From assembly GCA_947034895.1 (NCBI GenBank), contig OX344763.1:71009093-71073092 (forward strand): a DNA stretch of 64,000 nt, given 5' to 3'. The position numbers and the translations under genes are program-made. Under the pieces are notes generated by a model, which had not been told where the DNA came from, did not search any database, and saw nothing but the letters and a program-made list of their open reading frames with translations. Of the stretch, positions 1 through 64,000 are shown one piece after another; the first letter of the stretch is position 1; each line of letters begins with the position of its first letter. This DNA is from Rhytidiadelphus loreus. Lineage: Eukaryota; Streptophyta; Bryopsida; Hypnales; Hylocomiaceae.

Positions 1-583
1 TCTCAACTCAAACTCTTCCTCAAATAATCGGTTTTTTTCCTCACGATAGGATCTGGAAATAGGAAACTCCTTCCTCCAAATTCTAAACTCATTGATTTGC
101 GCGTTGCAAGAGAATGGAAACAAGAAATGAAGGTATAGGGTGTAACCCCTGGCCCTTCTCTTTCCTGTTCCAGCTCCATACTGTTAGGTCTAGCCATTTG
201 GTCGGATAGCCGTTCCTCCGGAAAGCCCGGAAAATCTGACTATTGAATAGTCCCCGTCATTTCCGAGGAATCTGTTGGGTCCAGGAAACATCCAGCTGGA
301 TGCTGATATTGTTTCCGTTGCCTCCCAATATGTCTCCAGTTCTAACTTTGAGATTTCTGATGTCCATAAGAAGAAACCAGGTTCTCATCCGGTTCCAGTT
401 TCCTAGCAAACTAGGAAACTAAAAGTTTCCTTAACTAAATTATCTAATTAGTTCTACTACCATATTGACTAAGCTTTAATGTTAATAAAATCTTCATTTT
501 CTCCTCTTTGAAACAAAAAAAATGAATCAAGATTTATCTCCTTACCCGGATTTCCTAGTAACTACTTCCTATTTCTATTTTCA
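1..583 (-). mobile_element. 5' end of an LTR-like element, cut by window edge
   Basis: Read on the minus strand, the sequence starts at 583 with TGAAAATAGAAATAGG, directly after hAT-like coding sequence that stops abruptly at 584. An AT-rich leader follows, then an ATG at 197. The layout (TG end, several hundred bases of leader, short M-A-x-P start) resembles the complete LTR-like elements at 9637-13084 and 53289-57044. The other end lies outside the window, so the target-site duplication (expected GGTTC, 584-588) cannot be checked. Assignment is by analogy. Confidence 0.5.
3..197 (-). CDS. Short ORF at the start position of the LTR-like element's protein
   Basis: A 64-codon ORF begins MARPNSMELEQE, comparable in position to the MAGVST and MAGPSV starts of the gag-like proteins in the other LTR-like elements. 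It closes at the window edge, so it is either a decayed start or a chance ORF. No domain is visible. Function is not assignable. Confidence 0.25.
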   Translation of the reverse strand: MARPNSMELEQEREGPGVTPYTFISCFHSLATRKSMSLEFGGRSFLFPDPIVRKKTDYLRKSLS

Positions 584-1183
584 GGTTCCCACAATGGCGG
601 AGTGTAGAACGTACTATACTCGGAGGGTTTTTTCACCGCTTCTCTAAAAGCTACGTTTTGGGCCACAGAAAATGGTATATTTGCCGCATAGAAGAAATGG
701 GCCCACACTGCATTCAATTTCTGTTTGTTTGCTTCTTGAAAGCCATCCAAAAGCCTACTTTGTGTTGGAGGCCTACTGCTTGAGGGCTTGCGAATTTCAC
801 ATGCGCTACATGTTTGCATACTTGGGATTACTTCGGACCCCCCCCCCAACAACTTCTTCCGATGTTGTACAAGAATCTTCTTGCGTAGAACATGGCATGC
901 CCCTCCCATTTGACATATTGCTTTCAACCATAAGCATGTTGTTGCCATCCATATTTACGCCTCTTCATGGAAATGCCCCATTGCATCGAAGAAATAGAGT
1001 TTGAGTTTCCAATGACAATTTAGAACAGAAATTCACTCCTGTATCACAAAAACCGGTTGCCGATTCATATCCTAAGTGACTCAACATACGGCTCCTTTTC
1101 CTTGCAAACACGGAATTGCAAGCCTTGCATTGTACTTTACTCGCCGACGGGACGACATACCAAGAGGAAAAATCCTTGCTCAT
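584..1183 (-). pseudogene. hAT-like transposase N-terminal part with BED-type zinc finger
   Basis: The segment starting at 1183 (MSKDFSSWYVV) holds a Cys-x2-Cys pair followed by a basic stretch and a His (KVQCKACNSVFARKRSRMLSH), as in BED zinc fingers that bind DNA at transposon ends. A second piece in another frame (948 down to 584) contains WAHFFYAANIPFSVAQN and a downstream FYTPPLWE. This matches the conserved 'FFY...IPF.VA......Y.PP' block near the start of many plant hAT-type transposases. At least one frameshift separates the pieces, and coding stops where the LTR-like element begins at 583. The catalytic domain is not in the window. The BED and hAT calls rest on motif recall only. Confidence 0.6.
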
Positions 1184-1510
1184 GGTGACAAGTTCCGAAC
1201 TTCAACTTCTTCAAATTCGCAAGTTTTTGAAAACGTAAACACAAGTGAACCAATGTTTAAAATTGGATGATAGGCTCATGCACAAAGCCTTGAAATTCAA
1301 GGCCCCCCTTCCACCGAACGATGCATTACCAAGCAAAGGACACAAAATAAATTGCAGCTCCTAGCCCTTGGAAATCGTAGTGTTCAGTGGATTTGGAGTG
1401 CTTTCATATGCCTTGTTTCTTCTACTTATACTTTGCAGCTCAATACAGGTGGCACTGACTGTTATTCAGAAATATGAATTTAAAAAACAGTACCAATGGA
1501 CTGATTATCC
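1184..1510. other. No recognisable gene
   Basis: Non-coding stretch between the hAT-like remnant and the GTCCG-word array. I see no RNA gene or clear repeat. Confidence 0.5.
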
Positions 1511-1830
1511 CTGGACTGGCCTGTCCGATTTGGCTAGCCCGTCCAAACAAGCCATCGGATCTGCCTAGCCCATCCGAATAGGCCATCGGATCTAGCCAGC
1601 CCGTCTGAACAGGCTATCCGATTGGGCCAACCCGTCCAAATAGGCCGTTGGATCTGGCTAGCCCGTTTGAACAAGCCATCCGATCGGGCCAACTCGTCCG
1701 AACAGGCCATCCGAATAGGCCGTCGGAACAACCCGTCCAAATAGGCCATCGGATCGGGCTAGCCCGTTTGAACAGGCCATCGGATCGGGCCAGCCCGTCC
1801 AAACAGGCCGTCGGATTAGCTCGTCTCATG
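1511..1830. repeat. GTCCG/ATCGG word array 1
   Basis: A degenerate array of about 30-36-bp units built from words such as CAGCCCGTCCAAACAGGC and GCCATCGGATCGGGC. Open frames on both strands here come from the periodicity and should not be read as genes. Similar arrays lie at about 3117, 22862, 24781 and 27796, and at the ends of the 19-kb element. Confidence 0.85.
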
Positions 1831-1879
1831 GATGAGCAGACTTCAGGTAGGTTTAGTTTCAAATACTATTGTTTGACGT

Positions 1880-2145
1880 TCAACTAGCACAAGTTTTATC
1901 AAAGCATTTGGGTAAGACTTCTTCCTTTCGGGGAGGTCATGGGTTCAAATCCCGGTTCTAGTCAATTCCTTCAAGCGTGCTAATCAAATTTAGATTAACA
2001 AGTTTGTAGGAATTGATTAGAGCTTTTGTACTACAATTTTTTGGGTTCATAATTTTTGCAACGAAATAATGAATGGATGAAAAAGAATTACATATAATAT
2101 GAACAAATCATCATATCATAGTGAAAGAAGTTGGAGGCAACATTG
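1880..2145 (+). repeat. tRNA-related SINE-like repeat, copy A
   Basis: Contains GGTTCAAATCCCGG at 1942-1955, a good match to a pol III B box / T-arm, preceded by a GGGGAGGTCATG half-arm. There is no acceptor stem or anticodon arm, so it is not a tRNA gene. The downstream tail (ATGAAATAATGAATGGATG-like, AT-rich) recurs in copies B and C. This layout fits a tRNA-derived SINE, but the A box is weak and no family can be named. Confidence 0.5.
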
Positions 2146-2159
2146 GACCATGAAGTGTA

Positions 2160-2625
2160 ACCGAAGGACTTGGGCTCCACTTGTTTCTTTCGGGGAGGTC
2201 GCAGGTTCAATTCAATACTTTCAAGCATGCTAATCACCCAAAGTTAGACTAGCAAGCTTGAATGTATTAATTAGGGTCTTTTGTGTCAAAATTTTTGGAG
2301 TTCATATTTTTGCAATGAAATAATGAATGGATGGAAAAGGACTACATATAAAATGAATAAATCATTATATCATTGCAAAATGCGAAAGAAGTGAAAGGCC
2401 ACATTTGACAAAATGGTTCAACAAATTAGCATGAATCAAAACTTGCAAGAAGATCAAAACATATCATGAATATGAAAATATACATACATATATTAAAAAA
2501 GAAGACATACATACGTAGATATAAAAGCCAAAACAAGTCCTTGTATTTCACCCAAAAAAAAAGAAAAAAGAAAAAGACATACTGTGATTAAAATTATTTA
2601 CTAGTATTTTTGGGTGTTAAAAACA
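2160..2625 (+). repeat. tRNA-related SINE-like repeat, copy B plus long tail
   Basis: Shares GGGGAGGTCGCAGGTTCAA (degenerate B box at about 2204) and the same AT-rich tail as copies A and C. It extends through ACATTTGACAAAA and an AAGAAGATCAA-type segment. The tail to about 2620 is collinear with copy C to about 3790, so the repeat unit is about 450 bp. Confidence 0.5.
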
Positions 2626-2830
2626 TAGACAATTTTCATTGCAAGGGAAATAGTACACAGAACCAAATAAACAAGCCTTTGGCAAAAATATTTAAGTTTT
2701 TCAAAATCTAATAATCAACCAACGAAAGCACAGGATCCAAGGGAAAAAAAGAATAGATCCCAAGGTCAAAGGACAAGCCAAAGCCAAGTGCCCAACCAAG
2801 TCACATGAAGACAGGAGGCAAGTCCTACAT

Positions 2831-3116
2831 TACACTAATGATGGTATTTAGTGTTATGTTACAAATAGTGTTACCTAATTTTTACCAGACCCACTTAGAG
2901 TTTTACTTTCCACCTCTTGTGAGCTCATTTCTAATGTGAAATTACCTTTAATACTAAATGAAGTCTTGTAAAAAATTTATATCCCAAAAAAATTCAAGAA
3001 GTTGTCAAATAGTGCCTATATTGACATTTAGTGTTAGTAACACTAGTGAAATTGTTGACATTTAGTGTTGTACTTTGTAATTAGTGTTGCCAACAATATA
3101 TACCATTATTAGTGTA
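2831..3116. mobile_element. Small MITE with 15-17-bp inverted ends
   Basis: Positions 2831-2847 (TACACTAATGATGGTAT) are inverted at 3100-3116 with one mismatch. The interior repeats the word TTTAGTGTT several times. The flanking dinucleotide TA could be a duplicated target, giving ends CACTAAT...ATTAGTG. At about 286 bp with no ORF it looks like a non-autonomous DNA transposon; the superfamily is uncertain. Confidence 0.55.
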
Positions 3117-3300
3117 CTATAGTATTGAATAGGCCAGCCCATCTGAACAGGCCGTCCGAATAGGTTATTGGAACAGCCCGTCTGAACAGGCCGTCGAATC
3201 TGACCAGGCCGTCCAAATAGGCTATCGGATCTGGCCAAGCCGTCTGATTTGGCCAGCTCGTCTAAACAAGCAGTCGGATTAGCTCGTTCGATCTGTTAGT
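3117..3300. repeat. GTCCG/ATCGG word array 2
   Basis: Same vocabulary as array 1 (GGCCAGCCCATCTGAACAGG, GGCCGTCCGAATAGG). It is followed, as array 1 is, by a SINE-like repeat, so array plus SINE was probably duplicated as one unit. Confidence 0.8.
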
Positions 3301-3345
3301 GCGTATTTGGGACTTCACGTAGTTGAGTTTCAAATACAATTGTTT

Positions 3346-3795
3346 CACACTAATAACACAAGTGCCTAAGGCTTATCCAAACATTTGGACTTGGCTTCTT
3401 CCTATTGGGGAGGTCACGGGTTCAAATCCCGGCTCTTGTTAATACTTTCAAGCATCCTAGTCACTCAAAGTAATACTAACAAGCTTATTAGTATTGATGA
3501 GAGCCTTTTGTGTCAAAATTTAGGAGTTCATATTTTTGCAATGAAATAATGAATGGATGGAAAAAAACTACATATATTATGAACAAATCATTATATCATA
3601 GTGAAAGAAGTGAAAAGCGACATTTGACAAAAAAATTCAACAAACTAATATGAATTGAAACTTACAAGAAGATCAACACATATCATGAACATCAAAATAT
3701 ATATATATATATAAAAGAAGATATACATACATAGATATAAAAAGCAAAACAAAACATACCGTGATTACAATTATTTACTACTATTTTATCCTCAT
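3346..3795 (+). repeat. tRNA-related SINE-like repeat, copy C
   Basis: B box GGTTCAAATCC at 3419-3429 inside GGGGAGGTCACGGGTTC, followed by CGGCTCTTGTT and the shared AT-rich tail. It is collinear with copies A and B. A dinucleotide AT run lies near 3700. Confidence 0.55.
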
Positions 3796-4402
3796 GACAT
3801 TAAAACAAAAGTCTATAGAGTATAGAGTTCTATTTCTTCTATTGTAATAGACCTATTGGTCCATCTCTATTTAATTCTATCATTGTTGCCATCTTCCGAA
3901 CCACCAGAGGACCCCTCTTGATTCCGTTGCGCTCGGGGGGTGCTGTGCCTTAAAAAAATAAGGATATATGAGCGACCAACCACTATTTTATAGGGGGCTA
4001 TTACTTTTTTTTTTTTTTTTTTCACATGCTACAATTATGTAATTTTCTAATTTGGGTTAATAGAGAAGGGGCTTGCATTACTTACAATTCCAATTTTCTA
4101 TGAATAAATGATATGGTATATTAGATTGAAAAATTATTCTACTATAATTTTGGCCCAAAATTGAATGGGGTGGTTTGGTTTAGGGAATGTTCTTGACATA
4201 TATAATGCAGCATGGAACCAAAAAATGTTGAGAAAATTTCAGGCCAACGACAATTTAAGTTACAACGAAATTTGACAGAAGAAAGCTTTTACTCCAAAAA
4301 AAACTTTGGTGTCACCCTTTACTTGATATCTCACAAGATTCAGTCTTCTGTGGGAGCTGTATTAGGACACACATCAAACATAGTTTTCGTACACAATGAT
4401 GG
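3796..4402. other. AT-rich non-coding DNA
   Basis: Contains a long T run near 4003-4021. No supported gene. Confidence 0.5.
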
Positions 4403-4570
4403 AGTAAGAAAAATAATGCTCATTGTGTTTACAAACACAGTGAATGGGACCAAAGTTAGCATATTATGTATCCATGAACATAATAGAAGTTAAGAAAAAC
4501 AATGTTCTCATTGTGTTTACAAACACAGTGAATAGGACCAGAATTTGCACATTATGGGTCCATGAACAAA
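4403..4570. repeat. Tandem duplication, about 85 bp x 2
   Basis: Two adjacent copies share CTCATTGTGTTTACAAACAC, AGTGAATGGGACC/AGTGAATAGGACC and a TCCATGAACA end. The short open frame at 4212-4493 overlaps the first copy and is not credible as a gene. Confidence 0.75.
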
Positions 4571-4731
4571 ACTAAGGCTAACCTACACTACTGTAATCGG
4601 TGCTCAAAATCCCCTGCACCTGCATTGCAACAAACACACTTGCATCAATGGAAATGTACACCAACTATGCTAAAACGAAATGCATTCCAAGTTCCAGCAT
4701 GGCGACAGGTTGTAAACAAAATAATGTGTAC

Positions 4732-6045
4732 ATACCTGATACTCTTCAAAGTCCGGCGAAACATTTCGAAGTACCGCTCCAGCTTGGACGTAGTTCTTCT
4801 CGGCGAACAGGTTGACGAAGAAGAGGCCCAGGCGCCGCAGCCGCCATGGACCTGCGTGGCTTCCAGAGGGTCGCTTTGGCCTGCAACTTAGTTGCAAAAC
4901 GGAGAATGGAAAGGTTAGCTCATGTAAAAGCAAGAACACGCATTGGATTGAGTAATAATTGGAGCCTCGAGAGAAGGTCCATGTAGGAACTTAAAGATCC
5001 TTCCTAGGGTCCACGTTGTAGTATCCTTCACATGGTTGTTTTCATCTTTCATTGCTTGCAACATGAAGGGGAGAGCATCATGTACAAGAGTACTTAGCTT
5101 GTCCAGCGAAGGTCCCTCCAAAATGGATCCCAAAGCGTAGGTAGCAGCCTCTCGAAATATCCAGTCACCCTTTGAAATGTTCTCCTGAACGAAGGGCGTG
5201 ACAAGAGTCACAACGTCATCTCCAACAGCATGAGCCACCAAGCCCAGACAAGTCCCACCAGCCATAGACAAATTCCAGGCCCCTTCGTCTAGATCTTGAT
5301 CTTCCTCCTGCTTCGTCAACGTTTCCAGCAACATCGGAACGAGGGCAGGCAACGCCTGTTTCATGAAGTGAAAGTAAGGCACCTCTGAATCGAAGACAAT
5401 TAGTATTAGGGGACTTCACAGCCAAGTGCTAATAAGCAGCCCCTAAAAATTTCACCGATATGATCACGGTTCACAAGCGAGTTTCAAAAATTTACAGGTC
5501 CAGAGAAATCACCTTGGTAGTCTTCTTGAATCTCGATCTCCTCATTGCAAATAGAGCTCCAAAACTCGATCGCTGGAAGTGCAACTGGCTCTTCATCTTC
5601 CTACACTGCTTTCAAAGTGAGAAAATAGTTCTTGCATGTATGGGGCAAGTTTATCATAATAAGTGCAACCAATGGAGACAAGACATTCGAAGGCAGCAAC
5701 GACAAACTCGGACATCTGGTGAGAGGTTGGTCTCACAAACCACCCTCATAATATAGTTGCGCTCCATATCATTCTCGAAGTTAGTTTGAGCAAAATCTAA
5801 GGCATTATATAGAGCGTGTGTAGCAGCAAGTCGAACATCATTACTTGTCTCGGAGGAGTTCATGCCCTAAACTACAGCAATCAAGATGGAATTCACCTGC
5901 TCTTGAGCGAGTATCTCCGCCAGCTCTCCTCACACACATAACCAGGAGCTTCTAAGGTTGCTTGTTTCAAATGCGAGGGCTGCTCTAGTTGCAAAACTCC
6001 CATGTTAGACAACAAATAAGAGCTAATTGCGAGACCGGGATGCTC
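4732..6045 (-). pseudogene. Importin subunit beta-1-like pseudogene
   Basis: The family imports cargo through nuclear pores with stacked HEAT repeats. Reading down from 6045, recognisable blocks in order are SHLKQATLEAPGYVCEE, LAQEQVNSIL, VRLAATHALYNALDFAQ, MERNYIMRVVCET, ALPAIEFWSSICNEE, WNLSMAGGTCLGLVA, GDWIFREAATYALGS and HVKDTTTWTLGRIF, and near 4732 a FEEYQ that abuts a good GTATGT donor. An intron lies between about 5525 and 5380. This corresponds to roughly the first half of an ~870-residue importin beta. It is broken: frameshifts near 5920 and 5710, an in-frame TAG near 5600, and no start or C-terminus. It is probably a decayed duplicate or a gene fragment captured by a transposon. 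Confidence 0.85.
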
Positions 6046-6076
6046 AAGGTACAGCTACTTGGACCACCTGCAATGC

Positions 6077-9000
6077 TCAAGTATTTTGTGACAGAAATTC
6101 GTCTAGCACCTGCCGATCAGCCTCTCGTAGGGTATAAACGCTAGTATTCGAATTGAATGATAGTGCAATGGTGCAAATCACGCTCTCAATGTCAATCCAT
6201 TGGGTGTCCGTCACGTCGTACTTGTACTTGTTCCTCCCTAGCACTGGTTTGAACCAATTGAGCATTATTTGAATGGACGGGGAAGAATCTACCTTCTTAC
6301 CTGCTAGCGTGTGAGCCATGAGGTCGACTGGGTTCCTACACAATCCCCACGTTCGTCCAACCCTCCTCCGCATTTTCTGCACCCTGCCGAGCCACCAAGT
6401 GCCAATGTCAGGGCCAGTGGTCACAGCAACCGGGCGTCCCACTTGAGCACTACAGCGGTTCCTCTTTTGCGCGGATCTCACTACAGAACTCTGGCCTAGA
6501 GTGGGAGATTGCATAAATAGCACTCCGCAGTCAGTTCCAAGGCCCAAAAAAGCGGTCGTGGTCGAATTAGCGGCAACAAGATAATCCTCAACGCTGTTGA
6601 AGTAGACAGAGTTCTTGATGCGAGTCAAGCGGTCCTTCGACAGGAAGGGATTCCCGTTCAATTCGCCCACCAACGTTGATTTGTAAATGGCCCTGCCATT
6701 GTAATGCACCACCGGCTCTATTTTCTGTGCAGGGTTCCGAGAAGTTAGCTCCACTAGTGGACTGGGCTCAGCTGAATCCAGCATTTGCGAGATTGCATCC
6801 CGGCACTCTTCTTCGGCAACACTCAAAACGTGTTCCGCACTCTCCAAGGATGCGTCAGCAACAGTCTTGTCGGCGTCAAGGTTGGCACTCTCAGCGTCCA
6901 ACGCACTCTCGTCCGAGGCTAAGGGTTCACCGTCATGCTCCACAATGTCTCCCTATTCTTGCACAACAAGGGAGTCCCTCATGACCTCTCCGTCGCCATC
7001 TTCGCCGGGGACTGGCTTTTCGGGCGGTACGTATGCCCAGTGCTTCGGATCCGACCCCTCCACCGTCCAAGGATGTAAGAACCATTGTTTCCTTCTAGCA
7101 TAAGTCGATGGAGCCATATTTAGCGCCTTCAAGTGGAATTGGGCTGCCTTCAGACCTTCCTTCAACGCCGCCACGAAGTCCTCATCTGTGGCAAGGGCGC
7201 TATAATCTCCCAAATCTGCAGGTGCCTGCCCACGTTCTAGAGGATGCAAGTCCGCCTACATGTTTTTCTGCTTGTTATGCGCTCTACCAAATTGCAGTCC
7301 ATTAGATCCGTATTCAATCGCAGCCAGGTGGTTCACCGTGTTAGCACAACCCACAAGCTCCTGGAAATTGTACGCTCTCTCCATACCTTGCATTCCCCCC
7401 ACCTTGCTAAAAAAAATTTCACATGAATCAGATCCTGTGAGGTGCAGTGGAACCGGCAAGTGAGAAAATGCATCACGAAAATACCTTATGAGTAAGACTA
7501 CGAAATGGCACGAGAGCTGCACGTCAAGGTAGCACTGGTTGCTTACGAAGCATTCTTGCAACGTTAGATTCTTTGTATTTCCTCCTACACTGTGGTCACC
7601 ATGGCTAAACCACAAATTCCAAATCCTGAAAAAGAATGACACTTTGCCAGCAAGCACCACTCTCTCCCTCAAAGTCAAGGACACGGAAAGGAAGATGTCA
7701 ATATAGTCAGCACAAATAGACAGATACAGCTCGGTCCCCAAAGTTCTCTCCTGATGTGCGTCCCTTGTAGTTCGCAGTTCCTGCAAACAAGTTCTGGCCT
7801 TCTTCGCACAAATTCATTGTGCACTTGCCCAATTTTGTCTATCTGTGCGCTCCACATCTTCCTTTCTGAGACCATGCTGATCAATACCAAACCTCTGATA
7901 AACCTGACCAAGGTGATCTAAGTAACAGACATCAGCTCCTAGCTGCAGGTTCTTTACAGCGCTGTCAAGGGGGTTGATTAATTTCTTTCCGTTGTGAATA
8001 AAATCCTGATCATGCAAGCCTCTCACTTTATTCTCGCCAAGCCATTCACAAGATAAGGACCAGCCTTCCCACGGGATTTCATACCTGAACCCCGCCTTGC
8101 TACAGTAGTCATGGACCATGAGCTGCCTCCTCCTAGAATCCCCATCGGAAGAATGCCCCACAATCGGTCCGAGAACAGGCCTACAGTTGTCTTGCCAGAG
8201 TGTGTCAATAGTATTCCACTGATTACGGACCCAGTCGGAATTGAAACGGTTGCAAGTGCTAGACACAACAAGTACAAGTCGTGGCAACAAAGCATGCAAA
8301 GGATTCACCATGATGACACGAGCAAAACTCCCCTTGTCATTCTGACGGAAAGAATCTACTATGGTTGCATACCCACTCTCACCATTCCCTACGTGAGGCC
8401 TGAAGGTGGATACGCATCGATGATTCTCCTTCACTCTACAAAAGCCCACCAGTCCATCAGACCGAGCGTCCCAAGATATACGAGCCTTGACTTTTGTCTC
8501 GTCCTCCGCCAAGATGACAGGAACAGGTCCTTCTACTCCGTGATTCGCTTTGGCCTCCCTGTAAATGTCAGCCACAGCAGCAAACAACGCAGAATGCTCC
8601 CCAGCAATGAATCGAACCCCTTTCTTATTTTCCCGTTTAGTACAATCATAGGACGGCCCACCAAAATTCAAGGTAAACAAATCACACATTCGCCTACCAC
8701 CATATATCCTCATAGCTTGAGCAAATGACTTTGAATTTTTGGAGAATCTATGACCCTGCCTCACACGATTTAAGTTTGTGGCAACGTCCCTGAGGAAGTC
8801 CCACAAAGCTGGCTTTCCCCCGAAGGTGTTGGTTCTGTGAGCCACCAGTATGTTGTTACAAAAAGAGAGAACATCTTTTCTATTAAAATCTTCTACAGCA
8901 CTAAGTTTCAAACCACGCTGACTTACTTTCAATTGCGCGACCCTAGACTTCATGAGCCAGTGCCTAGCCTTTTCATCACGGTATTTCCTGCCTAACGTCC

Positions 9001-9631
9001 TTGACTGTGAGGCCAGTTCAGTGATCTGTAGATAGCCTATCCTTCTTCCTTGCTGTATATCCCTGCGACCACGCTTGACAAGAGCACGACCTTCCCTTTG
9101 TACCCTAAGTCTGAAATCATTGGCTTGCTCAATTTCCATGCAATTGGAACAAATGAAATTCGTAAAGGGTTCTCCCGTGGCACACAACCGTTTACACTGT
9201 ACATGCCGGAAGCACCCTCTTATAAGAACAAGTTGACCTCAAAATACAAAATCAGCAGTTGTGCTTGGCTCTGCCATCCACACCGATCCAATCTTTAAAT
9301 CATTCTGCAACGACTCGACTCTATAGGACTTCCCAGCGTACTCAACGATTTTCTTCCTAAACCCCCAACACAGCAACGATAAAATTGAGTCAGAGTGCAT
9401 ACCTAACGGGGGTTCTCCTGCTGCTTCGAAACCTACAGTGCCTGGACTGTTGAACCAAAAATGGAGGTCATGTTGATTGCCGGTGGTCGACCTCGACCTT
9501 GCGGTGGGTCTCCCCCGTTTTCCGGAGCTGACTGCACATGAACTCTTCGACGAACTGCTTGCCGCAGCCAAGTCTTCACAGCACTTTGTATGAACCAGGC
9601 CATGGACGTGATTCTCTAAGTTCTGTCTATG
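6077..9631 (-). pseudogene. Large transposase-like ORF, C-terminal two thirds
   Basis: This continues the frame that starts at 14146, after the LTR-like element at 9637-13084 is removed with one TSD copy. The joined ORF is about 1539 codons with no intron and no frameshift. In-frame stops lie at about 9239 (TGA), 7814 (TGA), 7256 (TAG) and 6950 (TAG), and at 13094 in the other part. Notable blocks are a Cys-rich stretch near 9150-9200, a hydrophobic strand ending AEDETKVKA near joined residue 730, GHSSDGDSRRRQ near 846, and LTGSDSCEIFFS near 1088. An acidic strand D early and S-x-x-E-x-F-F late recall the RNase-H-like core of P-element/THAP9-type transposases. The superfamily assignment is tentative and the C-terminal 300 residues are unassigned. 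Confidence 0.6.
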
Positions 9632-10484
9632 GTTCCTGTCGTACGCGTAATACTGTAGTAAGCGCTCTTAACCACCACAACTTGGCAAGATGACACGAAA
9701 TATCGTCCCAGGGAACCCCAGAGGGTGTTCTAAATTCCGTCCAATCCGGTTTAGTGTAACTACTTCAATTTTCACTCCCCAACTGGATTCTATCTCTATC
9801 CGGACTCTCTACTGGATCCGGATTATCACAAACACCAGATCCGTAGCTTTAACACACGGTTTTCGATACCTCTGTTTTACCTTCAGAGGGTCCTCACTGT
9901 CTTTTCCGGAGGGGTAAGGACAACACCACTCCTTGTATTTCACTAACTCTAACTTCCTAATGACACGTACCCAAAGATCTTTCCGTCACAAACAAGGAAC
10001 ACACTGGCTGACCCTCACAACTTCGGATTTCTCCAGAAGCAGGTCACTCAGAATACAACCCGACTCCCCTTGCTACAACGACAAATACAAGACTTACCCG
10101 GAAACTGAGACGGGGTCCGGTACTAGCACTCCAACTTGTGTTTTGCAGACGGACAGAACTTTCCGGGTGAGCGGGGTTTTTCCACAGACGGTTGCTTATC
10201 TCCGCACGGAACCCTCCCTGGCCTTCCGGACTCGCACCCACACCACCAACGCCGGACTCCGCACAACTTCCTACACACGCTAGAACTGCTTCCCTAGACA
10301 ACACACAGTTCACAGACCCGGGAAACCCTGAATCCGGACTCCTCCTTACCACCTCTCTACTCTGTAGCCAAAACCTTCAAGCAAGCGCCCAAGCAACCTT
10401 CAACCTCCCAAAGAACAGGAAACCAAGGACCCACAAAGAAAACTAAGGCAATGAGTAAAAAGACAATAAAAATGCACACATATA

Positions 10485-10556
10485 TTTATTGCTCAAAATA
10501 AGGAATAGCAAAAAAAGGAATGAAGGACCACAAGCGGTCCCTTCCTTTTATAAACA
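10485..10556 (-). promoter_or_regulatory. LTR-style TATA box, hairpin and poly(A) signal
   Basis: On the minus strand, TTTATAAAAGG (10546-10556) is followed by an inverted repeat around 10523-10543 (AAGGACC/GGTCCCTT arms) and then AATAAA (10485-10490). This is the U3-R-U5 order of a plant LTR, with the hairpin inside the predicted R region. The same order is seen at about 18060-18135 in copy 2, with GTAAATA in place of AATAAA, and near 49955-50040 in copy 3. Confidence 0.6.
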
Positions 10557-10737
10557 AAACAACATGCCGTAAAACTCGCGGAAAGTGCCACTAAACACCA
10601 TCCTAAACTGCCCTAAAAGTCCGGGTGGATAAGTTAACTGAAACTTACCGCTGAAAATCCGGAATCCGGGTTCTGACTAAGACCCGGAACTCTAAGTCTA
10701 ACAAAAAGATAACTAAAAACACTATCAGTCTAACTAA

Positions 10738-12655
10738 CTACTTTCCCTTCCGCTGTTTCTTCGAACTACTGTCAAACCCTAACTGCCCCCGAGTGCTGGT
10801 CTTGCCTTGGGGTGTACGGAGGGACGCCCGGGTGATGATCGACGTCTTCCGGACCGGAGGACTGTCAGAATCCGTCTCGTCCGTATGGACGAGAGACCGG
10901 TCCGCCTTCTCCAACGACTTCAGATCTTCCACCACTTCTGCTTCTTCTGCTTTCGGTTCCTCCGCTTCCGCCTCCTCCGATATCTCGATGGGATCCGGTG
11001 TAGGTAAGGACATCGGTGGAGGTGGTTCGATATCCTCGAACTGCTCCGGATGCGTCCGTGCCGGATTCTGGACAAGGTTGATCCGGGCATCCAAACTGCT
11101 CCGGACCGGCATATCCTGTCCCAGAAATCCGGAAGAGTGCCCCGCTTGAGTGACGATGTTTATCAGTGACCCAAACTGACCTGTCCGTTTGATGGGCGAG
11201 ATGGGAGGTTGCGTTGCCAGAGTTGCGATGACATCCGGAACTTCCGGAAATCCCCCGAAGTCGAGAGGCTTGTTCGGATCCATGTTCGTCATCATGGACC
11301 GGAACTCCTTCAACGATGCCTCCATTCTTCCGGACATCTCCACCATCACCCGGACTATCTTCGTGTTGGTGAGGGCCGCGGACGTCTTCTGCATCTCGTC
11401 ATACAGCGCCGCCTTGTGGTAGAGATCCGCCGGGCTGACCATCCATTTCTGGAAGGTCTGGAACGCTTGGTACGCCTTCTGTGTCGCCCCTTGAGACTGG
11501 TGCAGCTCTTCTTCCGTCCAGATCAGCTTCCCCTTAAGCGCGTCCCGTTCCGTCTTTAGGTTCCGGATTTCCGTCCTCATCTCGTTCCATTCCGACTCGG
11601 CCGGTAACGCCTTCAACGCGTCCACCAGGTTCTCCGGTTTGCACTTCACCACTTCTGCGGACCGGAGTACGATCTTCGTGAGCCTGTCGTGGTAATCCTT
11701 CGCGGTCCGGATCCAGTCTTCTCCGCACTCGAAGAAGCGGGGTCCTTCCCACTCCTGTTTATCCTAGATGAGAAGGGGACCCGGGAATTTACCTCTGGAA
11801 GCCGGAAGTGTAGACTTCCGTCTTTTGCTTCCGGACGCCTGCTCCCGTTCCTCCTTCTCCCTCTGCTTCGGTTCCGGTTCCGGCTTCTCTTCCTTGATCT
11901 CCGGCTTGACTTCCGGCTTGGCTTCTTCCTCCTCATCCTCAGACTCCTGCGTTTCCTACTCCTCGACGTCAGAGCAGTGGCATTGGAGCATGATGAGCCC
12001 GGTCTCGTAATCCGTCACCTCGTCTTCCGTCAAGAGTTCCCGGTGCTGGTACAGGTGGAGCAGGTACGTGCTGAGCGGGTTCGGCTTGTTCTTCGCCAAG
12101 TTTCCGGTGCAGCGCCCCACCACGCTCGCCACGATCCGGCCCCAGTTCACGACCCGGTCCTGAAACGCCCCAAAGATCGTGTTGGCCATGGTTACCGTAA
12201 CCCGGGAACTCTTGTCCGGGTACAGAATCGGAAGCAGGAACCGCAGCAGTCGCCTGTGCCTCTCGTCCCGGCAGTCCTTGATCGCGTAGCCCTCCTTTGC
12301 GTGTGGTGGATTCACGAACTTGTGTTGGTGGTACTGGTCCGTCCGGGCAGCGAATCCGCTTCCGGTTTGGAAGAACCCGTACACTTCCGCCCACAACTCC
12401 TCCGTCCACTGGTCCGGATGCCCACGTACGGTCTGGTCGTACTGGTTCGGAGCACCTGCCGCCAACTCCCGGAGCACCTGCCGCCAACTCCCGGAGCACC
12501 TGGTCACTCTGGACGTTCCAGGGTTTCTTCAGCAAACCTGCACAACCTAGCACAACCAAATCGTCCTCTAAATGCCGCAAGTGCAGCGGATCTTCCGGAT
12601 ATACTGGACTAATCTTTACTGTATGTACTGTATACCAAGTACTAACCCCTGCCAT
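10738..12655 (-). pseudogene. Gag-like coiled-coil protein of LTR-like copy 1
   Basis: The start is MAGVSTWY at 12655. The first ~190 residues include WTEELWAEVYGF, SSRVTVTMANTIFGA and STYLLHLYQHRE, which recall the 'putative plant transposon protein' domain of plant genomes. An acidic Glu/Lys-rich linker, a W-E-G-P-R-F-F segment, a coiled coil (EMRTEIRNLKTERDALKGKL), a Pro/acidic tail and a basic end (KKQRKGK) follow. There is no CCHC zinc knuckle, protease, RT or integrase. The copy is broken by a 22-bp tandem duplication near 12449-12492 (frameshift) and by TAGs near 11957 and 11764. At the second TAG, copy 2 has CAG. The gag-like role is inferred from context and coiled coil, not proven. 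Confidence 0.6.
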
Positions 12656-13084
12656 CCGTCTCACCTCTCCTATCGCGATAACCCTTACTCACCACACTTT
12701 CTCTCACTATCAGCCAGATGCGGAGCAACTGAAAGAGGGCGAGAAATGAGGAGGAACTAGGTTTATATAGAAATCCTGCGCCCAACGTTCACTGTAACGG
12801 GAACGCAGGCTACGGAACACCGTAACGTATCCCTAGTCTATCGCCGCAAGCTATTGAATTTAATGCCTGCGTTCCGGGTTCCTGTATTCCGGCTCCTGAA
12901 TCCGTCCACCCGGATGTCAAGTTCCGTCATGCTTCCGTACTGGTTCCGGAACGAAGTCTAAACTAATTCTAAGTATTTATTTGTTTCCGCTAATCTATGC
13001 CTAAACTAATTTTTTTCAATTTTGATCTATTTTAATTTTTCTTAGTCTATTAAGGTCCATACTAACCTATTATGGATTCCGACA

Positions 13085-14146
13085 GTTCCCCTTCTACGGG
13101 CACAGGAGCAGTAGTTCTCCATCGAGCTTGCAGCGCACCTTGAACCAAAAGGACTTCAACTGGGGAACACCCACATCTCCGACTATTACAAACGGAGGAT
13201 CATTTGAGGAGATCAAGTCATTCACACTTTGAAGAATGCTAAGGCCTTCCTCCACTCTTCGCCGGTGATCTGTTGGTGTCAAAATGATCGGTTTGCAGGA
13301 CTTGCCCTCCTTTGGGTGGTTGCTATACACTAAACACCTCTTCCTGCACCATTGGTTGATGTGGAGAGCTGAATGTAAATGACTCTTCTTGAAATTTGCA
13401 AATAGGTTTTGCACTGCAATCCGGGAGTGATTACAGCCCGTACCCCCAATTTCTCTCTTACACTCCCCGCAATATATCTTCACAACAGCCAAGCCACAGT
13501 GATCGTAAGTTTTTAGGTCCCACTTGTGATCTGCAAAATCAAGTGACTCCAGCTCCCTTCTCAGCTTTTCTGCACCCTGCTTGTAATTCTCAAGCACATC
13601 ACTGGCTAACAGCGTGGATTGTAGCAGGGTCTCCTCGAGCACATCAGTAGGTGACAGTGTCGGCTGTGGCTCAGCCTCGTCGTCTTCAGGAAATTCCGGA
13701 ACTTTAGTGGGATGCCCTAAACCGGCAGCTCCTGCCTCCTCCAACGTCCGTGCAGCACCGGCGTGCAAGACATCCGTGCCACACGGTTGGACACCTCCCG
13801 AACCCGTAAGTTGCCCTGGCTGCTCCGCTGCCAAGTCGCTGCTCCTCGTGTCGACCTGGTCCCCAACACGGCACCGCTTGCGACGTCCGGCGTCGCCCTC
13901 CACCGACGGAATTACATAAACGCGTTCGTTAACCGGGTTCATGGCCTCGAACCGCTTTGGTATTCGGCATGCATCATCTAAGTCCCAGAAAAGGAAAGGC
14001 CACTCCACGCATTCCTTGTTCTCCAAGCGCGTGCGCAAATCCGCATAAGTATCGCTGGAGTTGCAAAAGAACGGACTGAGTAGCTCCGGCCGCTCCACAT
14101 CATCCTCCACAGAGTACAGTCTGATCTTGTAATTGAGCGCCATCAT
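13085..14146 (-). pseudogene. Large transposase-like ORF, N-terminal third
   Basis: The frame opens with MMALNYKIRLYSVEDD at 14146 and runs 350 codons to a TAG at 13094-13096. It continues in frame beyond the LTR-like insertion into 9631-6077. An acidic/proline-rich middle is followed by a zinc-finger-like block: IYCGECKREIGG, then a Cys-Asn-His, then LFANFKKSHLHSALH. The spacing C-x2-C ... H-x4-H suits a DNA-binding finger at the N-terminus of a transposase. The upstream frame stays open, so 14146 is the most likely but not certain start. Confidence 0.6.
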
Positions 14147-15427
14147 CCACGCCCCTAAACCCTGCGTTCAACAAATTGAATCTGTCATTACACCACGCAG
14201 CACATCTGGATCCAGAACGCAAGAGCAACGCACCCTAGACCCTGAAAGGTAAACCACAAATTAACAAGAGCCTGAAGACCACAAGACAACCGCAATACAA
14301 AACCCTACATTGCCCAATTCAGAGACTAGCAATACCTCAAAGCAGCAGGTGCCAAGATGATCGCAGCGACCCAAGGCACCATGTGACGCTGTCACGCAAG
14401 AAAAAGACACAGAAAAAACAATTCCCCAAACCCTGAAGTCGTGAAGCCTACAACCAAAACACAGATCTGCAACAAACCGTGACGGATTTGCAACAAAACG
14501 TAACGAGGGCTGCTTGGGGATGCTCCCAACGAACCAACCGTAGCCAAACAACAAAATTGATTGCACAAACCGTAGCCAAACAACGAAATTGATTGCACAA
14601 ACCGTAAACCCTACACGCTCAACACAGATCCGCCCCAAACCATAACGAGGGCTGCTGCTGTGGGACACCCGAAATTGAACAGGCGCACAAACCATAAACC
14701 CCGTATCCAGCAAACTGAGGTCCTTGCACAAACCCTCCACCTCGTCCAAAGCAAATTGATTGCACAAACCCTCCACCTCGTCGACAGCAAACTCAGGTCC
14801 TTGCACACGCCATGGCCGGATTCTTGCACACGTCGGGAGATTGCACCCAGTCCCGACCAATTGAACAAACCCTAAACCTCTTCCTTGCAAACTCAGACGC
14901 AACGGTCAGCTTCAAGTGAACTGACCCCTAAGCCGAGTTGAGCCAGATTGCCCTGACCCCTAAGCCGAAAACCCCATGACTGAGCCAGATTGAACTGACC
15001 CTAAGCGCAGTAAACCATCACTGAGTACCCTAAACGAGATCTGCACAATCTTGTATTCTGTAATATTAAATCATACTCCGTATTAACTTACAGTAGTCAG
15101 ACCCTAAATTATGTATCCATGTACAATGTATAACACTTAGTTGTAAGAGTAGTTAAGTCACTGTAGGAATCCGAGAGTCTTACATGAACTAAGAAGTATA
15201 TTTCCTATAGTACAATAAGCAATTTCAGACATTTGGTCAAAGAATTTAATATAAAGGGGGCTATTTTAGTACTACTGCATTTTCTAATGGGGCCTATTAT
15301 TCCATACCCTATAGTACTTTAAAGACATCCAATGCCATATTCCATACCCTACAGTACTCTAAACTCTTTTCTAATTTTTAGACCAAATGAATAAAAAATA
15401 CCCTATCATTTTTTCGCTCATAGTTTG
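14147..15427. other. Upstream region with short tandem repeats, no gene
   Basis: Positions about 14530-14860 contain about 33-bp repeats (GATTGCACAAACCGTAGCC) and a repeated CCTCCACCTCGTC...CAAA unit. The 213-codon minus-strand open frame across it has no coding character. The rest is AT-rich, with the phrase TTCCATACCCTA repeated near 15300 and 15340. It may hold the 5' end of the transposase-like element. Confidence 0.5.
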
Positions 15428-17214
15428 CTAATCCGCACAATGACTACACCCCCCGAGGCGTTGCGCCACTTGAGCGGCAATCCTTGGACTTTCCCAACGA
15501 GATTTCCCCCGAAGGCTTGTTGAGCTTAAGAGCCGTTTTGATTTGGTTGCCCTATCAATGATGACAAATTGTTGTATTGTTTCTGGAGAATAGTCATCGT
15601 CATCTTCAATCTTCCACTTCTGTTTTTGCTTTGGAGTCAAATCCACATCCATCGCCTTCAAGGCTCTCAAAGCAGCATCCACTCGATTTACCATTCCATT
15701 CACCACTTCGTCATCAGTGGGACTGTATAATGTGCTCCCTTTAGTGACTCTTTCCAATAGGAACGCCCTCCATTGACCTATGATGTCGGCCACCCTCCTA
15801 TCAAATGCCCTTGCCACTTCCACGAACGAATCACCTCTGTTTGATTCTCCATCCATTTCCACATGAACACGAATTGATGCAGCTTCTTCTAGCTTAGATA
15901 AGAATAGTGCTCTGCCTATGGGAACATAGTTGTATGCCTTGTACTATTCACTGAAGCCAAGAGGATGCTTCACCTCTATCCAATTGCCATCTAGCCCTTT
16001 CTGCACTTCTTTTTTAGGAAACTGGAAAAATTTCTGGTGTTGCATGCTCCAATGCCCTCCCATACTGCGATAAAAAAATTCACGAGCCTCACCATCATTA
16101 AAGGCACGAGTCCGCAACTCCACTTCCCTACTTTGGGTCATCCACATGAAAGATTCCATCGGTTGCATAGATCCATCATACAGTTCATGCTTTTGTTCCT
16201 TTGGATTCTATATGAGGGGTTTTCCCCAATGCGAATAATTCTGGAATTTATATGGCCTTTGGTCAAGTGGAAGAGTCCATCTATTGTATTCGTAGCTGAG
16301 GAGCATACCTTCCAAGATACCAAACATTTCGTAGAACCTAGGACTCAAAGGAGAATGGCACTCAACACAAGCGGATCGAAAAAGGGATGCTTGCACACCG
16401 CATTTGATATGAAAAATGTGGCGACAATGGCTCATGGTGAAGGATCCTTCAGGCCCAAAAGGACCTTGGCAAATGCTACAATGACCCTTCAACATTTCAT
16501 TGCCTGGATTAGAACCATGCACAACTATCTTCTTGTTCTTTTTAATGTGTGCTAAAAGCGTTGTGTAAAGAGTCCATCCTTCCTCTACTTCAAAAGCCCA
16601 ATTGATGTCGCGATTATTAGGTGAATGCAAGGTTGGGTGGTTCACTTTTTTGGTCACACTACTATTTTTAGGAAGTGCTTTGTATTGCAAGATGAAATAC
16701 ACATAGTAAACTCACATCATTGGATGTAAAAATTTGTATGTACATAGAAAACTTTATTGTATTGGACATTGTGCTTTATTTTTCTAAAGTTCATCTTAAA
16801 TTATAATAGTTATGAACTTTTGAATTTGGCATATGGACTTTGGCAAACAGGAAATGTGATTCGTTTTGAGTTTTTTAGCAAAGAGAAAGAATATACTATT
16901 TGAATATCAACTTACCATGTGTTGTATTTAGGTTTAGAAGCCTAGAATTCAAGCCCTTTTTAGTAAAATCATTTGTAGAAGTATACTTATGGACTTTTAA
17001 AGTGTCTGATTTTAGCTTCTTTTCCAAAGTTCATATAAAGGTCAAAAAAAGTTTTTTATTTTATTTTTGTTTCAAAAAATCCTTGTTACTAAAAAATCTC
17101 TAGGTGGGCTTGATGTTGAAAATTGAGTAGATGAACTTGCCAATGTATGAACATCCACTAACTCATTTTTTGTACTAAAAAACCTATCAATATATGAACT
17201 CCTATGGTTTCATA
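15428..17214 (-). pseudogene. RING-finger family gene, C-terminal part
   Basis: This is the continuation of the gene at 20600-22655 beyond the LTR-like insertion; the frame register is preserved. A RING-H2-like zinc finger is clear in the 16702-16208 segment: Cys-Ser-Ile-Cys, then C-R-H-I-F-H-I-K-C, then C-V-E-C. Such fingers usually serve as E3 ubiquitin ligase modules. Downstream pieces at 16168 and 15862 stay in the same frame with stops between them and contain an acidic DDDDYSPET stretch and a basic end. Positions about 16710-17214 are AT-rich and look intronic. The RING motif is secure; the biological role is unknown and the copy is decayed. Confidence 0.6.
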
Positions 17215-17219
17215 GTGAG

Positions 17220-20200
17220 TGTCGTATGCGTAGTATTGTAATAAGCGCTCTTTACCACAACAACGTGGCAAGATGACACGGAATATCGTCCTAGGGAACT
17301 CCAGAGGGTGTTCTAAATTCCTTCTAATCCGGTTTTATGTGACTACTTCAAATTTCACTCCCCACCCGGATTCTATATCTTTCCGAACTCTCTACCGGAT
17401 CCAGATTGTTTCTGTCACCAGATCCGTAACTCAAACTCACGGTTTTTGATACCTCTGTTTTACCCTCAGAGGGTCCTTTCTTACTTTTTAAGAGGGATAA
17501 GGACAACACCACTCCTTGTATCTCACAAACTCTAACTTCTTAATGACACGTACCCAAAGAACTTTCCGTCACAAACAAGGAACAGACTGGCTGACCCTTA
17601 CAACTTCGGATTTCTCCAGAAGTAGGTCACTCAGAATACAACCTAACCCCCCTTGTTACAACAACAGATACAGGACTTATTCGGAAACTGAGACGGGGTC
17701 CGGTACTAGAACTCCAACTTGTGTTTGCAAACTGGCGGAACTTTCTAGGTAAGTGGGGGTTTTCCACAGACGGTTGCTTATCTCCACACGGAACCCTCCC
17801 TGGCCTTCCGGACTCGCACCCACACCACCAACGCCGGACTCCGCACAACTTCCTGCACAACGCTAAAACCCCTTCCTTGGACAAACACACAGTTCACAGA
17901 CCCGAGAAACCCTGAATCCGGACTCCTCCTTACCACCTCTCTACTCTTTAGCCAAAACTATCAAGTATGCGCCCAAACCACCTTTAAAACTCCCAAGGAA
18001 AAGGAAAGCAAGGACCCACAAGAAAACAAAGGGAATGAGTAAAAAGACAACAAACCGCAAACATATATTTACTGCTCAAAAATAAGGAATAGCAAGAAAG
18101 GGAATCAAGGACCACAAGCGGTCCCTTTCTTTTATAAGAAAAACAACATGCCGGAAAATGCGCGGAAAGTGCCACTAAGCCCAATCCTAAACTACCCTTA
18201 AAGTCCGGGCAGATAAGGTTAACTGAAACTTAACCCTAAAAATCCGGAATTCGGGTTCTGTACGAGACCCGGAACTCCTAGTCTAACAAAATGGTAACTA
18301 AAAACACTACCAGTCTAACAAGCTACTTTCCTTTCCTTGGTTTCTTCAAACTACTATCAAACCCTAACTGCCTCCGAGTGTTGGTCTTGCCTTGGGGTGT
18401 TCGGAGAGACGCCCGGGTGATGATGGATGTCTTCCGGACAGGGGGACTGTCAGAATCCGTCTCGTTCGTATGGACTAAAGATCGATCCGCCTTCTCCAAC
18501 GACTTTGGATCTTCCTCAACTTCTGCCTCCTCCGAGATCTCCATGGGAGCCGGATCCGGTGTAGGCATAGGGGCTAGTGGAGGCGGCTCGATATCCTCAA
18601 ACTGCTCCGGATGCGTATGTGCCGGATTCTGCACAAGCTCGATCCGGGCATGCAGACTACTCCGGACTGGCATATCCAGACCCAGAAGTCTACGACCCTG
18701 TCCCCCTGAAGTGACAATGTTGATCAGTGACCCAAACTGACCTGTCCGTTTGATGGGCGAGATGGGAGGTTGCGTTGCCGGAGTTGCGATGACATCCGGA
18801 ACTTCCGGAAATCCCCCAAAGTTGAGAGGCTTGTTCGAATCCATGTTCGCCATCATGGATCGGAATTCCTTCAACGATGCCTCCATTCTGCCCGACATCT
18901 CCACCATCACCCGGACTATCTTAGTGTTGGTGAGGGCCGCAGACGTCTTTTGTATCTCATCGTAAAGGGATGCCTTATGGTAGAAGTTGGCCGGACTCAC
19001 CATCCACTTCTGGAAGGTCTGGAACGCCTGGTAAGCCTTCTGCATCGCCTCTTGAGACTGGTGCAGTTCCCCTTCCGTCCATGTCAGCTTCCCCTTCAAC
19101 TCGTCCCGTTCCGTCTTCAAGTTCCGGATTTCCGTCCTCATCTCGTTCCACTCCAATTTGACCGGTAACGCCTTCAGCACGTCCAAAAGGTTCTCTGGCT
19201 CGTAGTGTACCACTTCCGTGGACCGGAGTACGATCTCCGTGAGCCTGTCGTAGTACTCCTTCGCGGTCCGGATCCACTCTTCTCCGCACTCGAAGAACCG
19301 TGGTCCTTCCCATTCCTGTTTATCCTGGATGAGGAAAGGACCCAGAAATTTACCTCTAGCTGCCGGATCCGTAGACTTCTGTCTTTTGCTTGCCGATGCC
19401 TGCTCCCATTCCTCCTTCTCCCTCTACGTCTGCTTCGATTCCGGATCCGGCTTTTCGTCCTTGGCTTCCGGCTTGGCTTCCTCCTCCTCGTTCTCAGACT
19501 CCTGCGTCTCCGGCTCCTCGTCATCAGAACAGTTGCACTGGAGCATGATGAGCCCGGTCTCATAATTTGTCGCCTCATCTTCCGTCAGCAGTTCCCGGTG
19601 CTGATACAGGTGGAGGAGGTACGTGCTGAGCGGGTTCAACTTGTTCATCGCCAAGTTTCCGGTGCAACGCCCCACTACACTCGCCACGATCCGGCCCCAG
19701 TTAACGCTCCAAAGATCGTGTTGGCCATGGTTACCGTAACCCGGGAACTCTTGTCCAGATATAGGATTGGTAGGAGAAACCGAAGCAGTCGCTTGTGTCG
19801 CTCGTCCCGGTAGCCCTTGATGGCGTAGCCTTCCTTCGGGTGCGGCGGATTAACGAACTTGTACTGATGATACTACTCTGTCCGGGCGCGAATCCGATTC
19901 CGGTTCGCGGGAACCCGTACACCTCCGCCCACAACTCCTCCGTCCACTGGTCCGGATGCCCTCGTACGGTCTGGTCGTACTGATTCGAAGCACCTGCCGC
20001 CAATTCCCAGAGGACCTGGTCACTCTGGACGTTCCAGGGTTTCTTCAGCAAACCTGCACACCCCAAGACGTTCAAGTCGTCCTCTAACTGATGCAGGTGC
20101 AGCTGATCTTCCGGAATTACCGAACTAATCTTCCGGGCTGGTACTATATACCACGTACTAACCCCTGCCATCCGTCTCACCTCTCCTATTGCCGTAATCC

Positions 20201-20599
20201 TAAGTCACCACACTTTCTCTCACTATCAACCAGATGTGGAGCAACTGAAAAAGGGCGAGAAATGAGGAGGAGCCAGGTTTATATAGAATTCCTGCGCCCA
20301 ACGTTCACTGCAACGGGAACGCAGGCTATGGAACACCGTAACGTATCCCTAGTCTACCGCCGCAAGCTACTGAATTTAATGACTGCGTTCCGGTTTCCTG
20401 TGTTCCGGCTCCTGAATCCGTCCACCTGGATGTCAAGTTCCGTACAACTTCCGTACTAGTTCCAGAACGAAGTCTAAACTAATTCTAAGTATTTATTTGT
20501 TTCCGTTAGTCTATGTCTAAACTAATTTTTTCAAATTTGACCTATTTTAATTTCTCCTAGTCTATTAGGGTCTGTACTAAGCTATTACGGATTCCGACA
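17220..20599 (-). mobile_element. LTR-like element copy 2, 3380 bp
   Basis: The ends are TGTCGGAATCC (minus, 20599) and GCATACGACA (17220), flanked by GTGAG (17215-17219) and GCGAG (20600-20604), a 5-bp duplication with one transition. It is collinear with copy 1 throughout: 5' TATATAAACC at 20277-20286, gag-like ORF, 3' TATAAAAG and poly(A)-like signal. No terminal direct repeats are seen. It is inserted in the RING-family gene in the same orientation. Confidence 0.8.
18323..20171 (-). pseudogene. Gag-like coiled-coil protein of LTR-like copy 2
   Basis: The start is MAGVSTWY at 20171, with the same domain order as copy 1. The N-terminal domain is damaged between about 19700 and 19900 by a small deletion and frameshifts. 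The 296-codon C-terminal part (19213-18323) is fully open, with coiled coil, conserved MEASLKEFRSMMANMD, acidic tail and basic KKPRKGK end. An acidic linker around 19430-19550 matches copy 1. No enzymatic domain. Confidence 0.6.
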
Positions 20600-22655
20600 G
20601 CGAGCCACCCAACCATGCATTCACCTTGTGGGCTAGCAATTCCTTCTTGGCGTGGTTCAACTGCTCGTACATGGCATCTATGTCTCACCAACATATCATT
20701 GGCATAGACCCCCAAGAATGTTGCTTGAGCGCACTCTTGAACTTCTTCAAAGAAGCCTCAACAACATTGCAATCTTCATCTAACTTCATTACAAGGGTGC
20801 GAATCTCGATCATTGCCCGAGATGCTAAAGACGGTTTGTCTTGAAGTTGTTGTATCCATGTCAACCACCGAGACTCCGATCCACTCACTGGCATACATTC
20901 ATCCATGTTCTCCACTTGTTTCATCCCGTCCAACCTCGACTGAAAAAGGGCATTTTCTTGGTTTACCTCATTCAATCTTCAATTCAACTCGCTCCAAGTT
21001 AGAACCTCATCCACCTTTCCGGTCTTAAGCTCCTCCACTGCTTTGGCCTTCTTAAATGGAAGATAGAGTTGATCACTCTCTTGAGTTTCTTGCGACCTTA
21101 GTAGTTGGTTCTCCATTATAGAGAGGCCTTGTTCTTCGTTTTGTTCCTTCGCATATTTTTCACTATACTTCTTCCTTGACGTCACCAATTGCCTTCCCAA
21201 AGACTAACAACTTTCAACGACCCTTTCATACTTTTTACTCCACTCGTCATTTTTCTGCTCTAGCTCCACGATTTTCTGCAAGTAGTTGCACTTCTCATCA
21301 AGAAGTGATAGCGCTCCACCAACAAACTTATGAAAAGCCAATCCACCCTTCAATAGTAGATGTGATAATGTGGATAAATTCTTAGCCAATTCCTTAGCCA
21401 ACTGGACCATTTCCGCTACAACTTCAGCAGAACATGTTATTGCTTGAGCAAATGTTACAAAATCGTGAAGTCCAAGTTTGTTTTCACTTGCTATAGAGCA
21501 CTCGGCCTCGTTCACGGGTTCACCTTCTCTCAATTCATCCATTAGAGATGTGTACTCTAATCCGCACCTAAGTATGATTTCAAGATGCTCTGGATTCGGA
21601 ATTTGACCCACATATTGTAATCTTCTAGGAATTAAAGTGCATAAGAGCGGATACTTGCGCACAATCTCATTGCCATCAATATTAGAGGTCGTTGCCAGAT
21701 TGTGAAGTTGCTCTACATTTTGGCCTGAAGGTTGAACTTCACAAATCGGGCTCAATATTGGACTATGTGGCGATAGCAAGTCCATGTTTGGAGGAACATA
21801 CTTCAAACTATCGAGAGCATCGTTGTCTATAAGCCGTGCAATTGTAGCAATTGTTCTTGCAACTTTGTCTTCATCCATGTCTTCTCGCGACGAAGAAGAG
21901 GAGACAACTTCTTTCATAAGGTCGTACTTGTTTAGAGCAATGTTTTGCTCCCCCGTGATTGGTACATCAACCAAGGTGGGTAAACAAGTCTCAGGAGCGA
22001 AATTGACCTTTCGAAACACACCTCCCGAAGAGGCATTCGTGGCTTCCGTTCTTGATTTTGTGGGGCCCAACTGTACTACGTTGCATACGCCCTGTGAAAC
22101 CTTCATTGCAGGCGTTGTAGTATTTTTTAATACTATTTTAGATTCAGTCGTTTGTGCCCTATGGTTGTATAAATCGGGAATATCCTTTTGATTTTTCGGA
22201 AGTTGAAGCGGCAATTGTGATGTCATTGGAAACGTGCTCCAATCCACTTTTCGACCCAATATGAGTTCTGCATACACCATGGATGCTATGCTGTAATTTA
22301 TGTATCCTTTACTCTTTGCCTTGTTGCCGAAGAGGGCCTTCCACACCTTGTCTGATCAATGTACAAAATGCTTATCCTTGCAAGTCCACGGCTTACAATT
22401 GAAATATTGTGTGGGGGCTACGTGGGAATCCCGAGGCCACAACTTGTCATTGTGGTACATTTTGACAAATTGTTTGCACATTTTAGAGCTCCAATATTCT
22501 GCCTCTTTTTTCTCCCAATCAGGCTCCATTTTGATGTTCGGATCATCTAAAATGTCATACTACAACACATGTCCGGCCCCCCTTGTTTTAATTTTCTTTG
22601 GCAGAGGATGTGCTCAAGTCATCCCAGTAGCCTCTCCATCACATTCCGCATCCAT
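20600..22655 (-). pseudogene. RING-finger family gene, N-terminal and coiled-coil part
   Basis: The start MDAECDGE is at 22655. One frame runs about 2 kb to the LTR-like insertion without a frameshift, but with stops near 22614, 22563, 22349, 21203, 20978 and 20682. The N-terminal module (W-x3-E-x3-W, a Cys, then VYAELILGRKVDW near 22270) is shared with the genes at 25274 and 63086. The second half is heptad-rich (KNDEWSKKYERVV; VEELKTGKVDEVL), a long coiled coil leading into the RING part at 15428-17214. The family is unknown to me; a transposon-encoded accessory protein is possible. Confidence 0.6.
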
Positions 22656-22861
22656 GGTTGATACTTTGAATTGAAGAGCAATTCAAAGTAAAATATTCAG
22701 TCAATTGAAATATATGTGTATGTAAATCTGCCAAAGTCACACCATAATAAAATATGTTGGACCCCTTCTCTCCATCAAGTAAGAGCAACTAGCGCCAAAG
22801 GCAACAGTAGCACAACTGACTTGGCAAGCTTGAAGAGAAGAAGTGATCCAAAATGAAGGGC

Positions 22862-23062
22862 CCGTCCAATTATATAGCCGTCCAAAACCAAACCTAATCC
22901 AGGTTTGGGCTCGGACCTCAATTCGTCCGCCTCTTGGCCGTCGGATCAGACCTGGTCATCCGATCAAGCCGACCGAACAGGCCGTGGCCATCTGATCAAG
23001 CCGTCGGAAGAGGCCGTCCAATGGATTTAGCTGTTTAGGGTTTCCGATCAGGCCGTCGGATC
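22862..23062. repeat. GTCCG/ATCGG word array 3
   Basis: Words such as GGCCCGTCCAATT, GGCCGTCGGATCAGACC and AGGCCGTCGGAAGAGGCCGTCC recur. It lies just upstream of the RING-family gene start. Confidence 0.7.
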
Positions 23063-24780
23063 CTCTGCACGAACCTGCTGAATTGTCATCCGCCAGTTGT
23101 GTACGCACTATTCAAACAACGGATCCTTGAAATAGTTAAATCATTGTAAAAAATAACCAATGAATGTAGAAAGCATCCAATGTCTGAAATTTCCTTCCCC
23201 CCATCGTATTACTCTTTCCAATGCTAAATCCTAAACCCTAAACCCTATAAATTATGAAATTTAAATATAAATTTTTCATGTGCTCAACAAAAAATTGGTG
23301 TAGCATGCGACATAGCTTTGACGGTTTCACCTTGTATTCCCACCATTCCAATATAATCTTGTACCAATTTTGGCTCGCCCTCTATACATGGTTACATGGA
23401 TACATTATTACATTGCAATTTGAAGACATTCATTTTTTTGAATCCACAAAGTAGATGACTTCTTTTATGATTTTAAGATATGATTTTTTTTTAAATTGGA
23501 AATGTTGATTGAAATGTAATTTGAATGTAGAAACCATTGTGTAATTGATCCATTGAACTTGTAGTCTACTTGTGATAATGTAAATGTACTATACATGTGA
23601 ACCTCATTGACTAATTAGTTATTCATTTCTATGTTTTCGGGTATGAATTATTACATGGCACTATGCAAATTGCAGAAGTGAAAGGTTGTCCCACGAAATT
23701 GACAATTGAATATGATGACCACTCATGTACGAGAATAAATAAAAGGAGAACCTCACATATGATCATTTGAACGTTTTTGATTTATTTGTAAAATGTACAT
23801 GCAAAATGTACTACTCATTCATGAATTCATAACATTGTAATATGGAAAATTTGAACCATATAACCTATATTGATATATTTTTTCATTTTATTGAAAAGGG
23901 GGAGAGAGGGGTCAACTTTAAGACCTTCACCAATTTTTTAAAACTTGAATTCATGAATCTATTAATTTTTGTCTCATTAATTATATGTATGACAAAATGT
24001 TAAGCTTTCATACCTTGCAGTATTGCACAAGTATTTGTTATGAGAGAATTATGGATAATCTTTTTATTCAAAGTTCTAGCCTATTAGAGCATATTCTTGA
24101 GTGTTGACAAAATAAATCTATAAATTTTTAGTGTTCATTTGTGCATGCAATTGTTCGTGAAATTGATAACTATTAACTAGAAAAGAAGTTCTACACGTTT
24201 TTGTGGAACAGAAGAGAGTGGGCACATCCGAACAAAAAAGAATTATTTCTTCAAATAAATTCTTTTAATAGGTTTTCTATTTTTATAGGGTCAACAATTA
24301 TGGAATCTCTATTTCTTTACTCAAAAAATGCAGTTGTAAGTGCCCCATAACCGTAGTTGATGAATTTCTACAATTCTTTCAAGAAAAAAAATTAGAGGAT
24401 GTACATGATTTATTATATAAATTACAAATTTCAGAGCAATGGGATCTTAATTTTTCAAGGGCATAGCAAAACCCTATTGAATTTTGGAATTCAATAATTC
24501 CATACTTTTTTCTTCTTCTTATTTTTCTTCTATATGTTATACAATTTCAATTGAAGAACCGTATAATTTATATTGTATAGCATTTTCTATAAATTATTAC
24601 AAAATAGCAAAACATTGCACAAATACCTCCATAGTCAACAGTTTTTGATAGTGTTATGACGTGCTCATAGGGGATCCTAAAAAGGGCACGGTGAATTGCC
24701 CCCCTCATTGCCCTTGTAGGGCAAGCCCTGTAATTTTTTATTTGCAAGGCTTAATTTTTTTTCAAAATTCTCCTCACCGG
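23063..24780. other. AT-rich non-coding DNA
   Basis: No gene supported. A short degenerate plant-telomere-like motif (CTAAACCCTAAACCCTA) lies near 23228-23248. Confidence 0.5.
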
Positions 24781-24965
24781 ATGGTCCATCTCCCTTCCGA
24801 CACCCCGTCCACCCTTCCAACGCGCCGTCCGACTTGTTCGTCCGCCTATCGGTGCGTCTACACTTTCTCGGTGACCGTGCGATCCAGCGGGTGACGCTTT
24901 CTGTCCGCACGATGGGGGCGTCAGATGCTTTGCCGTCCGATTTGGACGGACCCTAAAGCGCCGTC
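24781..24965. repeat. GTCCG word array 4
   Basis: Words CCGTCCACCC, GCCGTCCGACTTG and GCCGTCCGATTTGGACGG. It lies upstream of the pseudogene at 25274, as array 3 lies upstream of its relative. Confidence 0.65.
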
Positions 24966-25273
24966 GAAAGCCATAAATAGCGTTTCGGAATCCTCATTTT
25001 TCCATAGACGTTTCCCTACCGGAGTAAGTTATCCAATGCTTGATGTGCATCCGTGGCTCTACGTGCTCCTTCTGTTTTGGTGTGTGAACGGTTGTGCTTT
25101 GATACTTGATTGTTTTAAGTGATGTGGTTTGAATAATTATTTGGATGTAAGGAATTGTGAACCGTAAAACCGTTTGACTCCATTGCATTCCAAATGAGAA
25201 GCACTTGGTGCACTTGGTGCAAATTTTTTTGAAATTTCAAACATCAATTATCTTCATTGTAATTAAGGTTACC

Positions 25274-26248
25274 ATGTCCCGCCTTAAATCATCGAGTAAG
25301 AGTAAGAAAGGCAAATTTCAAGACATGAATTGGGAAGACTGGGAAAATACTAATTGTGTAGCTAAAGATGGATGGGAAGAAGAGCCAAAGAAAGTTTGGG
25401 ATTGCACAACATGCAAGAAGTACTTAAAAATGACTCACCTCTCCAAAATGTGGCTATGAGAACGCGCTGAACAACAAGTTCGTCGATGGGAAGGACAAAT
25501 GTCTACATATACGAGCAGACACTTTGTTCACCATTACGAGGAAGTAAAGTGTTCAGCGGGTTTACGTGACTCCAAACCTAATATAATGAACTATTCCAAC
25601 ATGGCTATGGTTTAGGCAGAGATTGTACTCCACAAAGATGTAGATTGGCGTACAATTTATGGAAAACATATGGATAATCAAAATCGGAATGATGTAATGA
25701 TTTAAACTAGCTTGACTACTGCAAGTGATTGCCAACCAGAGTGGTCCAATTGAGGGTAGTTTGGATTTGCTACAGTTGTGGTGCTACATGGAGAAGATGA
25801 ATGGTCGAGTGACAATGATGAGGGTGGAGTTCCAGTACCTGTGACATTGGAAGAGAAGTGTGAGTGAAAAAAAGATCGAGAAGACATTGAATACAAACAG
25901 CAAATGCAAGAAGCAATGCTTAGAAGCGTAGAGGACCGTGGTCGACAAAATGAGTATGATGAATTCTACCGACGTGAACGTGGTGCATATGACCCATAAA
26001 ATGGGCCCTATGGTTCACACTATGGCCATGACCTCCAACATGGCTCTCAAAACGTTGGAGGCTCTTATTATGGCGGTTCAACTCAAAGAGGATCAAACCA
26101 TGGTGATTCAATTCCTCCTCCAACTTTTGGAGGTCCTTCCTCCGCAAATTATGAACAAGGAGGTGGGCAAAGCGGATATGTTCCCGACTACTATGGTGGA
26201 GGACCATATCTCGGTGTTTATGGTTGTGGTCCTACAAGCCCAAGCTAG
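25274..26248 (+). pseudogene. Decayed member of the VDW-module family with Gly/Tyr-rich tail
   Basis: From ATG 25274 to TAG 26246-26248 one frame can be followed over 975 bp with seven in-frame stops and no frameshift. Its N-terminal part (GWEEEPKKVWDC, CKKYLKM, then AEIVLHKDVDW after a stop) matches the modules in the genes at 22655 and 63086. The middle is acidic and Gln/Glu-rich, and the C-terminus is Gly/Tyr-rich (SYYGGSTQRGS; DYYGGGPYLG), unlike the RING-ending relative. No catalytic motif is visible. Confidence 0.55.
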
Positions 26249-27795
26249 AGAGATGACTCGGATTCAGATTCCGAATGAAGCCGAATCAAACACTATTGTA
26301 GTGTTTGTCTTACAATATGGACTCTTGATTGTAATTTAGTTGTTTGCCATACAATGATGCAATATAGAATGTAGCAAGCATAGTGTAATGATGTCAATGA
26401 GTGGTCGTCACGTATAGTGCAAAACCGCTACAAATATAATGTATTGAAATATATTATTAGAATGATAGATTTCTCATGTTCATGGTATTATTGAATGCCA
26501 TTGATGTGCAATGGATTAAGTCATGGTGTTTTGGAAGCTAAGTATAGCAATGGCCCAGCTTTTACCATTTTGTCATTCGAATGTGAAAATATGAATGCAC
26601 CATCGTAGATGGTAGGTTTATTCCAAATGTTTATGGAAAATATTGAAGTGCTTCGAACCTATTGTATACAATTTTTATTTTTTTGAAAGCATAAGGTAGC
26701 ATGTTATATTTTGTAGACCCTCCGTCATAAAGTAAATTGTCACTTATTAGTACATCTATGTCCAACACACACCTTGACCCTTGTGAATTATGATGGACAA
26801 AAATATTTGGAGTCACGGTTTTAATATTTGGTAATCTTCCTATTCTTCCTATTAAAAACATAAAGAAAGAATGCTTAAATTTAACTAATATAAATTTATT
26901 CCTATTTTTTTTATTCCCAAAATTTCATTCAAAATTTCATAACTAATTCCATGAAGCTTCATGTAATAGTAAACGACTTGATTTACATGTCAATTTTCTT
27001 TGTCTATCAAGGAAATTTCATTGAAAAATACTTCAAGTTGTTTCACCTCTTTGAAATTAAGTTGCAGCCCTTACATGGTCTAATTTTGTTTTGTGGATTT
27101 CCTACTTTAACCCCAAAAGTGATTTTGTCAAACAAAGGGGGACAAAATTAATTTCGAGCAGGCTTCTCTGATCTCATTTTTTACTGAAATTTTTTGGAAT
27201 TTTTTCATAAGATAGGTAAATTGATGAGCTTTTCGGGACTATAATTTTTATTTCAGTGGTGCCCATGCGCAAAAGTTATTGCACCATAACCTATGAACTT
27301 CAAAACGGCTAAGACCGGGCAACCCAAAAAATCCACTAGAAATTTGAATCAAAATTGGATATTTTTTTTCTTGTACATTATATTTTCTTCTAAATGGGAA
27401 GCTTTGATTCATTTCAATTGGATTAATGATGTGAAAGTTATGGATTTTCTTATTTTGTGGGCAATCATACGAATATCTTGAAAGAAACTTTTTTCTTCCA
27501 CTTGGAATGCTAATATTTTTCAATCTTTATGGTCAAACATCACCAAAAATTGATAACATGATGTAAGACAAGTGTAGGATAAGATCAATCTAATTTTTTT
27601 TTCAAAAATTTACTTCATAGGTGAACGTAGCAAAATTGACAATTTTCAGTGGGTTAGGCCCGAAAATAGCTTTTATAGTTGGGACTTTATGGGTTAGGAT
27701 CAATTCTACAGAGCATGTTATAAAATAAACATAAATGTATATATCATGTTGGAATTTATATATGTATATATAATATTATATGAAAATGATAGTTA
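26249..27795. other. AT-rich non-coding DNA
   Basis: No coding potential beyond short chance frames, and no RNA gene recognised. Confidence 0.5.
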
Positions 27796-27970
27796 TCGGA
27801 GTCGTCCGATCTGTCGCACAATAGATCGTCTGACTCACGGGGGCCGTCGGATCGATCGGATGGCCGATTAGTCAAATGCGTTGTAGACGTCCGATTTCCG
27901 ACGCGGACCGTGCGACGGAAAAAGTGTGTTGGAAATGTATAAGAGCATTGGACGGGCCCGTCCGATCCTC
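27796..27970. repeat. GTCCG word array 5
   Basis: Words GTCGTCCGATCTGTCG, GGCCGTCGGATCGATCGG and GACGTCCGATTTCCGACG. It lies upstream of the kinase-like gene. Confidence 0.65.
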
Positions 27971-28149
27971 ACTTTTGTTTTCTCCCTTGCATATCACAAG
28001 AGTGAAGCGGAGAGCTTGGTGGTTCATGCCCCCATTGGTTCCTCTTCTCGGGAAAGCAAGAATGTAATGTTGGGGGTCCCTTATTGCCATTTTTTTCAGT
28101 GTTGGTGAGAGTTTCACTTGAACTTGAAATTATCATTTTACTTTGCGAA

Positions 28150-28390
28150 TATTCATTCGTACAAAAAGTTCATCAAGATGCTACAAACAAAGAAGGCTAC
28201 ATAGAGAAAACCAATGGAGTACGAAGGAGGTTTACACAATGAGGCAAGTAGGGACATTCCCTCTGATGCATGCAAGAGATTTCTGATCAATTTGATCGTC
28301 AATTTCTATGAGTCGGAAACCACAATGTCACTACACAACAAATACGTAAGGTACAACAAGGAGTGCTCGCAGAAATTCAAGGTGGACAAG
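28150..28390 (+). pseudogene. Kinase-like gene, 5' part
   Basis: An open frame leads through YKKFIKMLQTKKAT, an in-frame TAG, MEYEGGLHNEASRDIP and ECSQKFKVDK to exactly 28390. Joined to 50881 after removing the nested elements with one TSD copy, it reads on as FKVDK-WQLMMNALSV without a break. The segment is helical and charged and lies N-terminal to the kinase-like domain. The true start is not identified. Confidence 0.65.
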
Positions 28391-29181
28391 TGTTGGAATC
28401 TGTAATAGTTTTAGACGGATCATAATAGACTAGAAGAAATTAAAGTAGTTCAAATTTGAAAAAAATTAGTTTAGGCATAGAGAAACGGAAACAAATAAAT
28501 ACCTAAAATTAGTTTAGACCTAATTCCAGAGTCAGTATGAGAACATGATGGAACTTGACATCCGGGTGGGACGGATTCAAGAGCCGGAAAGCCGCTGGAA
28601 TGTAGTCATTAAGACAGTAGCTTGCGGCTCTAGACTAGGATCCATTACGACGTTCCGTAGCCTGCATTCTCGATGGAGTGAACGTTGGGCGTTGGAAGGG
28701 TATATATACCACTCTCCTCTTCATTTCTCGCCCTCTTTTAGTTGCTCCGCATCTGGCTAATAGTGAGAGAAAGTGTCGTAAGTTAGGGTTACGACATTAG
28801 GAGAGGTGAGACGGATGGTAGGGGTTAGTACGTGGTATATTGTACCGGCCCGAAAACTCAGTCCAGTCATCTCGACGGATCCAGTTCACCTGCGCCAGTT
28901 AGAGAATGACTTGAAGGTCTTGGGCTGTGTAGGTTTTCTGAAGAAACCCTGGAACGTCCAGAGTGATCAGGTTCTTCGGGAGTTGGCAGTGGGGGCACCG
29001 AACCAGTACGATTAGACTGTGCGAGGGCATCCGGATAAGTGGACGGAGCAGCTCTGGGCGGAAGTTTACGGCTTCCCGCAAACCAGAGACGAATTCGCCA
29101 CCCGGACGAACCAGTATCACCAACACAAGTTTGTGAATCCGCCGCACGCGAAGGAGGGGTACGCCATTAAGGACTGCCGAG
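28391..29181 (+). mobile_element. LTR-like element copy 3, left part
   Basis: Starts TGTTGGAATC (28391) after ACAAG (28386-28390), is collinear with the 5' ends of copies 1 and 2, and stops inside the gag-like ORF at 29181. The missing remainder is at 48302-50875. The two parts together make 3365 bp, against 3380 and 3448 bp in the intact copies. TATATATACC at 28701-28710 sits at the promoter position of the other copies. Confidence 0.85.
28815..29181 (+). pseudogene. Gag-like protein of copy 3, N-terminal part
   Basis: Starts MVGVSTWYIV at 28815. It is collinear with copies 1 and 2 through LKKPWNVQSDQVLRELA and EGYAIKDCR, where it is cut by the 19-kb insertion. One TAG at 29013 stands where copies 1 and 2 have CAG (Gln). 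The frame resumes exactly at 48302 (DERHKRLLWF). Confidence 0.7.
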
Positions 29182-30005
29182 CAAGGTTGACGAATTGCAA
29201 CGTCCAGGGCAAAATCACGTCCATTTTTCGGACGTCCGGATGTCCGGAAGTCCAGATTTTCCAGACATGCGGACGATGTGGACGGCGTCCATCGGACCCG
29301 TTGGACGTTCAGACAGTGCGGACGGGCGGTCGGCGCGGACAAGCGGACGGCCATCGCGGACGAGTGGACGGCCATCGCAGACGGGAGGACGACGCAGTCG
29401 GCGCGGTTGACACGAACGGCCCGACCACAATAAAATGTCATAAAACATGATTTTCAGACCTCTTTTACGCATAGTAAAATGTCTTTCTTCAAACAACTTT
29501 TCACTACAAAAAGGTTGGAAATGAAGCCAAGTTTCACCTCCAACAATCCGTTTCAAGTTTCGACCTTCCAACAAAAAGTTATGAACCATTTTCTAAGGCT
29601 GTGCTTGAAAATGGTCAAAAAATTGCCATCTGCTCCTCCAACGGCTTGTCCGCTTTTCCGACCCGCTGTCTGCCCTTTCGGACAGCCCGTCCAAACTTCT
29701 GCCGACCGTAGTAAAATGCCATAAAACATGACTTTTAGATCTCTTTTACGCATAATAAAATGTCTTTTTGCAAAAAACTTTAAACTACAAAAAGGTTGGA
29801 AATGAAGCCAAGTTTTACCTCCAAAAATCCTTTTCAAGTTTTGACCTTCCAACAAAAAGTTATGAACCATTTTCTAAAGCTGTATTTGAAAATGGCCAAA
29901 GAAATGCCGTCTTCTCCTCCAACCCCCGTCCAATCATCTCACCACCTGATCGACGCTCCGAGTCTCCAATCCGCCATCCACCTTTCCGACCCGCCGTTTG
30001 CTGGG
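29182..30005 (+). repeat. Left terminal block of the 19-kb element
   Basis: Terminal AAGGTTGAC, then GC-rich GCGGACGAGTGGACGGCC-type words to about 29420. Two tandem copies of a repeat follow (about 29431 and 29710) containing AAAATGTC, CTCTTTTACGCATA and AAAAGTTATGAACC. The same repeat occurs on the plus strand at 43393, 43723 and 44131, and on the minus strand near 47085, 47445 and 47725. Confidence 0.75.
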
Positions 30006-30614
30006 TGTAAGTATGCTAGACCTTATACTTTTTCAAGTCACAAAGCAATTTTTTAGGACAACATGAATTTGTACTTGTTATTATTTGAATTTAAAAGCTT
30101 GTTTTGTATGTTTTTTTTGTTTTTCTAGACATTATACATGTGAAGATCCTGTGGGCTTTATTGATTTCTTTGAATAACTAAGTTTAGAGTGAGAAATTTG
30201 TACTTTTTGGATTGTTAGTAAAAAATCACATGGTACTAATTAAAATAAAAGTATAAATATCTTGATCATATAGAGTTGAAGTGCTAGGGTTTTTTTGGAG
30301 AAAAAATAAGGAGGGGCAATGTTTTGCGAGGGTGCTAGTTTGTAAGCCTAAAAGCGTGAGCCTGGGAGCCTGGGAGCGTATGAGCCTTCAATTTTGGAAT
30401 TTTCTTTTTGTGATTTTTTAAAATAGGACCTATTACCGTGGTTTAGAGCCTATGCAATCTAGATTTTAGGCTCATTTATATTTCAAGGAGATTAGAAATT
30501 CTGTATAACAAAAAACGGTAAGGAATATCATATATGAAACGAATAGAACATACCAAAGCCTTGAAAGACATCAAAACTGCAAAGAAGTAGGATAGACAAA
30601 ATTCAAAGAGTAGA
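30006..30614. other. Non-coding DNA downstream of the methyltransferase-like gene
   Basis: AT-rich. It includes the likely 3' untranslated region of the minus-strand gene ending at 30615. No gene seen. Confidence 0.5.
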
Positions 30615-33600
30615 TTAGTGGCCACTACTACTAGAAGATTTGGAACTAGAGTTGTCATCAGAATTGCATGTCTCACCGTCTGATTCTCTAGCCATATCAT
30701 CTACAAATATCAGAACACATGGATCTACCTTGGGGCCCTTCACAAAAGGTTTAGGATCATGGATAACAAGCTGTGAGGCTATTGCCTCAGCATACACTAG
30801 CAACTCAAAAGACTTTGGTGGACTAGGGTCTTCAAGGAACGGTCGATGGGTGGAAATCTTCACTTTTTTTGCTTGCCTACACACTCAAATGAGACCACAC
30901 ATAAGAAAAACGTACAATTGAAAAAAATGAAGGTCAAAATTCAGAAGCCCAGTGATAAACTTACTTACTGAATTTTGAGGTCTTCACAACTTGGCAAATG
31001 GGCACCTCTTCATCGTCAAGACTTAGTGGAGGGGCTTTAGATTGAACAGGTACTGTCTCAACAGTCGGCATGGTGCCAATGAATGGAGCGAGAAGGGCAT
31101 TGAAAATGGCCTTATCTGCTTCCAATGCCACGATATGACGACGAGTAGCCCGACATGCATAGACGGTCGCACCTGTAGATACAAAGATATGATTCACTTG
31201 GGCCGACAGAATGCAAAATATTTTAACAGTTCAATGCTAAAACAATGAGTGCTACCTGAGGGTGACCAAAAATTAACATCAATAGTAATGACAGAGGAGA
31301 GAAATTGATCATACAAAAAAACAAGGTATGATTGGTCAAATGGTGAAGGATAACAAACCGGTAGATGCGGTGCAATCCAAAACGATGTCACCAGGTGAGG
31401 TAGTTGCTTGAACAAGCATTTTCATTGTGGAAATTGCCTTCTCTCGAGGACCCCGCCAAGGTGAGTTCCCATTCATGGCCACGTCATTGATACCACTGAA
31501 ATTTTGCAACATGTCATCTCGAGCCAAGTTCATGCCAGCTTCAACATGTTCCTCGGGACGGCTCTGGAAAGAAAACCTGCTCTTACACGGACCATCTAAA
31601 ACTTTGACGTATAGAGAAGCCATGAAGCGCATAGTCTGCATAGGAATTCATCGAAAACGATTAGTACTTTAAAGTAGAGTACAATATATGTTTAGGCGCA
31701 TGCAAACTATGAGGCTAGGGGAATTACCGTGGTAGAGTGGTCCGAGGCACACGTCAGATGGAGCCAATTCATGCCGTGCCATTCCTTCTGTAGTTTGAAA
31801 TCGAATGACTTGCAATTTCCTAGCAAGTGGCTTTTAATATTGCGGCAAAATGGGTAGATGACAAGAAGAGCCCCAGCATCATGTAGGTAGCTCTCTGCAA
31901 AGTCAAAGATATCTCGAAGTCCGTCCTCTGAGAACTGATTCCATTGGGGGATAGAGTTCGGAGGATCGGAGACTGTCGGGACCGGTAAACCCTTCGGGAC
32001 ATCCACCACAATCAAGTCTACCGCAGCCTGTCCAGTTACAACGCCATTGAAAAATCTCTCCTTGTCCTTGGCGTGCTGCGTTCAAAAGATAAATCAGTAA
32101 AGAATACAAGTGACAACGGATTAAACGAAACTAAAAGGAACCTATAGGAATAGGTGGACACATTGAAGCGCAATTGAATTGAATCAATATAGACAGAAAT
32201 AAGATGTAGTTACCTTTTCTAGTATAGAAACGATGTCAGTGAATGCGTCAAGTACAAGCCCTACATTAGATGCAATAAGACTAGAAATGGATATGTTAAG
32301 AATGCACTGATCCACACTAGGGAGCGCATCCAAGTCATAAACTTGCGTTGGAAGTCCATGCTTCAGTTTCTCTTGCATCAGAGAAAAACTTGACGAGGTG
32401 TCCTTTATGGCCACATCACTTGTTGCTTGCTCTGGAGTGGCATCCTCAACTTTCCTCTTCTTCCCCTTGCCCTTCTTTTCCTCTTTGGCCTTCTCAGCTT
32501 TGGCCTTCTCATCTTCTCTTGCTTTCTTCTTTGCTTCGTTCTCCTCATTCTTCTTCTTCGTGGATTTCCATTTCTCCTCCTTCATCTTGTTAGATCTCTC
32601 TCTCCTCTTCAAGGCCTTCTCGTCTAAGCCACCAACTTCGTCATTCTCGATCACAACAACGGGGTTGTCTTTGATAGATTGAAATAGAGCCAACTCCTGA
32701 GGAGGGGTGAAGGCGCCATTGCAATCTAGATACCATGCTCTAGATTGCAAGTGGGTAGTAGGCCAATTCTTCTCCTGAGATGCGGAGAACATGCAATCAG
32801 GTGACCTAAGTTCAAGCCATGTGGCTAGAAAAGGTGGTAAGGCGGCCTTATCGATGGCCTTCTTTGCAAAAAGCTCATATTTGAAATACCTACCAAAACA
32901 ATAATCAATATTCATTAATCAATAAGATATCTATATAAATCCACACACAAGAACAAGAATATGAAATGAAGGCATCATATTACCTGTATATGACTCTCTT
33001 CACAACAACAGAGGAACCCTTGAAATCCTTGAACTCCTGAGATTTCTTGAATCCTTCGGGTCCTTTGAACACTCTAGCATAGGCATGGTCCCATATCCTC
33101 ATCCGCCAACTCTCTAAATAATCTACAAGAGATTCTGGCTCCACTACCACCTCTGCATTCAATGTAATATTGTCTGCCCGAATGATAGACTCATACATCT
33201 CCACGGCCGCATCTTCAATCTGTGGAATGACAATTACATGATTCAACAACGAGGGAACCATATCCGATTCCCACTATACCGAATAGATGATTAGAATTGA
33301 TTTAGATCTAGATCAAAAAAGAGACTCAAGCAAACCAGAACTAACCGAGGTAATGATGTTTGCCTTGGATGGTAGACTTGAATACAAATGTGATTGCAGA
33401 AGAAACATACCACGGCATACTAGCAGGCCTTGGAGAGGAAAGAGTTGATCTTATCATTGTTAGCTGGTCGAGGGGGGAATCTTCGAGCCTCTCGTGTTGG
33501 AGCAGAAGAATTCATCCATTTAAGCCACTTCACTTTGTGATGGGCACTAGTATTAGCGGTGGCAATCAATTGAAGCTTGTCTAAAGTCAGCTCCTAGACT

Positions 33601-35159
33601 GCATACATGCTCCAATGCCTCTCAATCTGAAAAATAGACTAGAAATTAATGATCATTGAGCACACTGATTGAGCCATTGAGAAAATGACACTGATGTAAA
33701 ATCACTAGAATAACTAACTCTCTGAGGCACTTGAATTCAATCCTAGGATAGGAGGCAGTCACCAAAATCATCTGGAACTAGAGACTTCTGATCATACCTC
33801 TTCGAGCCATGCATCACCTAATGCTGGGTTTGCCACGGAAACAATTTTAGAAAGTTTCTTATAGAGCTTGTCTGTGGCGTCCTTGGTAGCAGTCCTCATT
33901 GCTGCTGCAACCTCCAAATCAGTCTTATCCTCTTCAATAGTATCCTCATGATACTTTTGAACAGCTGCATCTGCAGCAACCGCTATGTCTTGCTGAAAAA
34001 TCAAGAAATATTTGTTAAATTGATATGATATGAGAGAATGGTATTGAAAAATCCCAAAATTTAGAAAATTGAAAAGATGGATCATAATACATTGTACAAA
34101 CAAGCTACAATGCACCTGAAATATGAAGCCTGTGAAGACCTCCAAAGGCATGGAGTACCACGTTTTTCGAGCATTCAACTAGCAGAACTTGACATCCTCG
34201 GCACTCAGAAGTTCCTTGAATTTCTCAAGGGGCAAGGACCCGTACTTGCGAACACGATAGAGTGTATGCACAAGGTTCGTTTTCACATGGGAATTTTCAG
34301 TGTGTCTGAGTAAAATATAATGGACACAAAGTTAGTACACATGAAGTATACTAGAATTCATTAGATAACGACATTAGAAGGAAATAAATGAAATTGAACA
34401 GGATTTAGAGTCTCACTTATTAATGTCGTGCATGACCTGCATGGCTGCACCCATCCGCCCCTTGGTTTCCAACAAAATTGTGTCCACAGCAATATGCCAT
34501 ACGGGATCAGTACTATGAAGTTGATTAATATGACTCATCCAGGCGATGCGCCTATGGTTTCCGTCGCATAAAAATAATTTAGCATCCACCAAATGCTTGA
34601 GCTCCGAATGATTGTTCAGCTCTGCATTGAAGTCATCATTGACCTTGTTCCAAATGGGTCCCCACTCCGACTTCTCTACATCAGTGAAAAACCTGGACTC
34701 TCCTTGCTCATCTGACACTGAAGCATAAAATACTCGAGCTCCCTTGTCATAGCCGTGAATGAACTCCTACTCAAGTTTGATCAAATTGCAACTCAAAGTA
34801 GGTCTCACCATGGGCATGGGTACCAAACGGCATAGGGGGACCTTTCAACGAGTGAGACCATGTGGTAGGATCTGCAAACTAGTAATGGTTGCCACATAGT
34901 CCATCTTCTGAGATCTTCGAATGGCATCCTCTCCCCCCAATTGTGGTCCTCCCACCACTCCATTTTGGTTGGGCATAACTTCGACAGCAGTCTCCAAATC
35001 AACACTTGATGGAAGCTCCACCTCAGTCACCACTACGAAGGAAACCGTCTGCAATGGTGGATTCATTGTAACTCCCAACAAAGACCCCTAGATACATAAC
35101 GAGAAACAATAATTAGAAACAGAAATAGTAATTCCAACCATCCAACCCGTGCCTGTGAG

Positions 35160-35690
35160 TCCATCTCGGTGGAGAGAGCACCATCGACCCTCCCCTTGCG
35201 GTGGGATGCAACCCAAAAAAATGCACAGGGAGCCAGCATGCTCACCTGACCTAACCAATCTCGGTGGCGAGAGCACCATCGACCCTCCCTCGCGGTGGGA
35301 TGCAACCTAAAAAAAAAGCACAGGGGTCCCGCTTCCTTACCTGGTCTGAAAAGCCTCGGTGGCGAGAGCACCTTCGACCCTCCTCTGGAGGTGGGATGCA
35401 AACCAAAAAAAATGCACAGGGAGCCAACTTCCTTATCTGCCCTAATTAGTCTCGATGGCGAGAGCACCATCAACCCTCCCTCGCGGTGGAATGCAACCCA
35501 AAAAAAAGCACAGGGGTCCAGCTTCCTTATCTGGTCTGAAAAGCCTCGGTGGCGAGAGTACCATCGACCCTCCCTTGGAGGTGGGATGCAAACCAAAAAA
35601 AATGCATAGGGAGCCAGCCGACCTACCTTGCCTTGGCAGGTTCAGCGGCGAGAGCACCAACGTCCCTCCCCTTGGGTGTGAAATGAAAAT
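35160..35690 (-). repeat. 95-bp tandem repeat array in intron 1
   Basis: Five full units and one partial, starting near 35164, 35262, 35356, 35452, 35546 and 35641. Each starts with CTCGGTGGCGAGAGCACCAT and includes CCCTCC, GGTGGGATGCAA, an A run and GCACAGGG. Two subtypes alternate, so the higher-order unit is about 190 bp. Read with the gene, some units contain a pyrimidine-CAG followed by CAGGTAAGG, resembling splice sites. Open frames here are repeat-generated. Confidence 0.85.
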
Positions 35691-35729
35691 CAAAAAAATT
35701 TTAATGATTGAAAATGGCTACAGACCAAA

Positions 35730-36007
35730 CACTAGAAGAAAGTCTTGTTTAATTGGATGTTCTTGCGTCAAAGTTGACGGATTTTCGTAAGCATCCAATG
35801 TAACATCTTCATGTGTTTATATCAACAATGACATCCAATGTAACATCTTCATGTGTTTATATCAACAATGACATCCAATGTAACATCTTTATGCTACATT
35901 GGATGTCATGGTTGACATAAACACATGAAGATGTTACATTGGATGCTTAAGAAAATCCGTCAACTTTGACCCAAGAACATCCAATTAAACAAGGCTTTCT
36001 ACTAGTG
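35730..36007. mobile_element. CACTA-type MITE, 278 bp
   Basis: The element is almost a perfect hairpin: CACTAGAAGAAAG at the left is inverted as CTTTCTACTAGTG at the right. Both arms carry AATTGGATGTTCTTG, GTCAACTTTGAC and ACATCCAATGTA-type blocks. A 3-bp AAA is duplicated at 35727-35729 and 36008-36010. CACTA ends plus a 3-bp duplication fit the CACTA (En/Spm) superfamily. It lies in intron 1 of the methyltransferase-like gene, seven bases from the exon 1 donor. Confidence 0.85.
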
Positions 36008-36098
36008 AAATTACCTCGGTCGTAGCTTGCGCTACATCTGCTCTTTCCGATTCCGCTTAGGCTTGACGGGACAAATCTCGAGCTCTTCTAGTCTCCAT

Positions 36099-37828
36099 GG
36101 CGCCAATCTGAGAAAGCTCCAACCACGTTCTTGACTCCAGGAGAAACAAGGGCGAGCATAATCTTCACTTAGTCGTCTATGATGCCCTATACCCGTGGCT
36201 ACTACGCCGTAAAGGAGGAGCCATTGTCCATTTGCAATTTCAGGATTTTGATCCCCAGGAGGTTCAGCGATGAATGGAATTTGAACTCCTACCTTGTCCG
36301 TCGAGTAGGCGGAACTCACACATGTGTCTTGGCACAAGTCCAATAATACATATCTCGGTCTGATATTTCTGAATGTACATGGGTTTTTGCTCTCTATTTT
36401 TATTATATTATCTCCGAAGTTACAAAGTTCACAGATCTCTAACCTTGGAGAGATAACTAAATTATTTGGACTAGGTATTTCATTTGTGCTCGTGTTCTGT
36501 ATAAAGACAACAATTTTCCTATAAAATATTAATCAATATCCTGAAAGACGATTTTGAATCCATGCCTGCTAAATATAATCCACTATGTGTATAGATTATA
36601 TAGACTATATGAATACAGTGAATAAACATTGGATGCATTAGAAATTATGTGTGGCATCAGAGATCTTTTAATATTAGTATGAAGACATCTAGAGACCCCA
36701 ATGAACATCATTTTTCCCAGACAGCTACGTGCAATGCTACGACAATACCTATTTCACACATAACTGCAAGCTCATATTGCAAATGGAAGTGGGATCATAT
36801 AAGGTACCTCAATGTTGCTATTGGTCGCTCGGACCGTGTCTTCATCTTGTGTTCTTCGTGAATAATGAGATGTGGAATTTGACTGCACATAGGAATCTAC
36901 TGTATTATTGCCTCCCGGCCTTTGCATGGATTCTACTTCTTCTACTATAGTAGATGGTATCACTCTCCGATTCTGCCTCCCTCTCTCCACGGCGCGTGCC
37001 ATTCTTGATCTATTTAACTCCTTCGGACTACTGAATAATAGCTTACGTTTCTTTCGCTTCACACTTTGACTACTACATGGAGGAGCATTTTTGCAAGGTG
37101 GCATCTATAGCAATCCCTACATATATATATTTCTCCCAGGACCAAAAGTGTGACATCTGAGGACCTGCAATCTCTGGAAGGAAATGGATGCGAATTCTTC
37201 ATGTTACAGTCTAATTATTCCCATTAGAGAAAGGGTTGGTATTCTCTCATTATATACTTTCACCACAGTGAGCATCCTCCATTGCATTTCAAGTTCTCAA
37301 ATATCATGTAGGTAATTATGGTCCACCATATCCTTTCTAATAATGAGATCTTGATTTCATTGTTTTCAAAAATTGTGTTAATAGACTGAGACTACAAGTA
37401 GTGAGTTAGTTCAACATATTCTGGAACTACTTCTCTTTTGGATCCCTTCATGATTTGATGACATGAAGGCTTCATCAACTCTTAATTACGAGTACGTAAT
37501 TGGTCATTACGTTTCAATGCTTAGAAATAGTGAATTGTAGTACTTACCATCCTCAATTTGTTTTTGTAATTACTGAAGGACATTGCAGATCTACTGCTAC
37601 GGAGATTTCCCTGTTAACAATTATTTAAATTGTACCTTGGAGATCTGTGTGTGCAATCTTTCTGGCACAACTGTATAGAACAAATTTAGAAGTGGTAGAT
37701 TAGCAACTGAATTCAAATTTGAATTCGGATTTAGGGTTCCTATTTCCTTTGTACTCTATAAGTGGAATAGGGCAGCACTTCTACATAATAACGTCATTTC
37801 TATTCACTGCATAGTAGTTTCAAATTTA
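36099..37828. other. Intergenic region between divergent cargo genes
   Basis: Separates the ParB-methyltransferase-like gene (minus) and the transposase gene (plus), so promoters of both may lie here. A minus-strand open frame at 37104-36803 (MPPCKNAPPC, VKRKKRKLLF) ends at a plausible GTACCT donor and could be an exon of something, but nothing else supports it. The frame at 36343-36032 overlaps the first methyltransferase exon in another frame and is not supported. Confidence 0.4.
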
Positions 37829-40800
37829 GTGCCTTCTAGTCATAGTATCCTGATGGCGTTTGTAAGAGTTGATGGTCATGAGGTTCCCCTCCTTCTTTGC
37901 CTGAATAATATTGGTGTAGCTATTGTGTCTAGTGACCTCCTTCATGTTCGATATGGTTTCTTGGAGTCCTCCATCTATGTCGAGGAGGAGATATATTCAG
38001 AGGCCGGAATACTTCTTCAGTCGATTCTAATGTCCAGGATTAGCAATGAGCATGGATATGAGTGGAATTTACCATCGGGTCATTATCGGTCTTTTGGTCT
38101 ACCCTCAAAGGTTATGGACGCTTCTATTGAGATCCTTATTCCCTTATCTGATGCATCTACAGCTCAAGCTCCTATTTTTAGAGCCGTTAAATGTGAGCCT
38201 GTATGCCCTTCTGCCTCGGATGATCCATTCAGTCCTGTCAATGTCTACCCCTCTGTACGAGAGTTTTTGAGTCCAATCGTCGAGTTATCAAGCGATTCGG
38301 AAGGAGGGCCTACAAATTTTGGTCGTCAATCATCTAATTCTTGTGCGCTCGATGCTACAATGATGGTCGAGACAACCCAATTTGGCGGTGCGCGTGATAG
38401 TAGTGCAGGGAGTTCGTTTTTATCACGCCTACTTCTTTATCCGACAGATAGTCAATGTCCTAGTGTGATGCAGTGCCTTCGCAAATTGGCACTTATGAGA
38501 GGATGTAGAAACGAACTTGCTAATCTCGATTTTGCGTCAGTCGATTACCAAAAAGTCCAGTTTCTTCCGACTAGTTTTGATGGTGACATTGTCTTTGAGC
38601 TCCCACCATGTCATTCCTCGACTTCTTCTAGTTGTTCTAAGACAATGGGGGGCATGGATAAACGTTACGACGGTCATTTATGGTGCCGTACTATGACCTC
38701 AAATATCCACAATGATTTCAGGCTAAAGTTTAGAAAGGCATCTTGTGTTGGTCATTTGGCATGCCTTAACCCTTCTTGCGATTACCTGAAGAGATGCTCC
38801 CATAGAAACGAGACAAAGTGGTTAGGTAACACAAACATTCCATTCCATGTAGGATCGACTCCACCTAAGGACTCTACTGTTGTCTGCAAGGTGTGCAAGG
38901 TTTCACCTACTTGTGTCAATTTCTTCGATGGTAGAATTTACTACGTTGTAGGTCCCAACCAAATGACACGAGCCTGCATCCATCTAGCATCTCACAACCA
39001 CCTAGTGGCCGATGGTCTATGTCAAGATTCTGTGGATACCATTTCACAACTCATTGCAAAAGAAGTATGCAAGATCCCTACTGCTAAAACATTGTCCATT
39101 ACTTTGGCTGCTAGCAAGGAGTTTTTAGACACGTTCTTAGTGCACTCGAACGAAGGTCCAAAGGAAATGCTTCATGGAAAGGCACTTGAAGCAGTTATGG
39201 ATAAATTCCAAGTCCTCAGTTCTCCAAACGTTAGAAATATTATTGCCTCTTTTCATAGTTCTGGAGTCGGAAGAGGGGAGATTGACCGCATACTTGCAAT
39301 GAAAAAGCAAGCTAAGATTGAGTTTATTCATGATAGTGTGTTTCCTAGGCAAGGTCAAGATAAAGTGTACCTTTTTTAAATGCTTGTGGATGGACCTGGT
39401 AGCGGTGTTGATCTCGTGAAGAGGATGCAACCAAGGGGAGATTTGTCAAATTCGTGGTTGATGTTTGACCATATGAAACGGGTGAAAGGGTGGACCACCA
39501 TCGCCTGTCACGTATATGATCCTATCTTCTGCAAAGTGATGACAATTGCAGTCTGTGACATGCAGTCGGAAGATACTGAAGGGCAAGTCATTATGTAGAG
39601 GTGTCTGAACAGGGTAATGGAGAAGAATGGCTTGCTGAATCTGAACTTTAAAGGCTTCATGGCGGACAGTGCCCAAGCCAACTGGAATGCCGTCCGCATT
39701 GTTTATGGATCGGGCGATGCTTCTGTCAAGATGATTGACAAAGAGCACACATGCCTCTTTCATTGGGCTACGTCGATGAAGCAACACACAGAGCAACTAA
39801 TTAAGCATGAATTGCAATGTCAACATGTGAAGCTTTGTAGGGACTACAAAGACGCGGACCCTGGAGGAAGCGGAGAACAAGTACCTTCAAATCAAGGCAT
39901 GGTGGTATTCATTTGGTGTTGCATCTGCCAAATCTCTGAAGGAGCTTGAGCTTTGGCTAGCATTTTGGCACTTCAGATATCGCCAGTGGGGTGGCTTCAT
40001 GGAAACAATGAGTTTTTGTTTTTTCTTCCTCTGAGTTTATTGTCCTTGAAAATGCTTTCCTTCTTTTCATCTGTTTAATGACTTTTGAAGTCTAATTTAC
40101 CAAATTTCATTCCTGTAGGATTTATCAATCGAAGAATTGGCGGACATTCCGTCTTGCAACCTATCCAAGACTGTTCACAACAAGTGGCTACAAATGTCTG
40201 GCAAGCGTGGGACAGATCTACATGTTGCAACATGTGACGATTGGGTTCGCGCTTTTATGCAAATGACCAACTATCGGGTGTATCTCAATGGTGGGCGATT
40301 TGGGCATGGACCATCTCGAGTAGACTTAAAGTTGAAGAAGGCCGTTGCATCTATGGACGGCAAACGAATTACCGATGCCTTATGTAGTATGCCAGGGGCG
40401 GAGGCAGTTTGTACACGAGTTCCTTACTTAGAAGGAGAAGAAGTGTTCGAATCAACCAAGCGGGCGTTGGATGTACCTATTGGATCTGAAGGAGATTCGC
40501 ATCATCCTGACAAGATTAATTACTCACACCCGCGAGTGCATACAAGATTTACAAATGTTCCTATCTGTGATGTGCAAGACGATACCACCCGGATGCCTCA
40601 TGTCAAGCACGTGCTTGAGACAGACTGTGACACTTCGCTTTGGCACATAGCCCACATCTCTGTAAAATCCAAGAGGAAGTGCCATGCCAATCAGTTTGAG
40701 ACGGAGTTGAAGTGCAAGATGAACATTGTCCGAGGCTCTAAAGCTACTGCCGCTCCGCTGTATAAAGGGCAGAAGCATGAGTACAAAGGTACAAGGGTGG

Positions 40801-41492
40801 AAACAGATGAGTTCTGGTTTTGTCCAGACGATATCAAGCGCTGTGTGATGGATCCGAGGAGGTCTCATATTCTGTCTCGACCGGAAATCCCTGAGTTCTG
40901 GCCAGTGATGATCGGTACTGCCCTTACTTCTGATGAGATCATTTTGTTTGAAGAAGCCGGGTTTCGCCTCCAAGAAAGACAATCCTTGTCTCCTCGACGA
41001 TTGTTCACGTCCTCAAAACTATTTGAGGTTGTCGAATGGAACTACGCAAGACCACCTCATGCAGACAAGCCTCCGTGTATTCGCAATAGCAAAAGCATTT
41101 GCAGAAATGAAAAGGCTCCTATAGATGAGCACCGTAACCAATGGGAGGGTGCCCGAAATGTTACCGGAAACATTCTTGGAGTAAACATCTTGCCATACCC
41201 AGGCCTTGGAGCTGTCATCACTCTCCAATCAGGCGTTGAACCTGAGTACAAGGTGTATCGGATCACCCTTTCTAATTTCCCATCGTGCACTTGTCTTTAT
41301 TTTAGTGGTATGGTGTCTGCATCCATTGGTAAGCGAGGCAAATACGTTAATTGCAAACATCTATATTATATTTTTAGATACCTATACAAGGTTGACTGTA
41401 AGATCGATAAGTTCATCCACGCCCCAAGCCTCAATATGGACGAAGTGATGAAACTTCTTGAAAAGGCAAGAATGATTAGAATTTGCGAGTAG
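37829..41492 (+). pseudogene. Mutator-like transposase with SWIM zinc finger
   Basis: The frame from 37829 encodes an N-terminal region with a zinc-binding block (LACLNPSCDYLKRC; VCKVCKVSPTC), then HDSVFPRQGQDKVYLF and a TAA at 39377. The same frame goes on with GWTTIACHVYDP, a TAG at 39596 (probably ancestral Trp), GFMADSAQANWNAVRIVYGS and EHTCLFHW, the MULE RNase-H-like region. A one-base frameshift near 39857 leads into TLEEAENKYLQIKAWWY. An intron follows; its acceptor TGTAG is at 40118, but the donor near 40011 is unclear. The second exon (40119-41492) is fully open and carries a SWIM finger: CTC ... NCKH near its end. The gene mobilises MULEs by binding terminal inverted repeats; this copy is inactive. 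Confidence 0.75.
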
Positions 41493-43380
41493 TTGTTTAC
41501 TACAACTATGTAGAATGGCTTCAACATAGACTTTAATGTTGAACTGATACATTTATCCGTTTTATTTAAATGTACTCCATGTTGTGGGTGAGGGTGTTCT
41601 ATCTACCATTCTTTGAATTGATATCCATGACACTTGTTCTTGCAATATTTTTCTTCCCAAGTCCAATGTGAATACTAAATATAGTATATACATGCCTTTT
41701 TATCAGGAAAAATTTTCTAATCAAGTTATGAAACTGTGAATGTTAACGTGAATTTTCTCCCTAACCAAAAGAAATTCAATTTTTTTTCCCTTCCTTTTAG
41801 ACCTGAAGTTTTTGATTGTTTTCCAGAGATGTTTTCCCTTTATAGTCGTCTCGGTAACGAGAGGACAGTTCAAGTTGTTGTCTTCTATAGCCAAAACAGA
41901 ATATTTGAGCATGAATAATATATATCTTTATATGTATATGATTTTTAATTTTTTTTAATTTTCTGGGCCCAAGCCTATGACTTGAGATTGTTCACATAGA
42001 ACTTGACCGTTCAATATGCATCTCGGTGGCGAGAGTATAGTTGAGACTGATGTTTTATACATCAGAAATTAACAAATATGATACTGATGTTCATCCACTT
42101 TTGGTTAATTTTGGCCCTTTTTTTTAAGGCCACGGGAATTAACCTTGAACACGATGCCACAAAGAATAACTTTTTTAGGTCAACAAATGAAGTTGCCACG
42201 TCATATAATTAGGGATCCACGTCACCCGTGGCCATTCATAAAATGACATGTAGCCCTTTCATAAAAAAAAATTATATTCATAAAGAAGACCTTGAGTCCT
42301 GACCCCATAAAATTGATAAATGAATTTCAGAAATTCCAGTTTCAATTCAACAACTTGGCAAAATCTTAAATTTGAAAAGCAATGGTCTTGCACAATGGTG
42401 TGTGTTAGTCAATTGCTTCACAAATTTGAGATGTCAAGTTATTCCATGCAAATCCTCTTATATGATCTCATGTTGTATTTGACAATGGTTATGGGATATT
42501 TCAAGGTTAGAGTTTCCATCTTGAAGTCAGCCGTTTACATGGCTTAAGTAAGGAAGTCAAATTGTGAACCCAACCCTAACCCCTACAAAAGGTCCTTGAG
42601 ATAGACCCGTACTAATAGGTCCACGATTTTAGGGCCCCAAATTTTTTTTGGTAGATCAAGGAATTGCCGCATGATTTTTGAGGAGATGGGAATTTTTTTT
42701 ATAGGAGCCTAAAATTTGCAACAATTTCAAAAAACATCCTTGGGCTCACAAAATATATGCTCACAGCTCCAAAGCTCGCGCTTTTAAGCTCACAAACTAG
42801 TATCGTTGAATGTTTTGGAATCTATTTTCAATTTAATATTTACAATCCATATTTGGCAGAATCTTAGAAATAAATTAGTTTTGATTTGCAACAAATATAT
42901 GGTGGAAAAATAAAACTTCTTTTCCATTTGATTTAAGATTCTGAATGGCAGCAACTAGTTTTCGAATGGCATCAAGTCAAATAAAGAAAAATATCAATTC
43001 TTCATCAAACATATTGTGGTGCTTTTTTGTACAAAGACTACTTTTAATACGTTTTTAATTTTTTGTGGAGGAATATTTCATATGTGCATGGCTTAAGATC
43101 TTAGTGACATGTTCGAAAAACCTCCTATATACTTAATGACTGATCTACAACAATTAATTCCTCCCTCACAATCATTCACTAGTCACAAACATCAATCCTA
43201 AATCCAAGTACACAAAGCACAATTCAATACTCTAAGTTCTCAAAAGTACAATGGAGCATTCCCAAAAATGCATGGGTCTAACGTACATACACCCCACCAT
43301 TCCGACCCACCATCCACCGTTCTGACCCGATGTCCATTCCTTAAGCCCGCCGTCCGGCCTTCTGACCATCCGTCCGACCC
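41493..43380. other. AT-rich non-coding DNA
   Basis: No gene seen. TCTCGGTGGCGAGAGTA near 42020 resembles the start of the 95-bp array unit at 35160-35690, suggesting the array unit exists elsewhere in this element. Confidence 0.45.
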
Positions 43381-45095
43381 TCTGCTGACCGCAGTAAAAT
43401 GTCTTAAAACATCATTTTTAGACCTCTTTTACGCATAGTAAAATGTCTTTTTTCAAAAAACTTTGAACTAAAAAAACGTTGGAAATGAAGCCAAGTTCCA
43501 CCTCCAAGAATCCGTTTTAAGTTTCAACCTCCAACAAAAAGTTATGGACCATTTTTTAAGGCTATGTTTGAAAATGGCCAAAAAAACGCCGTCCTCTCCT
43601 CCGACTCCCATCCACCCATCTCACCATCCAAAGGACCCTTTGAGTATCCAATCCGCCATCCGCCCTTCCCACCCGCCGTCCGCTCCTCCGACCCACTGTC
43701 CGGCCCTTTGCCGACCGCAGTAAAATGTCTTAAAACATGATTTTTAGACCTCTTTTACGCATAGTAAAATGTCTTTTTTCAAAAAACTTTGAACTACAGA
43801 AACGTTGAAAATGAAGTCAAGTTTCACCTCTTAGAATCCGTTTTAAGTTTCAACCTTCTAGCAAAAAGTTATAGACCATTTTCTAAGGCTGTTTTTGATA
43901 ATGGCCAAAAAAACGTTGTCTTCTACTCCTCTCCTCCGACCCCCCGTTCGCCATCTAACCACTCGTTCACCTATTGTACCCTCCATCCAACTGTATTGTA
44001 CTGATGAATTTTAAAAAGTACAGATTCGCTTTTCAAGGCTTCTATTTAATACTACAAAGTAAAAAAGGACCCTTCGAGTCTCCAATCCGCCATCCGCCCT
44101 TCCCACCCGCCGTCCGACCCTCTGCCGACCGTAGTAAAATGTCTTAAAACATGATTTTTAGACCTCTTTTACGCATAGTAAAATGTCTTTTTTCAAAAAA
44201 CTTTGAACTATAGAAACGTTGAAAATGAAGTCAAGTTTCACCTCCAAGAATCCGTTTTAAGTTTCAACCTTCCAACAAAAAGTTAAGGACCATTTTTTAA
44301 GGCTATGTTTGAAAATGGCCAAAAAAACGTTGTCTTCTACTCCTCTCGTCCGACCCCCTGTTCACCATCTAACCACTTGTCTGTCTATTGTACCCTCCAT
44401 CCAGCTGTATTGTATTAATGAATTTTAAAAAGTACAAATTCGCTTTTCAAGACTTCTATTTAATACTACAAAGTACAAACATCGTATATAGCATTTATGT
44501 ATACAAAAGAAGGATAATCCAAGCTAAACTTTCACACATTGAAATATGCACTATAATTGTTATACCTTAAACCCTAAATCCTAGATCCTAGACCCTAAAC
44601 CTTGAATTTTACATTAGTGAACAAACACATTGCTTTAATGTGCAAAATATGTTTGACTTCTTATTCCCTTAAAATGTGATTATCATGATGCACTACATAT
44701 GGATTTTTGCATAGTTCATAAGCTTATTCATATATGTTGTCAACATGTTCTTGGTATTTTCTACATCAATTATGATGTGCCAATTTACAAATGTCAAACA
44801 TACAATTATAATTTGAAGTTTTTTTTCTTTAAATTTTGTTGTAAAATGCATTAATAATTTGAAACATCAAAGTATACATAGTACAAGCAATTATATTATT
44901 TTATAATTGTATTACAAGATGCTACAAAAAATGCTTTAAATATTTTAATGTAATTTAATGTTGTTTAAGATTAAATATTGCATTTATACAACAAAAATAT
45001 TATTGAAGTTATTTTCCTACACCCTTATACCTATAAATTGTAAATCGTCAACTATATATCTCATATGAAAAATATTGGTGCTTGAATAGTTTAAA
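43381..45095 (+). repeat. Left arm of a large inverted repeat (foldback)
   Basis: Inverted at 46115-47735 with high identity. It carries three tandem copies of the ~350-bp AAAATGTCTTAAAACATG repeat separated by GTCCGACC-rich minisatellite, then AT-rich DNA with a CCCTAAA-like motif near 44570-44605. The matched small open frames on both arms (44388-44570 and 46651-46833) are symmetry products, not genes. Confidence 0.85.
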
Positions 45096-46114
45096 ACATA
45101 ACCGACCTTTGTCGAACATGAATACATGATGGCCCCTCATATGATCCCTTCAACACTTTTGGGTTCCTTATTTTTACTTAAGAAGATTGAATTGATCATT
45201 ATTTAATTAGACAAGAGATTTTATTGCAATTATATTGTGGGAGATCTAGCATGCTTGGTTAATTATATATATTACTAAAAGTCAAACTATATAGTTTTTC
45301 GTCTTTTAATCCAATCGATATTGTATTCTTCAAGGTTTTAAATTACGGAATTTTCTATAAAATCATTTGTAAATGCATTATTTTATAGTGTTTCTACAAT
45401 TCTTTGGTGATAAGTTTGCGGTATACATTTATATTTCTATTTGTACTAATTTCTTTGGTTTTGTTAATTTATATTGATAGTAGTATTGAATTTTTGGGGG
45501 AAAGTTAAAAGACTATTTTTTGAGATGATGTCTAATATTTGTAAAGATATTGAGATACTTTTCTAAATTTTTAATGGCAAATTCTTTGTATGGTGAAATA
45601 AAACTCAATAGTTTGTAAACTAGAATTTTGTAGGATTAGGAGTTTATATATTTGTCACATTATCTGATTGTCAAAATTTGAATGTCAAAAATATTTAAAA
45701 AACTTATTTATCAAATGTAGTTTAATAAAAAATGTTGGCAAACATAATGTTTTTCAAATGAAAGAAATAATGGAGATGAAAAGAAACATTTTCCCTGACA
45801 TTTCTAGTCTTTACTTTATATAAACAAATAGCCCTTTGAACTTTTTTTTTTAGTGTTTATTCTTAGCAATTTAAAAAATCATAGAATCTAGTGTGATAAA
45901 GAACAAAAAATATATTAAAATGATTCCAAATTTTTTGAAGATGTTTCAAAAAATAAACTAATAATATAAATTATTAAATCACAATTGCACATGTCACATT
46001 TACAAAAAGATGAACTGAAAACATCATTATTGATGTATAAATACATTACAAATATATATTAATGAGGGTCATCATAGTCATATACAAAAAATCATCACAT
46101 TTGAAGGTTGATTA
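45096..46114. other. Loop between foldback arms
   Basis: About 1 kb of very AT-rich DNA with no gene, separating the two inverted arms. Confidence 0.6.
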
Positions 46115-47735
46115 TATTTTAAACTATTCAAGCACCAATATTTTTCATATGAGATATATAGTTAACGATTTACAATTTATAGATATAAGACTATAAGGGT
46201 GTAGGAAAACAACTTCAATAATATTTTTGTTGTATAAATGCAATATTTAATCTTAAACAACATTAAATTACATTAAAATATTTAAAGCATTTTTTGTAGC
46301 ATCTTGTAATACAATTATAAAATAATATAATTGCTTGTACTATGTATACTTTGATGTTTCAAACTATTAATGCATTTTACAACAAAACTTAAAGAAAAAA
46401 AACTTCAAATTATAATTGTATGTTTGACATTTGTAAATTGGCATATCATAATTGATGTAGAAAATACCAAGAACATGTTGACAACATATATGAATAAGCT
46501 TATGAATTATGCAAAAATCCATATGTAGTACATCATGATAATCACATTTTAAGGGAATTAGAAGTCAAACATATTTTGCACATTAAAGCAATGTGTTTGT
46601 TCACTAATGTAAAATTCAAGGTTTAGGGTCAAGGGTCTAGGATTTAGGGTTTAGGGTATAACAATTATAGTGCATATTTCAATGTGTGAAAGTTTAGCTT
46701 GGATTATCCTTCCTTTGTATACATAAATGCTATATAGGATATTTGTACTTTGTAGTATTAAATAGAAGTCTTGAAAAGCGAATTTGTACTTTTTAAAATT
46801 CATTAATACAATCCAGCTGGATTGAGGGTACAATAGGCAGACGAGTGGTTAGATGGTGAACAGGGAGTCGGAGGAGAGGAGTAGAAGACAACGTTTTTTT
46901 GGCCATTTTCAAACATAGCCTTAAAAAATGGTCCTTAACTTTTTGTTGGAAGGTTGAAACTTAAAACGGATTCTTGGAGGTAGAACTTGGCTTCATTTTC
47001 AACGTTTCTATAGTTCAAAGTTTTTTGAATAAAGACATTTTACTATGCATAAAAGAGGTCTAAAAATCATGTTTTAAGACATTTTATTGCGGTTGGTAGA
47101 GGGTTGGACGGGCCGACGGAAGGGCGGATGGCGGGTCGGAGGAGCGGATGGTGGGTGGGAAGGGCGCCGGGCGGATGGCGGATTGGAGACTCGAAGGGTC
47201 CTTTGGGTGGTGAGATGGGGTGGATGGGAGTCGGAGGAGAGGAAGGCGTTTTTTTGACCATTTTCAAACATAGCCTTAGAAAATGGTCCATAACTTTTTG
47301 CTGGAAGGTTGAAACTTAAAACGGATTCTTGGAGGTGGAACTTGGCTTCATTTTCAACGTTTTTTTAGTTCAATTTTTTTTGAAAATAGACATTTTACTA
47401 TGCGTAAAAGAGGTCTAAAAATCATGTTTTAAGACATTTTATTGCGGTCGGCAGATGGTCGGACGGGCCGTTGGAAGGGCGGACGGCGGGTTGCAAGAGC
47501 GGTTAGCGGGTCGGAGGAGCAGACAGCAATTTTTTGGTCATTTTCAAAAACAGCCTTAGAAAATTGTTCATAACTTTTTTTCGGAAGGTTAAAACTTGAA
47601 ATGGATTTCTAGAGGTAAAACTTGGCTTCATTTCCAACATTTTTGTAGTTCAAAGTATTTTGAAAAAAGACATTTTACTATGCTTAAAAGTGATCTGAAA
47701 ATCATGTTTTATGTCTTTTTACTGCGGTCGGACAC
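46115..47735 (-). repeat. Right arm of the large inverted repeat
   Basis: Reverse complement of 43381-45095. It begins AAACTATTCAAGCACC, passes a TTTAGGG-like motif near 46620-46650 and ends with three tandem repeat units. The left arm has an extra ~190-bp internal duplication near 43940-44130. Confidence 0.85.
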
Positions 47736-48292
47736 AGGACTAAGAAGATTGCAATCTTTAGAGATGTCCCATAGTTGGAGTTTTTGTCCAAATTGGATGT
47801 ATTATATACCATTGAAAAGCTATGAATGATATCTTTCCAATGGTATATTATGGTGCACATGAATGTGGACAGAGCGTCTGATGGTCAGGCATTTGACTAG
47901 ATGAGCGAACGGTATCGATTCATGTATTTTGTTGTCCACTCGTCCGTCCGCACCGACTGCAAGGCCGACCTCGTGGCCATTCGCATGCCTGGTCGATCGC
48001 GTGGCCGTCCGCCCTGTCGACTTCATGGCTATCCGCCACTCCGCCCAGCCGACCGCATGTACGTCAGTCCGTCGGAAATCTCAGTCGGCTTGTCCGCTCT
48101 GTGGTATCCGTCGAAAGTTTTGGTCGGCTCGTTTGCGATTTGCCCGTCCACTCGATGCCGTCAAAAGTTTTGGTCGTCCGCCCGTCTAGCTGTCAGATGG
48201 TAGTCACCGCTAGGTATGTCAAAAGACGTCCTAGGGTTAGCGCCCGCGGACTCTAGACGTCCAGCCTCACGCCTGGACGCCTTGTCAACCCT
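47736..48292 (-). repeat. Right terminal block of the 19-kb element
   Basis: GC-rich words (CCGTCCGCACCGAC, GGCCGTCCGCCC) lead to the terminal GTCAACCCT at 48284-48292. Read inward from the right, AGGGTTGACAAG and GCGTCCAGG match the left end AAGGTTGACG ... CGTCCAGG. Similarity is at the word level rather than base by base. Confidence 0.65.
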
Positions 48293-48301
48293 ATTGCCAA
48301 G

Positions 48302-49778
48302 ACGAGCGGCACAAACGGCTGCTCTGGTTCATCTTCCCGATTCTATACTTGGACAAGAGTTCTCGGGTCACGATGGCCAACACCATATTCGGATCGTACA
48401 CTAGGGACGGGTCATGGCGAGCATGGTAGGGAGGTGTACCGAAAACCTGACAAAGAGTAAGTCGAATCCGCTCAGCAACTACTTGCTCCACATGTACCAG
48501 CACCAGGAGCTACTAATGGAAGATGAGGCGACGGATTACGAAACTGGGCTAGTCATGTTGGAGTGCAACTTCTCGGATGACAAGGATCTGGAGACGCAGG
48601 AGTCAGAGAACGAGGAAGAAGACGTCAAATCGGAAGGGAAGGAAGAAAAGGTGGAGCCGGAAGAGAAGGTGCCATAGAAGGAGAAGGAAGACCGAGAGGA
48701 GGCATCTACAAGCCGGAGACCGAAGTCTATGGATCCGGCAGAAAGAGGTAAATTTCCGGATCCCTCCCTCACGCAGGATGTGAAGACCTGGGAAGGACCG
48801 CGATTCTTCGATGCCGGAGAAGAGTGGATCCGGACCGCCAAGCTATACCACAACCGACTCGCAGACATCGTGTTGCGGTCGACAGATGTGATGCAGTGCA
48901 ATCCGGAAAAACTCGTGGACGTGCTGAAGATGCTGGCCCCGGAGAAAGAGTGGGACGAGATGAGGACGGAAATCCGGAAACTCAAGACAGAACGGGAGGA
49001 GTTGATGGCCAAACTCAACTAGATGGAGGGGGAGCTGCACCAATCCCAGCAGGCAACACAGAAGGCCCACCAGGCATTCCAGACGTTCTAGAAGTGGATG
49101 GTGAGCCCGGCCGACCTATATTCCAAGGCAGCACTCTATGATGAGATGTAGAAGACATCCGCAGCCCTCACCAACACCAAGATAGTCCGGGTTATGGTGG
49201 AGATGGTTGGCAGAATGGAGGCGTCGTTGAAGGAGTTCTGGTCCATGATGGCGAACATGGATCCGAATAAGCTCCTTGACTTTGGTGGTTTTCCGGAAGT
49301 CTCGGATGTCATTGGAACTCCATCAACGCAACCACCAATCTCACCAGCAAAACGGACAAGTCAGTTTGGGTCACTAATCAATATCGTGACCGGAGGAGGA
49401 CAGAGTCCCACATTTCCGGATATGGGGATTCCGGTCCGGAGTAGCCTGGATGCCCGGATCAAACTCGTGCAGAATCCGGCACGCACGCATCCGGAGCAGT
49501 TTGCGGACATCGAGCCTCCTCCAACCGAGCCAATGCCTACATCGGATCCTATTCACATAGAGATCTCGGAGGAGGTGGAGGTAGACGAGGATCCGCAGTC
49601 CTTGGAGAAAGCAGATCGATCGCTAGTCCATACGGACGATATGGAGTCGGACAGTCCCTTTGTCCAGAAGACCTCGATCATTACCTGGGTGTCTCTTCGA
49701 ACACCACAAGGAAAAGCCAACACCCGAGGACAGTTAGGATTCAACAACAGCTCGAAGAAACAACGGAAGGGAAAATAG
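48302..49778 (+). pseudogene. Gag-like protein of copy 3, C-terminal part
   Basis: Collinear with copies 1 and 2 from DERHKRLLW through the acidic linker, coiled coil and basic KKQRKGK end at 49778. It has small indels near 48390-48420 and TAGs near 48675, 49020, 49090 and 49148. At the last three, the other copies have Trp (TGG), Gln (CAG) and Gln (CAG), so each is one transition away. Confidence 0.65.
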
Positions 49779-50875
49779 GTAGTTAGACTAGTTGTTTAGG
49801 CAGTTGTTCATTTTGTTAGACTGGAGTTCTAGGTCTTCATACAGAATCCGAATCCCGAATTTATAGGCTTTGTATTCAGTTATCTTATCCTCTTGGATTT
49901 TTAGGGTAGTTTAGGATTGGACGGAACGGTGTTTTATGCAAGATTTCCGGCATGTAGTTTTCTTTTAAAAGGGAAGGCCCGCATGTGGTCCCTCATTCCT
50001 TTTCTTGCTATTCCTTGTTTTGAGCAGTAAATATACTTTTGCATTTTCTGTCTTTTTACTCATTGCCTTAGTTTTTCATGTGGATCCTTGCTTTCCTTTT
50101 CCTTGTATGTTTAAGGTTGTTAGGGGCGTGTTTGAAGGTTTTGGCTGAAGGATAGAGAGGTGGTAAGGAGGAATCCGGATTCAGGGCTTTTCCGGGTCTG
50201 TGAACTGTGTGTGTGTCTAGGGAAGGGATTTAGAATTGTGAAGGAGCTGTGCAAAATCTGGAGTTAGTGGTGTGGGTGCGAGTCCGGAAGGCCGGGGAGG
50301 GTTCTGTGCGGAGATAAGCAACCGCCTATGGAAAACCCCCGCTCACTTGGAAGGTCTGCCGCCTTACAAATCAAGTTGAAGTTCTAGTACCAGACCCCGT
50401 CTCAGTTTCCAGGTAGTTTTATATCTGTCGTTGTAGTAAGGAGGGACGGGTTGTATTCTGAGTGACTTGCTTTTGGAGTAATCCGGGAGTTGTGAAGGTG
50501 AACCAGTCCGTACCTTGTTTATGACGAAAAGTATTTTGGGTCCGTGTCATTAGGAAGTTGGAGTTTGAGAGACAACAAGGAGTGGTGATGTCCCTACCCC
50601 TCGTAAAAGAGCAAGTGAAGACACTCTGAGGGTAAAACAGAGGTATAACAAACCGGTTTGAAGTTATGGGTCTAGTGACGGGTGAGATCTGGATCCGGTA
50701 GTGAGTCCGGAAAGTAGTGGAATCCGAGTGAAGAGTGAGATTTGGAGTGATTTATGTTAAAACCGGATTAGAAGGAGTTTAGAACACCCTCTAGGGTTCC
50801 CTGGGACGATATTCCGTGTCATCTTACCACGTAGTTGTGGCTAAGAGCGCTTACTACCGTACTGCGCATACGACA
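48302..50875 (+). mobile_element. LTR-like element copy 3, right part
   Basis: Resumes at 48302 exactly where 29181 left off and ends CATACGACA at 50875, followed by ACATG (50876-50880), which pairs with ACAAG at 28386-28390. TTTTAAAAGGG near 49955, a hairpin-like AAGGCCCGCATGTGGTCCC and AGTAAATAT mark the 3' TATA/poly(A) region. About 830 bp follow before the terminus. Confidence 0.85.
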
Positions 50876-50880
50876 ACATG

Positions 50881-52164
50881 TGGCAACTGATGATGAATGC
50901 CCTTAGCGTTTCGGAATGGCACCACGAGACGGTGAAGAAAGGCTTTCCAAAATTCTTGGAGAATAGGGTCCACAATGCATTGTGGAATGTATCAATGGTG
51001 CTCAGAAAGTATGGCTCTCAATATCGAGAAAATGATGAAGCTTTTCGTGAAGTCATTCTGAAAGCTAACTTGTTTGTTGCACGATGCAAGCCCTTTGCAA
51101 AGAGCCGTAATAGATGAGGATCTTTGGGTTGGTGGAATAGTACTAATAGAGTGGCTGAACTGAATCGTTGCAGACAACACCTCATAGCGCTTCCAGACAT
51201 GGCACGAGTGATTGCTCAAGACCAAAAAATCATGAAGGGTGGATATGCAACAATTTGTAGTGTTCGAATTGAAGGGTGTCTAGGGATAGCTGCATTTTGG
51301 GTGTTCACAGCAAAGCTATCCAATCAACATCGCACAAAGCCTCATCTTGCGAGATTGGAACACCAGAACGAGTCAATGGCAGTGCGGATTCCACACCCTG
51401 GAGTTATACGGTTTGCTGCAGTTCATGGAACAACAAATGAAGGGTATTCGTATTGGTGGAATGGCGGAATACTACATCACATGATGAACTTAGATAATGA
51501 TTATTCAGACAACATTGCCATTCGGTTGCAATATTCAAGGCCAACAAAGATAGAGTTGATTGAAGCTTATCGTTTCGGACGATTTAGGAAGAAGCACACG
51601 CAGCTCGCATGGGCATTGTTGCACATCATGAATGCGGTACACGTTTGTGGACATCTTCACAATGACATCTCTCCAAACAACGTAATGTTTCACTTTCCCG
51701 AAGACGAGTCACATGTGTACATTGGAGTCTACGATTGGGGCATGACTACCGTAGCTTCTGAACCAATGAAGTCTTTATACACGTTCACATGTGCAAGTAA
51801 TATGGAGGAGACTTTGAAAAAGAGGTGGTGGGTGGACCCGAAGATCGCGTATGTGCACAAAAGAGATGCAGACGTGTCAATCATTCCAAATCTATCACGT
51901 GCATCGGAAGAATATGCGGTTTGTAAACTCGCTCAACGCATCAACAAGGATTGTTTGTCCGAAGAATACTACAAGTTGCATCGGGAATCAGCTAATATGA
52001 TGAAGTTGAGCCACCACGTTTTGGCCCTTATGTTTTATTCGTACATGGAGCGGCCTTGTGGTGAAGGTTTGAATTACCGTGGTGGTTTGTTCCACATCAT
52101 CAATTTCTTTTCTGGTAGGTGCAATTGGCCTGTGCCGGATGAGCACTTCCACCATTTATATTAG
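50881..52164 (+). pseudogene. Kinase-like gene, 3' part with kinase-fold motifs
   Basis: Continues the frame of 28150-28390. After one TGA at 51115 (CGA to TGA would explain it), a domain follows with kinase landmarks in order: glycine-loop-like KGGYATICSV, FTAKLS at the Lys strand, HLHNDISPNNVM (HxDxxxxN catalytic loop) and IGVYDWGM (DFG equivalent DWG). The K, D, N and D positions are kept. The C-lobe is atypical: after DWG comes EETLKKRWWVDP and RASEEYAVCKLAQRI, with no clear APE motif. It is probably a transposon-borne or otherwise dispersed kinase-like family rather than a known receptor or MAP-kinase type. The stop is at 52162-52164. Confidence 0.65.
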
Positions 52165-52775
52165 TAGTTCAACGTACTTTATAGTAGCATAGAACTATAG
52201 AGAAAGCCTTATTCATTAAAATGAGACGATATGGTCATTTTGAGACTTTGAAAACAAGAAGCGATGTTGTAGAGAGCGTAGAGTTGTTGAACCCCATGAT
52301 AAATTGAGCCGATCTTCGAGAAGAATTATAAATTTTGACTTGTATCCCAAAATGCCTTAAACCAAAGGAGCAGATTTACATGATCACACGAGAAGATGTT
52401 CATTCAAATGATATGCTTGAGTAAAAGAGAAGTAACCTTTAGTGGCAAGTTGAATATATTCAATTCACTAAGGCCTTAGAAAATTCATAGAGTAAGTGAC
52501 TTTTGCTCACAAAATGCATTGAAGTCTACAATACCAATGAATAAGATATACAATTTTGTAGAATCTAAGTACAATTGAAGAAGCATATAATTTGTTTTCT
52601 AAAATTTTTGTATGTCCAAAGTTTACATTCTTTTTATAGTAAAAAAGACTTAGAATTGGATGGTTGTATTACATGAAGCCTTGCACTTCTCTAAGCACTT
52701 TCAATGTGTATTTACCATGGTATTTATAGGAAAAAATCATAGAAGCAAATGGCTTCAAAAATTTGACACACTATC
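52165..52775. other. Non-coding DNA
   Basis: No gene supported. It separates the kinase-like gene from a convergent minus-strand remnant. Confidence 0.5.
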
Positions 52776-53288
52776 CTAAGCATTGCTCTTGGATGTACAA
52801 TTGTTCTCTTCAATCTCTTTTGCCTTCAGCTTTGCACGGTCTCTCAAGATATCCTCGAGTCGAGAATGATACTGTGGCATGCTTCTACTATCCAGAGCAT
52901 CACATAGCCCTAGACTATGAGATCCACTGGCTTTCCTTTTCGACTTGTATGTGGCATGAGGAACCTCCGAAGCAGAATGAGACATTGATCTTCGCAGAGG
53001 CACGGTTGGCAGAGACACTTTTGCATTGTTTGCGTACAGAAATCCAGTACTAGTTGATTTAGTGCCCAGAGACCGTCGAAGTTCTCTAAGATTTCGATGA
53101 CGGAAAAGACTGTCCGCAGACGGTAACCATCTGGGGATCGTCAACTTGGAGGGGGAAGTCCAATTATCGTCAAGTCAAGGTAAGTGTCTCGCAACACACG
53201 GCCCGAGACTTGGAATCATTGTCCCGTCCTCAACCACATCCGTTGACATCACTCCAACCTTGAGGACAACAAGCATCGCCAACGGATT
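52776..53288 (-). pseudogene. Unassigned minus-strand ORF remnant, 3' part
   Basis: From the insertion point at 53288 the frame reads NPLAMLVVLKVGVMS, a TGA near 53179, then SKLTIPRWLPSADSLF and a Ser/Lys-rich end (DILRDRAKLKAKEIEE) to 52776. It joins in frame to 57045-57217 when the LTR-like element 53289-57044 is removed. No domain recognised. Confidence 0.4.
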
Positions 53289-53778
53289 TGTGGAAGTACG
53301 CAACATCTAGAAAAATAAAAATAATAGATAATAGTAATTATTTAGAGTAGAAATTTTCAAATTTTATGTAATAGGTAGGAAATAGAAAGCCCAAAACTAG
53401 AAATAGGAAATAGAGCCTTTAAGAAGATCCTTAAACTGTAACTAGGGTTACAGTCGGATCTGGAAACCCTAACAGGAACCCTAACCCTAATCCGGAAACT
53501 GGAAAGTTCCGGCCGAGTAGGCCCTAGAGCCTAGTCTGGCTAGGGAACTTACGAGAACGCCGACCCCGAAAACTACTTAACCCCCGCTACCTTCATCATT
53601 CTTCCTCTTTCTCCCGCGGGATTATCGTATGGCACTTAGTGAGTGAAAGTGTGGTGAGATAGGGACGCGTTAGGGAGAGAAAGGGAGGCCGGTGCCGATT
53701 GCACCGGAAAGTAAGACGGAAGATTAGGGGAAGTTAGCAGATGTAAGTTGGAAGTGGGGATGGAATATGTCAGTAATT

Positions 53779-55682
53779 ATGGCAGGGCCTAGTGTGCAGC
53801 GGAAGTTAGGGATTATCGCCCGGATGATCAGCTCGGAAATCCCTGAGAATTCGGAACACCACTGGCAACTGGAGGACGACCTGACGGATATGGGGTGCCT
53901 CGGTCTCCTATAGAGACCTTGGAACATCCGGAGCGAGGATATGATAGATGAAATAGTATACGGCGCTCCCAACTAGTACCATCTCACCGTTAGGGGTCGT
54001 CCAAAGTCCTGGACTGTAGAAATGTGGGCGGGAGTTTACTTTGCGTCCTCTAGGGGATCCGGATGGTCCGGACGAACAGATAAGTTCACGGCGGATAGAT
54101 TCCGGAACCCGGCCGACCCAAAGGAGGGTTATACCGCATCTGACTGTCGGAACCCTAGGGATCAGAGACTGCTAGAGTTTCTGAGCCCCATTTTGTATCC
54201 GAAAAAGCCTAGCCGGATTACAGTAACTCTGGCAAACACAATTTTCGGAGCCTTAGGGGAGAGAGGAAAACCGGCCCCTCAACCAGTTAGCTGGGGGCTC
54301 ATTATCCACTCCATTGTGGAGAAACTTTCCGGAAACCTGGTGGGGAAGAAGTCAAGCCCCATCAACCCATACCTCCTCCACTTGTACCACAAGCAGGAGG
54401 TACTTAGTGATCCGGAAGACATCATCTACCGGCAAGGGGATAGCCTACTGAGGTACGGTCTTCCCGCGGATCCGGATCCAGCAGAAGATGAACCAGAAGA
54501 GGAAGAAAAGCTGGAATTGGAGCACGACTCCCGCCGGAAGAGTACGAATCCGGATGCACGGGGGAAGAGCCACCTTCCGAATCCTGTTCCATTCCGGAAC
54601 CCTGAGCCGGACCAAGACGTATTCGAGGCCACGATCGCTTGGTTACAGAATAAGAAGGCAACAAACGAACGGATGGCAACACTGATCTGGAGCGTCTGCG
54701 CGACATTGAGGGTAGCGGATGAGATAGAGATTGTCGAAGCAATCAACAGCAGACCGGATCAAGAGATGATCCGTTTATTGGAGGGCAGGATTCGGAGTTT
54801 GGAGGCCGAGCAGGATCATCTCCAAAATCGCGCGACTTGGGCGAAAGGGGAGATGAACACTGCCAACAAACGGGCGACGGATGCAATGGAGCTTGTCCGG
54901 AAACTGAGGGACCTCATCGACCCGCCGGCGGATGTCATCACCAAATCAGCACTCTAGAACAACTAGATGAGCCAAGAAGGTCACATCACCGGAACCAAGG
55001 TTGTCAAAATCTTAGTAGACTTCAAGGCACGGATCGAGATCGCGCTGAAAGAGATGCGCTAGTTGGTGGGCCACTTCGATCCGCTCATGGAATTAGACGC
55101 CTCCATATTTCCGAAAATTCCTGGAGGCGAGTTCACGAAGGCGACTCAGCTCAACCTTGGAACGCGAATGTCGACCTAGCCAGTACTCGCACCCGGAAGG
55201 ACCTCAGTGCAGAGGGAGATCACGGATGGGAGGAAGATTCCGGATCCGGTCCTGACGCCTGGACCACTTCGGTAAATCTCTTCCCACCTCTTCCGGTTTC
55301 TTCTGCAGAAGTTACGGCTGCAATGGAGATTTCGGGTGGGATTCAGAATCCGGCTAAGACCCACTCGGAGGAGTTCACACACATGCAACAGCGTACACCT
55401 CCCTGACCTCCTCCTTCGACCCCTACTGAGTTCATGGACCTGGCAAAGAAGAAGGCCTCCAGGCAGAAGGTTCCCAGCGATCCGGAAGAGGTCCTGGAAT
55501 CAGAAGAGGAGGAAGCGGAAATCAACTCCACTTTCGGATCGGAGTATGCGGAGACGGATCCGAGTCCGCTAAGGACACGATCCGCGACAAAGACCACCCC
55601 GACAAAGCAGATCCGTCAAAAATCGACAACTCAGATTTCAAAGGGTGGAACATCCTCCAAGAAGGCCCGGAAGGGCAGGTGA
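53779..55682 (+). pseudogene. Gag-like coiled-coil protein of LTR-like copy 4
   Basis: Starts MAGPSVQRKLG at 53779. Conserved with copies 1-3 are HHWQLEDDL, TVRGRPKSWTVEMWAGVY, ILYPKKPSRITVTLANTIFGA and PYLLHLYHKQEVL. An acidic linker, a coiled coil (LLEGRIRSLEAEQDHL), IQNPAKTHSEEF and a basic KKARKGR end follow. Stops lie near 53911, 53974, 54955, 54964 and 55060, and a frameshift near 55200 separates the last third. No pol domains. Confidence 0.6.
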
Positions 55683-56093
55683 CTTATTAGTGCAGTTGGT
55701 TTGTTAGTTTTGGTGTTTTGTTTTCAACGCGGGTTTTCCGGATGTGGGATCCACTGATTCGGAATTTTAGGAAGTTCCGGAATTCTAGGAGTTAACAGCT
55801 TTCCGTTTTTCCCAGAACGGTCACTTGGCCGTTATCCGGATTTTCAACTGGCCGTTGGCCGCTTTTTCTTTGGACCGTTTTGGTCGTGTTGTTTTGGTTT
55901 TTAAAGGTAAGCCGGCTTGTGGCCTATCATTCCATTTTGTGTCATTCAATCTGAGCACCCAAGAACAAACACCTTGGGAATCATTATCTTGCGTATCGCG
56001 TCTTGATTACTTGTGTGTGGGTGTGTCCGGGAAAGTGTGCAAGGTAGGAATCCGGATTGGTTGGTATCCGGATCTAAGCTAAAGGTGTCTTGT

Positions 56094-56540
56094 AGATGAG
56101 TTTTGAATGCAAGAGAGGAGCTGTGCGCGGTGCCTTTAAATTGTTGGAACGGTAATCCGGTGGGATCCGGTAGTGGTCAAGGAGCTAGTCCGGAACTCAA
56201 GAGTAATTCTGTGCGGAAGTGAGCAGCCGCCAAGAGGAATATTCCCAAACCATCGGAAGGTCTGCCAACCTCAGGAGCAGTCGACAGCTAGAAAACAAGT
56301 CCCTTAGTTCCGGAATCCACCTATCTGCAGTTGTTTTGTGGTTGAGTCTAGTTTGTAACTGAGGAGTTGTGCGCGGTGCCTTTAAATTGCTGAAACGGTG
56401 ATCCGGTGGGATCCGATGGTGATCAGCTAGCTAGTCCAGAACTCGAGAGTAGTTCCGTGCGGAAGTCGCCAACCGCCAAGAGGAATATTTCCAAACCACC
56501 GGAAGGTCTACCAACCTCAGGAGTAGGCGAAAGTTTAATC
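56094..56540 (+). repeat. Tandem duplication in the 3' tail of copy 4
   Basis: Two ~245-bp copies share GAGGAGCTGTGCGCGGTGCC, ATCCGGTGGGATCCG, CCGCCAAGAGGAATATT and TCTGCCAACCTCAGGAG. The shorter tails of copies 1-3 carry one equivalent segment each, for example GTGCGGAGATAAGCAACCGCC near 50309-50329. Confidence 0.75.
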
Positions 56541-57044
56541 CGGAAAATAGCTAAGTGTCGTTGTAGTAAGGGCGAGTGAGGGTGTATCTCTGCGTGACCT
56601 ACCTTCCGGGTGGCCACCCGGAAAGTTGTGAGAGTGATCATCTTTCCTCCTTACCGGACTGAGGACTTTGAGGACGGATGTATGTTTGTTGTTTAGGGGT
56701 TGATACGTGTGGTACTTGAGTGGTGATGTTCCCTACCCCTCGGAAAGAGCAAGTGAGGACCCTCTGAGGGTAAAATAGAGGTACCAAAAACCGGTGTGAC
56801 GGATAGTGAAGAGTAGAAATCCGGATCAGGGCGGATCCGGATTTGATTCCAGAAGATAGTATCTCCGGAACTTGGTGTTTGTGTTGTGCCAGATCATACA
56901 GCGGATTGTCATTTCCGAGTAGATCCGTAGTTCCGGAAACATATCTATTGTGATAACATTTGGGATTCCTTGGGACGATAACTCGTGTCATCTTAACGCT
57001 TTTGTGGTGTTAAAGATACCTACGCCTAGACTGTGCGTGTGACA

Positions 57045-57217
57045 GGATTGAAGACGATATCCTCGTCCCGAGGATGACCGAGTGCATCCTCGAGAGGAAG
57101 TTGTAGTTTGCAGCTCGTCCCTCCGTCCGTCCGCGGCAGGGTTGTTTGCTGCGACAGCCCGACACCGCGACAGACAGATGTCGCGTGACGTTTAGTAGAG
57201 CCCGCGCGACATCTCAA
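57045..57217 (-). pseudogene. Unassigned minus-strand ORF remnant, 5' part
   Basis: Reads LQLPLEDALGHPRDEDIVFN up to the insertion point and continues as NPLAMLVVL at 53288. The preserved register supports a once-continuous ORF, but the family is unknown. Confidence 0.35.
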
Positions 57218-57299
57218 AAAGTCAAATTTACCTTTGACTTTACAGGAAATTACCCCCCTCTAGGTGCATGCCACATAGCATCCACTTGGCAAACTCGAG

Positions 57300-57850
57300 G
57301 GCGCTTACGGGTAGGAGACTACGGGTAGGGGCGACTGCGGGTGGAGGAGGGCGACTGAGTATAGGCAACTGCGGGTGGAAAAGGGTGACAACCGATGGGC
57401 GACTGCGGGTTGAGGAGGGAGACCGCGGGTGAGCGACTGCGAGTGGAGGAGGGAGACCACGGGTGAGCAACTGCAAGTAGAGGAGGGAGACCGCGGGTTC
57501 AAGAAGTGGTCTCGAGTGGGCGACCGCGGGTGAGCGACTGCGAGTGGAGGAGGGAGACCACGGGTGAGCGACTGCAAGTAGAGGAGGGAGACCGCGGGTT
57601 CAAGAAGTGGTCTCGAGTGGACGACCGCGGGTGCGCAAAAGGTACCCAGACCCGGTGGTGGACCCGAAGTCGCCCCATTTGGACTCGCTGTCGCCTACTC
57701 GAGACCCACTGTCGCCTGACCTGTACCCGAAGTCGCCCACCCGAGACCCGCTGTCGCCCGACCTATACCCGAAGTCGCTCACGTAGGACCCACAGTCGCC
57801 TTACCAGGACGCGAGGTCGCCCCTCTAGACCCGCAGTCGTCCCATAGGCA
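57300..57850. repeat. GC-rich inverted minisatellite
   Basis: The left half (57300-57630) repeats GGCGACTGCGGGTGGAGGAG and GGGAGACCGCGGGTGAGCG, including a ~120-bp direct duplication. The right half (57650-57850) repeats the opposite strand words ACCCGAAGTCGCCC and GACCCGCTGTCGCC. The block can therefore fold on itself. Open frames on both strands here are repeat artefacts. Confidence 0.8.
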
Positions 57851-57859
57851 TACGCATGC

Positions 57860-60139
57860 GCCATTCCCGACCCACAGTTGTTGTATACGCAATTGCCCTA
57901 TCCGTACTCACCCCCCTAAACCGAAGTCACTCGCCCTATATATCCACTAGCCCATCATCATGCTATCACCTTCATTTTCCATTGAGGCTTTCTGTCTTGC
58001 AACCTTTGTTGGCTGCATGCGTGACCCTTTTGGATAATATATATAATATTTTTTGCTATCATTTGGTTCTTACAATTTTGCGACGTCCGTGTGAGTGTTT
58101 CTAACTCCACCCTTAAGTCAATAATTTGCACACAGGTTCTAGCAACATATGTTAGTAAATTGTAGGGGTGAAATGTAAACATAGTGTTCTTTGGCCTTCC
58201 AAGCAATGGACACTTTGTTATGTTGATTTTTACCTAATTTAAGTACTTCAAAACACTCTAATAGTTAAGAAATAAAGGTTGTTGAGGGTTAGTTAATTGT
58301 GATTTAAACTTCTAGCTAAACTAAAATTCTACCTAAACTAAATCAAAGAATACAATTTGCCCTTTCCAAAATGGTAAAGCAAGTTGGATTCTGATATTCC
58401 TAATGAAAGTTATGTGTGGATGAAATTCGTACCTAATTCTATCCTAAAAACTTCATCCATCAACTAAAAATAGCAAAAGAATGTAAAATAAATCTAAATT
58501 TCAGGGTTGAAAGGTTAATTAAGTTATCTAATGGAATTTTTAGAGAAAACCTAATTTTGACCTATTTTAGGATTTTTCAACCAAAATTAAGTCAAATCTT
58601 CATCCACACTTTTATCCTTCCAAATTAAAGTAATTTAAAAAGTAAAAGATGGATTTAAAATCTTCAAAAGATTCTCTAAAAGATTATGGTTTCAAAAGAT
58701 TCCCTAGTCGTGCCTTGAGAATATTCCTAATTGTTCTTTATTTAATCCTAATTCTAAATTATTATTCTAATTTTAATGATTCTTTAGGGGTTTTATGGTT
58801 TTTATGGGTAAAGTGATAAATTATCTTCCTATTAAGGTTAAAAGTAAGAATTTAGAATTTTTAGATGAAAACTTTTAAATGGATGAAAATTTCCCTTAAT
58901 TGGATGGAATTCGTTCCTTTAATAATTTTCAAGGGAATAAAGAGATAAATTAGGTTTTTGCCTTTCCCTAATTCTTCTATTATTTCCTAAGTTCCTAAAT
59001 TAAGTTAGATTCCTTTTGAGATTCTTTTGGATGAGATTACTATTTCGTTTTCCAAATTAATTCAAAGTTAATCTAATTATTACTTTCACGATTTTAGTCA
59101 AATTTTCAAAGGTTTTCTAACAATTTAAATTCTACTAGCTATTGGATTCTTAATTGTTAATTTTCTTAGTTTAAGTTTTCTAATCTAATTTTTAAAGAAT
59201 GAAAGCAAAAGAAAAGACAAAAGACAAGTTTTGAAATTCATACCTCAGTATCGAGAATGTCGATCGTCCCATCATCGCAAAACACCATCATAATCATCTC
59301 CTCGAAATTCTCCATTGTCTTTCATGAATTTGGAAGAAATCTTAGTATTATTGTTTCTAAACCTATCTAAAAAGTCCAAGTTTGTTAGTTTTGGCAATTT
59401 AAAACTAATCCTTTGATTTTAGGAAATTAAATTAAATGATAAATTTAATTCTTTTTTTCCAAGTTTTCAATGAATAGTAGTTTTATTCATTTGCCAATTG
59501 TTTAATAGTTTTTAGTTTAATATTCCAAAGATATTAGTTGTCTTTTGTTTTTATCTATTTGGCTTATTAGGCCTAATAAAACAAATTCCCAAACTACAAA
59601 CAAACTACTAATTTGGCTTTGGAATCCTAATTAATAACTAAAACCAAATGAATGAATAGTATTCTAATAAAATAATCAAAAACAATCACAAACAAATCTA
59701 TTGATGAGTAGTAGGAAGAATAACTTGAATAAACAAATCAAAACAATTAGTCAAATGAATAGTTAAATTCTCACCTTAATAGTTTTTTAATGCTTGAATT
59801 TGCTCACGTTTCCTAATTCCTTCTCCTTTTATTCTTCGTTCTTCATCAAATGGTTCATTTGATTGTTGCAATCTTAAGGTTGGCTATGGAGAGTTTGATG
59901 AAAGAGACTAGTGTGAATTTCTTCTCATAGTTTCAATGTTTCAAAAGTTTGGGGTTTGTGTGGCAAGCAACCGCCTTCCCCTTTTTGTTAAGTAGGGACT
60001 TAACTTTTAGATGTAGAATTTTGAAACAACACTTGTACTCACCGTACCGTTTTTAAGTCTGTAATCCAAGTGCCCTTGAACTGGAGGATCCAACAACTAG
60101 CTGTAGACTGTTGGCCAACCCCAACCCAAGCTTGGCGAG
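57860..60139. other. AT-rich non-coding DNA
   Basis: No coding frame or RNA gene recognised. Composition is uniform, with many TTAATT/CCTAA words. Confidence 0.55.
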
Positions 60140-60400
60140 AACTGAGCCCAACCGAACCCCCAGTAACCCTGTGGCAGCCCCAGCGACCTTGCGACAGAAC
60201 CTCACAACCTGGCGTGACTCCAGCGACCCTACGGCAACCCCCAGCAACCTTGCGACAGACTCCAACGACCCGGTGTGACCCCCAGCGACCCCCAGACCCT
60301 GCGGCGAACCCCCAGATGCCCTGTGGCGACTCCCAGATACCCGGCTGAACCCCAGGCAACCGGCTAAACCCCCAGCTACCCGTTGAATACTGGCTCTGGG
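60140..60400. repeat. Degenerate GCGACC-word repeat
   Basis: About 30-bp degenerate units built on CCCCAGCGACC, CTTGCGACAG and CCCAGATACCCGGC. The overlapping open frames on both strands are repeat-driven. Confidence 0.65.
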
Positions 60401-60740
60401 TGGCTAGGCTAATGGTTGGTTATTATACCCTTTCAAACTGAAATTGACAATTGAGATGGGTTAATTCAATCTTTGGGTTGATATTCAAGTCCTCACGAAC
60501 GAAGGGTATTCAACAATTAACAACTTTTAAAAAATCAATCTAACACGTTTTGACAGAATTTTACTAATTCTTTCTTGACAACGTAAATGAATGTTTTCCA
60601 AACTATCGATAACTCTTCCAAAGGTACTTTAATGTTTAACCATTTAAGTTTCTTAGTAAAGAGTCTAATTGGTCTAAAATCTGAGGTTTTAGCCGTAGGG
60701 CTTCCTTAAACCATAGATGGTTAATTTGAACGTACTTAAA

Positions 60741-60872
60741 TTCCAGGTTTTAAAATCAAAGCTCCGCTGTGCGGGAGCAACCCTAGGAATTAATGGACAA
60801 ATCAAAGTTTCAAGTACCCATTTCCAGGTTTCAAAGTCAAAGCTCCGCCGTGCGGGAGCAACCCCAGGAAAT
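60741..60872. repeat. 81-bp tandem duplication with hairpin
   Basis: TTCCAGGTTTTAAAATCAAA and its copy at 60822 each lead into GCTCCGCYGTGCGGGAGC, a self-complementary hairpin, followed by AACCCYAGGAA. Confidence 0.75.
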
Positions 60873-61117
60873 AATAGTATCCAAGGTTCCAAACTAGTAT
60901 TTTGAAAACTTAATTTTTAAAGGAGGTACACATGACAGTGTTTAACCGAACATTAGCAATTATTCAAACCAAACACCCGTTATACAACAAGTTTTGACAC
61001 GGGGTGATGCTCAAAACCTTTTGGCAAAGTCTAGTCTTGCCGCTTTAAAGTTTTAAGTTCACAAACTATTCTCAATTCACACAAATGGTTGGTTAGTATC
61101 CAAAAGAACAATAAAAT

Positions 61118-61310
61118 CAACTAGAGTTTGGGAACTACTCCCACAACTCCCAAAATATCAAAGTTTTGGGGCTTGAAGCCTCCAAATTCAAGAAATAAGT
61201 TAGTTAACACAAACAACACTAGAGTTAGGGGATTTCCTCCACCTAAACTCTTGAAAAGCAAAGTTTTAGAGCTTGAAGCCTCCAAATTCAAACAAGAAAA
61301 GAAAAGAAAG
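61118..61310. repeat. Imperfect tandem duplication, about 95 bp
   Basis: Two copies share CAACTAGAGTT-like starts and GCTTGAAGCCTCCAAATTCA. The DNA from 60873 to 63085 otherwise holds no supported gene. Confidence 0.65.
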
Positions 61311-62562
61311 CTTTGAAGGGGCCCTCCGGACCTTCAAAGTACTGACAAGAGAATAGAAGAAAATAGAAGAAAATAGCCAAAACTTGGCTTAAAAAGTGTT
61401 ACGACAAGTGTCGGTAGCACGACAAGAGCAACAACAAGAATGAAACAAAGAAAATGAGGGTCACGAACAACCTCAAGGAAGGGCCTTATATACTCGCTCC
61501 CGGCCCCCCCCAGTAAGTTGTTCGTAATTATTATCTTTACTTTCAATCTAGATATTTTGCTAAACTACCTAAACGCGTTTTCTAAATAATCTTTGTTTAA
61601 TGGGAAGGAAGGTTCTCAAGCGAGTTCCTTTTAGGCCCTAAATGGCCTTAGAATCTTTTCCCAAATCAAATATTTGATTTTCCCAAAGATATTTTGAAAA
61701 CCTACCTAATTAACCAAGATATTTTGCATTTTAATCTAGGGTTAGTTCTAAATTGTCTTTCTTTAGTCCAAAAGATGGCTTCTTACGCAAGACAAGTATC
61801 TTGGGCAAATCCAATCTTTGATTTTACAAGAGATATTTGCAAAATCAACCTAGATCAATCCAAAATTACCTTTTAAAAGTCAAACTAAGGGCTGACCCTC
61901 TCTATCTTTTGAGGGACAACTCGAAACTAAAAACAAACTGCGCCATCGCGTTCAGAAGACCCCAATTAGCCTCAAGGACTCCTTACCCCTACCTCTCCAG
62001 CCATTTTAAAGCGCAAATTTGAGTCACGGTAACTCAGAATAAAAGTTAAAAATTTAACTTTTGGAGTTTGCGATTTTTGATAAAACTCTTGGTCCAGGGT
62101 GGTTTAGAATATTCGTGGGAGTAAGAATTGACCCTTGAAACGCTCCATTTGGACATCGCTAGCTCCTGGTTCGCCGGTCAACTCACCGCCAAGTTGTAAA
62201 TTCTTGTAAAATTCGCTGTCAGTCCTAATTCTGGTACTTGGGAATGTTGGAATGTCTTCAAACTTGATAGGGCTCTTTATTGGCACACAAAACACTATCC
62301 TAATTTTTAGTGAGATTTTACCGCAACATTGGTAATTTCTAGGAATTTACGAATGCAATTTTAAGCGGTTGACTTCCCATGGAGTCATCGTGGAGTTTTG
62401 TAAAATCCCGAAACTTTTGGGCAATCTTGTACAAGATGTCCATCAACTAAGGGCAAAACCAAATCTCCAATAAGAATGCTATTTTTAGCAATTCTTTAAT
62501 AATTTCCACCGGGGGGGGAAATTATTCTTGATACCGGGGGAATCTTGAATGATCGGGCTTCT

Positions 62563-62606
62563 ATTTGACCTCCTGGCATGATTTGACCTCCTGGCATGCT
62601 TTGACC
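62563..62606. repeat. 18-bp tandem repeat
   Basis: ATTTGACCTCCTGGCATG occurs twice in tandem, plus a partial third copy (CTTTGACCT). Confidence 0.8.
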
Positions 62607-63085
62607 TAGAAAAGCACCTCTCTGTATGTTCCAATCATCATTTCCTCCATCTTGGTCTGTGAATTACTATATTTCTCAAAATTACCTACAAACAATAAAT
62701 CTAACTCTTTCGAATTGGATTTGGACTGACTCTGACTAGACTCTAACTTTTAACCAGTTTGTTACATGTATACTTATAGATGCTGTATCACATGAACAAG
62801 ACACTAGGACTGGTTAACTCTTAAATCCTTAATTCGCTCAAAATTACTGACTTAACTACTTATTTTTACTAATAAGACCTAAACTTAGTAAAAATGCAAC
62901 TTTTTTCATGTTTCACGCATTTAAGGCTATGACACACCTCTTTGGTAGGGACTTCTACCAAAACCCACAATAATTGTATTTTTATATGTTTTTTCCTATT
63001 TTTCACTCAAAAATTAACTAAAAATCGCGAAAAATAAGTTCAGAGGTCCAAGTGCCAACTTGAGGGCTCACAGTCCGCAAATCTC

Positions 63086-64000
63086 ATGGCGACTGGAGGT
63101 AGCAGTGATGGGTCCCTTCCGGTTTTTTCCACTATACGCACTCTTGGTGCAATTAGGAAGGCTGCCAAAGACAAGACTAAAAAACGGAGGGGTAACATTC
63201 ACAAGAAGCGATGGCATGTGTTGCACAATGATAATCACCTAGCTTTCAAAGGGTGGAATGAGGAGCCAGAGCCATGGAGTATGCAAGTGTGCGAAGACTA
63301 CATTGAATGGTGTCACATCGGGAAGTTCTTTCAGGCATGGCACCATCATCACAACCGACACAATAACAAGGCAAATTTGAAGTATTGTGAAAATCCAGCT
63401 TTCATACGAAGGTGTTTAGAATTGTGGCAGGTCCTCTACAAAATCCCTTTTGTAGATAGGAATGAGGCCTCTTTGTTCATTGCTAGAGGTGCCTATGCTG
63501 AGGTCGCCTTGAACAAACAGATTGACTGGACCGCCATCAAGGAAAGTACCTACGTGGAACGTCCAAAAGTTGGAATAATTCCAAGAGGGGTTCTGAAATT
63601 TCCAGAGGGTGGACTTGGGCCTTTTCGAAGTGATCCACAAAACAAAGAAACTCAAGAGGTGGACACGGAAGAATCAGAAGAGGATAATGATACAGATGGC
63701 ATACGGATTCCTAAGCTTGTACAAGTGAAGGAGCAGATTATCACCCCCGTCCAAGTTCCAGTTCCAAATGTTCAAGTCGCTTCATCATCACGAGGAAAGA
63801 AGATGAAACATCCTGCCAAGGTGCGACGGTCCACCACACAAATTAGATTGGCATCAACCTCAACCACAATTGCAGCTCCAATCTTGCCACCACAAGACGC
63901 CAACAACGTCTTCCACATTGCTTTAAGTGACGACTCGCCCATATGTGCCACAAGTCATATTCCCATTCCACAGTCTGAATCTGATGTTGTTCACAATGCG
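63086..64000 (+). CDS. Open VDW-module family gene, partial at window edge
   Basis: ATG at 63086 opens a frame that stays open for 305 codons to the last base. After a basic N-terminus (KDKTKKRRGNIHKKRWH) comes the module shared with the genes at 22655 and 25274: GWNEEPEPWS, CEDYIEWCHIG, a His cluster, then GAYAEVALNKQIDW. The rest is acidic (VDTEESEEDNDTDG) followed by Ser/Thr/Pro-rich sequence. The relatives end in a RING finger or a Gly/Tyr-rich tail; which applies here lies outside the window. It is the only long ORF here without a stop, so it may be a younger or functional copy. Function unknown; a transposon accessory protein is the best guess. Confidence 0.6.
   Translation, partial: MATGGSSDGSLPVFSTIRTLGAIRKAAKDKTKKRRGNIHKKRWHVLHNDNHLAFKGWNEEPEPWSMQVCEDYIEWCHIGKFFQAWHHHHNRHNNKANLKYCENPAFIRRCLELWQVLYKIPFVDRNEASLFIARGAYAEVALNKQIDWTAIKESTYVERPKVGIIPRGVLKFPEGGLGPFRSDPQNKETQEVDTEESEEDNDTDGIRIPKLVQVKEQIITPVQVPVPNVQVASSSRGKKMKHPAKVRRSTTQIRLASTSTTIAAPILPPQDANNVFHIALSDDSPICATSHIPIPQSESDVVHNA

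Follow-up and report, generated by a model that had tools for sequence, protein, structure and literature searches.

The window, the whole stretch of 64,000 nucleotides of the moss Rhytidiadelphus loreus that was analysed, contains a 19.1-kb insertion which is made up of two nested elements. The inner one, a transposon of 12,482 bp, is the carrier of two genes that are arranged head to head: one codes for a transposase, and the other, which is rich in introns, for an accessory protein (about 1,000 residues) that combines ParB-like and DNA methyltransferase (MTase)-like domains. The features are as follows, with all coordinates given in the window.

29173-29181, plus strand: left target-site duplication of the outer element, ACTGCCGAG
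29182-48292, no strand: outer element, a repeat split by the inner element; in its own sequence, neither a transposase nor an MTase gene was recognised
29421-29982, plus strand: left arm of the outer subterminal repeat array, 83.5% inverted match to 47170-47731
30318-30326, plus strand: left target-site duplication of the inner element, AATGTTTTG, exact (9/9)
30327-42808, no strand: inner element, 12,482 bp, bearing the transposase and the ParB-MTase-like gene, with ends common to the sister copies
30327-30360, plus strand: left inner terminal inverted repeat, 27 of 34 bases matching the reverse complement of 42775-42808
30969-35087, minus strand: ParB-MTase-like gene, nine modelled exons (35087-34417, 34305-34116, 33992-33798, 33626-33411, 33219-32984, 32889-32214, 32075-31728, 31635-31359, 31172-30969), the first and last coding exons being provisional
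30969-32075, minus strand: exons of the MTase-like domain, with DVPKG at the position of motif IV and DCTASTG at that of motif I
34417-35087, minus strand: exon of the ParB-like domain with a DGNHR motif, identity to a Ceratodon protein and a fold match to ParB/Noc
35164-35618, no strand: 95-bp tandem repeat preceding the ParB exon, of small extent in the window and far longer in sister copies
36812-37104, minus strand: tentative candidate for the first coding exon (MPPCKNAPPC...), an open frame with a possible donor
37853-41492 (start also given as 37829), plus strand: transposase, two coding exons, the second from 40119, disrupted in the window copy (two stops, one frame break)
42775-42808, minus strand: right inner terminal inverted repeat, imperfect, 34 bp
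42809-42817, plus strand: right target-site duplication of the inner element, AATGTTTTG, exact (9/9)
47170-47731, minus strand: right arm of the outer subterminal repeat array, inverted match to 29421-29982
48293-48301, plus strand: right target-site duplication of the outer element, ATTGCCAAG, 2/9 mismatches against the left copy

An earlier note on this DNA had placed an insertion at 29182-48292 within a repeat, and these boundaries are right, since the joined flanks align across both other window copies of the split repeat, which are empty-site paralogues (20304-19322 at 78% and 12788-11776 at 74%, both in minus orientation), and since a duplication is present at the ends. The 9-bp duplication described there does exist as ACTGCCGAG/ATTGCCAAG, but it is inexact. 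The split repeat is LTR/gag-like and occurs in three related copies (10221-13087, 17803-20599, and 27182-29181 plus 48293-50292), two of which are opposite in orientation to the third. When the left 839 bases of the outer element were searched against the genome (best 40 of 1798 candidates; 126 matches), the left arm was found to recur at 20 or more other places with homology reaching base 29182-29185, counting those matches that start at query base 1 or 4. As the query itself starts at 29182, these matches show an extent of the repeat up to this base, but say nothing on whether its end lies there. Among the matches listed, no transposase or MTase match was found within 240 kb of 20 outer-arm places, and the outer element is apparently a non-coding repeat unrelated to the inner one. 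Its right arm also contains a large inverted repeat (44069-45109 and 46104-47152; 961 nt at 96% and a further 86 nt) which encloses about 1 kb of AT-rich spacer DNA.

The limits of the inner transposon were obtained from sister copies, using 20 kb at each of ten transposase places, three of which were also extended leftwards. In all ten copies, the similarity to the window is unbroken up to about 42808 and then ends; the right end, CTAG..CGTTG, is present in 10/10, and the DNA beyond it differs in each copy and in the window. The left end is common to 3/3 of the extended copies. All four copies with both ends, the window included, are flanked by 9-bp duplications (two exact, one with 1 mismatch and one with 2 mismatches), those of the three sister copies being AAGCTAGAG (exact), GATTGTAGA/GATTGCAGA and GAAAAAACC/GAAAAAAAA. 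The view of the earlier note that the 19.1 kb form one Mutator-like element with both genes was dropped as hardly tenable, since, for all that the outer duplication is real and empty-site paralogues exist, the inner ends have an exact 9-bp duplication of their own, the inner boundary ends 10/10 sister copies, and around at least 20 outer-arm places the lists contain neither a transposase nor an MTase match for 240 kb. Other copies of the MTase-like gene were found outside ends of the 29182/48292 type, an outcome which the earlier note had named as refuting its unit. Two further observations concern the inner element and its relatives. A MITE-like insertion at 35730-36007, with 117-nt arms that are 94% complementary and the ends CACTAG...CTAGTG, has AAA at either flank, in the manner of a CACTA-type element. 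In the copy at C1:67.8 Mb, the left end adjoins a stretch like the reversed right end of a related element (67% over 448 nt; 3391-3818 of the joined stretches L031, L027 and L028).

Both frames of the transposase are open in 8/10 sister copies (785 or 786 plus 457 codons). A C-terminal CxC...CxH signature of the SWIM type is visible in the alignment, and the Pfam SWIM model gave E 0.039 for the window transposase (13.9 bits, below the cut-off of 19.6). The SWIM zinc finger occurs in many plant MULE transposases. Where the earlier note had named a SWIM-type MULE transposase, the transposase and its SWIM-type signature stand, but the MULE assignment is provisional, as the Pfam MULE model had no match in the full sister-copy transposase or in 12 aligned family members. 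When the transposase profile was compared with PDB sequences, three chance-level matches came back (E 0.22 or worse), and the AlphaFold model of the transposase was unusable (pLDDT 34.7). The 9-bp duplications and the 34-bp terminal inverted repeats with 27 matches agree with the Mutator superfamily, for which duplications of 8-11 bp and terminal inverted repeats of 14-500 bp are given in the available part of a survey (PMC6446971). The label "Mutator-like" is based on the 9-bp duplication and the SWIM signature only, and membership of the superfamily is not proven. Downstream of the sister copy at C3:65.3 Mb, a second transposase with about 52-56% identity lies in opposite orientation (L015, 2663-6626).

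The accessory gene (30969-35087, minus strand) agrees with the divergent, multi-exon gene with a methylation-type domain that had been described before. Its nine modelled exons have canonical splice sites, the splice signals are conserved in the sister copies, and the exon lengths are identical wherever a sister copy covers the whole exon; the start of the fifth exon was placed from the alignment with a Ceratodon purpureus protein. This protein (M758_1G295400, hypothetical protein, 1147 aa), which is known from the protein alone and not from its genomic context, is alignable over nearly its full length at about 30% overall, and over the ParB part the identity to the ParB exon is 37%. The ParB exon also gave a fold match to ParB/Noc and, with a DGNHR motif of the (D)GxHR type, is a candidate for the ParB/sulfiredoxin fold. 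In the C-terminal part of the window protein, PF01555 (N6_N4_Mtase) was detected at E 1.1e-6 with 29.3 bits against a cut-off of 26.7, covering the motif-I half only. The same model is above the cut-off in a sister copy and in the Ceratodon protein, where positions 2-217 of 221, the whole domain, are matched. The MTase part resembles DpnA (5hfj, E 3.3e-6) and is also similar to CcrM, and motif IV lies upstream of motif I, as for beta-class N6/N4 methyltransferases. Protein database searches gave no match at E 0.01 or better among the 7994 candidates scored with the whole accessory protein and the 2573 scored with the MTase part. With the transposase and this gene both lying within the matching inner ends, the locus is a DNA transposon bearing a prokaryote-type ParB/DNA-methyltransferase-like gene, as had been claimed.

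The gene pair recurs in the genome. Among the transposases scored (best 94 of 2084 candidates), at least 39/94 occur together with a divergent ParB-MTase-like gene, and 39/50 do so in the three nearest subfamilies; a transposase was regarded as linked when the list contained an MTase match that lay no more than 60 kb upstream of it and was encoded on the other strand. Among the matches listed, the linked fractions were 15/17 at 90% identity or more, 10/15 at 80-84%, 14/18 at 70-79%, 0/5 at 59-65% and 0/39 at 53-55%. In 500 shuffles, in which C5 was taken as 52 Mb (the other figure is 50.7), the mean was 1.0 linked pairs and the maximum 6, compared with the 39 observed. From the MTase side, 150 of 270 matches were listed (best 150 of 2530 candidates) and 15 rows for another exon were dropped; among the matches listed, such a transposase accompanied 15/18 at 89% or more, 14/19 at 67-72%, 10/18 at 61-64% and 1/80 at 49-60%. 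The low linkage in the distant groups may reflect the comparison of best-of-candidates lists, since in one stretch a ParB-MTase gene of 34-45% identity is present upstream of a 54% transposase in the same orientation. Against linkage in the distant groups, no transposase was found within 4.6 kb upstream at L039, a place with a 59% MTase match. The gene pair stayed together while the subfamilies diverged to 54% transposase identity. The recurrence of both genes between matching ends with 9-bp duplications, which the earlier note had proposed to look for, was thus obtained for the inner ends.

The window copy has decayed and cannot work as it stands, because its ParB-MTase exons contain five in-frame stops and its transposase is interrupted by two stops as well as a frame break. 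Of the window-specific changes in the ParB-MTase gene region, 138/335 are C>T or G>A, a spectrum that decay through cytosine methylation would be expected to leave. If one stop is set aside that is intronic according to the Ceratodon alignment, no stop occurs in the nine exons of the C2:10.3 Mb copy or in the covered part of the copy at C1:31.05 Mb, whereas the copy at C1:67.8 Mb has one stop in the covered part of the gene. The ParB-MTase-like gene is under purifying selection. The whole-gene dN/dS in six pairs was 0.25, 0.23, 0.34, 0.43, 0.24 and 0.23, where the pair at 0.43 comprises 18 changes, and between the window and the C2:10.3 Mb copy, pN/pS was lowest in the MTase exons (0.21, Fisher p 2.5e-5), followed by the middle segment (0.25) and the ParB segment (0.36). 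A passenger gene, captured once and kept by hitch-hiking alone, would agree with the broken state of the window copy and with the gene capture by DNA transposons described in the accessible part of PMC13317346, but this is quite improbable in view of the purifying selection between copies, the conserved exon structure and the linkage that persists down to 54% transposase identity.

A catalytic role of the MTase-like domain has to be weighed at its motifs. The position of motif IV reads DVPKG in the window, DVPEG in two sister copies and L039, DMPEG in L038, likewise a place with a diverged MTase exon, and DTPF in Ceratodon; the form D[V/M]P[E/K]G holds across the copies and the three diverged families compared, whereas DpnA has DPPY. 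The catalytic consensus of motif IV, (D/N/S)PP(Y/F/W), is not matched in the window, two sister copies, L038, L039 or Ceratodon. Motif I is DC[T/N]A[S/A]TG here and DLSASTG in Ceratodon, compared with DPFMGSGTT in DpnA. A DPPN twelve residues after DVPEG was also considered as the true motif IV, and was dropped on the alignments, in which Ceratodon has DTPF opposite DVPE and GFGN opposite DPPN, and L038/L039 have MPPT/APPA at the place of DPPN. An active N6-adenine or N4-cytosine methyltransferase marking the transposon DNA, as proposed for algal elements, is possible and has several points in its favour: PF01555 is above the cut-off in the window, the sister copy and Ceratodon, the domain is similar to DpnA and CcrM, the pN/pS of the MTase exons is low, and Ceratodon retains an aromatic residue (DTPF). 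However, the altered motif IV in all copies and families compared and the altered motif I make it rather unlikely. In particular, the suggestion of the earlier note that the gene marks its own DNA appears doubtful, since D[V/M]P[E/K]G stands at motif IV in place of DPPY. With both motifs altered, a non-catalytic or changed role, such as SAM or modified-base sensing or a scaffold, seems more likely than ordinary adenine methylation.

Taken jointly, we read these data as a transposon family with a linked, selected ParB-MTase-like gene which acts as a cis helper, and we assign a probability of about 0.6 to this reading. The accessory protein would bind the DNA of its own element via the ParB-like part, perhaps docking at the long tandem arrays directly upstream of the ParB exon, and the bound helper would protect or promote transposition by altering the local chromatin or methylation state. 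A tandem repeat of 96-97 bp lies between the transposase and the ParB exon in 10/10 sister copies and fills 4.9 and 6.5 kb in two of the sister-copy stretches; at the corresponding place, the unit is 118 bp long in L039 (20.6 copies), while in L038 short arrays of 76 to 109 bp are present. These arrays are candidate binding sites of the ParB-like part. By analogy, the ParB-like domain might load on the arrays as ParB does on parS, with a non-catalytic MTase-like domain reading SAM or modified bases and the copies building protected or anti-silenced chromatin, which we regard as a long shot. If this partition-like reading is true, it would be the co-evolution of the protein with its array that drives the subfamilies apart.

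Transposon-borne ParB-MTase genes are of an already known kind, since the available part of PMC12477816 reports a case in Ectocarpus and cites Iyer et al. 2011 and Petroll et al. 2025 for green and red algal ones. The Ectocarpus element, Sola1-1_Ec32 (21.5 kb), is likewise a large DNA transposon with an accessory gene of about 1,100 aa (1104 aa) opposite the transposase, combining ParB-like and N4/N6 domains, but it belongs to the Sola-1 superfamily in a brown alga and is likened here by description, not by sequence. Unlike it, the element described here has 9-bp duplications and a transposase with a SWIM signature, its motif IV is altered, and its host is a moss. The genome (407 Mb, five large contigs) agrees with a moss host: five SAM_LFY matches exceed the cut-off, and the LEAFY DNA-binding part of the best of them matches 4bhk (FLORICAULA/LEAFY HOMOLOG 1, from Physcomitrella) with 392 bits, compared with 298 for the second match. 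The Asp in its KMRDYVHCY is of the moss type, and the Ceratodon match points the same way. For the green and red algal transposons, the same domain pair is given according to the citation in PMC12477816 only, where the red algal giant elements are described as EnSpm. The ParB-MTase proteins of algae have been described as possibly forming a new class of accessory proteins of transposons. In the titles and abstract starts of the open-licence literature, no report of such a transposon in mosses or land plants was found, the pair being described in PMC12477816. VANDAL elements with VANC, in which a MULE-borne protein acts on the non-coding DNA of its own element and escapes silencing, are similar in the part of PMC13317346 available. 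They would be the closest working analogue. VANC is not known to contain a ParB or methyltransferase domain.

What is added here to the known kind is the host, the probable superfamily, the altered motif IV and the measured selection. With many copies of the pair in a moss and purifying selection on the accessory gene, the phenomenon extends to another host lineage and probably to another superfamily. The altered catalytic motif poses the question of whether such proteins methylate transposon DNA or represent an enzyme turned into a binding module, and since copies whose frames are intact are numerous and the plant group is transformable, this question would be testable.
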